Below are positions 1-64,000 of a DNA stretch of 64,000 bases, one piece after another. The translations under genes were made by a program, and so were the position numbers. Below the pieces are notes generated by a model, which did not search any database, had not been told where the DNA came from, and saw only the letters and a program-made list of their open reading frames with translations. Origin of the DNA: Arbacia lixula (taxonomy: Eukaryota; Echinodermata; Echinoidea; Arbacioida; Arbaciidae); NCBI GenBank assembly GCA_963669155.1, contig OZ022587.1, forward strand, positions 4,632,609-4,696,608. Reading direction: 5' to 3'. Within the stretch, counting starts at the first letter, position 1, and the number at the start of each line of letters is the position of its first letter.

Positions 1-403
1 TATTTATTTGCGCTATACACAAAAAGTATCACAGCGCTTACAATCAGATATAAAATATAAATATATACATTAAATTGCATCAACCATTGGAGTTCTCAAC
101 TATGCCAGATGAGGCCTGGTGGCCTCTTGCTTGCTGCTTTGTTCACCAACAATTTAAGGGATAAGCCCGGTCAGCACATTATTCACAGAAGCTCTAGTAT
201 AGCACTTGAGGCCACCAGGCCCCAGATGGGTTAGCCAAGTCAAACCAAATAGTGATAGCAAAAATCATCAAAACAAATACACATCAAATAAATGAAAATA
301 TAAAACTAGATATTTGGAAAAAGATATGACTTGAGTTGTCGTTTGAAAGATGATATGGTCGGTGTTATTCGGATGGAAGAGGGGAGTGTATTCCAAACTC
401 TAG

Positions 404-2335
404 CTATACTCCAGCTATACTAAAACGTTTTTCTGCTATGGAGAGGTTTGTTCTCGGAATAACAAGTTTGGTGGTATCATTTAGGGAACGTAGATTACGA
501 GCAGGTGTGTAATGAGCAATTGTGTTTACAAGATATGAAGGACCAGTACTGTTAATCAATTCATAAATGTACAGACAAAGTTTGAACTTGACACGTTGAG
601 AAAAAGGGAGCCAATGGAGTTCCCTAATCAAAGGAGACGTATGTATATTGCGACCAACTGAAAACACTAAACGTGCGGCACGATTCTGGACACTCTGAAG
701 TTTTTTCTTATCTTTAACACAAAGAACTGAAAAGAGACTGTTACAATAGTCAAGTCGAGAAAGTACAAGTGCCCTAACTGCATGATGGCAAGTTTTTTCA
801 TTGATAAATCTTCTAATGCGCCACAGATTCTTAAGATGGAAATTACAGGTACGTACAGTATTACTGACGTGAGATGAGAGTGTAAAGCACGAGTCAATAC
901 ATATGCCAAGATTCTTAACTTTAGAGGATAGTGCAATTTCATTATCACATACATTGAGTTTTACGTTGGATAGATTTTCATTGAATTGGTTTTTCCGACA
1001 TAGTATAGTGAATTCAGTTTTAGAAACATTTACTTTGAGGAAATTTGAAGTCATCCACGTGTTTATCTCAGCAATACATAACGAAATTCTTTCTAACACT
1101 TCTTGCATACTTGATGGTGAACGAGGATCAAACGCATCATATAGTTGAATATCATCGGCATAGATAAGATAGAAAAGATTGTGCTTACGAATTATAGTTG
1201 ACACAGGAGTGATATAAACATTGAAGAGTATAGGACCCATAACAGACCCTTGGGGGACACCGTATTCGCAAGTCCAAGGAGCTGAAACTTGCTCTGATAT
1301 TTTAACACGAGATGTCCAGCCAGTGAGATATGAGTGCAACCATTGTAGAGCAACATTTGACACCTTAAAATTTGATTCAAGTCGTTTTACCAAGATCTTG
1401 TGGTCAACCGTGTCAAAGGCTGCACTCAGATCCAGAAGCACAAGAAAAACCGCCTTTCGTTGGTCAAAATAAGATAATGTGTCATTTTGAAGCTTTAGAA
1501 GAGCAGTTTCAGTACTAAAATTCATTCGATAGGCTGATTTCCTAGGATCATATAAGTTGTTAGTGGTGAGGTATTCAACCAATTGAGACGCTGCAGCTTT
1601 CTCAATAACTTTAGCTACAAAACTTAAATTACTGACAGGTCTATAATTTTTCAGATCTTGATAATCTAGTGTAGTTTTCTTAAGCACAGGTGTGATTAAG
1701 GCCTGGTGACATGCTACTGGAAAAACTCCTGATTGTAAAGAGGAATTGACCACCTTGGTGAGAGCCGAGATATGATACAAAACATATTTCTTTAAATGCC
1801 ATGTTGGTTCAACGTCCAACGAGCAAGAAGCATTAGACATTTTAGTGATGATAATCTTTAAATTTTCTTCAGAGATAACATCAAAGGCAGAGAAAGAGCA
1901 TGTATTGTCACTCTGAGGACATTGATCAAGTTCCTGATTATTGGTACTGTCTAGGCTCTCACGAATCCTAACAATCTTCTCAACAAAGAGTTCTCTAAAT
2001 CTTGATACCAAGGACACAGGAGAACAATTCTTACTTGGAAGTAGTTTCTTGTCCCTGTTAAGAAGACTATCGAGAGTGGAGAAGATAGTTTTAGCATCAG
2101 CATCAGTGAGTCTATCATCTAAAAATGACTCTTTAGCATGTATTATTGCATCATTGACAAGTTTATTTGCTGCAACATATAGTGCACGGTTATCATTTGT
2201 ACGAAGTTTCTTCCATCTTCTTTCAGCTTGCCGCCTAGACCTACGTGCAGAGAGAACATCTGCATTTATCCAAGGATTGCGGATACGAACAGACTTCACA
2301 CACGATTTTTTAGGTGCATACTTGTCAAGACATTC
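404..2335 (-). pseudogene. reverse transcriptase domain of the CR1-like element
   Basis: In the same frame as the endonuclease and only a stop codon away, this stretch carries the RT fingers and palm of a non-LTR element: NYRPVSNLSF, LLDLSAAFDTVDH, the GVPQGSVMGPILF box and the catalytic YADD. The C-terminal part includes SRLDYCNSLF and the ELHWLPFSQRVKFK segment typical of the CR1/L2 tail. The frame stops at 404-406 inside a perfect-looking 11-bp tandem duplication (400-410 and 411-421, two mismatches); beyond it another frame continues the expected tail, so the duplication caused the break. No methionine start is needed because the protein is a continuation of the upstream frame. Confidence 0.88.
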
Positions 2336-3646
2336 CTAAACTGCCGTAGTATTATCCTGCAAGAGAGCATTCACGTCACCGCTGTCCACAAGTGTTTTAA
2401 GATTGTTAGAAAGCATCAAAGAAAAACTATCAGGATTAATATCTTTGAACTTTCGGACTGTGTGCCGAGACCTCTCAGCTGCAGGAATTTCTACTGGACT
2501 ATAACAAAAATGTACACAATGATGATCAGATAGAAAATTCTCATGTATAGTGACGTCATGTATCTGACGATCAATCAAAGTGTTATTGGAGTTATCTTCT
2601 AGTACAGAGCAACCAGGATTTATGAGTTTCCTGGACATTACAGGATCTAAAGTGTGGCCAAATTTGTGTGTTGCGCCATTAACATGCTGGATCATACTAC
2701 CAGTTTCAATGATTGACAAGAATTGTTTGACATCGGACCTGGATGGATCGTCGATGTATACATTGAAATCACCAGCCATGATAACATGACCAGGTAAAAG
2801 AGAAATCTCATTTACCAGGGTTTCAAATTCAACTAGAAAATCACTAAGACGTAGACCGTTTGATGCCGAAGGTGGAGGTCTATAGATCACAAATATATGA
2901 ATGTTACCAGTTTTGTGTCTATAAACCACACGGGCAAGTTCAAAGCTCTTGAACTTATTTTGAATGTCAATAGGGGCATGAGAATTGACAGTCAAGTTCA
3001 AAAGAGATTTATATAAAATAGCAATTCCCCCATGGTGGTCAGTAAGTCTAGGTATACTGAACATGGCGTACCCAGGGGGTGTACATTCATTAATGACTAC
3101 TGGATCATCAACATGGAGCCATGTTTCAGTGATCATCATTATATCTAAGTCATATTCTAATATATAATCGCGGAGGAGAAAAGTTTTGTTTCTTATTGAA
3201 TGAGCATTCCACAGACAAAGTTTAATATTTGGTGAGTTACATGGGTCAAATAGCTTGATTGGTACAAGATTATTCTTAACGACACCACGATGAATAGACG
3301 GTCTATTAGGTCGAGTCATGGAGACAAGCACTGGGATCTGACGTTGCTTTCTTTGACCGCCACGTTTACCCCGATGCCTATGTTTCCTAGGTTTTCTTTG
3401 TACACATGGTTTACGAGATATACCGAGTAGGCTAATTTTATCAAGTACTTCATGCTTAAGTATACAATGAAAATGTTTGTGAGAGAGGTAGTAAACTCTT
3501 AACAAGGAGTCTCTGGCATAGGATAAACGATGTATACATGTTTTGTTCTCATCAACCTGTGAATTGTGATGAGAGTTATTCTTAGTAGTTGGTGGTCTCA
3601 ATGGGCCAGGATTTGACTGTACATCACCTGACGTGAGGAGACTCAA
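2336..3646 (-). pseudogene. APE-type endonuclease domain of the CR1-like element
   Basis: This 436-residue stretch holds the usual order of apurinic/apyrimidinic-type endonuclease motifs of non-LTR elements: WNAHSIRNK near residue 145, TETWL with the catalytic glutamate, GGIAILYK, YRPP, GDFN, a TH..GHTLD box, and the C-terminal LSDHHCV. Such enzymes nick target DNA to prime reverse transcription. A basic KH/R-rich segment lies between the 2A motif and the endonuclease. The domain itself looks whole, but it is bounded by the TAA upstream and a TAG downstream, so this copy cannot make the full polyprotein without readthrough. Confidence 0.85.
3602..3628 (-). other. 2A-like ribosome-skipping motif
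   Basis: The residues GDVQSNPGP match the 2A consensus D-(V/I)-E-x-N-P-G-P at all positions except Q for E. Skipping would occur between the final G and P. The motif lies directly before the endonuclease domain, where 2A sequences occur in some CR1/L2-type elements. Activity in this copy is doubtful because of the upstream in-frame TAA, and the Q substitution may weaken it. Confidence 0.75.
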
Positions 3647-3844
3647 TTAAAAAGTAGCAGTTGTATTGGCATAATAAGTAAGGCGGGACCCAAGAAATTT
3701 GGTTGGTTTGGTGTGTAATATGCCATTAGCATACTGCTGCAAGTTTATACAGGGGTAGTATAGCACATGAAGGTGAACCTGGGCTTCACATACCTTCACA
3801 ACAGTACACAAAAGAAGACAGAGGATTAGCTTGGGTAACCCCAT
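3647..3844 (-). pseudogene. signal-peptide leader upstream of the 2A motif
   Basis: From an ATG at 3844 the frame begins MGLPKLILCLLLCTVVKVCE, a textbook signal peptide (short basic n-region, leucine-rich core, small residues before a likely cut). About 45 residues later comes the stretch YYANTTATF, which resembles the segment before the 2A core in sea urchin STR-type CR1 elements. The frame then meets TAA (3647-3649) and continues without shift into GDVQSNPGP. In known elements of this kind the leader plus 2A can direct the upstream product to the secretory route while ribosome skipping releases the downstream protein. In this copy the stop would end translation before the 2A core. Confidence 0.7.
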
Positions 3845-4202
3845 TGTCCAAAGAAGGATCAATTTGCAACAGAAAAGTGTCAGACACAATAGAGCTGAGG
3901 ACTACACTAGAGAACAAATTCAATTGCAAGAGAAAGTAGTATGGAGGATATGGATAAGATACAGTTTACCTCAAAATTCTTTCCGCTGTTAGCATGGTTA
4001 GTGTATCCTTTCCAAGAAATAGTATTTACTGAAATCAGCCTACCACCTTCCACAACACACACACAATCCACTAGTAAACAACTGAAGACAGATAACTCCA
4101 AATAGACACAACAAAATTCACAAAACCAAGAGAGCTCAGAGGGGCGACCTGTCAGGCGCACACCATCTTACAGCTTTCTTCTTCTTCTTCTTCTTATATT
4201 TC

Positions 4203-4870
4203 TCCATCCAAGCCACTTTTTCTTCGCTTAAAGACTTTGAATATTTTTGACCTCACCAAGTTTAAGATAGCACAGCTAATGTATCGTAATGAAAATAACT
4301 TACTTCCTGTTAATATTGCAAATTTCTTTTCGTATAATACCCAATTTCATAATCATAATACACGTTCTAGTTCAAAATTGCATTACCATCAGGTTAAAAC
4401 AACTAAAATACTTCAATTATGTAGACATCAAGGTCCTATAATTTGGAATTCTCTCAGTTCAAATATAACTTCTTCCAGTACTATAAGTTCTTTTAAAGCT
4501 AAACTGAAAAATACCTTTTTATCTAAATATTCTACGTAACCGAACGTAAATTGTCCAAACGATTTAATATCATTGTACATGTATGTATTATAGGGTGTAC
4601 GTGTGGGTGTGCTGTTGTATGATTGTGTGTATGTTTGCTGTTATTTATAGGTTGTTTGTTGTCTTTTATATGTAATCAATTAGGAAAATTACATAATTGT
4701 AACGATTGTGCATTTATTTATATTTTATATGTAAGGGAGCTGCACCCTCAAACCTGTAAAGTTTTTTGCAGCTTCCATTTTCATTTTCTCTTAACTTATA
4801 TGTACAGTGAATGTTTATACATGTATTTTATGATTATGAAATAAAACCCATTTTGAATTGAAAAAAAAAA
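4203..4870 (+). mobile_element. 5'-truncated LINE: RT C-terminal tail, 3' UTR and poly(A)
   Basis: The frame from about 4203 to 4539 reads KPLFLRLKTLNIFDLTKFKI and then a GPIIWNSL box about 80 residues on. This is the conserved C-terminal tail found after the RT in CR1/L2-type elements. A 320-base 3' UTR follows, with AATAAA near 4839 and ten A residues at 4861-4870. Truncation at the 5' side is normal for LINE insertions. It abuts the 5' side of the minus-strand element, so one probably landed beside or in the other. Confidence 0.75.
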
Positions 4871-6458
4871 TGAATTATAAAATGTATCATAGCTCAGAAA
4901 AGACAGGCGAGTTGTATAGTAAGACGGATAGATAAACCTGCAGATATTCATGTGCCTGGAGGAGAGAATGAAAAAGGGGAACGGACAAAAAACAGATTAT
5001 TGAAGTTCGTACGCATGTGTTCATAGAACCATGAATGCCGCCATTATCACATAGTCGGGGTAGTGTACTACGCTGTACACAGGGACATCTCATTACCATT
5101 CATAATACAACACATTCCTACAGCGCATGCATATCTGATTAACTGGCGGCGTAACATTATTTTCCGGTTACATTTTTCGGACGAAATACAGGTACGTTGG
5201 TACATTTAAATAATTATGATTGTATTATAAGTGAATACATTGAATATACCGCGAATCAATCATATCTCTATTCATGTTGTATGGGTATTGCTTTTATTTT
5301 GCTAACATGACAAGATTTTAAGAAGTCGATCACCGCAGTTGTTTTTCATACTGGCACCGCATGTAAGGGGGGTGTAGAGACTGGTTTCTCATCCCCGGTT
5401 ACACTTCCATGGATCAATCCATGAATGATGTATGTTGTGGGCTCATTCAACATCGGCCCCCCTCACAAATAATCATATTTATATGTCAACGGAAATCTTG
5501 GAACCCATCAAAGAACAGTTTATGCTTTGTAAACATCATGACAATCAAAGTAGAAAGATAGATGCAATACAAAAAATATAATACGAATTTCAAAAGAAAC
5601 AATGATATTCCGGTGGGGGGGGGGGGGGGGGGGGTACTGGCCGGTACAATTCAACCTAGGCTGTATGTGCTTCTAGACACTAGGTAACCAAATTTTGAAG
5701 TACTTAATACGCATCACTTGGAATGTAGGAGACATTTGGGTCTCTCTTCTGTTACCTCGTTTTGTTGTATCATGTATTTGTTAGATTCAGAATACAATCA
5801 TCACTTTGGTTGGATTTTATAGTGAAAAGGTTTTCTAGGGTGATTTCACTTTTGACAATTATAGGCATATATCTGATAGTAGTATACAGAGCGTGCTCCA
5901 ACCTGTAAATAAATGAACAACCACTAGTGGACTAGAAATAGTTTGACGGTTAAGTTCGTCGAGTATAGGAAGAGCTGTTTTAGGTGTTAGGGGAACTTTT
6001 CGAGAGTGTCGGGTTGTTTTTCTTTTATAGTACCAATGTGGGTGTGGAAGTAGGGACCTGTTTTTAATAATCACTCATCAATTTGCCTATCTCTGAGATT
6101 CATTCATCTATTCAATATATTTTGTTGTCATGATATCTATTTAACTGTATTATCTTGTATGTAATATTGATTATTACATCGTATTCAAGCCAACTATTTG
6201 TTTAAATATTTTAGTTGCAATAAATGAATCGATCTGTCTAGCTACCTACCAATCAGCAGATTGCAAGGTTGAAATACTCGTGCTAAGATTTTTTTTCTGA
6301 CTTTCCAACCAGTGTGATAGCCAATAACCAACTGTCCATTCCAATCATCAATTCCTTACTAGATAGATAATGCAAAAAATACCATAAATATTTTTTGATG
6401 GGAGAGACGAGAATAAACCTATCACTCCCTCTAGAACAATAATATTATCGGCCTGCAC
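4871..6458. other. intergenic stretch with a 20-base poly-G run
   Basis: No coding feature is supported. A run of 20 G occupies 5615-5634. Around 5830-5930 the sequence resembles the intron sequence at 30046-30110, and 6355-6458 resembles 33070-33165, so the right half belongs to an old copy of the segment that recurs in the receptor gene. Confidence 0.5.
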
Positions 6459-6912
6459 TTCAATATCCCCTGTCTTACCTAATTTACATTGATTACCAGT
6501 TCAGTCTCGCGTTAAGTTCAAGATATTATTATTAACCTATGGATGTTTTCATGGATTAGCTATTGCTTGAATAAGTAACTTACTCTATACAACCAACACG
6601 AAATGTTTTGTCATGTTAAAAGAATTTCGTTGGTGTTCCTCCTATACTTACACGGTTATGGTGAACGTTCATTTGCCCATGCTGCTCCAGTTTTATGGAA
6701 TAGCCTCCCTGACACTCTAACATCATAGATAGGCTTAAGTCTGCCCTTAAAACACTGTTATTCGAAATGTCAAAGTGATATAATGAACTCAGTAATCTAA
6801 TTTCTCTTTTCTTTTTTCTTAAAGCGCATAGAGACATTGTTATGTATATGTGTTACGCGCTATATAAAAATGGTTTATTATTATCATTATTATTATTATT
6901 ATTATTATCATT
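6459..6912 (+). mobile_element. 5'-truncated LINE tail ending in (ATT)n
   Basis: The frame around 6655-6720 reads GERSFAHAAPVLWNSLPDTL, the typical last conserved box of CR1/L2-type RT tails. The 3' end carries CGCGCTATATAAA and then a (TTA)n tract at 6873-6912, a common 3' tail of such elements. Limits come from the paralogous segment at 33 kb, which lacks this insert: homology stops at 6458 and resumes just before the LTR element. Confidence 0.7.
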
Positions 6913-6923
6913 ACACATGAAGT

Positions 6924-7857
6924 TGTTACGATCAGTTCACGCCAGAAAGGATCACACAAAATGATACCAATATTTAGTTCAGGTGTTCTTTATTATATGG
7001 GGTATTTTCCCCTTTTAAAAAACCAAGACAAGCGTTCACTTGCAGTACATCAATACATCAATATAGGTTACTTTACAATGTATAGATACAGGTTAGCTTA
7101 CAGTGCTGGAGGATACTGAAGTCCAATGGATCCACGGCTCTCGCTGATGGTCCAGTTGATAATCCGATCCAGTATTCCCAAATTATGATCGCAATGTTGA
7201 TCCCAATGTTGTACGCTGAAGAGCAGGTATTCCAGATAGTCAAGTCCAAATAGATGATCCAAGATGGTCAAATGTTAATCCACAGAGCTTTCACGCTTTC
7301 ACAGGCAGGATCTCATAAGCGCTATTTAACAGGCAGGTATTTATCCACGGAGAGAAAGTCCTCGTATAAATCCACAGATAGGTATTGAGCCAGGGTCACA
7401 ACAATATCTTAGATGCAGGTTACTCTTATCACAGGTGACTGGAGCAAGATGATATGAAAACTGAGCTCCTATCTCGAACAACTCATATATATACTACAAT
7501 CTATACATTCTAGAAGGTTCCATTAACTCTATACTTCCAGAAATTTCTCAATATATCCAGTAAGCTCTATATTGTACATATACTGTACCTATGCTTGTAA
7601 ACATGACAAACAATATTGACCTGACCTAGATTACACTGATGAGTCATCACTAGCCCATCTGAGCTCCTTTATTATGCTAATGAGTCTCAGCTAGCTGCAA
7701 CATTCTTTCATGTAAATAACATTCTAGACTCTTCTGGGCAGTACACATTGCTAAATGTTTATTTCACCAGTGAGGAATGTCACAAGCACCCAGAGTGCAG
7801 CTAATTCAAGAGCTACATGTATGGCTATATATGTATAACTTATACACATTTGTAACA
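6924..7857 (-). repeat. 3' LTR of the gypsy element
   Basis: This is the downstream LTR on the minus strand. It has the same length and, as far as read, the same sequence as the 5' LTR. It is preceded by a polypurine tract and followed by the AAGT target duplication. Confidence 0.95.
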
Positions 7858-7866
7858 CTTTCCCCC
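7858..7866 (-). promoter_or_regulatory. polypurine tract
   Basis: GGGGGAAAG lies directly against the 3' LTR on the minus strand, where the primer for plus-strand DNA synthesis is expected. Only nine purines are contiguous. Confidence 0.7.
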
Positions 7867-8340
7867 ATGGAAAAAAGAAAATTTTGCCGTAGCAAATTTT
7901 TCTTTTACATTTTCAAACATTTAAAGTTACCTAAATAAACATGTTCACCTTCTCTGCATTATGAACAATCATACTTTTATGTTTGAACACTTACAATATC
8001 ATATTTCCATGTCTCATTTATGACAACTCATAATTTAACCTTGACAACTTGTCTTGAGTATTTTGTCACTTTGAATTTCTTATTCAACCATTTTGATGAC
8101 ATGCATTATCCAAACAATATTTTCTTCAATAACAAACAAACAGTTTCAATACCATAATCAACCGGCAAGGCACTTACTTGCACTGAATGTTTCCACATGA
8201 AAATAACTTCAAAATCTTTTTGCCAAAGTCTTTTGGATATATGGCAATTTTCATTTGTCATCATACTGATTCAATAACATATTTACACGTTATCACATAC
8301 CTTGTGACAAAACTTATTACTTCTTTGTTGTGTTTTTTTT
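7867..8340 (-). other. 3' noncoding part of the gypsy element
   Basis: This stretch lies between the gag-pol stop and the polypurine tract. No further coding frame of note is seen, so an envelope gene is absent. Confidence 0.7.
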
Positions 8341-11300
8341 TCACACTCTGGACAATGCATCAGCTATGACATTGTTTTTGCCTGATACATGCATAATTTT
8401 GAGTGCATAGGGCTGGATCAGCAGACTCCACATGAATATTCTACTGTTCTTGGTTTTGAACCGATCCAGGAAGACAAGGGGATTGTGATCTGTGTACAGT
8501 ATTATCTCCCCTTTACTGTTTGTCAAATACACTTCAAACTGCTGAAGGGCAAGGATCATACTGAGTGCCTCCTTCTCAATGGTTGAGTACTTTTTCTGGT
8601 ACTTGTTCAGCTTCTTCGAGAAATAGCTCACAGGCTTTTCTATGCCATCATCATCATCTTGGAGCAAAACTGCCCCTACCCCAACATCACTGGCATCAAT
8701 AGCCACTTTGAAGGGCTTGGAGAAATTGGGTGCAGCCAAAACCGGCTCATTTGCCATGATAGATTTCAACTTCACAAAAGCATTTTGGCACTCGTCTGAC
8801 CAGATGAACTTGACTTTGCCTTTCAGCAAGTTTGTGAGTGGGCTCACTACAGTACTGAAATTCGGCACGAATTTTCTGTAGAACCCAGCCATACCCAGAA
8901 ATCTGAGCAACTCTTTCTTTGTTTGGGGGATGGGGAAGCTGAGTATAGCTTCAACCTTGGCTTCTCTTGGCAGTACTTGCCCTTGACCGACTATGTGACC
9001 GAGATAGGTGACCTTTGCCTTTGCAAATTCACTCTTTGCGAGATTGATCACAAGATTGGCTTTGTGGAGCCTGTCAAACAGTAGTCTGAGGTGTTGGATG
9101 TGATCACTCCATGTGTCCGAGAACACAAGAATGTCATCAATGTACACCACACAGTGGTCAAGTCCGGCTATCACCTGATTGGTCAACCTTTGAAAGGTCG
9201 CTGGCGAATTCTTCATCCCAAAAGGCATGACCTTACACTGAAACAGACCATCTGGGGTCGCAAAGGCAGATATTTCTTTTGCACGGTCGGTCATTGGCAC
9301 TTGCCAGTAGCCCTTAAGCAAGTCTATCTTACTGACGAAGGCAGAGTTACCAACCCTATCAATACAGTCCTCCAATCTGGGAATTGGGAATGAATCTGTC
9401 TTACTCACTGCATTTACCTTCCGGTAATCAATACAGAATCTCTGTGAACCATCTGGTTTTGGTACCATGACGATAGGGGAACTCCAACTACTCTGACTTG
9501 GCTCTATTATGTCATTTTCCAACATGAATTGAACCTCCTCCCTAACCTTGGCCAATTTATTGGGGTTTAACCGATATGGGTGCTGTTTGATTGGTCTAGC
9601 ATCTCCAACATCAACATCATGCACAGTCAGTGGGGTGCAACCTACTTTGTCTTTGCAAACGTCCCCAAATTCATGCAACAAATCAGTTACATCTTTTCTC
9701 TGATCTTCAGGGAGGTAACTCAACACTTCCTGTGTTTTCCCTAACACCTCCGTGTTAGACAGCCTGACACTTGGTGGCTCACTCATGTTTACATCAGATT
9801 CACACATGTCCACATCTGATTCCACCACATCAACCTCCTCATCATTTACCATGTGTATCACCCCAACTGGCTGGCTAGCCTCTCGCTCAAAGTATTCTTT
9901 GAGCATGTTCACATGACACACCCTTTGATCTTTTCTCCTGTCAGGAGTACCAATCACATAATTGACATCATTCAATTTCTTTTTGACACAGTACGGTCCA
10001 CTGAACTTGGCCTTTAATGGCTCACCCTGCAATGGTAGCAACACAAGTACTTTGTCACCAGGCTTGAAAGTACGCACTTTAGCATGTTTGTCTGCTTTCT
10101 TCTTCATGCTCTCTTGGGACGTTTTCAGATGTCCCCTAGCTACCTCACATGCCTTAAACAACCTTTCACGGAACTTTGACACATAGTCAAGGAGGTTTAC
10201 ATCATCATCCTGGGACATGAACCTCTCCTTTATGAGCTTAAGAGGTCCCCTAACCTCGTGACCGTACACCAACTCAAACGGACTAAATCCCGTTGACTCA
10301 TTCGGGGAGTCCCTAGTAGCAAACAACAAACATGGGATGCCCTTATCCCAGTCCTCAGGGTGCTCCTCACAATATGCCCTAATCATGGTCTTCAGGGTCT
10401 GATGGTAGCGTTCTAATGCACCTTGAGATTGGGGATGGTAAGCTGACGACTTCAGCTGTTTGATACCCAACTGATACATCACCTCTTGAAATATGTTTGA
10501 CATGAAATTGGATCCCTGGTCAGACTGAATTTCCTTGGGCAGACCATACCTAGTGAAAAACTGTACTAGGGCCTCTACTACAGTCTTGGTTGTAATATTT
10601 CTGAGTGGAATTGCCTCTGGGAAACGGGTAGACATATCCATGATTGTCAAGAGGAACCTATGACCTGACCTAGTTCTAGGCAAAGGGCCAACACAGTCAA
10701 CTAGAACCCGAGTGAACGGTTCATCAAACGCGGGTATCGGAATCAATGGTGCCGGCTTGATCGACGGCTGTGGTTTACCAACCACCTGACATGTGTGACA
10801 AGTTTTACAAAACTCAGCCACATCACGACTCAACTTCGGCCAATAGAAATGCCTCATGATTCGATCTTTTGTCTTTCTGACACCTAAATGGCCGCCAACA
10901 GGTAACTCGTGGGCAATTCTCAAAATCTCATTGCGATAACAGGGAGGGACAACAATTTGATGGACAACAGTCCAATCCTCATCAGCTGGCCTAAGGGGAG
11001 GTCTCCACTTCCTCATCAAAATGTCATCTTTGACATAATAGCACTCAGGGACATTAACAGCCTCAGCCTCAGAACACGCAGTCTGAGACAAGCCCTTCAA
11101 TTCCATGTCTGCCTGTTGTGCTTGAACCAAGGAAGACTTACTAAACAGCTCACCACTGCTAGCCTCGGAGCCTAAAACAGCACCCCCTTCATTCAAATCC
11201 TTGAAAAAGGTTTCAGCCAACCAAACCCCAGTATTCTCCTCCACGTCAACACAATCCGCATCATTGTGTGCATCCCTACGAGCCTGAGACCTAGTAACAA

Positions 11301-13164
11301 CACAGGCTGGGAAAATTCCCGGTACTTCTTCCTGTAAGTTCTCAGTTTCCGGAACCTCAACTGGTTTTTCCAAAACCACAACACAATCCGGAAAAATCCC
11401 TGGGAACTTCACCTGTAACTGTTCAGCTTCAGTAACCTCAACCGGTTGCTCTGAAACATCTGGCGACGCAACAACCTTGTCGCCAGCCAAGTCATTACCC
11501 AGCAAACAATCTACACCCCGCATGGGCAACTCTGGGATGACTCCAACAGTAACAGGACCAGAAACTAGGTCACACTTCAAATCCACCTTATACAAGGGGA
11601 CGGTGATACAACTGCCAAAAATAGGCTGTATCAATGCCTTGGCATTCAATGCACTCTCTGGTGGTAAAGTCACACTACCTTCCACCAACAACGTCTGATT
11701 AGACCCTGTATCCCTAAGGATAACCACTGGCTTACCTGCCTCACCAGATGAACTAGGGGCCACTATTCCCTCAGACAAAAAGCTACGATACTTTTGATCA
11801 ACCTGCGTAAGTTTATCGTCAAAATTGAACGGACGATTTTCAATGACCTGTCTATCTCTACCTGGGACACTTTCTTCTGGGAGGACACTTTTTGGCATGA
11901 CAAATCCAACTTCTTTCTTTTCCTTATTTTGCAATTTCCAGCACTGGGCTTTTAAGTGCCCCTTCTTGTTACAATGAAAGCAAGTTGGAGGTGGTTTTGC
12001 TGTACCTGAATTGTCAGACTGATTTTTGGATGCCGGAGGTGAACCACTGCTAGTGTTGCCGCCTTTACTTTGCGCATCTTTTGCTTGGCCAGTACTCTTT
12101 TGTGCATCATTCTGATTTTTACCTCTATAACCAGAGAAATTTCGGAATGGTGGTTTGTTATCATTCTTGTGAGTTAGCTCGTACTCATCAGCCATTTGAG
12201 CTGCTTTCTTCAGATCTGTGATTTTGTGATCATCTAGGTGGGATCTCACATTGGAGGCAACATTCTGTTTGAATTCCTCCAACAACACTACCTCTCTGAG
12301 GCTATCAAAATCTTCCCCCACTTTCAATGAACCATACCACCTATCAAACATCATTTCTTTTTCACGAGCAAACTCAACGTGTGTCTGACCTGGCTTGCGG
12401 CTTGCATTTCTGAATTTCTGTCTGTACGCCTCCGGTACCAATTCATACGCATTCAGTACTGCTTTCTTTACAGTAGCATAGTTACATGACTGTTCTGCTG
12501 AGAGAGATGAGTACACGTCTGCTGCTTTACCAACAAAAACACTTTGGAGAAACATCGGCCAAAATTCCTGTGGCCATTTCATCGTACTAGCCACTTTCTC
12601 AAATGAGACAAAATATTTGTCGACTCTATCCTCTTCAAATTTTGGCACCAAACGAACATTCTTTGCCACATCAAATGTATGGGACTTACTGTCCTGTGCA
12701 CGAGTCTGAGACAATTCAAGCTCCCGCAATTTCATTTCCATTTCTAGTCTTCTCATTTCAATTTCTGCTTCTCGCTGTCTTTGTCTTTCTTCAGCTTCAC
12801 GCTGTCTTTGTTCTCTTTCAGCTTCTCGCTGTTTTTGTTCTCTTTCAGCTTCGCGCTGTCTTTGTTTTTCTTTCTCTTCAAATTCTAATCTCATCCTCTC
12901 TCTTTCAAATTCCATTTTAGCAAGCTCAAGCTGTGTTTGATCTGAACCACCCATAGCTTGGGCTTGTTCAGCTGGTTGGGTTTGTTGTCTAACTGTCATG
13001 TGACTAGCTACACTATCAAGTATCTCTGCCTTCTTCATACCCTGTGTCAATTCAACATTCAAATGTTGGGCAATAGCGATCAAATTACACTTTCTTAATC
13101 TTTCCAAATCTGTGTAGGACAAATCTGTCCTCTCGGCAAACGTCTTAACATTGAAAGTACTCAT
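8341..13164 (-). CDS. Gag-Pol polyprotein, gag-PR-IN-RT-RH order
   Basis: The 1607-residue frame starts at an ATG 158 bases inside the 5' LTR. Residues about 80-150 form a charged E/R/Q-rich coiled coil; 170-335 resemble a gag capsid domain; 395-408 are a CCHC zinc knuckle (CFHCNKKGHLKAQC); DTGSN at 485-489 is the protease active site. Integrase follows: zinc-binding H752, H759, C789, C792; catalytic D823, D882, E918, with the canonical 35-residue gap between the last two; then a GPY module near 1056-1058. RT comes next with YIDD at 1341-1344, and RNase H with D1490, E1532, D1559. The chain ends ADALSRV at the stop. Residues about 575-625 hold an imperfect internal repeat around PGIFP. The protein should form virus-like particles, copy the RNA and integrate the DNA. 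No frameshift or stop was found. Confidence 0.95.
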   Translation of the reverse strand: MSTFNVKTFAERTDLSYTDLERLRKCNLIAIAQHLNVELTQGMKKAEILDSVASHMTVRQQTQPAEQAQAMGGSDQTQLELAKMEFERERMRLEFEEKEKQRQREAEREQKQREAEREQRQREAEERQRQREAEIEMRRLEMEMKLRELELSQTRAQDSKSHTFDVAKNVRLVPKFEEDRVDKYFVSFEKVASTMKWPQEFWPMFLQSVFVGKAADVYSSLSAEQSCNYATVKKAVLNAYELVPEAYRQKFRNASRKPGQTHVEFAREKEMMFDRWYGSLKVGEDFDSLREVVLLEEFKQNVASNVRSHLDDHKITDLKKAAQMADEYELTHKNDNKPPFRNFSGYRGKNQNDAQKSTGQAKDAQSKGGNTSSGSPPASKNQSDNSGTAKPPPTCFHCNKKGHLKAQCWKLQNKEKKEVGFVMPKSVLPEESVPGRDRQVIENRPFNFDDKLTQVDQKYRSFLSEGIVAPSSSGEAGKPVVILRDTGSNQTLLVEGSVTLPPESALNAKALIQPIFGSCITVPLYKVDLKCDLVSGPVTVGVIPELPMRGVDCLLGNDLAGDKVVASPDVSEQPVEVTEAEQLQVKFPGIFPDCVVVLEKPVEVPETENLQEEVPGIFPACVVTRSQARRDAHNDADCVDVEENTGVWLAETFFKDLNEGGAVLGSEASSGELFSKSSLVQAQQADMELKGLSQTACSEAEAVNVPECYYVKDDILMRKWRPPLRPADEDWTVVHQIVVPPCYRNEILRIAHELPVGGHLGVRKTKDRIMRHFYWPKLSRDVAEFCKTCHTCQVVGKPQPSIKPAPLIPIPAFDEPFTRVLVDCVGPLPRTRSGHRFLLTIMDMSTRFPEAIPLRNITTKTVVEALVQFFTRYGLPKEIQSDQGSNFMSNIFQEVMYQLGIKQLKSSAYHPQSQGALERYHQTLKTMIRAYCEEHPEDWDKGIPCLLFATRDSPNESTGFSPFELVYGHEVRGPLKLIKERFMSQDDDVNLLDYVSKFRERLFKACEVARGHLKTSQESMKKKADKHAKVRTFKPGDKVLVLLPLQGEPLKAKFSGPYCVKKKLNDVNYVIGTPDRRKDQRVCHVNMLKEYFEREASQPVGVIHMVNDEEVDVVESDVDMCESDVNMSEPPSVRLSNTEVLGKTQEVLSYLPEDQRKDVTDLLHEFGDVCKDKVGCTPLTVHDVDVGDARPIKQHPYRLNPNKLAKVREEVQFMLENDIIEPSQSSWSSPIVMVPKPDGSQRFCIDYRKVNAVSKTDSFPIPRLEDCIDRVGNSAFVSKIDLLKGYWQVPMTDRAKEISAFATPDGLFQCKVMPFGMKNSPATFQRLTNQVIAGLDHCVVYIDDILVFSDTWSDHIQHLRLLFDRLHKANLVINLAKSEFAKAKVTYLGHIVGQGQVLPREAKVEAILSFPIPQTKKELLRFLGMAGFYRKFVPNFSTVVSPLTNLLKGKVKFIWSDECQNAFVKLKSIMANEPVLAAPNFSKPFKVAIDASDVGVGAVLLQDDDDGIEKPVSYFSKKLNKYQKKYSTIEKEALSMILALQQFEVYLTNSKGEIILYTDHNPLVFLDRFKTKNSRIFMWSLLIQPYALKIMHVSGKNNVIADALSRV

Positions 13165-13299
13165 GATTGTACACAGTATACAACATATACAATCAAAATA
13201 TGTGAAAGCTTGTCTGATGTATTCTAGGATAGATCAATCAAAGTTATGACCAAAATTTCACTGAATTTTGAACAATGTTGGCTTATTAACAATGTTCAT

Positions 13300-13317
13300 T
13301 TCCCGGACAAGCCCCCA
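13300..13317 (-). promoter_or_regulatory. primer-binding site, tRNA-Pro type
   Basis: Five bases inside the 5' LTR the minus strand reads TGGGGGCTTGTCCGGGAA. This agrees at 16 of 18 positions with the proline-tRNA primer-binding site known from gammaretroviruses; one mismatch would still allow a G-U pair. It would anneal to the 3' end of tRNA-Pro to start minus-strand DNA synthesis. Confidence 0.75.
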
Positions 13318-13322
13318 AATTT

Positions 13323-14256
13323 TGTTACGATCAGTTCACGCCAGAAAGGATCACACAAAATGATACCAATATTTAGTTCAGGTGTTCTTTATTATATGGG
13401 GTATTTTCCCCTTTTAAAAAACCAAGACAAGCGTTCACTTGCAGTACATCAATACATCAATATAGGTTACTTTACAATGTATAGATACAGGTTAGCTTAC
13501 AGTGCTGGAGGATACTGAAGTCCAATGGATCCACGGCTCTCGCTGATGGTCCAGTTGATAATCCGATCCAGTATTCCCAAATTATGATCGCAATGTTGAT
13601 CCCAATGTTGTACGCTGAAGAGCAGGTATTCCAGATAGTCAAGTCCAAATAGATGATCCAAGATGGTCAAATGTTAATCCACAGAGCTTTCACGCTTTCA
13701 CAGGCAGGATCTCATAAGCGCTATTTAACAGGCAGGTATTTATCCACGGAGAGAAAGTCCTCGTATAAATCCACAGATAGGTATTGAGCCAGGGTCACAA
13801 CAATATCTTAGATGCAGGTTACTCTTATCACAGGTGACTGGAGCAAGATGATATGAAAACTGAGCTCCTATCTCGAACAACTCATATATATACTACAATC
13901 TATACATTCTAGAAGGTTCCATTAACTCTATACTTCCAGAAATTTCTCAATATATCCAGTAAGCTCTATATTGTACATATACTGTACCTATGCTTGTAAA
14001 CATGACAAACAATATTGACCTGACCTAGATTACACTGATGAGTCATCACTAGCCCATCTGAGCTCCTTTATTATGCTAATGAGTCTCAGCTAGCTGCAAC
14101 ATTCTTTCATGTAAATAACATTCTAGACTCTTCTGGGCAGTACACATTGCTAAATGTTTATTTCACCAGTGAGGAATGTCACAAGCACCCAGAGTGCAGC
14201 TAATTCAAGAGCTACATGTATGGCTATATATGTATAACTTATACACATTTGTAACA
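13323..14256 (-). repeat. 5' LTR of the gypsy element
   Basis: On the minus strand this is the upstream LTR. It is 934 bases long, has the 6-bp terminal inverted repeat TGTTAC/GTAACA and is followed after five bases by the primer-binding site. It should hold the element's promoter and RNA start, but no TATA box could be assigned with confidence. Confidence 0.95.
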
Positions 14257-14311
14257 AAGTTCCTCAAATTTATATAGCTCTTTAATTTTCTTTTACTTCC
14301 AGTTTTCGAGA
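14257..14311. repeat. sliver of the ancestral segment between gypsy and LINE inserts
   Basis: These 55 bases match 33174-33232 (AAGTTCCT...CAGTTTNCGAGAAA). With the match at 6355-6458 and 16839-17170 they show that one ancestral segment was split by three retrotransposon insertions. Confidence 0.6.
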
Positions 14312-16838
14312 AATCAACAAATAAGCCAATTAAAACTTACATTGCAATAACAGATGTTGAGATGTGAAAGTTTACGTTCTTTGAAGAAAAATAACCCCTC
14401 AGAATATTGGTCAATATTAAAGAAAGGTGAAAGAAAAGCTCCTATTAGCGATAAAGTTCCATTGAATGTATTTGTGGATCATTTTAAACTCCTTGGGAAT
14501 ACAGATAATGTTCCAGTCTTAGAGAGCTCAGAGAATGAATTACACATTCAGCCTTTTTCAAACATTCCTGATTATGACAATGACATTTTGAATATTCCAA
14601 TTACTGTGGAAGAAACCTAGATGATCATTAAGAAATTGATAAATGGTAAGGCCTCTGGTATTGATTTAATGAGGAATGAATTTCTGAAAAATTGTCCGCC
14701 CTCTGTCATACACATTATTGTTTCTTTGTTTAATGCTGTACTAGATAGTGGTGTTATCCCTACTGATTGGTGTGTTGGAATCATTATTCCAATATTTAAG
14801 AATAAGGGTGATGTTAAAAACCTGACAACTATAGAGGTATAACCTTGTTAAGCTGTTTGGGGAAGTTGTTCACCTCAATTCTTAGAATTTAGAATTTCTG
14901 GTTATCTACAAAGGAATTCCACAATTGGTGAGGAACAAGCTGGTTTCCGTTCAGGTTACTCAACAACTGATCATGTATTTACACTGAAATGTATAATTGA
15001 TATTTATCTACAGCAAAAAAAAAGCGTTTATATTGTGCATTTACTGACTACAAAAAAGCTTTTGATTTGATTAATAGATCCTCCTTATGGTTGAAAATGT
15101 TGAAATCAGGTGTAAATGGAAAAGTTTTCACTGTTATCAAAAACATATATGGCTATGCCAAATCTTGCGTAAGCGTAAAGGGAAAACTCTCAGACTACTT
15201 TTCATGCAATGTAGGGCCACGGCAAGGAGAAAATCTGTTTCCGCTTTTATTTGCGTTTTTTTAAACGATTTTGATAAACACATTGGCAGATTGTATAGCG
15301 GTCTCCATTCGTTATCTGCTTTGGTAGATTCACATGTAAGCGAAGATGAAATGTAGGCTTTTCTAGATTATTCTGCTATTATATGCCGATGACACCCTCA
15401 TTTTCGCTGGAAGTCCAGAGGAGCTTCAAATTGCATTGCATGGAGTTGAGGAGCACTGCTTGAAATGGCATCTTCATGTTAATACTAGTAAAACAAAAAT
15501 TGTAATTTCCTCCCGAGGCAAAGTGAGGAAGGTACAATCATTCATATTTAATGGCGTAGAGTTGGAGGTTGTTTATGATTTTGTTTATTTACGAGTAAAA
15601 TTCAACTATAATGGCAGCTTCAAGAAGGCTATCACTAAAGCAAGTGATTCAGGCTCAAAAGGCTTTATTTAGTTAGTTATGCTAGTTAAAGCAAAGAGAT
15701 TGCAGGTATCTATAGATACTCAATGTGAGTTATTTGATCGTATGGTGTTACCGATTTTGTTGTATGGAAGCGAGGTTTGGGGACACGAAAATAAAAGTCA
15801 AATTGAAGTATTTCACGGAAGGTTTTTAAGAACTATTCTACATGTAAATAAATGCACTCCCGACTGCATGGTTTATGGTGCAACTGGTCGATATGTAATT
15901 CTAAATCATGTCAAATGCAGAATGGTTGGATTTTGGTTAAAGATCATCAAAGGGGAACAAACCAAGCGCTCATTCTTACTTTACCGCCTTTCAAAATGCT
16001 TGAGCCAAAATGAAGACTTGAATTCAGTATCAAATTGGTTACGCTATGTTGAAGATATATTGAACAATGCAGGATTTACTAATGTGTGGTTATTTCAGAG
16101 TCATGGATTTAAATATGAATGGGTACTGAAGGCATTGAAATTGAGACTAGCTGATATCTTTAAACAGGATTGGAAAGCTACAATGTGGAGTAACCGCTTA
16201 TGTTCCAATTATAGAATGTTTATAGGCCTATTGGAACTGGAAAAGTATCTGCTGTTCCTTGATAGTAAAGATGCTACCACATTGTGTAAATTTAGATGAA
16301 GATCACACAGTTTACCTGTAAATAATAATAGGTTTGACTCAGACATGTCGCAGGATGATATATGCACACTCTGCTTGTCAGATACAGGGGATGAATTCCA
16401 TTATATATTTGTTTGTCCTTTCTTTTTGGAGGAGAGAAAGTTATATTTAGAGAAATCAGTATTGCGTAGTCGTAGACCTAGCTCTATAGAAATGGATAAA
16501 CTTTTTAAGATGCGAGACTCTTGCCAGTTGAGGAAACTTGTAAAATTTAACTTGTAAAATTGTAACATAATCGTGAATCATTTTAGTCACGAACCAAAAA
16601 GAAGTGATTTTGTTGATGTTACTGTTCAGCGTCACGAACATGTAGTTACACGTAGTGGTAGAATTGTAAGAAATCCTGTGCGCTTGGTGTTGTAAATACT
16701 GAAGAAGTTATGTACTCTATTTACTTTATGTATTTGTACGTATTCATGTTATTGTATATCATTGTAAATATGTTGAACTCTCATACCCCGAGAGGGGGTC
16801 GATAGTGTTAATAAAATCTTATCTTATCTTATCTTATC
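14312..16838 (+). pseudogene. Decayed non-LTR retrotransposon, RT and C-terminal region
   Basis: Several frames in turn read parts of one non-LTR polymerase: KLINGKASGIDLMRNEFLKN near 14635, GEEQAGFRSGYSTTDHVFTL near 14930, GVNGKVFTVIKNIYGYAKSC near 15110, YADDTLIF near 15385, then LLYGSEVWGHENKSQIEVFH near 15757 and a C-terminal C-x2-C...H zinc-like segment near 16355. A one-base loss near 14827, a stop at 14618, and further shifts near 15265, 15360 and 15670 separate them. The 3' end is AATAAAATCTTATCTTATC, a tandem ATCTT-type tail, ending at 16838. The upstream half (endonuclease) is missing, so the copy is 5'-truncated and dead. Clade not assigned. Confidence 0.85.
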
Positions 16839-16886
16839 CAGAGAAATTAGACAAAATTGTGTGTGTGTATGTGTGTGTGTTTGTGT

Positions 16887-16938
<52 letters not shown>

Positions 16939-17170
16939 GAGGGGGAGGGGGTAGGGGGCATATAACAATATTATCCCTCGACTATATATTTTTAGTTTCA
17001 TACTCCGAGTATGGGTAACAATTCATATTTAAGAATATTGTATTCAGTCATGTGTAACACTTGGCATTTGAATGTCGACTTTCTTTTTTTAGGAACATAG
17101 TACTTTGCAAGGAACAATGATTTTCTATATCTTATACGGACGGAGAAGGATGCAAATATGCTGATTGAAA
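16839..17170. repeat. right part of the split ancestral segment, with (GT)n
   Basis: Sequence from 16839 matches 25399-25700 and 33291-33570: a (GT)n tract (here 16858-16935), a G-rich stretch, then GAACATAGTA and GAACAATGATTTTCTATATC. It is noncoding in all three places. In the other two places the segment lies within introns of the receptor gene. Confidence 0.65.
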
Positions 17171-19838
17171 GGCGGATATTTTCTATATCTTTCCTCTCTC
17201 ATGGCGTTTCGGTGTAGTATAGTATATGGTCGCTCTACTTTGATCCCGGGTAGATAGCGAATATGACGACATGAATGCAGGGATTTAACTTTGTTTACCT
17301 GTAGGTGTAGCTGATGGTGGGCTGATGATGGGGGGAAGGGGAGAGGAAAGAATATTAAACAGGCGGGGCATGGAAGGGGTAAGGGGTAGTATGAGATACG
17401 GAGGAGTGTCAGGGAGAATTGGGAGCAGTGGAGGAGTATCACTGAGGAGAGAGAAAGAGGGTGAAGTGTTAGGATGAGAAAAGGGAGTATGAGCAGCAGT
17501 GATAGCCTATATAGAGGCGGCAAAACAAGAGAAAGATAAGAGGGTAGTTAAGATAACAGAGAGACGATGGAAGAGTGAGAAAGGGTAAAGGTGAAGTAGC
17601 AGGAAAATAAGCCAGGAGAAGCTGCAGCTAGGAAATCAATAGAGTTTTTCTGTAATGATATTAATTCATGAAAGTAGAATGTAGTAAATATAAATCCAAA
17701 TTGTAGTTTATCTATGTGGGGTACGAAACGACAGAAGAAGAGTAATCTAAGTTCAAATATAAACCATCAAATACATAAACAAAGTGAATCTACTATGGAT
17801 ATAAAGGATAAATCGCAATCTTTCATTTGATACCGATATGTATCTTCCATCGTAAATAACATGTATAGCATTTGGATGACAATTAAAAGACTCACTACGT
17901 AGCAATGATGGGGGGGGGGGGGGGTAATGGTGAAAATCAAACAGGATGAGGGGGAAGCAGAAATGAGGATACACGGGGATAAATCAAAGCAAATTAAACA
18001 AATCATAACAAAGACGGTTTAAGTGGAAGCAAACATTCCACACAATTGATTTTTTGTAAATACGGTAAGAGAAGAAGTAGGAAGAAGCTGACTTCATAGA
18101 TAAAAGGACAAACAGAGTTAATTAGACAAAAACATTAAAGTGTGGGGGGGGGGTAGGGGTGGGCTTACTTTGTATTTTCTCATTGAGACAAGGTGGAGAA
18201 TGACATGACAGGAATAGCACAGTACTACTTTCGTAGACATTTTTTCAAGTTTGGCCTTTAAAAACTCTCTTTAAACATTTTGAAAATGGAAACCACAGTA
18301 ATATGAAATAGAAACGTAATACAGGACAATAGGTATTTAGTACAGAACGTTCAATTCCTGTTTAAAGTGATTTGATGGACAAAACCAGACGTATTGTTGC
18401 CTCATAGACCGTGACAGGTTACACCCTGTCTGTACCGAGATCATAACAAAGACGATTTCACATATACGTCACGTGTGACGTAAATACTGCATTTCATGAC
18501 TTGAAACATGAAACCATAAATAACAGTATAACAAAGACGATACAACGTAATAGTCTAGCAAATAATTTACTGATAATGAATATCTCACTGTCTGCGGCGC
18601 AAAACGTCAATAACAATAAGTGACGTGATTTTTTTTTAACTGATAAGAGAGCTTCAACAGTCTCCACAATAAGCCCCTTCGTAATTGCAATTTGCACATG
18701 AGTAGATTATTGCCGGTAGAAAATAAACTCAGGTCAATTTCACCACTCAAATGGGAATTCATTCGATAGCCGACCATATTTCAATCTATTATCATGCAAA
18801 TATGGCAGCATTTATTCAGCTCTGAGGAGGGAGTGGAAGAACATTCCACCTCGTGCACCTACTTCTTTTGTTGTTCCTGGCACACTGTAAAATGTGTTTA
18901 AATCCATCATCGCGAGACAACTTCATGAAAAAATCTCGATCAGCAGTCTAGTAGTAAGCAAATAATCAACGTTGGTGAACAGTCTATCGGCAGCACTCGC
19001 TCGTTCTATTCAAAATGTGAGCGTGCAGATTTTGCTGCGCTAGATTATGAATGAATTCCCCATGCTCGCGAGATCATTTGCTATAGTGTCTTCTGTAATC
19101 ATACTGATTACGAATTTTTAAGACAGAGATCGAGATTATATTCTCATTCTTTTCGAAATCCGCAAAGGACTTTATATTTCATTTGCTTTTAAAAACAGGC
19201 CTCATTTTTTTTTAAATGTGTAAGCTTTCAGACTTTGCTGGATCCTGACCCTTCTACAAATTGGACAGTAATGATAAGTTTAATTGGGTAAGTGGTTATG
19301 TATAAGTTTGTGTGTATGGACTATGTACTGTTATTTATATGCAATGTATACCGGTATAAATATGAGTATTGTATATGTTCTTTTATGGAGGTGTGGAAAA
19401 ATGATACATAACCAGAACAAAGAACACCACTGGGCAAAGAAATGACAGGTATTTAGGATCCCTATGAAATCTGTGGTTGCTGCCGCCAAACAATATCACA
19501 ATATTTGGCCACGACTGGCCTTTTTCTGGCTCTCCGGCCTCGGCCGTAATGGAATATTCGGCTTTGGTCTGGCCTCAACCCTTCCGGTCTTGGCCTCATC
19601 CTTGTCCTCGGGTGATCCTGCCTTGGTCTTGGCCTTGGCCTCGGACAAGCCGGCCTCGGACACAACACTGATATTAATTTACCATTATCTATGATAACGA
19701 TATTTTTTGTTTGATAGTATCACACCTGACGAAATGTTGCAGTGGCGCACGAAACGTCGTGATCTTAGATCTCTTATTGACCATGCATTGCGAGACAAAC
19801 GATTATCACTAGCGATATATTTTTTTCGTTCACCTCAG
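17171..19838. other. gene-poor stretch with poly-G runs
   Basis: No gene is supported. Poly-G runs occur near 17910-17924 and 18142-18150. The phrase AGTAAGCAAATAATCAACG at 18955 recurs at the edge of the foldback insert near 50781, so a piece of the same dispersed repeat lies here. A 5' noncoding exon or promoter of the receptor gene may be hidden here but could not be placed. Confidence 0.4.
19503..19672. repeat. GGCC-rich minisatellite just upstream of the receptor gene
   Basis: About 170 bases consist of degenerate six- to ten-base units around TTGGCCTCGG. It is much richer in G and C than its surroundings and ends about 170 bases before the first coding exon. Confidence 0.65.
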
Positions 19839-20198
19839 CAACCATGTGGATACTACTGCTCATCGTAATGCACGCTGGGACAGCGCGGCTTAGCCCGGTC
19901 TCCGTGTCCAGAGGCGAGACAGCGCATATACCCTGCGTCTTTGGCGAAGGAACCGTGCACAATATTTACTGGAAGTTCAACAATTCCACTACCGAAATAA
20001 AAGTGGTCAATTTCATGGAAGGAGAACCAATGTATTTTGATGACTATTATGAAGTTCGGGCTGATGTTGACAATGGCGACAAGTCGACGTTGATACTGAG
20101 TGCGATCACAGTCAGAGATGGAGGTGACTACTGCTGTGATGTCGACAGGTTCCAAGATACCGCCGTGTATGATATATGCACTCAACTTCTCGTGTCGG
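19839..20198 (+). CDS. receptor exon 1: signal peptide and V-type Ig domain
   Basis: A splice acceptor (TTCACCTCAG) precedes CAACCATG, so a 5' noncoding exon probably lies upstream. The ATG at 19844 starts MWILLLIVMHAGTA, a signal peptide. The Ig domain has C31, the core tryptophan W43, the DxGxYxC motif at 92-98 closing on C98, and an N-glycosylation site at N47-S-T. The exon ends GTGTCGG before GTACGT, in phase 1, as is usual for Ig exons. Holding leader and V domain in one exon is less usual. Confidence 0.85.
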
Positions 20199-23100
20199 GT
20201 ACGTTCTCATTCTCCACCTTATCTCAATACAGTACATGAATCAAACCTTTATGCGCAATCGATGCATTTCGTACACTCAAATTATTCAAACATACACACC
20301 TTAAATTTTCCCTGGCACACGCCGCTACAATTTTTGAGAAATCCATGTTCGCCTCTGTCGTGCGTCTAAAATATGTACTTTTATTTAAATAACTGCCAAT
20401 TAAAAAGCTTATATCCATGGAAATTCAAATAAACCCAACTTTCGGATGACATCAACAGTTCCAAAATTAATTTCTGCTTGAGAATATGATTCTAAGTAGA
20501 AACGGGATGTATAAGGGCAAACGTTAATGTAGTTACCAATGTAGTTTTAGTCTTGTTTCCATTCTTTTTTTAATTCGGTGCTTTACTATGCCACTCTTGC
20601 AGGTCCAAGCCCAATCATACCACAGTGTGAACCAGCCGAGTGCCAGATTGAAGCGCCAGTAAACGCCTACATAAACATCTGGTGTGCACTGCGCAAAATC
20701 TCGGACGCTGATGACGTCACCCTGGAGTGGTACGATGAGAGCGGAGAGCTGCTCAACTCCACCAAAGATGAAATGCAAGATGACGAAGGAGATGGGTTCC
20801 ACACCCTCGTATCCACGGCAACCGTAAGCGTCTCGGAAGAGACACACTTCAGCTGCAACTCCTCACTTACGACACCTACCGGTACGGAGAGAGACGGGGT
20901 GGAGGTGTTGGTGGTGCCGAAAATCGCTCCATGGTCAATGAAGTCCCCAACAGGTGAACGTAACATATTGAGTATCCAGAGCTCTGCGACTGATTGCGAC
21001 TGATCGCAACCAGACATGTGATTCATATCTATCGTAAATCTGCACATCAGAAATAGATTATTAAAGTTGCGATCGATTCAGATCAATCGCATCCCTTTGT
21101 AACAAACTATCCGGCTGTTTACCTATTTGCGCGATTTAGACAAAGAGACAGAGTAAGCAAAATATGGATACAGTACATGAAGAACCAGTGTTACCAGATG
21201 TAACATCACAGCTAACTGCAATCGATCGCAGTCAATTTCACTCAATTATTACAATACATGTGAGGTGAGTGAATATGAGTGCAATCAATGTGTACACACG
21301 TATGGAACTGATATCGATTAATTGCAATATATTACAGTCAGTAATTGCAATCAATGTATATACACACGTATGGAACCGATTGCATATAATTGCAATATAT
21401 ATTACAGTCAGTAATGGCAATCAATGTGTACACACGCATGGAACTGATTTTCACTTATCGCAATATATTACAGTCAATAATTGCAATCAATGTGTACACA
21501 CAAATGGAACCGATTGCACTTAATTGCAATATATATTACAGTCAGTAATGGCTATCAATGTGTGCACACGTAATGATTGCAATTAATGTGTACACACATA
21601 TGTAACTGATTGTTGACTGCAATTAATGTGTACACGCGTATAGAGCTGATTCCATTTAATTGCGATACATCCCCATACTCACTTCCGGTCTAACGTATCA
21701 TTTGTATATAGAAAGTGGGTATGACTACCAACATGCGATGCGCCGTGCTTTGTGGGACGGTTTTTTCTTATACATGTTATAATTATATGCAGTATCAAGG
21801 AGAATTGTGAAGAGTCATTATTCCAGCAATGAATGAGCGAAGAGAGGCTATGTCGATGAGTTTTATTTCTTGACATTTTTCATCGTAAACTGCATGTTTA
21901 ATTTATTTTCGTTCATTTCACAGATGATCCCGGTAACAAAGCAGATGTCAACCTACCAGCGATCATAGTCCCTGTAGTGGTAGCAGTCGTCGCCGTCCTT
22001 GTAGCAGTCCTGCTTTACTTTCTATACAGAAAGAAAACAAGAGGTAGTGCAACTAAAAATCATTGCAGTGTCGGTGATATGACAACTTTACACTTTACAA
22101 AAACACTTTACAAAAACGAAACACACTGCGCTAAAATCGATATTCCCAAAACTGCTGTTCAAATGTAATGCCAAACACAAATGCATTTTTTCATATACTT
22201 AGAACAAAATGCTAGAAATCGGATTTAGATACGAACGCAGTATTACATGACTGAAATGTGACATTATTTTCTTTATCTAATGTGTGTATAAAATGAAAAA
22301 TAATGAACAAACTTGATGCCTGTCGGAACTCCTTCATTACCGCTGGCATAAAGATTTTGAAGTAGGTCAATGTACTATTTAAGACCTGGGCCCCGTTGCA
22401 TAAAACTTGCTATTGGTAGTAACTCTGCCATAAATGGTAACTAAGATGGTAAGATTGCTCAACAGAAAATCAATTTCAAGGTTTTCATAAAAGCTGCGAC
22501 TGGAAGCAAAGTTACCACCACTGGTAAGTTTTATGCAACAGGGCCCTGGTAGTGTAACGGTTAAGGGTGAGAGGGTCTGTCTGGTCATTCAAGACAGTAA
22601 TATAATGCGTTGCCATGTTTCCCGAGATTGTGTAAGCAAGGGATTTTTAGTGATCATTAATAAAAAATCAATTAAATGAAATTTGTATTTATTTCCTGTG
22701 TATATGGATATACTGATATATGGCTGGACAAACACATGATAAAGGCGGTATGTAAGGCGGATTAATGAACGATTCTGATAAGTGGATGAATAACGAGTTA
22801 TCGCATGATATCCTTCTGATTACAGATTATACGAAGGCGCCTACTTGGGAAGAGAAAGGAACAGGTGAAAAAATCCCTCTTCTTCTTCTTCTTCTTTCGT
22901 ATTGTACTCTTAATGCCTGTTTGATACCGTTTGTAGGCTGAACTTCCTTCCAGGATGAACCGAGTGTTTTCCCATGAAGGGGGGATGCCCCAAAACACTG
23001 GCTCTTTTGCTCTCCCACTAAAAAACAGAAAAGAAATCTTGCTGTTTTACAGCCTGTCTCACATTTCCAGTTCGATCTAGGTACTAGGCTAATTCTATTT

Positions 23101-25417
23101 TGGAGGGAAGTTATTTTATTTGTATCCACTTCAATTTTCCGTGGTTTTTACAACATCTTATTTTTCGGCCTGCAAGAGGACTATTTCACTTTGTCTTTAA
23201 AGCTGTTGGCAAATGCGTGACCCAGTATTATGACCAAGGATGTTTAAGTCAAATGGAGTACCATTAGCCGTTTAAGTAATGTAGATTCACTTGAATTAAG
23301 TCATTGTAATCAGTCATTGAAATCTAGACACAAAAAATGCTTTGCAAAGGTTTTCTCTTTGATTCCATGTTCGAATTCCCCGTCTCTTGATAATTCTTGA
23401 CTGGCCTTGACGTATTAACAAACCAGGATGCGCAGAAGAATTGTTATTATTTATTTATTATTTATTCATGTTTTCGTTAAAAATACAGGGTAGGCCGTTC
23501 AGTTGAAAAACTGTTTTACAACGGCGCCCTGTATGAGACATAAAAATATACAAGGCAGAGTAAATACAGTCAAAATAAATTAAAACTAAAAAAAAAAGAA
23601 AAATTACTCCAAAAATATACATACATTTACAGGCATTCATATCCCAATCAACCTCCCTGATAAGTACATTATAACTAAGAATTATAGTGGAAACCAGTTT
23701 GAATAAAGCACTTCAAAATAAGCACTTAGTGACAAAATTAAGAGTTCATCAGCAAAAGCTGAAATGTATAGAAATATCCATGACCTATTGTAAAATTTAG
23801 GTGGACATGCAGCAATCGCGTATGCATCATATTGTTGAAGGAGCTGCAATTATGAATAGAGGCTTCAAACCTTGTTCAAAGGGATGGATATCCTTTAGAT
23901 ATATAATGATTACTAGAATATACATTCTTTCCTTCAGAGCTCACAGCACGACCGGTCCCTAAGCCTACTGATGACGACAATGACAACATGGCAGACACAG
24001 GTGAAGAGAAATTATTTTGTTTTACACTTTGTTAGACATTTCCAATCCCACCTATCACATGCACGTACAACATGTCCTACAAACAAGATCAATCTAATCG
24101 AGTTGAATGTATTTCCGATAAAAAATGAACAATACGTGAATGTAAATCAAATTGGAATGTGAGTACAGGGATGGATGGCCCCATTCAACTCTGCTTACGT
24201 GGCACAGCTGTTCTTTCGGGGGTCCCGAAAGTCACCCCTTCCTGCTCTGGGGATATTTTTCCTAATCTGCGCTTTTCCCGCGAATATAGAATTTGAATTA
24301 AAAATGCTCATTAATCCGGAAATTAAACACACACAAAAATAAGTGTTCCCCTATGTAAAATAACATAACTTTTTACCGCAGAGGTTTTGGGCAACATATC
24401 TTGGCAGGATTATACCTTCACTTATTGACTAACTACCGTGTGAAAATCACATCAATCTACTCAGTCGTGCATGAGTGACCAAATGCTGCTCTACCAGGTT
24501 TCCATGTTTGTATGTTTTGCCAGGTACAGCAACGTATTACATGGAGAACGAACTAGTGCCGGTAGCATTAACAGTAGCTGAGCCCCAAGGCTTGTCGAAT
24601 ATGTTGTTTAACACTATATCCAGTAATGATTCTATTTAGTTATAGGTGTATTAAGTGAAGTTAAAGCACTGTTATGGGGGAGTTTTCATATAGTGTTTAT
24701 CAGCTCGGGAATTCCCCCTTCTCTCCTTCCTCCTTCCTCCTTCTCTCCTTCCCCTTCCTCCTTCCCCTTCTCTCCTTCCCCTTTCCCACTGGACCCTTCT
24801 TTTAGCGTAATGGCCTTGTATCTTTATTTCTAATCCGACAAGGCGCCGGAATCTTTTCATCCCGCAAGTCACACCACATAATTATTATAAAAGGGCGAGC
24901 ATCGCTCATACAATTTTGGGGATAGAAACCCCCCTCCCTTTTTTTATTTCCCTAACCCAGAGAGAAAAGAAAATGAAAACAGAGTGCATTTCGTGATTCA
25001 CTACGTTAATTGCATTAGGTGGGGATACAGGTGGAGCTAGTGGGACTGAAGGTGAATCAAGCACCGCGACAGCTGCAGGGTAAGCATGAAAAAAGGAGGA
25101 CATTGTGGACGGCGAGAATATGCCGACCACTTCCCCTAAAACAATAATAGTATTGGCCTAAACAATTTCCTGAAAATTGTTTCGTGCTTTGAAATTGATT
25201 TTATTCTAAATTTTCGAGAAAGGAACACTGGTACAAAAATTAAAAAAAAATTAATGTGCAATAATAATGTACATTAACTAACTAATATAGCAATAACAGA
25301 TAGGAAAGTGTCATAATCCGGTCCACAAGCAAGGAACAAGGTGCAAATAAAACAATATACAAATACATACATGGCAACAACAAGATGTTGTCAAGAGAAT
25401 TGAGACAAAATTGTACA

Positions 25418-25458
<41 letters not shown>

Positions 25459-28400
25459 GGGGGTATACAATAATATCCTCCCTAGACTATATATTTTAGT
25501 TTCATACTACGAGTGTGGGTAACAATTCATATTTAAGAATATTATATTCAGTCATGTGTAACAGTGGTGATGTAAAATTTTTAAATTATTGACATTTCAA
25601 CGTCGATTTTCTTTTTCTTTTAGGAACATGGTATATTGCACGGAACAATGATTTTCTATATCTTATCTGAACGGAGAAGGATTCAAACATGCTGATTGAA
25701 AGGCATATATCATGAATGATTTAAAAGTAACATTTTCAAAACAATTTCGATCTAATCTTAAAATGTTTTTAGATACAATATGAGGTTCAGGCACTCTGAG
25801 TACAAACGTGTATACACATCGTCTGCATTTATCTACTCAGACGGTATGTATGGATAATGCTTAACAACCTCTACATGTGAGAAGCTACGTAACGTCATTG
25901 TGTAGGCAAAGGAAATCATATGAATAACCATACTTTTTGTATGTATTTCTACCAATAAAGGAGGACATACGTACGAGGAAGTAAACGCATACACATAGCA
26001 TTCAATACATGTTCAATACCATCCAGTGTGTTCGCCAGTAGCCATAATAAACCTACAATTCTTAAATTGTGTTGATATGTAATATGTCGACAACTAGTCA
26101 TCGATTAAGCAACTTTTTATATTCCTTATATATGCAGCATGGACATGATGGACAAATCTATTCTCACGGATACATTGCTCCTTGCCCTTTCAAAGACGGT
26201 GGATATAACTCAAGTCCCTCCCGACCAATTCAGCGTGTATTTGGGGCTCAGCTCAACGGAAGGGAGTGCACAGGAGGTTACTGCAAACAGGGCTGGAAAC
26301 CCACAAGCTGCCATCTTCAAACTTCTCAAAGCGTACGTCGGCGAATGGGGTACAACACCGCCCATTGCCAGGCAACTCCTCGAGATCTTCAAAACAAATA
26401 AAATGATGATATCCGCGGAGCATCTTCAAAGAGGTATGCTTTTGTGGAAGTTTCAAATCAATTCAGTGTATTTTTTATCGAAGTATAAAACACATCAAAA
26501 TCAGTACATTAAAGGAAATCAAACATAACGGATAGCTCGAAAAATAATCACAAAGCTTCAGCTTAATGAGCACGATAAAAACAGACCTATGATAGACACA
26601 GATGGTATCAACGTTTGAGGAAAACCGGCCACCAACGAAGAAATTTGTGATTGGAAGGGAATACGCATCGACACCCCTCTGCTTCATCATATTTCTTATG
26701 TACACATTTTAGTTTGGTTCGAGTTGCAACTTTTTAAAGATTATTTTTCAAAAGTGTCCCAATTCTTTGTTTTAAGCCAAACCTTTATATTTAAAATGTG
26801 TACAGTTATAACCTTCTTATCATTCTTCAAAGTTCCCAGTAACTCTAAATATGTTTATCCACAAAGAAACGAGCCAAAGAGGCATGAAGTGGGGACAAAG
26901 TGAATTCATAAATGAAAAGGTAAAACATATTATTATATATAATATATATCAGTATATATATAAAGTGTCAAGAAAGCTAAATGTGTGGGTATGAGGAGCA
27001 CAAACCAATGAGGCATAATGATGCAATGATACGCATACAATGCTAAAATCAAGATCATTTTGTTTAATAAATATGCATTAATGTCATATCAACATGAAAT
27101 TTTACGATTTTTGACTTCACCCTAAAACTGTGCTCAATAGCATGACACGGCGACTACGTCTTATGTCCACAAAATATGTCATGATACATTTTGTTCACAA
27201 TTTCTGATGTCAATTATGTCAATAAACTGAAGGAAATATTGCAAAATTTAGTTTGAACATAACACTTTCCCCCTACAAGTTGGGTCAGTCAACCGTAAAA
27301 TGCGTGAAGATTATCAGAATATGTGTGAGGGGGTCAAATATGGATGATCAAACAACAACAGCACTTACACATACACCAATTAAACAATTCGCCAAAATAT
27401 TGCTTCACAGTCACCCAAATCTGACACTTGTGATCTTTGAAAAGTGAAAGATATTGCCTTTAATGTGTGCTCACTCATGCATTACTGCACGGATCAATGA
27501 CACTTTCACACAGAAGCTAGTCAATAAGTACAAAGACAATCCTGCCAAGTTTGTTTTGGTTCAAATTGTTTTTCTTTCTTTTTGTTTTGTTTGGTACAAA
27601 CATAGATTACAATGATAAAAATAAATATTGCAATACAACTTGCAAAACAAACCACGTTCTGGGAAAAACTTTCGGATTACCTTATCTCGCTTTGACATTT
27701 CAGAAATGATTAAATTGAGAATTGACTTTGTCGAGATGCCACTGTCTCTGCCATCACCCCCGACCACTGCATCTGGTAAGTAAGTCAGCCCTCTTACAAA
27801 GATCACAGTAAGAAAAATATCAACTGACAATAAAACTGGTAGACATACCACCTACCATTAAGCGTTCAGAAGAACAACAAAAGTTTATTGCTATTGTTAT
27901 CCTTTTAGACAGGTCTGCCTTTTGTACAAGTTTCTTTTGTTTTGTGCAGTTGTTTTAAATATTCAAATATTGTATTAAATAAGGTTTTACTAAGCTACGT
28001 GGAATGAAATAATATGAAAATTAATGGATTGTTCTGCTTAGAAAACACATTAATTCAGTGCAGACATAGAATACAGTGACAACTCTGATCATGGTATGGT
28101 CCGTACTAAGAGAAGCATCTTGTTTCGTATTCACATAAATGTATACGTATCAAGGCTTCGCTGCGTGACTAGCCTTCTTCAAGTTTTACATTGATACGAA
28201 AAAATAACTAAAATGCTCTCACAAGCCCGCGGTTTCTTTTTTTTTGTCTTCCCCAAAAAAACTTCAAAAATTGTATTATTGTGCAGTTTTTTCGCATCTT
28301 TTTTTTTTTAAAGTCAACATGAATTAAAATTACTGTTAAGAGTTTAGAATTTGTATCAATATGTTTATTATTGAATACGTTAATGATGCTCAGTTTGTTT

Positions 28401-31400
28401 GTTTTGATTTCGATCGCCTCGTGAATTTATATTTATATACACATATTTTTATATATAATATATATCAGTATACAAAAGTGTCAAGAAAGCTCAATGTGTG
28501 GGTATTGAGGAGCACAAACCAATATGGCATGATGATGAAATGATACACATACAAAGCATAAACAAAACGAAAACATAAAAGAAACATATTAATGTAGGTT
28601 TGACAAAGATCCAACAGAGTTAACAATTTTTTGTCAAATCTTCACTAATATGTTGCTTTCATTTTCTGCTACGATTTAAACCAATTGTACTTCAGGGTGG
28701 ACTTCCCCTCTAAGGGATATTGAGGATACCGGAATCGTTTGTACGCGCGACAAGGAGTGGGAGGGGAGGGAGGGGATCAGATGATAGTTAGTGAGGGAGT
28801 TATGATAGTCATCAGAATTAAATATGTGCAAAATAAACACTAGCGAGACTCGCAAAAATATGTAGGCCGTTGTAGGGGACATGATAAAAAAACATCACAA
28901 GGTTGGTCTTAGACTGGCTTACTAACATATTAACATTTTAAGATTGCCACTGACAACCGGTAAGCTTGTCCGAGGTTTGTCCGACATAGCAACAACCCAT
29001 GCGTGACTTAGTATTATGACCAAGAATGTTTAAGTTACATGGAGTATACCATCAGCCGTTAAATTAATGCAGATTTGTTGCACTCTTCTTCTCCTAGATA
29101 CAAAAAATGCTTTACAAAATTTTATCTTTGATTCCATGTTTGAATCCGCCTATTCTCTTGATAATATTTAGGCCTACCTGGATTTGACGTATAAACAAAC
29201 TAGGATGCGAAGAAGAACTAAGAGAAATATCCTCACCCCATATACTTGCGCAGTTGTGATATGTAATACCTACAATGCATCTGTAAAGATTCACTCGAGG
29301 CATTGTAACGATAAGGTAAAAAAAAGTCTCTACACGTGATTTCACGTTGCAGTACAGAAGTCTCGATTTCACACTGTTCCGCATCACACTCCATAACCAA
29401 TTTGCCGGACACGTAACTTTACGATATCTTTCTTTAAGAAAAATAACATGATACATGTGCCAAGCAACGGCAAAACTAGTCGTTCCATGTAGAAAAATAA
29501 AATTACGTGTTCGCTTATCCTCATGAACTACAAAACCAGCACTAAGTGACAAAATTAAGAGTTCATCACCAAAAGCTGAAAGTATTGTGAAATTCAGATT
29601 GACATGGCACAATCGCGTATGCGTCATACTGTTAAAAGCAGCTGCAAGTCATGAATATTGAGTGGCGGATTCAGACTTGGTTAAAGGAATGGATATCCTT
29701 TGAATATATAATGATCACGAGAATATACATTCTCTCTTTCAGAGCCCACCGAAGCACCGGACCCTAGGCCTACTGATGTTGACAATGATGACAGGGCAGA
29801 AGCAGGTAAACAGAGATGATGATAATTATTTTTTTTTTTACTCAGATTAAATGAGAGTTGAGTGGGGCTATCCATCCTTGTACTCACATTCCATTTTGAT
29901 TGATATTCATGTATTGTTCATATTTTTTTTTATCTGAAATACATTGAACTTGATTAGATTGATCTTGTTTTTAGGACATGTTGTACGTGCATGTGATAGT
30001 TGGGATTGGAGAAAACGAAGTGTAAAACGAAATAATCTCTAGATTTTAGTGAAAAGGCTTTCTGGAGTGATTTAAATTAACAAAGAAACTTTAGGCATAC
30101 ACCCAGTAGTAAGGATAGCGTGCTCCATCCTGTAAATGAACGAAAAACAAGTCAGAAGAAATCTTGGAACTAGACGGGATTTCAACCTGCAATCCACTGC
30201 TTACCGGGCAGCGACTTAACCACGCAAGCTATTTCTAGTTCGCAGATCAAGTCACGGCAACATGGAAACAAATACTGAAGAGTCCCATTTAATCTGACTC
30301 ATTAATATTCATGAGTAGTCCGCCGTTAGGACCATTTGGCTAGATGTATGCATATATGCATGTATAGGAGTATCCATGACCTATTGTAAATTATAGGTGG
30401 ATATGACGCAATAGCGTATGCGTCATTTTGTTCAAAGCAGCTGTAAGTCATGAATATTGAGTGGCGTGTTAAAACCTTGTTCAAGGGGATGGATATCCTT
30501 TGAATATATAATGATTACTAGAATAAACATTCTCTCTTTCAGAGCCCACCGAAGCACCGGACCCTAGGCCTACTGATGTTGACAATGATGACAGGGCAGA
30601 AGCAGGTAAACAGAGATGATGATAATTATTTTTTTTTTTACTCAGATTAAATGAGAGTTGAGTGGGGCTATCCATCCTTGTACTCACATTCCATTTTGAT
30701 TGATATTCATGTATTGTTCATATTTTTTTTTTATCTGAAATACATTGAACTTGATTAGATTGATCTTGTTTTTAGGACATGTTGTACGTGCATGTGATAG
30801 TTGGGATTGGAGAAAACGAAGTGTAAAACGAAATAATCTCTAGATTTTAGTGAAAAGGCTTTCTGGAGTGATTTAAATTAACAAAGAAACTTTAGGCATA
30901 CACCCAGTAGTAAGGATAGCGTGCTCCATCCTGTAAATGAACGAAAAACAAGTCAGAAGAAATCTTGGAACTAGACGGGATTTCAACCTGCAATCCACTG
31001 CTTACCGGGCAGCGACTTAACCACGCAAGCTATTTCTAGTTCGCAGATCAAGTCACGGCAACATGGAAACAAATACTGAAGAGTCCCATTTAATCTGACT
31101 CATTAATATTCATGAGTAGTGAATGATTACTAGAATAAACATTCTCTCTTTCAGAGCCCACCGAAGCACCAGACCCTAGGCCTAGAGATGATGACAATGA
31201 CAATGATGACAGGGCAGAAGCAGGTGAACAGAGATTTTTTGGTTTTACACTTTGTTAGACATTTCAAATCCCACCTATCACATGCACGTACAACATGTCC
31301 TACAAACAAAATCAATCTAATCCAGTTGAATGTATTTCAGATAAAAAAGTGAACAATACATGAATGTAAATCAAAATGGAATGTGAGTGCAAGGATGGAT

Positions 31401-34400
31401 AGCCTCACTCAACTCTGCTAACGTGGCACAGCTTTTCTTCAGGGGGTACCCGGAAACTTATCCCTTCCTGGTCTGTAGATATTTCGCTCATCTGTGCTTT
31501 TCAGCCGAATGTATAATTGAGATGACAAAATGCTCATTACTCCAGGAATAAGTGCTCCGTTATTTGCCCGACCAAATGCTGCTCTTGACTACGAGGTTTC
31601 GATGTTTGCACGTTTGCCTGGTACAGCAACGAGGGTTTCATATAGAATGAAATAGTGCCGGTAGCATTAACAGTAGCTGATCCCTAAAGCTTGTCGAATG
31701 TGTTGTTTAACACACTCTATCTAGTTATAAATGTAATGAAGTTACTGTTATGGGAGAGTTTTTAAATACTGATAATCAACAGGGGAATACCCCCCTCCGC
31801 CCTTCCCCATACACCACACATCATGAACTACACCCTCCTCTTTGCCTACGTTATATTTATTTCCAATCCGACGGGGCAAATATGTTCATCCCGCAAATCA
31901 CACCACATATTGCGAAAGTGCGAGCATCGCCCACAGATTTTTGGCATAGAACACCCCCTTCATTCCCCCTACCCCCCCCCCCCCTCAGAGAAAATAAAAT
32001 AAAAACATAAATAATTTTGTGTCTCGTTACGTTAATTGCATTAGGTGGGGATACAGGTGGAGCTAGTGGGACTGAAGGTGATCCAAGCACCGCGAAAGCT
32101 GCAGGGTAAGCATGGAAAGAGGAGGACATTTTTGGTGGCGATGTAAACATAAATTCCCTCGTTAGGTTCTGTTGTGATTGTGTGTGGCCATGCACTATAT
32201 ATCTGGTAATCAAACATCGTACATATATCAAATGTGTATTTCAGGATAAGCATGGAAAGCGGGAACAATGTTGACGGCGATCTGAAAATGTTGAGTATCT
32301 GGTGATCACACATTTAAAGGGATAGTTTACCCTTAAAAAATATTTGTTTCAATAAAAGCAGACACATAAAAATAAGAAAGTGAAAATTTGATGAAAATCC
32401 GTCAAAGGATAAGAAAGTTATGGGAGAAGCTCTTCCATATGTTATTTTCCATTTTTCAAAAATATGTACTGTGAAATATGTAAAATATGTCTCAAAATGA
32501 TAAGCATTCTTTTATCTGTGAATTTGATGCATCATCACCAATACGTTTTTACACACATAACTGTAAGGGCAAAAAAATCAATTGTTAAAACCAGATAAAG
32601 AAAATTCATATAATTATACTGCACACAATACCTGGGAGAACACGTCACAAAATTGCGAATTAAAAAGATCACAACATTTTTAATATTAAATATTAATATT
32701 TAATATTTTTAATAACATGTTTCTTTCATGTTTCTGTTTTTATTGAATCCAACTTATCTTCAGGGTGAATTATCCCCTTAAGATGAACTAATCACACAGT
32801 TTAGATCGTCTCCATATACATGCACAGTCATATTGATTTATAACAAAATAATCAAATGAAATGTCGAATTACTATCACAAAATGCTGCAGGAAATATCAA
32901 AAACGTAGTAAACGAAACCTAAGAGAGAGAGAAAGGGATGATTTAGTTATATGAATTAGAAGAACAGAGTTTATTATCAAAGCTCATCATACCGGTAATA
33001 ATAGAAGAACATATAAATCTAGTTATTTCCCGATTCCCTGTCACATGCCTCAATCGAAACTGTCTCTCCCAATAATCAATTGATTACTAGATAATGCAAA
33101 AAATACCATCAATATTACGAGAATAAACACATTACTTCCTCTAGAACAATAATAATATCTCGACCTACACATCAAGTTCCTAAAGTTTGTTTAGCTCTTC
33201 GAATCTTATATTATTTCCAGTTTACGAGAAAGGTACAATGATGCAAATAAAATAATCTATAAATACTTACATAGAAAGAACATATGATTTTCCAGAGAAT
33301 TGAGACAAAATTTGTACATGTCTGTGTGTGTGTGTTTGAGGGGGGGGGGGGGGGGGCTTGGGGTTACTTTCATACGACGAGTTTGGGTAACAATTTATAT
33401 TTAAGATATTGTATACATTTATGTCATTGGTGGTGAAGAATTTTAGAATTATTGACATTTGAACGTCGATTTTCTTTCATTTTTTAGAAACATAGTACAT
33501 TGCAAGGAACAATGGTTTTCGATGTCTTATACGGACGCAGAAGAATTCAAACATGCTGACTGAAAGGCGAATATCGTGAATGATGTAAAAACAACATTCT
33601 CAAAACAGTTTAGATCTTATCTTGAAATGTTCTTAGTTAAAATATGAGATTCAGGCACTCTGATTACATGCATGTATACACATCGTCTGCATTCACCTAC
33701 CCAGACGGCATGTATGGATAATGCAACAACCCCAAAGGAGACGATGTGAATAACCATTATCACTTCTTGTATATATTTCTCCTCATAAAGGAGGACCTAC
33801 GTACGAGGTAGTGTGTTATTTACAGTTATATGCACCATTTTGACTGATTCGTCAGTTCGTGTGAACACAGAGCAATCATTTATTTGCAACGTGTTGTATC
33901 CACATACAGTATGTAACAATGTTAAGCGATGCCATGCATCGCCAAGAAACGAGGATAATGATGAGTACTTATAATGCACTATATTCACCTTATGTACAAG
34001 AAACAAGAAATAAACGAAGAAAAGACAGGAATAAGATGATATGGCCGTAGATGTCATGATTTTGTTTCTTATTTTTGAATTAAACAGGTCTGGAGGAAGG
34101 ACTACGATATAAACATTTGCTTTATTAGAGGGTGTTAGTTTGGAAAAATGGTGGGGCCTTAGTTTTCAAGTTTTTGTTTTTGATATTTTTTTTTCTACAT
34201 TTGAAATAACCTGGTCTAGAGGAAAGACTAGGCTCGATTCTCATGTTATTCCGCAGGAATAAGATAATGGGGTCTTAGTTTGAAGATTTTTTCATTTGTT
34301 AAATGACTAGGTCTGGAGTAAAGACAACGCTCTAAACCTGTGCTTCATTACGGGGTCGTAGGAGGATTGTTGGGTCTTATATTTGAAATTTTGTTTAGTT

Positions 34401-35437
34401 GTTTATTGGCTTTTTGAAATTACCGTGTCTGGAGGAGAGACTAGTCTCGACTTTCAAATTTTTCCACAGAAATATGATGATGGGGTCTCAGGTTTAAAGA
34501 CTTAAAAATAAATTAAACGGGTCTGGATAAAAGAATACGCTCTTAACCCATGCTATATCACATGGACTTAGTTTTGAAGATGGTGGGGTCTTAGTTTTCA
34601 AGTTTTTGTTTTTTTATTTGTTTTGCTTTATATCTTTTGAGATAACCGGGGCTGGAGGAAAGAATACGTTCAATATTCATTTTATTCCACAGAAATATGA
34701 TGATAGGGTCTTAGATTTAAAGGTTTGAATAATATATAAAATTAAGCTGGATAAAAGACTACGCTCTTAACCCATGCTTTATCACCTTGTATTAGTTTGG
34801 AAGATGGTGGGCTCTTAGTTTTCAAGTTTTTGTTTTTCATTTCTTTTCGAAATAACCGGGTCTGGAGGAAAGGCTAGGCCCGATTCTCATGTAACTCCAC
34901 AGGAACAAGATGATGGGGCCTTTGTTTTGAAGATTCGTTTTTTTTTTAATTGAAATAATCTGGACTGGAATAAAGACTGCGCGTTATACCCATGATTTAG
35001 CAGGTTTTCAGTTTTGAAAGAATTTTGACAAAATATCTCCTAGAATTTAGTTCATTTGTGGGTAAAATCATTATTACATTTGTTGGCTGTTCAGAATTAT
35101 TACATTTGTGGATAAAGTGCGTTATTACATTTGTGGGTTAAATTATTACATTTGTGGGAGTTATTACATTTGTGGGTAAAGTGTTATTACATTTGTGGGC
35201 GATTAATACATTTGTGGGTGCAACGGGGGGGGGGGGGGGGCATTCTAGTTCATTCTACTACGCCCTGAAACCTTTAGCACATCATTATTAAAGTTGAGAG
35301 CTACATACATGTATAAATGCAGGTGTGTGATTATTTCGAACTATGATCTGATGTACATGCAAAAACTTCGTTGTATGTTAATTGAACAATCGGCCCTGTT
35401 GTACATTATGATATAAACTCTCTCTTCTCTCTCTCTC

Positions 35438-35484
<47 letters not shown>

Positions 35485-35958
35485 TTCCTCCTTTATGATT
35501 GCCACTGTTATCTCTCTCTCTCTCCCTCTCTAGCTCTATTTCTTCAACCATGTCCACATTCCCTGTCACTCTCTGTCTTTCTGTTCCTTATTTTCTTCTC
35601 CAACCCCCCCTTCCTCTCCTTCCCTTTCCTATACCTCCTAGGCTCCTACCATCATTTTGATAATTCTCTCTCTATGTTTCCCTACAGAAAAAAATTGACT
35701 ACCAATACAGGCATGGTAACTGAAATCGAGTTACACAAACTAGCTAAAATATGCCCCATCGGCAAATATCACGAGTTCTGCTTGAAACTAAATGACACGG
35801 GTCATAACGAAGCAGACAAGATACTGACTAAACATCTGAAGGACTATGAAGCTGCATTAAGGGAAGTGTTAGTTGCGTGGAGGAATGCCACAGGAGGGCC
35901 TCGTGAAGACCTACAGAAAGCGATGAGGGACTCGGAAATTGGCGGACTCATCCCATAA
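19844..35958 (+). CDS. Ig-Ig-TM receptor with linker repeats and two death-fold domains (12 exons)
   Basis: Predicted exons: 19844-20198, 20603-20953, 21924-22043, 23938-24000, 25019-25079, 26138-26433, 27704-27775, 29743-29805, 30543-30605, 31155-31223, 32045-32105, 35688-35958. Each is bounded by AG and GT, phases agree at every junction (1-1, except 1-2 for exons 5 and 11 and 2-1 for exon 6), and the sum is 1845 bases, exactly 615 codons. The 614-residue product has a signal peptide, V-type Ig (C31, W43, C98), a second Ig (119-235), a transmembrane helix at 246-270 followed by RKKTRG, linkers, death-fold domain 1 (317-415), linkers, death-fold domain 2 (525-614). It should sit in the plasma membrane with the death domains inside, able to recruit death-fold adaptors. 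No exact known family was recognised. Alternative splicing is likely because most linker exons are phase 1-1 and skippable. Confidence 0.75.
20603..20953 (+). CDS. receptor exon 2: second Ig-like domain
   Basis: Exactly 117 codons in phase 1-1, from acceptor CTCTTGCAG to donor GTGAAC. Key residues are INIWCALRK with the first cysteine, LEWYDE with the core tryptophan, and HFSCNSS with the second cysteine. Extra cysteines at the start (QCEPAEC) may form another bond. Two N-x-S/T sites are present. It looks like a C2- or I-type domain. Confidence 0.82.
21281..21660. repeat. minisatellite, unit about 68 bp, in intron 2
   Basis: The phrase GCAATCAATGTGTACACACG recurs at 21281, 21347, 21417, 21483 and (one mismatch) 21551, with degenerate copies to about 21660. 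Spacings are 66, 70, 66 and 68. It lies between the second Ig exon and the transmembrane exon. Confidence 0.8.
21924..22043 (+). CDS. receptor exon 3: transmembrane helix
   Basis: Forty codons in phase 1-1 between TTCATTTCACAG and GTAGTG. A short acidic stalk (DDPGNKADVN) leads into about 25 hydrophobic residues rich in valine, isoleucine and alanine, then RKKTRG as stop-transfer. This fixes a type I membrane topology with Ig domains outside. Confidence 0.85.
22388..22546. mobile_element. foldback MITE (GTTGCATAAAACTT ends)
   Basis: The left end GGGCCCCGTTGCATAAAACTT is the inverted complement of the right end AAGTTTTATGCAACAGGGCCC with one base difference. The interior also folds (GGTAAC/GTTACC). 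Nonautonomous palindromic elements with such ends are common in deuterostomes. It lies in the intron after the transmembrane exon. Confidence 0.7.
23446..23660 (-). mobile_element. LINE 3' end, minus strand
   Basis: The minus strand reads a 3' UTR fragment with TACAGGGCGCC...GGCCTACCCTGTATTTTTAAC followed by (ATAA)-type repeats. This is a familiar 3' end of CR1/L2-like elements. No coding part remains. Confidence 0.6.
23938..24000 (+). CDS. receptor exon 4: acidic/proline linker
   Basis: A 63-base phase 1-1 exon between TTTCCTTCAG and GTGAAG encodes ELTARPVPKPTDDDNDNMAD plus T. It is the diverged relative of exons 8, 9 and 10. It has no fold of its own and probably acts as a spacer with possible proline-motif docking. 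Confidence 0.65.
24715..24790. repeat. CTTCC-rich low-complexity tract
   Basis: Repeats of CTTCTCCTTCC-type units fill the intron between exons 4 and 5. No function can be read from it. Confidence 0.5.
25019..25079 (+). CDS. receptor exon 5: glycine-rich linker, phase switch
   Basis: This 61-base exon encodes GGDTGGASGTEGESSTATAA and ends in phase 2, exactly what the following death-fold exon needs. Exon 11 is its near copy with three base changes, all altering residues (E to D, S to P, T to K). The acceptor has a weak pyrimidine tract (TTAATTGCATTAG), the same in both copies. Confidence 0.65.
26138..26433 (+). CDS. receptor exon 6: death-fold domain 1
   Basis: A 296-base exon from TATATGCAG to GTATGC enters in phase 2 and leaves in phase 1. 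It encodes MDMMDKSILTDTLLLALSKT, then a six-helix pattern with VYLGLSSTEGSAQ, the NPQAAIFKLLKAYVGEWG helix, the TTPPIARQLLEIFKTN helix and an amphipathic end. The LLxxYxxxW...TPP..A..LL...L pattern is that of the death domain superfamily. Death domains bind each other in adaptor complexes in the cytoplasm. DD is favoured over CARD or DED by the tryptophan-bearing helix; no profile search was run. Confidence 0.72.
26925..27060. repeat. direct repeat, copy 1 (pair with 28445-28565)
   Basis: A TATATA-rich stretch followed by AAGTGTCAAGAAAGCT and GAGGAGCACAAACCAAT recurs at 28445-28565. The two copies lie in the introns on either side of exon 7. Confidence 0.65.
27704..27775 (+). CDS. receptor exon 7: linker
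   Basis: A 72-base phase 1-1 exon between TTTGACATTTCAG and GTAAGT encodes EMIKLRIDFVEMPLSLPSPP then TTAS. It has good splice signals and keeps the frame between death-fold domain 1 and the linker cluster. It has no relative among the other exons. Its use in the mRNA is the least certain of the set. Confidence 0.55.
29743..29805 (+). CDS. receptor exon 8: acidic/proline linker
   Basis: A 63-base phase 1-1 exon between CTCTCTTTCAG and GTAAAC encodes EPTEAPDPRPTDVDNDDRAE plus A. It is base-for-base the same as exon 9, which lies 800 bases downstream. Confidence 0.68.
30165..30241 (-). repeat. tRNA-derived element, copy 1
   Basis: On the minus strand a 75-base unit has a perfect 7-bp acceptor stem (GAACTAG/CTAGTTC), an A-box-like TGGTTAAGTCG, an anticodon arm CTGC-CCGGTAA-GCAG (would-be anticodon GGT, threonine) and a B-box-like GGTTGAAATCC. 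The D and T stems are imperfect and position 33 is C instead of T. A tRNA-derived SINE or pseudogene is more likely than an active tRNA gene. Confidence 0.5.
30543..30605 (+). CDS. receptor exon 9: identical copy of exon 8
   Basis: Same 63 bases and same splice sites as exon 8. The copy is part of a tandem duplication of about 630 bases (29695-30319 with 30490-31120), whose two halves differ by only a few bases, so the event was recent. Confidence 0.68.
30968..31042 (-). repeat. tRNA-derived element, copy 2
   Basis: Identical copy of the unit at 30167-30241, carried along in the 630-base tandem duplication. Confidence 0.5.
31155..31223 (+). CDS. receptor exon 10: acidic/proline linker, longer variant
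   Basis: A 69-base phase 1-1 exon encodes EPTEAPDPRPRDDDNDNDDR then AEA. It has two more codons than exons 8 and 9 through a DN repeat. Its 3' intron matches the intron after exon 4, so it is the true positional partner of exon 4 in the module duplication. Confidence 0.66.
32045..32105 (+). CDS. receptor exon 11: glycine-rich linker, phase switch
   Basis: A 61-base exon nearly identical to exon 5, entering in phase 1 and leaving in phase 2. That phase is the one required by the second death-fold exon at 35688. Retaining the same odd length in both modules supports the splicing model. Confidence 0.66.
32098..32300. repeat. short tandem copy of the exon 11 donor region
   Basis: GCAGGGTAAGCATGGAAAG at 32101 recurs as CAGGATAAGCATGGAAAG at 32243, with similar sequence after each. 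The second copy has lost the donor GT (now AT), so it cannot serve as a splice site. Confidence 0.55.
32314..32781. mobile_element. MITE with AGGGATAGTTTACCC ends
   Basis: The left end TTAAAGGGATAGTTTACCCT is matched inverted by AGGGTGAATTATCCCCTTAA at the right. The interior is AT-rich and noncoding. The same family occurs at 56494-57060. It sits in module B only, so it postdates the duplication. Confidence 0.75.
34085..35030. repeat. dimeric satellite, about 220-bp period, in intron 11
   Basis: The phrase GGTCTGGAGGAAAGACTA recurs in nine half-units that alternate between two types: one followed by GGCTCGATTCTCATG (34211, 34425, 34648, 34858), the other by CGCTCTTAACCCATGC (34087, 34310, 34518, 34745, 34961). 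Like-to-like spacing is 208 to 227 bases. It lies directly upstream of the death-fold 2 exon. Confidence 0.8.
35041..35240. repeat. ATTACATTTGTGGG short tandem array and poly-G
   Basis: About eight copies of TTACATTTGTGGG occur with variable 5-20-base spacers, followed by a poly-G run at 35226-35240. It continues the repeat-rich block of intron 11. Confidence 0.7.
35413..35535. repeat. (CT)n microsatellite
   Basis: Two CT tracts with a poly-C run lie about 150 bases before the acceptor of exon 12. Confidence 0.8.
35688..35958 (+). CDS. receptor exon 12: death-fold domain 2 and stop
   Basis: After acceptor GTTTCCCTACAG one base completes the phase-2 codon left by exon 11, and the frame runs 90 codons to TAA. 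It reads KKLTTNTGMVTEIELHKLAK, then YHEFCLKLNDTGHNEAD, the YEAALREVLVAWRNATGG helix with the conserved tryptophan, and EDLQKAMRDSEIGGLIP at the end. Helix spacing and the W-x-x-x-T/S-G turn fit a death domain, and the stop lies where such domains usually end. It is only distantly similar to domain 1. Confidence 0.75.
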
Positions 35959-36480
35959 GTTTTTTCCACAAACGTAAGGTACGGACATATTGTTTATCAT
36001 TGTAGGTGGGACTTTTTAAAATCATATCTTTTTTTTTTTTTTTTTTTTGGGGGGGGGGGGGGAGGTTGCAAGGAGAGAAACAGATTCGGGTGATACGTAT
36101 TTTTACAGAAGTCTTATTTTCACTACAACTTCTAAAGAAAGTTAGTTAAAGAGATTTTCAGAGTCGTTGAAATAATCTGCAATGACTTAAATGGACAAGG
36201 ACAAGATACGAAAAACAAGAATAATGATGATAACCGCAAGTGTAAGAGAGCAAGAGACTAGAAGAATGATAAAGGAAAGGAAGATAAAAGCATGATCCAT
36301 GGGGGGGGGGGGGGGGTCAGAGATGCCTAGGTCTCATAAGCACCTTTTTTATTATATTTTGAGATTGTGGGGGTTGGGCGGCCCAATCGCCCCATTTTTT
36401 AAAATTGACATCCCAAGGGCAGGGGAGGGGGGGGGGGGGGCGCCTACCCCCCTTCTAGATCAGCCACTGTGATCTGTTTT
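35959..36480. other. 3' side of the receptor gene with poly-T and poly-G runs
   Basis: Probable 3' UTR and flank. Poly-T with poly-G lies at 36030-36062, further poly-G at 36301-36316 and 36426-36440. No AATAAA could be assigned with confidence. Confidence 0.4.
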
Positions 36481-36509
36481 TCATCCAGATCTATATAAAC
36501 TCTAAATCT

Positions 36510-37440
36510 GACATTATTCGTTCATGGAGAACTCATTCAAGACCTTTGTTCCACAAGTTAAAAAATCTGGATGTTTACAATCTAAACTTGTTATCAGTTT
36601 CAGCTTTTGTATATGATTTAGTCAATAACAACCTTCCTCACACTCTAATAGAATATTGTCAACTGAATGATCACAGGTGTGCCACTAGAGGAAGAGATCA
36701 GGGACAGCTATATATAGTGTAAAGAGTGTAAAAGTGTAAAACAACAGAAGGTCAATTTTCAGTATCTTTGGGGTGAAATTATGGAATCGTATCCCAAAAG
36801 ACATTCGAGAAATGAAATATAGAGTTGCTTTCCGAAAGCTACTCATTAAGTATTTAATGGAGCTTTCAGTTTCAACAGGAAACTGTTAACCTGTCAACAT
36901 GTTGGGTATCCTGTTTGTGAGGTAATCAAGATTGCATGAGATGTTCATTTTTTTATCATTTTTTTTTGTTTACATCAGTATGATTTCAAGTAGTTGTCAA
37001 AGTATAGTTGATAAGATACTTTTATATCTAGGAGATAAGATTTATTGTGAATACATGTATACTTCTTCTTATATATATTCATCATTGTCATTATATGTAT
37101 TAGTGTTTAAGCAGTCACCTACTAAATATAATTTTGTTGCTACCGTACCAAAGAATTTAAGGAATCAGGCTCGACTAGCACTTGTGCTAACTTCTGATTC
37201 CTGTTAACAACTTCATTATCAACGTTTTCACTTTTGTACAAAATTTGTTTAAAATGCTGCATCACAAGTGACATGCCCTATTTCTGCATTCTTTGTTAGA
37301 TTCTTGCCAATTTTGTTTGGTTGCTTTTTAAGGGAAATAGATGTTTTCTTTCTTTCTTTGTTAATTCAGTCATGTACATACAATTTTTTGTATTGCTATT
37401 GTTTATGTTGTTAATAGATTAAAAAATTAAAACATTCAAT
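36510..37440 (+). mobile_element. 5'-truncated LINE tail
   Basis: The frame near 36520-36720 reads WRTHSRPLFHKLKNLDVYNL and, after a stop, GVKLWNRIPKDIREMKYR near 36771. This is the conserved C-terminal tail of CR1/L2-like RT proteins. A 3' UTR of about 580 bases follows and ends near AATTAAAACATTCAATTAAC. Confidence 0.65.
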
Positions 37441-37596
37441 TAACACTCAATTATATGTCAATATTTCTGTTGCTCTGCTGCAACTACTAGTACGCCTATA
37501 CCTACATTTACCTATTTTAACAATGCATAAAACCGAGAACAGTTTGTATTTATGATTTGCAAATATTTCTTTCAATATTCCATGTCTATTTTTCAG

Positions 37597-37901
37597 CTGA
37601 CTCCATCGCCGGGTTAAACACCAAAGGATTGGATAAGAAGGAGTTAACCGAATCATTCATAGCAGATTTAGCTCAATCTATTGGCAATTTGACCAAACTC
37701 CCAGACTTTGGTCTCAAACTCGGCTTCCAAGAGTCGCAAGTCAACATTTACAAGAAAACCAATCAGCGGAATGAGGACTGGTCGGGAACCAGACAGATGC
37801 TCTTCGACTGGAAGATTTAAACCCCCAAGAAAGACCAGATTCCACGCCTTAAGACGGTCCTGGCCGAAAGTAGCTTCGCTGAACTTGCTGACCAGTTATA
37901 G
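37597..37901 (+). pseudogene. third death-fold exon with an in-frame TAA
   Basis: From acceptor TCTATTTTTCAG the exon enters in phase 1 and reads ADSIAGLNTKGLDKKELTES, then ADLAQSIGNLTKLPDFGLKL, LGFQESQVNIYKKTN and RQMLFDWKI. A TAA at 37818-37820 follows, but the same frame goes on TPKKDQIPRLKTVLAESSFA and ends ELADQL before TAG at 37899-37901. Together they make a complete death domain with the W..TPKKDQIP.L motif. Phase 1 fits exons 4, 6, 7, 8, 9 or 10, so it could be an alternative last exon. The stop removes the last two helices; it may be a nonsense allele, a dead exon or a sequencing error. Confidence 0.65.
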
Positions 37902-40900
37902 ACACGATAATGATTATGTACAGAGTGAGTAAAAAGAAAAGCCCTTCTGTTTAATGCTGTCTGGTGTTAAGAACGAACAACGCCCTGCCGAAACGCTAGC
38001 TGTTTGATATTTCTATATTGTGATACATTTTGATAGATTGTTCAACTGGGATCAACTATGAATCTTTCTGGTTTCAATTCTGGTTTCCCCTGGAAATGTT
38101 CCAGTTTCCCTATTTGAAACCAGTTGCCAACTGGTTCCAACTGGAAATTACCCAATCTCTGTATTGAAACCAATTGAAACCTGTTGTTAACTGGTTCAAA
38201 TAAGTTCCAACTGGAATTGGATTGGATTTTGGTCCTGGGCGCTTCTGAACTCGTTACCTATTTTGTATGTGCCAAACAAGATGCTATTCTTAGCTCACTC
38301 ACTGACTGGGCTACCCTGGTAAAATGTGTTTTAAGTATGTCAATGTACAACGAAAACAAGGTTTGTTTTCAATATGTATCTGATGTGTTGATTTCTTATG
38401 TTGACTGAAATAAAAACAAATCTGGAATTATTTGGTTTACACATTCTTCTTTGCTCTTATGATCTGGATGTAATGTGACGTCAGTGATGTGTGACATCAA
38501 GTCGAGTCTAGCATCACTGTTTGCTGTTCTGAACAAAGCATATATCACCATTGTAAATAATATGACTGCATTATGATTAGACATGAATAGCCATGTAGGG
38601 TTACACTTACCCGTTTCTGTGCCCGAGGAAATGTTGCTCAATACGCTTTGTGTACATTGGTGATGGAAAAATTAATTACCATATTATTCATTGTGATTGA
38701 TTCTAGATTGAAAAGGAAAACTGATGAGGAGGCCTTTCTTCAGCAGTTGAGAGAAATAGGCCACATATATAGATGGATAGATATGTAGATCGTAGTTTCC
38801 ATTTCTCAAAAATATAGGTAAATGTACTTAGTTTGGGGCTTATTAGTCGACACCAACATGACAGTTTTGGCTTTAATTTGCTTCTTTCTTCTTTTGTATT
38901 ATTCCTATCATTGACGTACTTATTTTGATATGAATGCGACAACACCATATTCATGATATTGATATGGTTGATTTGGCAACTCATAGTTTCGCCTTTGTAT
39001 CCCCACTTTTCCTCCCTTTCTGTTTGTATTTGTTCATAATATTCGTGTACAAAGTGTAAGTTTATAAGAACGAGTGTTTGGGGTTTATGGTACCTTCTCT
39101 GCATTTGTTTGCTTATGATAAAAAATTGTTTGGCAATGACTCACGTTGTAAGCTAATTTTCATACATTTGTATATACCACTGTGTACGAATTTAAGTATA
39201 TCTAAGTACTTGGGAAGTATGTTAAATAGTTGTCATTTGTCGTATGTATATTTTAAGTACCATTATTGGTGAACTATGCAGGAGTGAAGAAAACAATTTT
39301 GGTCTGAATATGTCTTTAATTGTATGTCAACATCGTCTGCTAATTCCTGCTATGCAAGATCTTGTTATATATACTTGCTTTTTCCAGTTTAATCATAAGG
39401 ATGAATGATTATGTTCGAAGTTCATATTTACGTAATATCTTATTTCCTTTCTTGTTAATACGCCAACATCAACTAAAAATTGTGTAATTGAAATATAATA
39501 TTACATTCCATGAATATGATGTACAAAATAAGATTTGATACGCGCTGTCTAAATATATGTTTGAGAAATATGTGTAATGTATCAATGACTCGTCAATAAC
39601 ATTATAAATCAGAAAAGGTTGTGAAATATGGTTCCTCGGACAAACCATCAGAAATCCTTCCCCGGACAGAGTAACCAACAAAGAGGGCCTAAAACATGAA
39701 AGAAGAGATGGCGTGGGGGAGAAAGCTGATTAAGGAGATCACGTAAACCTGCGAATACTGCCATCACAGAGTTTTGTTAATAATGCATGGTGTTTGTGGC
39801 AGAAAATACCTCGTTGTTTGACATGTGTGATACGCGTTCTGAATTAGTTTTCTGATCTACCAAAATGTTTAGGTCCAAATTTGTCCAAAAGGGAATAATT
39901 TATTAAATATTCTAATGATTATAACACGAATTATAATAGATGACATATCACAAACACTGCTTTTAAAAACAATGAGATCCTTCGCTTCTATGATGTGTAC
40001 ATTTTAGCTTGAACAAAGCTGTAACTCCTTTTTGATTTGTTAAATATATTTGAAAAATATATTTGAAAAATGTTTTGAATACATCATACATGTTATAAGA
40101 CATGAAAATACATATTGCATATTAGATATTAGCAATAGGACTCTACAAAAGAAGCACGAAATGCTAATGGACTGTAGTGCCATGAAACATACATAATAAA
40201 GTAAAATTACTTATCATAAATCTTTAAAAATACACTATTGCGTACTCATCATTTAACAATATTTTTTCCCTTAATACAGGTTTAGATATAACATATTATA
40301 AGGACCTGCAAGGAAAAACAAAATAAAGACGACACTGCTTTCAAAAACGGTATGTTACATAATGGTATACCAGTGACTGAAGATACTCTTGCAGTTTTCT
40401 TTTGTTATCGAAATGCTTTGAAGCATGAATAAGTGTACATTTTCTTTTGATACCATCGGTTATATTATTTCAGATTTCTGACCCAGAGAAAAAGATACAT
40501 CTCGTTTACCTTGTTTACCATGCTCTGTTTTGAGCCCTTTGGCAGAACATAATTTTACTTTCTGTCTGGTATTGTAAATTTGATCGAAGCAATGATAATG
40601 ATAAACATAAAATGAAAGGGGTAGTTGTCGATTTAGAAATGTTTACATAAATTTCACACATAAGGTGTGCATCTTCTTCATTTTTAGGGGATATGGATGA
40701 TTAAAAGAGACTCTGAAATGTTATCATGTAAAATGTTGAAATGTCTTGTAAGTTGCAGACAACTGTATTTATGTTTAACTACAGTAGTACAATAAATGCT
40801 AGTTGAATATATATAACTGACAAATCTTATGAAGCCGATTTCACACACTACTCAGCATGCTCCACATTTGGGTTGTATAGTGCATTAAGATGTGTTATGT

Positions 40901-41000
40901 AATGCTTCCGTGAGATTATTCGATTTTGTTGAGAGATTAAGACGTGGTGTTGCTGGTCATGCTGATGAAGGTGACAAAGTCAGAACAACATCAATATAAA
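37902..41000. other. intergenic region between receptor and peptide array
   Basis: No gene is supported. Around 38050-38220 short repeats of AACTGGTTCCAACTGGAA type occur. The rest is AT-rich unique sequence with no recognised element. Confidence 0.45.
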
Positions 41001-41011
41001 TACATGGTATT

Positions 41012-41039
41012 AGAGACAGAGAGAGAGAGAGAGAGAGAG

Positions 41040-41073
<34 letters not shown>

Positions 41074-41097
41074 GGGATAGAGAGAGAGAGGGGGGGG

Positions 41098-41152
<55 letters not shown>
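41012..41152. repeat. (GA)n microsatellite
   Basis: Long GA tracts broken by short G runs; any reading frame through them is an artefact of low complexity. It marks the left edge of the peptide array. Confidence 0.85.
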
Positions 41153-41155
<3 letters not shown>

Positions 41156-41219
41156 AGGCTAAGTGAGGAAAATGTTATAAAAAGATGCGCAACTCAATAA
41201 TTAATATGCTACCATACTT

Positions 41220-41700
41220 CTCTCTCTCTCTCTCTCTCTCTCCTCTCTCTCTCACTCTCTCTCTCTCTCTCTCACTCACTCTCTTCCTCCATTACTCTCT
41301 CTCTACCCCCTCTCTCTGTCATTACGAACTCTTCTGATTGAGTCATTTTTTTCACATTTTTCGCTTGACCACGCAAAATACCACAGCCCACGTACAGAAC
41401 GGTAGTTTAATCAAGCACACGGGACAATGACCACCAAGTGTCATCATTTTGCTCATCTTCATGATATTAACACGATTTCGGACATTCAGCCTACATTAAT
41501 CACCAGACACGATGTGCCTCATATTACTATTAGCGTGAAGACTTGAAGTAAATCAGTGGAGTTGTAAGGGATTTGTACTAAAAAGGTTCAAAACACTCTC
41601 CGGTTCTCTGGTTCATTTGGATTTATTCATTCCGATGTCCTACATTTCGACATTTCGCAGTTAACCGTGAGAAATGCAAAGCATTTTTGTTCTCAAATAC
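41220..41700 (+). repeat. orphan copy of the peptide-gene upstream region
   Basis: After a (CT)n tract at 41220-41320 the sequence TTACGAACTCTTCTG...CTTGACCACGCA and ATTTTGCTCATCTTCATGATATTAAC matches the region upstream of each peptide gene (42450-42830, 49010-49390, 55460-55840). Homology reaches the point just before the TATA box (AACCGTGAGAAATGCAAAGCA) and then ends. No TATA and no exon follow, so it is a promoter-side remnant without a gene. Confidence 0.65.
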
Positions 41701-42100
41701 CTGCACTATGTACAAATTTACACAATTTATTTACTATTGTATTCTCATTCAATGTATTGTAAGTCCTGAAAAAACTGTTTAGGAGGGGCTCGACGTTTTG
41801 AATAGATTGGCTAACCTCCTGACGATGAATAGTCTACTTGAAAACGTCGATCTCCAACTACAGTGTCCTAGCTAAACAGTCCTTTTCAGGACTCCTTCAG
41901 AAAGAATACCAACAGTTCTTTATAGGACTAACACAACTCCTAGAAAGAACTGAATCCCTCCATTCCTCACATGATGCACCGCAGTTCAAGTTCAAGTATT
42001 AAGATTATTGTCGCTTTAGGGCCTGTCACACGTAAATAATATAGCGCCCAATCTAGGCACAGTGAGGAAAATTGATGCGCAAGTTCTTTTTAAGTTTCAC

Positions 42101-42101
<1 letters not shown>

Positions 42102-42146
<45 letters not shown>

Positions 42147-42440
42147 ACTCTCTATCTCTCTCTCTCTTAATTTTCTCTCTCTCTCTTTCTTTTTCTCTCA
42201 CTCTCTCTCTCTCTCCCCTTCCTCTCTCTTCCTCTTTCCCTCTCTCTCACCTTCTCTCTTTCTTTTTCTCTCCCACGTTTCTCTCCGCCTTCTTTCTCTC
42301 TTTCTCTTCCATTCTCTTCCTCTCTCCTTCCTCTCTCTCTCCTCCCTCTCTCTCCCTGTCTTTCTCTCTCTCTCTCTTCTCCCTTTCTCCGTTCACCCCT
42401 CTCTCTCTCTTTCTCTTTCTCTCTCTCTCTCTCTCTGTTA
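42102..42440. repeat. (CA)n and (CT)n microsatellite upstream of peptide gene 1
   Basis: A CA tract at 42102-42142 passes into about 300 bases of CT-rich repeats. Equivalent CT tracts precede peptide genes 2 and 3. Confidence 0.85.
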
Positions 42441-42844
42441 TTACAAACTCTTCTGAATGAGTCGTTATTTTCACATGTTTTGCTTGACCACGCATAACAT
42501 CACAGCCCACGCACAGTTTAATCAAACATACCAAACACTTAACATGCTTAAGGAATAATCACCAAGGGTCACAATTTTGCTCATCTTCATGATATTAACG
42601 TGATTAAGACATTTTTAGCTCACTTTACCAGACACGATGTGCCTCATTCACCTTCTTATTACTATTATCGTGAATATGTGTTAGTAATAAATCAGTGTAC
42701 TATTAAGGGATGTGTAATAAAAAGATTATAAAAACACACTCCGGTCTCATCTTATTGTGATTTAATGTTCATGTCAATGTCCTCCATTTCGACATTCTAG
42801 AGCAATGAACCGTGAGAGATAAAAAGCACAAAGAGAAGAAAGTG

Positions 42845-42852
42845 TATATAAG
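42845..42852 (+). promoter_or_regulatory. TATA box of peptide gene 1
   Basis: TATATAAG in the context GAAAGTGTATATAAGGCCAGG. The same box and about 100 following bases are nearly unchanged upstream of genes 2 and 3, and a noncoding first exon follows. Confidence 0.8.
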
Positions 42853-42875
42853 GCCAGGTTTTGAGGTGATATGCC

Positions 42876-42945
42876 ATCTTCCAGGACAGACAGAGCATCC
42901 TTGAGCTTCAGACTTCATCCTCTGCAACAACCCACCTCTACAATC
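42876..42945 (+). other. 5' UTR exon of peptide gene 1
   Basis: The conserved stretch after the TATA box ends CTACAATC before GTAAGTCAC, a strong donor. The start is set about 30 bases after the TATA box and is approximate. The matching acceptor lies five bases before the ATG at 43568. Confidence 0.6.
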
Positions 42946-43567
42946 GTAAGTCACTGGTATATTATTTATTAAATACCGCTCATGTATTAACGCATGCACA
43001 ATGTGTATCATTTTTATTAAGAGAAGCATCAATTCAACATCTCTGTTTTGTAGCGAGAAACATGAAAATGTGTTGAATCATTTTAACTGGCTTGTTTAGA
43101 GCAGTGAATATCGTTGTCTATTTTCGCCATCTTATTCATTCTCATGATTCCACTTGACCAGCAGGCCTACAAATAGTTACCTGAAATGCTTATGGTATGT
43201 GGTACAAATGACTCGCCATTTTATGTATCATGAACGACTCAAAATGGTACATGAACTAACGTATACAGCTTTCGTCTTGCATTTGGTGTCGTTGTGTATA
43301 TAGACATATAGATAATGAACCTTGTAAAGTTGTGTATTGCATTTCTCGAATAAAGACAGTTATGACATGGCTATAAATATTTATATAAAACGAATCACTT
43401 CTTTAAAAACAAAATAACAACCCGGACAAAGCATAGCATTTTCTAAAAGATTCTTGGAACAGTGAAAGATGAGGAGCTAAAATAAGATTATAACTTATCA
43501 ATATTTGGAACAATAGCCGTTCATGCTGTTTAAGTTCCGTCTTTTCCATCTCATCCTTGCAGCCAAC

Positions 43568-44859
43568 ATGGTGTCCAAGGTTCTAATCACCCTCATGGTT
43601 GTCTTCGTGGTCGCTGCCACGGCCTTCGACTTCGAAGATGAGGAGGACTTCGACGTGGAGTTCGTCAAGAGGGACCCGATGATGTCTGAGTACCTGATCG
43701 CCTCCAAGAGGGGAAAGACCCTGAAGAAGTACAAGGGTATGTTTGTCTGTTGTTTGTCCGCGTGCTATGTCTGTACTTTTGTCTGTCTGTCTGTCTGTAT
43801 GGATGTTTGGCTAACAGATGTTCAGTGATATTCCACCCATGTCTCTTTGTTTCTTGCGATATATGACTCTCTCCATGTATCTCCTATCCGTCTCCCCCTC
43901 TCATTTTCCCCATCACAATATCTCTCCATATCCGCCCTCTCAATTAATTTTCTCTCTTCCAACCACTTTGCCCACTCATCTCAATATCTCCCCCCCCCCT
44001 CTCTTTCTCTCCTCTTTTTGTATTCCATTCTCTCACTCTCTATTATAAATTAACTTTAAAACTTTGTATTGCAAGATCAGTAAAGTTATAACTCGTAGTC
44101 GTATAATAAATGTCTCCTTTTGAAGCAAATGAGACTAATTAGCGGACCGTTATAGTAGCATAATGTAAAAGAAAAAGGCGGACAAATCGGATGGTAAACA
44201 TGATATAATAGTAACTTACATATTTCCATCTTCTTTTTGCATCTCAATTTCTGCAGCTTGTGACAACATGGCCCACTGCTGGTGCAGCCGACGAACAGGC
44301 AAGCCGGTGTACTGCGGAGGTGAGTCGTACCACTGACATACTAAAAACGCATAGATCGCTCACGAGAGCAGCGATTGTGTGTGTCACCTGCATCTGCCAT
44401 TTTCTTACGTCCTTCGTGTCCTTAATCATGTTTATGATTAAAGGAACGTCTCGCCATGATGTAGGGTTGTATCTATGGGGACACATTAGGTGAACAGATG
44501 GTCAATATTTTTTTTGCAAAATCCCCCATATTGTTATATAGAATTATTCATGTTAACAAAATATGCAATCCATACCCCTGTTATTTTAACTGGTACATTA
44601 AAGGAAGACAGCCGATGCATGCCTGCGACGTAGACTTTGAATACAGCATTAAAAATATTCTTTGTTTGATTGTTTACTGTAGTGGATAGATGATGGATGA
44701 TTGTGTTATGGTTGCCGCCTATGGTCGCCAACTTTTGGCTGCAATACGTTGCTCGCTGTTTAAAGAAACAGTTTTGTGATAGCAATAGCATTTCACATAA
44801 ATACATTTGCTCGTTTATCAATCTCCAAACCAGGACAAGGTGACGGTGCCAACATGTAA
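43568..44859 (+). CDS. secreted cysteine-rich peptide, copy 1
   Basis: Coding exons 43568-43736, 44257-44319 and 44834-44859 join in phase 1 to give 85 residues. The leader MVSKVLITLMVVFVVAATAF is a signal peptide; an acidic pro-piece (DFEDEEDFDVEFVKR) ends in a dibasic site; the mature part starts DPMMSEYLIASKRGK, is lysine-rich and holds four cysteines in the pattern C-x5-C-x-C-x9-C (CDNMAHCWCSRRTGKPVYC), ending GQGDGANM. Calculated net charge of the mature part is about +5. Signal peptide, acidic pro-region and cationic disulfide-bonded product are the plan of many antimicrobial peptides, including echinoderm ones, but no named family was recognised. A peptide hormone or other secreted factor is also possible. 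The acceptor CCTTGCAG falls five bases before the ATG, fixing the start. Confidence 0.75.
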
Positions 44860-44938
44860 CACGCTTGACCGAATGAAGGACTGCCCGAGAACTGATGAAA
44901 CCTGCCGAAATTCAACGATTCACAATTCAACCGCATGA
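44834..44938 (+). other. alternative open frame in the last exon, gene 1
   Basis: Read from the first base after the acceptor, this frame runs 34 codons to TGA: DKVTVPTCNTLDRMKDCPRT then DETCRNSTIHNSTA. It has three cysteines. Exon 3 leaves phase 1, so the plain splice does not enter this frame. It is kept open in all four copies. Confidence 0.4.
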
Positions 44939-45236
44939 GGAGTTTGTCAGAACATGGCACGAACAAACTTTGCCCAATATTAGATGTGACGTCACAATCT
45001 ATCATGACCCTTTGAGATAATTATTTTTCTTGTCCATTGGTCCACGACAATGTGAAAATGCTGGTTGTAAGATTTTGAATTATAATCAGATGATTAAAAT
45101 CCCAGAGCAATGCAAAATATTCACAGTCGTTTTAACTGAGTTGTTATGTTATTTGCAAGCATGACAGAGTAACGTCCAGACAATTGACGAGCACGATTGT
45201 ACGAGTGAGAAAGTGGGTAGGGGTGGAGGGATAAAA

Positions 45237-45314
45237 CAGACAGAAAGAGAGAGCAAGAAAGAGAGAGAGAAAGAGAGAAAGAGAGGGAGAGAAAGAGAAA
45301 GAGAGAAAGAGAGA

Positions 45315-45362
<48 letters not shown>

Positions 45363-45395
45363 GTGAGAGAGCGAGAGAGAGAGATGGTACAACCA
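45237..45395. repeat. (GA)n microsatellite downstream of peptide gene 1
   Basis: About 160 bases of GA repeats, complementary in polarity to the CT tract upstream of the gene. Confidence 0.85.
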
Positions 45396-45763
45396 TGAGA
45401 ATGTTTAAAAGTGGGAGAACGCGATAATAAGCGAGAGATTGGCGTACAGAGGGAGAGCATGAAACAAAAAAGAAATGAACAAAGAGAACAGAGATGGAGA
45501 GAAAAAGCAAGAGAGATAGAGAGACAGCTAGATATAGAAGGTTCATGATTAAAGTATTATTTAAATAGACATGTTCAAGACGTCTTTGAACAGTTTAGTT
45601 TCATTTATTTTAATTTATACAAGTGTCGATTATTAAAAGTGTGAACATACCAGATCCTGAATACAAAAGCACACATTTACGATTACGTTTGTTATCATAG
45701 TGAAAGAAGACATGAAGACATACTGATACATGCATATCACACACAGGAATAAAATGGTGGACT

Positions 45764-45924
45764 GGGCTCCGTAACATAAAGGTTTTTGCGATCAATTCCA
45801 AATTTGAAAGACGAGTTCTGATTGGTTACTGGTCAGCCTTTTGAACAAAAAGTGCATGTAACAATGCAGTTGATTGGCCATTGCCATTTTGCGATTGATT
45901 GCAAACCTTTGTGTTACGGGGCCC
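45764..45924. mobile_element. foldback MITE, copy in unit 1
   Basis: GGGCTCCGTAACATAAAGG at the left is matched inverted by CCTTTGTGTTACGGGGCCC at the right, with further pairing inside (GCGATCAATT/GATTGATTGC). The positional copy in unit 2 is at 53282-53440, so it was present before the unit duplicated. Confidence 0.7.
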
Positions 45925-46079
45925 TGGTTGCCATTAAACATGGTATATCACATGAAAGAGGATGGAGAGAGTGGTGAACTTATGCAAAGTTAAACCTCAG
46001 AGTTGTTTCAATCGGGATGCACTACACGAGACAGGCCCCCTATAGAAACCACTGGTAAATGTACATGAATAAATGAGAA

Positions 46080-47135
46080 GACTATAATGTAAATATACAA
46101 ATGATGCACAGGTTTGAGTGGGTCCATAGGAATTGTGTTCACAAGGTACCTCTGAATTGCCTGAACCCACGAGGCGAAGCCGCTTTGGTTTCGGGCTAAA
46201 TCAGAGGTAACGAGTGTACACAATCCTACTGACCCACGAAATAAACCTGTGCATCATCTGTTTTATAGAATAGGCCCCAAAATCTGATAAAAAGGGTAAA
46301 ATCTCCATTAATATCATTTACAGGAGGCATGGCCTGCCATGCGTCGGTAATTACCGATGCATGGCCAGAATTACCGACGCATGGCTGTGATTGACCAATC
46401 AGATTGCAGAGATCCATTTTCATCATCAATCATCATCTATGATTGGAAAATCTGTCAAGACTAAAATTGTTGCCTTCTTTCACGTTGACAAGTGTCCAAA
46501 TAACACAGCTACAAATATAACATGATTTTCTCCATACAACATGTCAAGTGGAGAAATAGAGTCTTTATGTTCAGAACTACCAAGTTCATCAAGCTTTGAT
46601 TTGATAACAACCACTTCATATCAGGAAAGGCAGATTTACTGCAATTTACTGCGATTGTACAGAGTGGCGTCGAGTGCCCAAAAGAATGTATTCGTAATGT
46701 ACAGTGTACATGCTCTAGTAGGCAACTCACCGGAGCACAGACTCTTACAGTGCTGCGACAACGTAGAATTCAGACCTGAGTTTGTCCACTTCTCCGTTAG
46801 AAATATCTTCCAAATTTACGTGTTTCACTCCTGCAGAGCGCTTGAATGTAGAAAATGAGTGTTCGATGCTTTAGGATAAATTTATATTTACTGACAACGT
46901 CTGAATCGTCCAAAACTTGTTTCAATTCTTCACCTAATTTTATTGAAGTTTCTCGAGTTTCGTGGGTGCCGCCATTTACGTAAACAATATCGGTATCGAT
47001 CATACCAAATCTCGATATCGATCATATTAATTCTCGGTATCGCGATATCGTGTTGATGCCAGTAAAAAACAATGCATGGTAAATTACGGGTAATTAAGCA
47101 ATCAGATTGCAGAGATTTTGATACCCATTCTATAA
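46080..47135. mobile_element. insert specific to unit 1, with a palindrome
   Basis: Unit 2 reads straight through at the corresponding point (near 53590), so about 1.05 kb was inserted here. The left part, 46103-46255, folds back (GATGCACAGGTTT.../...AAACCTGTGCATC). Sequence such as CAATCAGATTGCAGAGAT occurs near both ends. Related sequence lies at 63530-63720. The open frames inside it match nothing recognised. Confidence 0.5.
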
Positions 47136-48470
47136 CTCCTTATTTTTGCATAATCAGCCCGTCGGAAGAAGATATTTTGGTACATGTAAGGAAGTATGAA
47201 TCAAGTGTGGACCAAGCTTGTACAGCGTAAAGTGGACATGTACTAAAAATTGTCCAAGGGAAGTGGTTTGTTTTGTAGCGTTGAACGATCGGAATGCACG
47301 CTGTGAAGTCATTTCGCAGAACGAAAGGTTAGTCCGTATTTGCATACCTTATTTTGTACAGGAAGCTGTGAGTCTTTTTGAAGTAATAAAAAATAAATTG
47401 CATAGTTTTGGGAATCGCGCGATCACTCGAAACATTACGCCAAGTTCCGTTGTGCGCTGTGTACGCGCATTCGGGCTGATAACATGCGTCTGGAACCTAG
47501 ACTATCTAGGAGTGGAAGTTGGTCTCGAAGAGAATTTCCTTTTTGTGATAAAATACTGTTACATGTATGGAAGGGGGCTTAGAAGCATCTTATAATAAAA
47601 ACCTTGATACTTATGTCTTTTAACATTTTCTCTTCATTTTCTCAATCTTGATCTTTTTCTTGCTCATCTTTCTCCTTATTCGTTTTCTGTTTTGTTCTCA
47701 AATCAAATACAAAACCCAGTGATTGGAAGGTAATTAGAGTACTTAATTACTTTTTCAAAATTTGTAGAAAAGTGTATGCAAAAATTCCGTCTGAAATGAC
47801 AAAGAATTCACGCAGAAGCATGTGATAACAAAACTAAAAGAAAAAAGAGAGTACATCAATAAATTAAAGTAACACCATAAGCTTGAGAGCACTTAAAAGG
47901 TTTAATGACAATTTGTGACTTGGAATTTTACCCTCAAAGTTGTTTCACTCGGCACAACACGAGATAGGCTCCCCATCGAAATCAATGGGAAATGTACATG
48001 ATTAAATGAAATGATTTAGAACTTCGCTTACTTTTTGTGTGTGCATAATCGGCCCGTCAAGAGTGTTTATAGCTGGTTAAATGTCTATAGCAAAGATCAT
48101 GTCTTGAAGGTAGTGAGTTCCATCTTAAGATCTGATGAATTTCGTGACTAGAAGTATGCCGGTGTGCACTTATCTCTACAATTACTCTACCAGCTCTGTT
48201 CTGCAACTTTTGTAATTGATCGATAGATCCGCGTAGTTAAACAAGGGAAGAATAACTTATCAATGAATAATCTTTAGACTGCTAGCATGTAGGTAATGAC
48301 AAACACGGATTGACGCATTAACCACATTGCTAGTATTAGTGCACACATTGTCAACAAATACGGTATTTACGTTTGGATTCTAATTTATTGTATTGGACAG
48401 CAAGCAGAAAATAAGCAAATCAGATCAACTCAAATCATATCAAAAATTTTACAATACAAGCTTATTGACG
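47136..48470. other. noncoding remainder of unit 1
   Basis: This matches 53600-54970 in unit 2 along its length. No gene is supported. The next unit starts near 48474 with the phrase GGCCTGTTACAC. Confidence 0.5.
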
Positions 48471-48607
48471 TTCAATGGCCTGTTACACATCAAACAAGAT
48501 AAGCGCCAATCTCAGACTAGGCAAATTGAGGAAAATTGATACGATGCGCACGTTCTTCGTACGTGTCAAGCACAATTTGTCCATAGTCCTCATATTCCAC
48601 CTCCCTA

Positions 48608-48859
48608 CTCTCTCTCTCTCTCTCTCTCTCCGCTTTCTTTCTCTCTCTCTCTCTCCGCTTTCTTTCTCTCTCTCTCTCTCTCCGCTTTCTTTCTCTCTCT
48701 CTCTTTCTCTTTCAGCCCCCTTCTCATTCTCTCCCATAACAAAGTTTTCTGGTCTCGCCTCTATTTTTACACTTCTTGCTTGACCACGCATAACACCACA
48801 GCCCACTCACAGTGTGGTAGTTCAATCAAACACACGAAACAAACTCTCCCCACTCCGCT

Positions 48860-48896
<37 letters not shown>

Positions 48897-48908
48897 TCTC
48901 CCTCTCCC

Positions 48909-48961
<53 letters not shown>

Positions 48962-49005
48962 TCTCTCTCTCCATCTCCCCCCTCTCTCTCTCTCCGCTCT
49001 TTCTC
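48608..49005. repeat. (CT)n tracts upstream of peptide gene 2
   Basis: Two CT blocks, 48608-48716 and 48864-49005, are each followed by the phrase CTTGACCACGCATAACA. Thus the upstream repeat block is doubled in this unit as in unit 3. Confidence 0.85.
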
Positions 49006-49397
49006 TCATTACAAACTCTTCTGGGTCTTTATGTTCACATTTCTCGCTTGACCACGCATAACATCACAGCCACGTACAGAGCGGCGGTTTAATCAAACAC
49101 ACGAAACAAACAAGGACTGATCCCTTATCACCAAGGGTCATCATTTTGCTCATCTTCATGATATTGACGCGATTAAGACATACTAAGTCCACTTTACCAG
49201 ACATGATATGCTCCATTTACCCTCTTATTACTATCAAAGTGAATATGTGTTGGTAATAAATCAGTGTACTTTTAAGGGTCAACAAAACGCTCTCCGGTCA
49301 AATCTTATTTCAATTTAATGTTCATGTCAATATCCTATATTTCCACATTCTAGAGCAGTCAACCATGATAAATATGAAGCACAAAGAGAGGAAAGTG

Positions 49398-49405
49398 TAT
49401 ATAAG
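49398..49405 (+). promoter_or_regulatory. TATA box of peptide gene 2
   Basis: TATATAAG in the same context as gene 1. The noncoding first exon ends at 49498 before GTAAGT. Confidence 0.8.
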
Positions 49406-50129
49406 GCCAGGTTTTGAGGTGATATGCCATCTTCCAGGACAGACAGAGCATCCTTGAGCTTCAGACTTCATCCTCTGCAACAACCCACCTCTACAATCGT
49501 AAGTCACTGGTATATTATTTTTTAAATACCGCTCGTGTATTAACGCATGCACAATGTGTATCATTTTTATTAAGAGAAGCATCAATTCAGCATCTCTGTT
49601 TTGTAGCGAGAAACATGAAAATGTGTTGAATCATTTTAACTGGCTTGTTTAGAGCAGTGAATATCGTTGTCTATTTTCGCCATCTTATTCATTTTCATGA
49701 TTCCACTGGACCAGCAGGCCTAATGATAGTTACCCGAAATGCTTATGGTATATGGTGCAAATGAATCGCCATTTTTATGTATCATAAACGACTCAAAATG
49801 GTACATGAACTAACGTATACACTGGTATACAGCTTTCGTCTTGCATTTGATATCGTTCTGTATATAGACATGTAGATAATGAACCTTGTAAAGTTGTGTA
49901 TTGCATTTCTCGAATAAAGACAGTTATGACATGGCTACAAATATTTATATAAAACGAATCACTTTTTTAAAATAAAATAACAACCCGGAAAAAGCATAAC
50001 ATTTCTAAAAGATTCATGGAACAGTGAAAGATCAGGAGCTAAAATAAGATTATAACTTATCAATATTTGAAACAATAGCCGTTCATGATGTTTAAGCTTC
50101 GTCTCTTCCATCTCATCCTTGCAGCCAAC

Positions 50130-52343
50130 ATGGTGTCCAAGGTTCTAATCACCCTCATGGTCGTCTTCGTGGTCGCTGCCACGGCCTTCGACTTCGAAGA
50201 TGAGGAAGACTTCGACGTGGAGTTCGTCAAGAGGGACCCGATGATGTCTGAGTATCTGATCGCCTCCAAGAGGGGAAAGACCCTGAAGAAGTACAAGGGT
50301 ATGTTTGTCTGTCTGTTGTTTGTCAGCGTGCTATGTCTGTACTCTGTACTTTTGTCTGTTTGTCTGTCTGTATGGATGTTTGGCTAACAGATGTTCAGTG
50401 ATATTCCACCCATGTCTCTTTGTTTCTCGCGATATATGACTCTCTCCATGTATCTCCTATCAGTCTCCCTCTCTCATTTTCCCCATCTCAATATCTCTCC
50501 ATATCCACCCTCTCAATTAACTTCCTCTCTTCCAACCACTTTGCCCACCCCTCTCAATATCTCCCCCCTCTCTTTCTTTCCTCTTTTTATCTTCCATTCT
50601 CTCACTCTCTATTATAAATTAACTTTAAAACTTTGTATTGCAAGATCAGTAAAGTTATAACTCATAGTCGTATAATAAATGTCTCCTTTTGAAGCAAATG
50701 AGACTAATTAGCCGACCGTTATAGTAGCATAGTGTAAAAGAAAAAGGCGGACAAATCGGATGGTAAACATGATATAATAGTAAGCAAATAATCAACGTCG
50801 GTGAAGGTAATGGGACGAAATATCACTTCCGAGGCGATCTGGATGTAGCTATCTTTCCGAAGCTTTTAGCTGAGGAAAGATAGCGTATACATTCAGATCG
50901 CCGAGGAAGTGATATTTCGTCTCATTGCCTGAAACCAAAAGTTGATTATTTGCTTTATATTCCACATCTGATACCAACAATCTATAAAATAAATGACAAT
51001 TTAACGTACAAAAGCATTCGTGTCAGTGCGGCTACATATTCACGCGACGCTCCGAAACCCGGAAGCAAATTGACTTTGTGCACGTAATTGCTATATAGAC
51101 TCTACAAATTCCAACGAACACAATGACATGTTGATGCTAATTTGTAAGATTTTGACGGAAAAGCAAGAAGTAATCAAAATTCTCTTACCTGTGCGGTATC
51201 GGTGAGAACATAGATCCTCCGAGAATACTCTTCATAATTGTAATTGATTACAGGCAAGTGAAATTCTAGGTCAATTTTGGTACGATGTGGTAGAGAATTG
51301 CACACTTGCTTTGGTGAAATACTGTGTGGGCCTGGGGGAAATGGAAGGCTTGCACTGCTTTGTACGTACGCGCGCGGCGCAGCGCGCTATAACCAAAAAT
51401 TTTAATTTCCGCGCGCGCACCGCGGTGTCGTCTGCGCCGATAGTCCGAGCTACGCACTTTTATTTCGCGCGTACTCAAAATATTGATCACGCGTTAGGAT
51501 TGTGAGGAGTGAAGAGATCAGCGAAACCAAAAAGTACTATCACCTAGAGTGTAACGAACTTTCCTTCTCAAAAAAGTACTATCACCTACAGTGTAACGAA
51601 CTTTTCTGCTCAGGTGATCAGATGGGAAAAACTACGCTTCATCACGTGATCAACTATTGACCAATCATATAGCAACATTCTTAGTATGTGGAATATAATA
51701 ACTTATATATTTCCATCTTCTGTTTCCATCTCAATTTCTGCAGCTTGTGACAACATGGCCCACTGCTGGTGCAGCCGACGAACAGGCAAGCCGGTGTACT
51801 GCGGAGGTGAGTCGCACCACTGACATACTAAAAAGGCATAGATCGCTCACGAGAGCAGCGATGTGTCACCTGCATCTGCCATTTTCTTACGTCCATCGTG
51901 TCCTTTGTCATGTTTATGATTAAAGGAACGCCTCGCCATGATGTAGGGTTGTATCTGTGGGGACACATTAGGTGAACAGATGGTCAATATTTTTTTTAGC
52001 AAAATCCCCCATATTGTTATACAGAATTATTCATAATACCAAAATATGCAATCCATACTCCTGTTATCTTTGCTGGTACATCAACGGTAGACAGACGATA
52101 CTTGCCGATGACGTAAACTTTGAATACAGCATTAAAAATATTCTTTGTTCGATTATTTACTGCACTGGATAAATGATGGATGATTGTGTCATGGTTGCCG
52201 CCCATGGTCGCCAACTTTTGGCTGCAATACGTTGCTCGCTGTTTAAAGAAACAGTTTTTGTGATAGCAATAGCATTTCACATAAATAAATTTGCTCGTTT
52301 ATCCATCTCAAAACCAGGACAAGGAGACGGTGCCAACATGTAA
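50130..52343 (+). CDS. secreted cysteine-rich peptide, copy 2
   Basis: Coding exons 50130-50298, 51744-51806 and 52318-52343 give an 85-residue product identical to copy 1. The leader exon differs from copy 1 at three bases, all in third positions and silent; the cysteine exon is base-identical. Intron 2 is about 900 bases longer because of a foldback insert. The last exon again has the second frame (to 52422) with cysteines in the same places. Signal peptide, KR site and C-x5-C-x-C-x9-C core are as in copy 1, so the two genes should make the same peptide, perhaps differing in regulation or dose. Confidence 0.75.
50783..51698. mobile_element. composite foldback insert in intron 2 of gene 2
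   Basis: The left part (50783-50954) is a palindrome with arms of about 75 bases that start AGCAAATAATCAAC and end GTTGATTATTTGCT. The right part (50955-51698) has 13-bp terminal inverted repeats TTATATTCCACAT/ATGTGGAATATAA. An island rich in CGCG lies at 51367-51425. Units 1 and 3 lack it. No transposase is present. Confidence 0.6.
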
Positions 52344-52422
52344 GACGCTTGGCCGAATGGAGGACTGCCCAAGAACTGACGAAGCCTGCCGAAATTCAAC
52401 GATTCACGATTCAACCGCATAA
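52318..52422 (+). other. alternative open frame in the last exon, gene 2
   Basis: The frame reads DKETVPTCKTLGRMEDCPRT then DEACRNSTIHDSTA to TAA. Same length and cysteine positions as in gene 1. Confidence 0.4.
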
Positions 52423-52725
52423 GGAGTTTGTCCGAACATGGCACGAATAAACTCTGCCCAATATTAGATGTGACGTCACAATCTATCATGTTCCTTTGAG
52501 ATAATTATTTTTCTTGTCCATTGGTCCACGACAATGTGAAAATGCTGATTGTAAAATTTTGAATTATGATCAGATGATTAAAATCCCAGAGCAATACAAA
52601 ATATACACAGTCGTTTTAACTGAGTTGTTATATTATTTGCAAAGCATGGCAGAGTAACGTCTAGACAATTGACGAGCACGATTGTACGAGTGAGAAAGTG
52701 GGTAGGGTTGGAGGGTTGAAACAGA

Positions 52726-52739
52726 CAGAAAGAGAGAGC

Positions 52740-52794
<55 letters not shown>

Positions 52795-52882
52795 AGAGAG
52801 AACGAGTGAGAGAGAACGAGTGAGAGAGAACGAGTGAGAGAGAACGAGTGAGAGAGAACGAGTGAGAGAGAAAGAGAGAGAT
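52726..52882. repeat. (GA)n microsatellite downstream of peptide gene 2
   Basis: GA repeats with a higher-order GAGAGAGAACGAGT unit repeated about five times at 52795-52870, which unit 1 does not show to that extent. Confidence 0.85.
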
Positions 52883-53281
52883 GATACAACCATGAGAATG
52901 TTTAAAAGTGGGAGAACGCGATAATGAGCGAGAGATTGGCGTACAGAAGGAGAGCATGAAACAAGAAAGAAAGGAACAAAGAGAACAGAGATGGAGAGAA
53001 AAAGCAAGAGAGATAGAGAGACAGCGAGATATAGAAGGTTCATGATTAAAGTATTATTTAAATAGACATGTTCAAGACGTCTTTGAGTTTCATTTCATTT
53101 ATGTTAATTTATAAAAGTGGACCCTCTTTCCAAAAAGCCATGTGTGGATTATTGAAAGTATAAACATACGAGATCCTGAATACAAATCACACATTTACGA
53201 TTACGTGTGTTATTATATTGAAAGAAGACATGAAGACATACTGATACATGCATATCACACACAGGAATAAAATGGTGTACT

Positions 53282-53440
53282 GGGCTCCGTAACATAAAGG
53301 TTTGCGATCAATTCCAAATTTGAAAGACGAATTCTGATTGGTTACTGGTCAGCCTTTTGAACAAAAAGTGCATGTAACAATGCAGTTGATTGGCCATTGC
53401 CATTTTGCGATTGATTGCAAACCTTTATGTTACGTGGCCC
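53282..53440. mobile_element. foldback MITE, copy in unit 2
   Basis: Positional counterpart of the element at 45764-45924, with a few base changes. Confidence 0.7.
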
Positions 53441-54975
53441 TGGTTGCCATTAAACAGGGTATATCACATGAAAGAGGATGGAGAGAGTGGTGAGCTTGTG
53501 CAAAGTTATCCCTCAAAGTTGATTCAATCGGGATGCACGACACAAGATAGGCTCCCCATAGAAACTACTGGTAAATGTTCGTGAATAAATGACATGATTA
53601 GAATTTCAACTCCTTTTTTTGCATAATCAGCCCGTCGGAAGAAGATATTTTGGTACGTGTAAGGATGTATGAATCAAGTGTGAACCAAGCTTGTACAGCG
53701 TAAAGTGTACATATACTAAAAATTGTCCAAGGGAAGTGGTTTGTATTATAACGTTGAACGATCGGAACGCACGCTGTAAATTCATTTCGTAGAACGAAAG
53801 TTTTAAAGTACGTAGTCTGTATTTGCATACTTTATTTTGTACAAAAGGCTGTGAATCTTTTGAAGTAATAAAAAATTAATGGCATAGTTTAATGAATCGC
53901 GCGATCACTCGAAACATTACGCCAAGTTCCGTCGTGCGATGTGCGGGCTGATAACATGCGTCTGGAACCTTAGACTATCTAGGAGTGGAAGGTCTCGAAG
54001 GGAATCTCCTTTTTGTGATAAAATACTGTTACATGTAAGAGGAAGAGAGGAAGAGGGGCTTAGAAGCATCTTATATAAAAAAAAAATTAAAAAAAAAGCC
54101 TCGATACATAATCTTTTAACATTTTCTCTTCATTTTCTCAATCTTGATCCTTTTTCTTGCTAATCTTTCTCCTAATTCGTTTTTTGTTTTGTTCTCAAAA
54201 CAAATACAAATACAGTGATTGGAATGTAATCAGAGTAGTAAATTACTTTTTTTCAAAATTTGTAGAAAAGTGTATGCAAAAATTGTGTCTAAAATGACGA
54301 AGACTGTATGCGGAAGCATGTGATAACAAAACTAGAAGAAAAAAGAGAGTACATAAATAAATTAAAGTAACAACATAAGAATGAGAGCACTTGAAAAGTT
54401 TAATGACAATTTGTGACTTGGAATTTTACCCTCAAAGTTGTTTCACTCGGCGTGCACTACACGAGATGCACTCCTCATCGAAATCAATGGGAAATGTACA
54501 TGATTAAATGAAATGATTTAGAACTTCGCTTACTTTTTGGATGTGCATAATCGGCCCGTCAAGAGTGTTTATTACTGGTTAAATGTCTATAGCAAAGATC
54601 ATGTCTAAAAAAATAGTAACTCCCATCTTAAGATCTGATGAATTTCGTGACTAGAAGTATGCTGGTATGGACTTATCTCTACAATTACTCTACCAGCTCT
54701 GTTTTGTAACTTTTGTAATTGATCGATAGATCCGCGTAGTTAAACAAGGGAAGAATAACTTATCAATGAATAATCTTTAGACTGCTAGCATGTAGGTAAT
54801 GATGAACACTGCTTGACGCATTAACCACATTGCTCGTCTTAGTGCACACATTGTCAACACATACATGTATTTACCGTTGGATTCTCATTTATTGTATTGG
54901 AAAGCAAGCAGAAAATAAACAAATCAGATCAACTGAAATCATATAAAAAATGTACAATACAAGCTTATTGACGCT
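53441..54975. other. noncoding remainder of unit 2
   Basis: Aligns with unit 1 downstream sequence without the 1-kb insert. No gene seen. Confidence 0.5.
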
Positions 54976-55103
54976 CAAGGGCCTGTTACACGTGTAACAA
55001 GACAAGCGCCAATCTATGCAAAATGAGGAAAATTGATACGATGCGCACGTTCTTCGTACGTGTCAGGCACAATTTGTCCATAGTCCTCATATTCCACCTC
55101 CCT

Positions 55104-55104
55104 A

Positions 55105-55179
<75 letters not shown>

Positions 55180-55359
55180 GTCTCTCTCTGTCTCTCTGTC
55201 TCTGTCTGTCTCTCTCTCTCTTTTCTCCTTCAGCCCCCCTCTCTTTCTCTCCCATAACAAAGTCTTCTGATCTCGTCTTAATCTTCACACTTCTTGCTTG
55301 ACCACGCATAACACCACAGCCCACGCACAGTGTTGCAGTTTAATCAAACACACGAAACA

Positions 55360-55394
<35 letters not shown>

Positions 55395-55455
55395 ACTCTC
55401 TCTTTCTGTCTGTCTCTCTCTCTCCCTCTCTCCCCTCTCTCTCCGCTCTTTCTCT
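55104..55455. repeat. (CT)n tracts upstream of peptide gene 3
   Basis: CT blocks at 55104-55232 and 55363-55455, each followed by the CTTGACCACGCATA phrase. Confidence 0.85.
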
Positions 55456-55846
55456 CATTACAAACTCTTCTGGGTCTTTATGTTCACATTTCTCGCTTGA
55501 CCACGCATAGCACCACAGCCACGTAAAGAGCGGCAGTTTAATCAAACACACGAAACAAACAAGGACTGATCACTTATCACCAAGGGTCATCATTTTGCTC
55601 ATCTTCATGATATTAACGCGATTAAGACATACTAAGTTCACTTTACCAGACATGGTATGCTCCATTTACCCTCTTATTACTATCAACGTGAATATGTGTG
55701 AGTAATAAATCAGTGTGCTTTTAAGGGTCAACAAAACGCTCTCCGATCAAATCTTATTTCAATTTAATGTTCATGTCAATGTCCTATGTTTCGACTTTCT
55801 AGAGCAATGAACCGTGAGAGATGAAAAACACAAAGAGAGGAAAGTG

Positions 55847-55854
55847 TATATAAG
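55847..55854 (+). promoter_or_regulatory. TATA box of peptide gene 3
   Basis: TATATAAG in the same context as genes 1 and 2. The noncoding first exon ends at 55947 before GTAAGT. Confidence 0.8.
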
Positions 55855-56493
55855 GCCAGGTTTTGAGGTGATATGCCATCTTCCAGGACAGACAGAGCAT
55901 CCTTGAGCTTCAGATTTCATCCTCTGCAACAACTCACCTCTACAATCGTAAGTCACACGTAATTCACTCACTTACCACTCGTGTATTAACGCATGCACAG
56001 TGCGTATCATTTCAAAAACTAACATTAACTTACGATCTCCATTTTTCAGCGAGAAATATGGACAAATTGTTGTATTATTTTTTGCTGGCTTGCCCTGAAC
56101 AGAGAACTTCGCTGTTCAATTTTTACCATTTTATTCATTCTCAGGATGTCATTGGACCAGTAATCCTAACAATAGTTACCAAAAATGCTCATGGCATGTG
56201 GTACAGATTTATCATCATCGTAGTGTATCATAAACTACTCCAAATGGTACACAAACTTACTTATACAGCTGTACCCTGTTTTTTGATGTCGTTGTGTAGA
56301 CATGGATAACGAACTTTGTAAAATAATAAAGATATAATTCAAACAAGATTGATATGACTAGGCTATTATATACACTGAATCACTTCAAATAATCTGTATA
56401 GGTTAAAGCTTTGAATAAATTGACTAGTTGGACTAAACATAGCATTTTGAAAATAATAGTGGAACACTGAGCTCTCAGGAGCTAAACTAAGAC

Positions 56494-57060
56494 TTTAGAT
56501 GAAAAGTTCACCCTGAAATTATTTTTGTTTTAATAAAAGCAAACACATGAAAGACACATTTTAGTGAACGGTTGATGGAAATCCGTCAAAGGATAAACAA
56601 GTTATGATCTTTTAACATTTTGATTTTGTGACGTCACGTGCGAGGTGCTCTCCCATATGTTGTGTATAACATATTGAAAATGTCTATTTTATAAAAAAAG
56701 AAAAAAAAATATATATATATGCATTTGATACATTATCGGAAATACGTTCTTATACACAAATCTGTACAAAAAGAATAATTCCATTATCAACAGAAAAAGA
56801 GCAATTTATGAAAAAAAAAATTACGAAAAAATTTACGAAAAAAAAATCCATTATCAACAGAAAAAGAACAATTTATGTAGTTATATTGTACACAACAAAT
56901 GGGAGAGCACCTCGCACGTGACGTTACAAAATCAAAACTTTGAAATGAAATTACTTTCTTTTCCTTTGACCGATTTCGTAAAACCTTCTCTGTTTTGTTT
57001 CTTTCATGTGTCTCCTTTGATTGAAACAAACCTGATTTTAGGATGAACTATTCTTTTAAA
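56494..57060. mobile_element. long foldback MITE in intron 1 of gene 3
   Basis: The ends (AAAAGTTCACCCTGAAATT and its inverted partner AGGATGAACTATTC) belong to the same family as 32314-32781. The arms extend inward: GCGAGGTGCTCTCCCATATG at 56640 is matched inverted by GGGAGAGCACCTCGCACGTG at 56901. A 33-base direct repeat (CATTATCAACAGAAAAAGA) lies in the loop. Confidence 0.75.
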
Positions 57061-57151
57061 TTATACAGATTTTGCACTTTTGCCATGATAATCGTTCATA
57101 ATGTTTAAGCTCCTTCTGCATGGTCTGTTCCATTTCATCCTTCCAGCCAAC

Positions 57152-57427
57152 ATGGTGTCCAAGGTTCTAATCACCCTCATGGTCGTCTTCGTGGTCGCCG
57201 CCACGGCCTTCGACTTCGAGGATGAGGAGGACTTCGACGTGGAGTTCGTCAAGAGGGACCCGATGATGTCTGAGTACCTGATCGCCTCCAAGAGGGGAAA
57301 GACCCTGAAGAAGTACAAGGGTATGTTTGTCTGTTTCTTGTTGTTTGTCCGCTTGTTCTATCTTTCCGGTCTGCTGTATTTATATGAATGTTGAGCTGGC
57401 TACCCCCCCCCCCATTTGCTTTCTCTA

Positions 57428-57482
<55 letters not shown>

Positions 57483-57566
57483 GATTCTTTTTTTTCTGTA
57501 TTTCTCTTTCTGACCCTGCCAATCTTTCAATCTTCCCCTTCTCTCCATTTCCATGCTTTCCTTCGC

Positions 57567-57618
<52 letters not shown>

Positions 57619-57792
57619 TTAACAAACTCTCTATGATGATCCGTCTCTTTTTCTATCTAGCTCGGTATCTATCCATCTAATTCTCTCTCAGTTTTATATT
57701 TTTCAGCTTGGTCTATCTTTTGTATTGTGTACTTGATTTGTGTTCAGTAATATTCTACTTCACCCTTTTTTCTACCCCCAGCCCTCTCTACA

Positions 57793-57832
<40 letters not shown>

Positions 57833-59085
57833 ACTCTCTCTGTCATATCTGTTCCTGTGACATGTGTAACATTCTCTCTATGTCTACCTGACTTTTTCTT
57901 TGTCCAACTGTCACTCTCATTTTCTTTCTTTCTGCATTTTAATCTTTTTCTTTTATTCTTCAAATCTTTAGTATGACCTATTGTTTAAAACTTTCTAACG
58001 CAAGGTCAAATGTTAGACGTCAGCATTGTATAATGTATATTTTTCCGTATTTTCTCAAGAGTGTTAAGGCATATCACCGGACCGTACTTTCTATACTAAT
58101 AACATATCGTGAAGGAAGAAGGCGGACAAATTCGATGATAAACGTGTTACATATCTGATAGTAATTTACATTTTTCCATCTTTTTTTTTTTTTTTGCATC
58201 TCAATTTCTGCAGCTTGTGACAACATGGCCCACTGCTGGTGCAGCCGACGAACAGGCAAGCCGGTGTACTGCGGAGGTGAGTTGTACCACTGACATACTA
58301 AAAAGGCATAGATCGCTCACGAGAGCAGCGATGTGTCACTTGACATCCGCCATTTTTTCACGTCCTTTATCATGTGTATGATAATAGGAACATGCAACCC
58401 CAATGTTGCACTGAATCTAAGCGGAGAAATCAGGTTACCAGATGTTGAACGTTTTAGCACAGACTTAGGCCTATTACAAAGAAGTATTCATGTTGAAAAA
58501 GTGTAATCCATGCCTCTGTTATTTGGTTTGGTTCTTAAATTAAAGGTAGAAAAATGATGCTTAGCTCTGACGTAGAATTTAAAAACAACATCAAAAAATA
58601 TTTTTTGTCAGTTTTCTTATCAAATGCAAAGTGAAAGGAATGGCAGTTATTTCATGTCATTTCCATCTCAGTGTGTATGAGTATATCTCCACACAAATGT
58701 TTCAATTTCAAAGTTAAGTCAATTATAATGCCATGCTTGAAATGAGATTAAGAGTCTGCGGTTATTTATTTTTCAAAGAGATAACAAGAAATACAAGAGA
58801 AATTAAGAACAAAGATTCCTAACGTCGAAGTTAAATCTAAAAAAGCTTATAAAGTCCAAGAAATGTCGGCAAAATATTATCTTGTTTGTTTTATTTTCAT
58901 TATTGTGGATAGAGTGGTGGATGGTTGTGTTGTCATGGTTGCCACCAACTGTTGGCTACGATGTCAGGGATGTGTTTCTCGCCGTCGAGGGAAACACTTA
59001 TGTAACATCAAAAGGATTTTACATACATTTATTCCATGTTTTAACAATCTTTGAACCAGGACAAGGAGACGGTGCCAACATGTAA
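57152..59085 (+). CDS. secreted cysteine-rich peptide, copy 3
   Basis: Coding exons 57152-57320, 58214-58276 and 59060-59085 give the same 85 residues as copies 1 and 2. The leader exon has three silent differences from copy 1 and four from copy 2. Intron 1 carries a MITE and intron 2 long CT tracts (57421-57480, 57577-57616, 57790-57842), so introns diverge while the protein does not. AATAAA at 59323-59328 could serve as poly(A) signal. The second open frame of the last exon runs to 59164. Confidence 0.75.
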
Positions 59086-59164
59086 GAAGCTTGGCCGAAT
59101 GGAGGACTGCCCGAGAACTGACGAAACCTGCCGAAATTCAACGATTTATGATTCAACCGTCTGA
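59060..59164 (+). other. alternative open frame in the last exon, gene 3
   Basis: The frame reads DKETVPTCKKLGRMEDCPRT then DETCRNSTIYDSTV to TGA, with the three cysteines in place. Confidence 0.4.
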
Positions 59165-59420
59165 CGAGCTTGTCCGAACGTGGAACGAACAAAGCCCTGC
59201 TCAGTATTAGATGTGACGTCACAATGTATCGTGTCCCCTTTAGATCAATATTTTTCTTGTCCATTGGTCCACAAAAAGTGTGAGAAGTGCTGATTGTGAG
59301 ATTTTGAATTATGATCAGTTGAATAAAATTAGAGAGCAACACAATATAATCGACAATCCTGTGCAATGAATGACGAATGCTTTGTCCATGACACGTCAAG
59401 AAAACAAATAAGGTGGGGAT

Positions 59421-59441
59421 AGAGATAGAGAGAGAAAGAGA

Positions 59442-59530
<89 letters not shown>

Positions 59531-59753
59531 TTGAGCATGATATAGGACACGCAAGCCAAATAGTGGGCATGGGTGGATATAGTTGTGACAAAGAAAGATC
59601 AAGGAGAGAGAAGGCAAACAAGAAATAGAACGAAAGACAGCGCGAGAAAGAGCTAGAAAGTCATATGGAGATTAAGAGAGAAGGAAAGAAAGAAGAAAAG
59701 AGGAGAAGCAGAATGAGGGGGGGGGCAGAAGAGTGAGAGAGGGAGAGAGAGAA

Positions 59754-59820
<67 letters not shown>
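59421..59820. repeat. (GA)n tracts downstream of peptide gene 3
   Basis: GA blocks at 59421-59532 and 59733-59820, again opposite in polarity to the CT blocks upstream of the gene. Confidence 0.85.
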
Positions 59821-59859
59821 TTTACATATCAAAGGTTCATGATTCACTCCAGAACTTTT

Positions 59860-61860
59860 TATTCTATAGTATTTGCACAAGCCATGCGGCGATGAAAAGA
59901 TTTAATATGATACAAATATCTATAAATATGAATACAAAACAAAACAAATGAAAACAAACATACAAATAAATAAAAAAGCGTTTTCACATTGGAAGAAGAC
60001 AAACGACATTCCATTAACCAGATGAACACAATTGGGTACATTCTTATAAATGTACAGTGTAAATAGTAACATTTTAATGTTTTAAGGGGGTGTGATGTAT
60101 CATTAATTGTATTACAATGTTTTGTGGAAGTCAAAAACATGATAACTTTTCTAGAGTCCATGCACTGGTAGCAAGTGGTCTCTATTAATTTTGTCCAAAT
60201 CGGTTTTTACCCTTGCCTCAATGGAGTGGTGTTGGTTTACAGTTTAGAATTCAACCAGCATCTAAGATGAAAACCAGGCCTTATCAAGTACTGTTTAAGG
60301 CACAGGCAACCGGGAGATACTGTAACGTGCGCGATTCCGTAAGCCCCATTCAATCGTACACAAACCTTGTACGTCATGCGTGCTCTTCAGACTACTCCAG
60401 CAATCTCCAAATGTGTCCAAAAACGTCTGAAAGTGACGCAAAGACCGAAGTCAGTTGCTACACTGGCTAGATCATTAGATGCGTGAGTGCTGGACTGCTC
60501 ACCGAGCTAGACGAAGCATCGCGCCGTACCGAACATCTAGGCTAGCGAGCTACCAGGCCAGAGAATTACCAGTGGCTGGTAATATACATGATAGAGACAA
60601 TGACTCTAGTAGACTTTGTCAATAATCCACTAAGTTGTAACAGTCTACATGTTGTCATTCTTTCACAGCACCGTAAGATAGATCAATAGTTTTGAGGAGT
60701 ATAATGCCCTACTCTGACAAAAGGAAGCAAGTGACAAATTACTGAAGTCTCGGTTATTGCTATTCTTTAGGCATTCCCTACATACAGGCAAAATCTGGAC
60801 AAGTAATATCCGTCTTGCTGCGAGATATTCAATCGAACATGATGCGGTGTTGCACTGATGCCAATGCAAGTGACATGTCACATTTTGCTCATTTACAAGA
60901 AAAGTCTTTTTTTGTTATTTGCTTCCGTTTGTCAGAGTAAGGCAGTATTAATTTCCTTGATGTTTATCTATTTGACACCGATCCTGTTCCATGTGTCCAT
61001 AACTCTCACAATCATTTAAACTTAATGCTTTCATTTGCAGTTCGAACAATGAAACTTGTGAAAAGACCGCGCTGAATACATTAAAGTTCTTTTTACAAAC
61101 ATTCCTCAAACTAAAGGAACTGAAAAGTGACTCTACACGGGGTTACACTAATCGCATCATTTAATGTAGAACTTTGGCCTGGCTATCCTAGATTACAGTC
61201 TAGTACTTGCGAACAAATTCAAGGATATTTGGAATATTACAATAAAGCATACAGTCTGCATAGGGTTATGTGTGTGGAAACCTGGGTCAGTGATTGGCTG
61301 AGCCATTTCCATTCTCCACTGTGTTTGGTGGATTGGGCCTGACATCACAAACAACGAACCCCTCCATCTGGAACACACACTTGAGTTCAGCTTCTTTGAT
61401 AATGGATGAGAATTGATAGAAACTGATGATTACCTGGTTAAAGCCAACTTCATTTTGCATTTGAAAAGAAATCTCTAGTGTTGTTTATGGGTTATGTAAA
61501 TGTTGCACCATTGACAGATGCCTTTCATATTGTACTTGTGGCTCATCATTTTGTTTATTTATTTTTTTTTTTTACCAAATTTGATCTTGTCTGGAAGTAT
61601 GGCAAGTGCTGTACTGAGAAATAAGTACAATTACTTAAACGCTAAGGAAACTCTTTTACCTGGAAGTAGGATATCATGTGAGCTTTGTAAGGGTCATGGA
61701 AGTAGGTTGTGATAGGTTTTGATACCTAAATATACATACACGAACACTCGTGTAAACTAAAGACACTATATACACACATACACCCATATCACATCTGAAA
61801 ATATCGTTCTTCTCTTTCCATCTATCTCTCTTGTTCTCATTCATTTCCCTTTTAATCCAA
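59860..61860. other. region without a recognised gene
   Basis: Short open frames such as 60213-60470 and 61127-61342 match no family known to me and have no clear splice context. Homology to the units 1-2 downstream region was not evident. Confidence 0.4.
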
Positions 61861-61879
61861 TTCACGTTCTCTTTCCGTC

Positions 61880-62113
61880 TCTCCCTCTCCCTCCCCCCCC
61901 CCTCTCTCTCTTTCTGTTTCTTCTTTTCTGTATTTCTCTTTCTGACCCTCTTAATCTTTCAATCTCCCCCTTCTCTCCATTTCCATGCTTTCTTTCGTCC
62001 CTATCTCTCTCTCTCTCTCTCCCTCTCCCTGATTCTTTTTTTTCTGTATTTCTCTTTCTGACCCTGCCAATCTTTCAATCTTCCCCTTCTCTCCATTTCC
62101 ATGCTTTCCTTCG

Positions 62114-62170
<57 letters not shown>
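61880..62170. repeat. CT-rich tandem repeat with (CT)n and (CA)n
   Basis: A unit of about 115 bases (TTTCTGTATTTCTCTTTCTGACCCT...CTCTCCATTTCCATGCTTTC) occurs at 61925 and 62040, and also at 57497 in intron 2 of gene 3. The right end runs into (CT)n and (CA)n. Confidence 0.75.
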
Positions 62171-62548
62171 TCTCCCTATTTTACTATATGAAACATACTT
62201 TAATTTCTACCACTTTCTCGCTTGTACTCATCATCTATATCTCTCTTGATCACCAGTTACTTCACATTCCTCTCATTTGTTACTCATGTCTCGCGTTGAT
62301 TTATCAATTCGTCATCCATTGCACACGATACGGCAACATAACATACAATAATTGTCAAAATCATTTTGCTGTGCTGCTCTGGAATTTTAATCACCTTGAT
62401 CAGAGTATCAAATCATACAATCAGCACTTCTCGCATTTCTTTGCGCCAATGGATAAGAAAAGAAGAAAACTAAAAGGAAAATTATACTCTATGACGTCAT
62501 ATCTCATACTGGGCAAAGTTTGGTTCGTTCCCTGCTCGGGCAAAATCG

Positions 62549-62653
62549 TCACACGGTGGTATGGCGCCTCCTTGAATTTCGGCAGGTTTCGTGAGTTCTC
62601 GGGCAGTCCTCGGTTGAACCAAGCGTCTTACATACCGGTTCCGTCTCCCTGGC
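62549..62653 (-). other. alternative open frame in the last exon, gene 4
   Basis: In this diverged copy the second frame is still open for 34 codons: ARETEPVCKTLGSTEDCPRT then HETCRNSRRRHTTV to TGA. No insertion or deletion has occurred relative to the other copies, and all three cysteine codons remain. Confidence 0.4.
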
Positions 62654-63485
62654 CTGGTTTAGAGATGAAAAAGGGGAATAATTATGTATATATACCATTG
62701 ATTCTGGCCATATTTGCATCATGTTGCAAGTAATAATTGGTTGACGGCAACAACAGTAGCAACAACAACATGACCAATCTATCCAGCAAAATAAGCCAAA
62801 AAATTAACTTTGTCAACGAAAGTCTGACTAGGCTATGTGATGCCCTCTCCTTTTTCTTCCTTTTTCGTATGGCACTATAATTAAATTATACCTGATTACC
62901 CGCTTACTTTAGTTCGATACTACAAGACTGAACGGTAGAACTGAACTGAACTGAACTGAACTGAACGGTTTATTTCCTTTGATTTTGATGCGTCATCATT
63001 GTAATTATATCTGGTGTAGCTAGGTATAAAATATTAATTGAAGTTAAAAGAGCAGCTAATAGAGATTGTAGAACTTATTCATCATAAATTAAATAAAAAG
63101 TTGTGAATTTTTGAAAATCATGATTACCTTGAAACCTTATCAACAACTTTCATCGGTATCTTCATTGGTTTTTAATAGCATGTGTTTGCGGTGTTTTTGT
63201 GTCTTGTATAAACGCAATGACAAGGGCGTTGGTTGTCTACTTATGATTTACCAAGCAAACTTACAGGCGTAGAATATACATATACAATTAACATGATTAA
63301 CCCTGTGTAATATGTGCATGTTTCTGAATTTTGCAGAATATTCTTTATTCTGTTATTTAGCGACACATCGCTGCTCCTGTAAGCTGTCTATGCATTTGTA
63401 GTATATCAGTGGTGAAACTCACCTCCGCAGTAGACCGGCTTGCCTGTTCGTCGGCTGCACCAGCAGTTGGCCATGTTACTGCATG
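62628..63485 (-). CDS. secreted cysteine-rich peptide, copy 4, inverted and partial
   Basis: On the minus strand, acceptor CAACACCTTCAG precedes a 63-base phase 1-1 exon (63485-63423) encoding ACSNMANCWCSRRTGKPVYC plus G, with donor GTGAGT. The next exon (62653-62628) starts after CTAAACCAG and ends GQGDGTGM with TAA at the same place as in the other copies. Two residues of the cysteine exon and two of the tail differ from copies 1-3. The leader exon should lie to the right, beyond the window. The copy points toward gene 3 (convergent). Confidence 0.7.
62930..62985 (-). mobile_element. LINE 3' tail with (GTTCA)n
   Basis: The minus strand reads GGAAATAAACCGTTCAGTTC with five GTTCA-type repeats, a typical repeat-ended 3' tail of a non-LTR element. 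It lies in the last intron of gene 4; no coding part was seen. Confidence 0.45.
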
Positions 63486-64000
63486 CTGAAGGTGTTGGAA
63501 TGGAATACGCTTGAAACCAGTTATTTTTGCGTGGGTGGAAGAATATCCGTAATCTGATTGGTCAATTACCGTGTAACGATTTGAGGCGTCACGCTGTCCT
63601 CTGGAATTTGCCCAAAAGACAATCGGTTGTGCCTCGTGGGTTCGGACAATTCAGAGGTAGCTTGTGTTCACAATTCCCTCGACGCACTCAACAGTATGCA
63701 TCATTTGTATTATCTACATCATGTACATGTGAAGTTATAGGGAGGGGCGGAAATATTGAAAAGGAGGTGTGCAGAGAGAGACACAGAGACACGCATCGAA
63801 AATAAGATATTTAAAAAGATATAGATAAATGGAGAAAACGGGGGACATAATGCTCTTGGCGAAGCTTTTTTTTAGAGCTATTCGGGAATTTCGAAAGAAT
63901 ACTCCTCTCTTACACTCTCTAGTCCTATATATTTTCTTTCTGTTCTCACTTTCCCTCTGAGCAGCTATTTTAAGAGTCGGCGATTCCGAGAGAATAACCC
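63486..64000. other. intron of gene 4 and window edge
   Basis: Intron 2 of the inverted gene should fill this stretch. Part of it (63530-63720) resembles the insert of unit 1 at 46103-46260, including the phrase TTCAGAGGTA and a flanking TGTGTTCACAA. Confidence 0.45.

Follow-up and report, generated by a model that had tools for sequence, protein, structure and literature searches.

Does a gene of Arbacia lixula join an Ig ectodomain, through a single transmembrane helix, to cytoplasmic death domains, and does its product carry one such domain or two? The question is raised by a stretch of 64,000 nt, here called the window (assembly GCA_963669155.1, contig OZ022587.1, positions 4,632,609-4,696,608 of the forward strand), in which a preliminary description had outlined a gene of twelve exons with AG/GT borders and compatible phases, a coding sum of 1845 nt and one terminal stop. 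These exons, borders and phases are present, with the addition of a 39-nt exon (22826-22864) that had been missed. Its inclusion brings the count to 13 exons and the coding sequence to 1884 nt, 39 more than the earlier sum, encoding 627 amino acids followed by the single stop codon, with every junction in phase and AG/GT at the borders.

All exons lie on the forward strand. Exon 1 (19844-20198, amino acids 1-118) contains the start codon, a signal peptide recognised by inspection and a V-set Ig domain, and ends at a GT donor; exon 2 (20603-20953, amino acids 119-235) encodes a second, C2/C1-like Ig domain; exon 3 (21924-22043, amino acids 236-275) encodes a membrane-proximal stalk, a predicted transmembrane helix and a basic stop-transfer, all assigned by inspection (LPAIIVPVVVAVVAVLVAVLLYFLYRKK). 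The 39-nt exon 4 (phase 1/1) is a cytoplasmic linker and is followed by an acidic, Pro-rich linker in exon 5 (23938-24000, 63 nt, phase 1/1) and a Gly/Ser/Thr linker in exon 6 (25019-25079, 61 nt, phase 1 to phase 2), which leads into the first putative death domain, DF1, in exon 7 (26138-26433, phase 2 start). Exon 8 (27704-27775, 72 nt, phase 1/1), a linker called solely from its AG/GT borders and phase and with no relative found in the window or in 260 kb of flanks, is the weakest exon of the model. Exon 9 (29743-29805, phase 1/1; repeat families D2, D3 and D5) is a copy of linker exon 5, exon 10 (30543-30605) is identical to exon 9 and lies within a recent 800-nt tandem duplication, and exon 11 (31155-31223, 69 nt, phase 1/1) is the third copy of the exon 5 linker. 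Exon 12 (32045-32105, 61 nt, phase 1 to phase 2) is a copy of exon 6, and exon 13 (35688-35958, phase 2 start) encodes the second death domain, DF2, and the stop codon. The phase 2 ends of the two 61-nt exons are matched by the phase 2 starts of both death-domain exons, exactly as first reported. Rfam and tRNA scans and an NCBIfam search gave nothing informative.

The open frames of the exons do not by themselves prove a gene: between 19.0 and 37.5 kb the forward strand holds 8 open stretches of at least 90 codons, against a mean of 5.8 in 200 simulations. What lifts the model beyond chance is the conservation of exon order, phase and borders in paralogues, rather than the length of the open frames. 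A neighbouring paralogue (U) has a complete seven-exon frame of 418 amino acids with the order Ig-Ig-TM-one death domain; six of its exons follow the order and phase of the window gene, with AG/GT borders, and the differences in exon length are multiples of three. In exon 3, 114 of the 117 bases that align are the same and U lacks 3 nt in frame, exon 4 is kept with an in-frame 9-nt deletion, and exons 5 and 6 are also present. Judged by this conservation at the sequence level, the window gene is a real gene.

The ectodomain consists of a V-set domain that scores above the Pfam cut-off in the window gene (E 2.7e-9) as well as in U, and of a second Ig domain that matches C2-set_2 below the cut-off (E 0.0014); a pair of Ig domains is also what the UNC5 ectodomain has. 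Copies of exon 1 occur at three other places in the genome, at 96%, 85% and 40% identity, and exon 2 has four matches, its own among them, which coincide with the four places of exon 1. Genome-wide searches with the Ig and death exons support the order of Ig and death domains proposed in the preliminary description, which had suggested a genome-wide search for such gene models: all four places with both Ig exons have a DF1- or DF2-type exon 3' of them, although one of the four, C138, is a 45-kb contig, possibly the other haplotype of a locus placed elsewhere, in which case the loci would number three. C138 (minus strand) carries, in order, the V-set (96% identity), the second Ig (84%) and DF1 (72%). 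At the third place (C12:5,254,316-5,247,631, minus strand) the V-set (40%), the second Ig (28%) and DF2 (45%) are ordered on one strand, the DF2 exon being preceded by an AG that leaves a phase 2 start (by inspection). The transmembrane exon was identified in the window gene and in U; at C12 and C138 the matches comprise the Ig and death-type exons.

The death-fold assignment proposed for the cytoplasmic exons does not come from direct Pfam matches, of which neither exon has one above the cut-off. DF2 matches Death at E 0.033, DF1 by itself gives no death match, and the DF2 of U has no Pfam match; PDB sequence searches returned no death-domain chain, and a protein database search no homologue. 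Support comes from relatives within the genome. With every match down to E 10 counted, among them the exons of the window itself, DF2 has 51 (stops in six), two of which, on C20, coincide with PF00531 matches above the cut-off, and DF1 has 18 (stops in four), with full-length copies at 44-86% identity. Using hhalign, we compared family profiles with a Death profile made from 9 of the 87 PF00531 matches, one identical and one near-identical pair among them. The DF1 family (an alignment of 10 of the 18 matches) scored 27.0 and the DF2 family (5 sequences) 24.9; none of 60 column shuffles reached either score (maxima 13.5 and 18.9, respectively), reversed profiles stayed at or below 11.5 and 11.1, and 14 Death decoys, made by reversal and rotation, did not exceed 12.0. 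When its Pfam-positive member L038 was left out, the DF2-Death match scored 18.8, with a probability of 6%; the kinship of L038 to DF2 is indicated by a direct match with E 5.5e-10. Pfam Death hits, the best with E 0.013, occur in two of the 10 members of the DF1 family, alongside hits to other families at chance level. As single sequences DF1 and DF2 have no meaningful blastp similarity (E 4.4), yet their family profiles match each other (30.5; none of 60 column shuffles, maximum 23.6; reversed at most 15.1). On the grounds of its Pfam-accepted relatives and of the ZU5-to-death gene order described below, DF2, and with it the C-terminal position of a death domain as in UNC5, is classed as a death domain; the case for DF1 as a death domain is good but weaker. 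Among close copies, DF2 and L039 differ with dN 0.059 and dS 0.027, and three pairs of recent DF1 copies gave ratios of 0.66-1.43, none of them significant (Fisher p 0.35-0.52), leaving positive selection on recent DF1 copies unsupported.

If DF1 and DF2 were other helical domains outside the death fold, both the Pfam and PDB results and the weakness of early profile comparisons based on one to three sequences (10.0 bits for the DF2 of U, 3.4 for DF2 and 0.2 for DF1; hhalign probability 3.8%) would be accounted for. We regard this as very improbable, given the DF2 relatives at Pfam-accepted Death places, the family profiles that beat the decoys and the regular order of ZU5 and DF exons. On the same strand and within 20 kb 5', a ZU5 match accompanies 18 of the 51 DF2 matches and 3 of the 18 DF1 matches (two loci, two of the three being one locus), compared with none 3' of them in either family (0 of 51, 0 of 18); this count took in all 49 ZU5, 51 DF2 and 18 DF1 matches and 29 of the 87 PF00531 matches. 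Three of the DF2 matches with ZU5 (C25:278995, C25:96932 and C21:13033469) carry stops, each beside another listed match. The location of DF1 and DF2 relatives 3' of ZU5 exons suggests that the tail was drawn from a ZU5-death pool that includes UNC5. Together with the shared Ig-Ig-TM-death order, it could also mean that the gene is a divergent netrin-receptor paralogue, an UNC5 minus thrombospondin repeats and ZU5, with a role in guidance or dependence and not in immunity. We consider this unlikely. A Pfam scan of the 627-residue model at E up to 10 found no TSP_1 (thrombospondin type 1) and no TIR, the Pfam scan found no ZU5 domain and no TNFR repeat in it, and none of the 49 ZU5 matches found in the genome at E up to 0.001 lies within 40 kb of the four Ig-Ig places, in agreement with the absence of thrombospondin and ZU5 domains noted at the outset. 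Moreover, the first Ig is of the V-set, a type to which the UNC5 Ig domains are not known to belong, and among the V-set matches listed, the DF matches with a V-set 5' and those with a ZU5 5' do not overlap. Among the points against the receptor reading favoured below is how seldom a V-set was seen within 30 kb 5' of a DF match: at least 2 of the 18 DF1 and at least 3 of the 51 DF2 matches have one, as counted from 10 of 19 exon 1 matches and 121 of 150 V-set matches (the other 29 comprise 27 from contigs that hold no DF match and 2 from C3 at 26.4 Mb); since the V-set search scored 150 of 441 candidates, the absence of a V-set at a DF match is not firm. The distinction from UNC5 drawn in the preliminary description thus holds for the missing domains, but "unrelated" would be too strong a word in view of the DF relatives 3' of ZU5 exons.

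A single protein with both death domains, the tandem tail initially proposed, is a possible product rather than a demonstrated one: the model is in phase throughout, but U has a single death domain, the genome search gave no DF1 match at the third gene (C12), and exons 7-12, which add up to 624 nt and have phase 2 on either side, could be skipped in frame. The locus might instead produce two receptors with one death domain each, one ending with DF1 and one joining exon 6 to DF2, the 627-residue tandem being rare or absent; we lean against this option while giving it considerable weight. The DF1 form would end at 26528, where a stop within the next intron closes the frame that is open beyond exon 7, or at an unseen terminal exon. 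U has exactly the form in which exon 6 is joined to DF2, and DF2 is preceded by a separate copy of the linker exons. This copy belongs to a duplicated block (29527-33812, forward strand) that repeats parts of 23710-25982 in five blastn pieces with 80-87% identity outside exons, and carries exons 9-12. The stretch that was copied ends before DF1, and with blastp showing no meaningful similarity between DF1 and DF2, an origin of the two in the linker duplication was rejected. The duplicated linker block, on the other hand, bridges DF1 and DF2 as a tandem requires, with splice sites intact and in phase, and exons 6 and 12 are identical at 58 of 61 positions (95%) against 400 of 502 (80%) in the flanks, although selection on the pair is not proven, as each of the three differences changes the protein. 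Retroelements and fresh duplications, including a 300-nt stretch at 100%, are found nearby, and 3 kb before the window lies a DF2 copy in inverted orientation that contains a stop. Such surroundings, and open frames that by themselves are within chance, would suit a decaying chimera, i.e. Ig and death exons juxtaposed by duplication and mobile elements without a protein product. This appears improbable to us, as splice sites and frame are intact in the window gene and in U with in-frame indels, exon 13 and the DF2 of U differ with dN 0.42 against dS 2.8, and the diverged third place keeps the exon order.

We therefore favour, with good though not full confidence, a single-pass Ig-Ig-TM receptor gene, one of four related places, whose death-domain tail would signal through clustering and death-domain assembly. 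In such a receptor, an acidic linker would follow the transmembrane helix and tie the V-set/C2-type Ig ectodomain to the cytoplasmic death domains. The tails might cluster when the ectodomain binds a ligand or when receptors crowd there, and the clustered death domains could nucleate a homotypic assembly with a FADD-, MyD88/IRAK- or DD-NLR-like adaptor or effector. The outcome would be NF-kB-type signalling or cell death, in the manner of UNC5 and of the death receptors of the TNF-receptor family. The exon 6-type linker, entered in phase 1 and left in phase 2, would serve as a socket for differing death-domain exons, and one tail or a tandem could arise through the choice of exons or through the gene copy. 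The best reading of this Ig-TM-death receptor family is that of a new variety of death-domain receptors with tails from the ZU5-death pool, which would make the tail of the receptor part of the expansion of ZU5-death genes in this genome. If true, an invertebrate would have an antibody-type recognition head wired straight to death-domain assembly, with no TIR, TNFR or ZU5 parts involved.

Among known receptors, UNC5 carries a pair of thrombospondin repeats along with a ZU5-UPA unit. The window gene looks like a slimmed-down relative of an UNC5-type receptor, being predicted to be single-pass with two Ig domains outside and a C-terminal death domain whose relatives lie behind ZU5 exons, but it differs in having neither thrombospondin repeats nor ZU5, in the V-set type of its first Ig and possibly in having two death domains. 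TNF-receptor-family death receptors and p75NTR combine a short ectodomain, one transmembrane helix and a cytoplasmic death domain, a plan common to the window gene, except that its ectodomain is made of Ig domains and not of TNFR cysteine-rich repeats. In the Ig-TM-TIR receptors of the IL-1 receptor family, an Ig ectodomain likewise feeds a cytoplasmic homotypic assembly domain; here a death domain stands where TIR would be. Related fusions have been described in other proteins. A predicted amphioxus TNFR-caspase receptor provides a transmembrane shortcut from ectodomain to cell-death machinery by domain shuffling (PMC2575513), with TNFR outside and caspase inside and, as far as it is described there, neither Ig nor death domain. 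MALT1 unites Ig and death domains with a paracaspase in one immune protein (PMC10748089), which in that account is cytoplasmic, with an N-terminal death domain and no transmembrane helix. Sea cucumber AjNLRC4, an echinoderm fusion of Ig and NACHT reported at the cell membrane (PMC8699970), similarly joins Ig to an innate-signalling module, which is NACHT there and a death domain here. Ig also occurs with other death-fold domains in oyster HEPN-Ig-DED-TRADD-N proteins (PMC8195603) and in a sponge 'gene containing Ig domains and a CARD domain' (PMC6208332); the passages concerned have DED or CARD in place of a death domain and do not describe a transmembrane receptor form.

More tentatively, the Ig-Ig-TM head and its linker may form a near-constant unit onto which interchangeable tails from the ZU5-death pool are swapped or stacked. 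The coupling would be made by the socket linker, conserved with its phase 2 exit. Relative to the window gene, C138 has 84-96% identity in the head and 72% in its DF1 tail, and U 83-85% in the head and 50% in its DF2 tail; the window gene carries both tail types, C138 DF1 and U DF2. Three copies with a common head and differing tails make the rewiring of recognition to a new output by one exon testable. Repeated tail exchange would be expected to leave a shared endpoint of homology just 5' of the DF1 exon, and the homology between the window gene and U ends near window position 25,958 and the internal linker duplication at 25,982, both shortly before that exon.

Base-by-base rebuilding of the candidate receptor gene at 19844..35958 on the plus strand (W) upheld every exon border of the in-phase AG/GT model in the preliminary description, with an acceptor AG at every exon except the first and a donor GT at every exon except the last, and corrected its count of 12 exons, since the transmembrane (TM) exon is followed, ahead of the first 63-nt linker exon, by a fitting exon of 39 nt (22826-22864) that had been overlooked. 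In all, the rebuilt gene comprises 13 exons, 1884 nt and 627 aa. Open frame length is no proof of a gene here: the region is AT-rich, and chance alone yields frames of such sizes (8 long open frames observed versus 5.8 expected). A Pfam V-set match was accepted for the first Ig domain (E 2.7e-9) and the second gave C2-set_2 below the cut-off (E 0.0014); no homologue was found in a protein database search, nor a death-domain chain in a PDB sequence search. Two 800-nt tandem copies at 29676-31023 share a 300-nt stretch at 100% and have identical linker exons, reflecting either a very recent duplication or an assembly artefact.

Searches of the 607 Mb genome, in which the window lies at G000:C12:4632609-4696608, revealed a neighbouring paralogue, U, on the same strand ~39 kb upstream of W. 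Exons 1-6 of U correspond to those of W, keeping their order, phases and AG/GT borders, with in-frame losses of 3 nt in exon 2, 3 nt in exon 3 and 9 nt in exon 4. The phase-2 end of its exon 6 meets the phase-2 start of a final exon of the same type as the last exon of W (DF2, exon 13, 35688-35958), and the joined frame encodes 418 aa plus a stop: signal, V-set, Ig, TM, linker and a single death domain. Between W and U, dN/dS (NG86) was 0.069/0.181 for exon 1, 0.084/0.122 for exon 2 and, near saturation, 0.415/2.77 for DF2.

Exon 1 gave 19 genome matches including itself, five of them at E < 0.001: the window, contig C138 (96%), U (85%), C12:5.254 Mb (40%) and C10:8.09 Mb (33%). The genome search with exon 2 gave four matches, at the first four of these places, and none at the C10 place. 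All four Ig-Ig places carry, 3' and on the same strand, an exon resembling DF2 or DF1 (exon 7 of W, 26138-26433): both in the window, DF1 at C138 (72%), DF2 in U (50%) and DF2 at C12:5.248 Mb (45%); among them, the TM exon was identified in W and U. No DF2 match was found on C138, a 45 kb contig ending 6.4 kb past its DF1, and C138 may be a haplotype of some placed locus, not a separate one. By inspection, both the C12:5.248 Mb exon and a DF2 copy at C12:4.890 Mb have an AG before the conserved part that leaves a phase-2 start. The latter (G000:C12:4890211-4890540, L039, minus strand, 222 kb downstream) is 88% identical, with a similar acceptor and a different C-terminal end. An inverted DF2 copy (L011:6918-7091, minus strand, ~3 kb before window base 1) is ~90% identical, has one in-frame stop and adjoins inverted repeats matching window 35.3-36.5 kb. 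On the same chromosome, G000:C12 6.0-7.0 Mb holds a dense V-set exon array, often with two exons per place.

The preliminary description assigned both tail exons to the death fold. This held for DF2 through relatives, as two of its matches, on C20 (E 5.5e-10 and 1.3e-8; 51 matches at E up to 10, itself included) coincide with matches to Pfam Death (PF00531) above the cut-off; directly, Pfam scored DF2 as Death below the cut-off (E 0.033) and gave DF1 no death match in the W model. DF1 has 18 genome matches, itself included, with 26 invariant positions in an alignment of ten; two of the ten touched Pfam Death, at best with E 0.013, along with unrelated families at chance level. Early profile tests, built on one to three sequences, were weak. 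In hhalign comparisons of family profiles, DF1 and DF2 group with each other and with nine domains from the genome that are PF00531-positive, with scores of 27.0 for DF1 versus Death, 30.5 for DF1 versus DF2, and 24.9 for DF2 versus Death, the last leaning on a single Pfam-positive member, since it falls to 18.8 without it. Each score was reached by 0 of 60 column-shuffled controls, and reversed profiles gave at most 15.1. Furthermore, 18/51 DF2 and 3/18 DF1 matches have a ZU5 exon on their strand no more than 20 kb to the 5' side, and none of either (0/51 and 0/18) has one within 20 kb on the 3' side. This ZU5-then-DF order independently supports the death-domain identity; the same order is found in UNC5, PIDD and ankyrins. 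At G000:C17 18.0-21.0 Mb, PF00531 death domains (e.g. L035) form a large tandem array that looks like DD-NLR genes, because the one copy examined adjoins a NACHT-like frame (by inspection); the stretch also contains several ZU5-DF2 pairs.

Parts of the W linker block (23710-25982) are duplicated at 29527-33812 with a non-exonic identity of 80-87%. DF1 lies outside the copied block, near whose end W-U homology stops (25,958), and DF1 and DF2 are not meaningfully similar by blastp. Because of the phase-1 end of exon 8, splicing to DF2 keeps the frame only via an exon-6-type linker, which we therefore call a socket. The coding anatomy agrees with the proposed Ig-Ig-TM receptor with two death-fold domains; their presence in one protein is possible but unproven, because skipping exons 7-12 (624 nt) would preserve the frame and give a single-domain form as in U.

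UNC5 also combines Ig with a death-fold domain. As previously noted, thrombospondin and ZU5 domains, both looked for, are absent from the W model, and for this reason W was not placed in UNC5; 0 of 49 genome ZU5 matches lie within 40 kb of the four Ig-Ig places. In the simplest history, the ZU5-death pool supplied death-domain exons to an Ig-Ig-TM gene, or else the ancestor was a ZU5-death receptor from which ZU5 was lost. Other combinations of Ig with death-fold domains are described in MALT1 (PMC10748089), oyster HEPN-Ig-DED-TRADD-N proteins (PMC8195603) and a sponge gene with a CARD (PMC6208332). We file W as a new form among death-domain receptors, outside UNC5; among the titles and abstract openings listed by searches of open-licence PubMed Central papers, none described an Ig-TM-death receptor without ZU5, and novelty in print is not established. 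From established death-domain signalling we infer that clustered Ig heads would draw the cytoplasmic tails together, whose death domains could then seed a helical assembly that includes an adaptor or effector, leading to NF-kB-type signalling or death; paired death domains could increase valency or recruit two partners.

The window also carries mobile elements. A single 1630-codon open frame at 8341-13233 (minus strand) reads, by inspection, gag-like, protease-like, integrase-like, reverse transcriptase and RNase H, a Ty3/gypsy-type element with integrase ahead of reverse transcriptase, an order that we take to be Gmr1-type. LINE-type frames (endonuclease and reverse transcriptase, by inspection) and a reverse transcriptase-like fragment lie at 404-3646 (minus strand) and 15673-16299 (plus strand).
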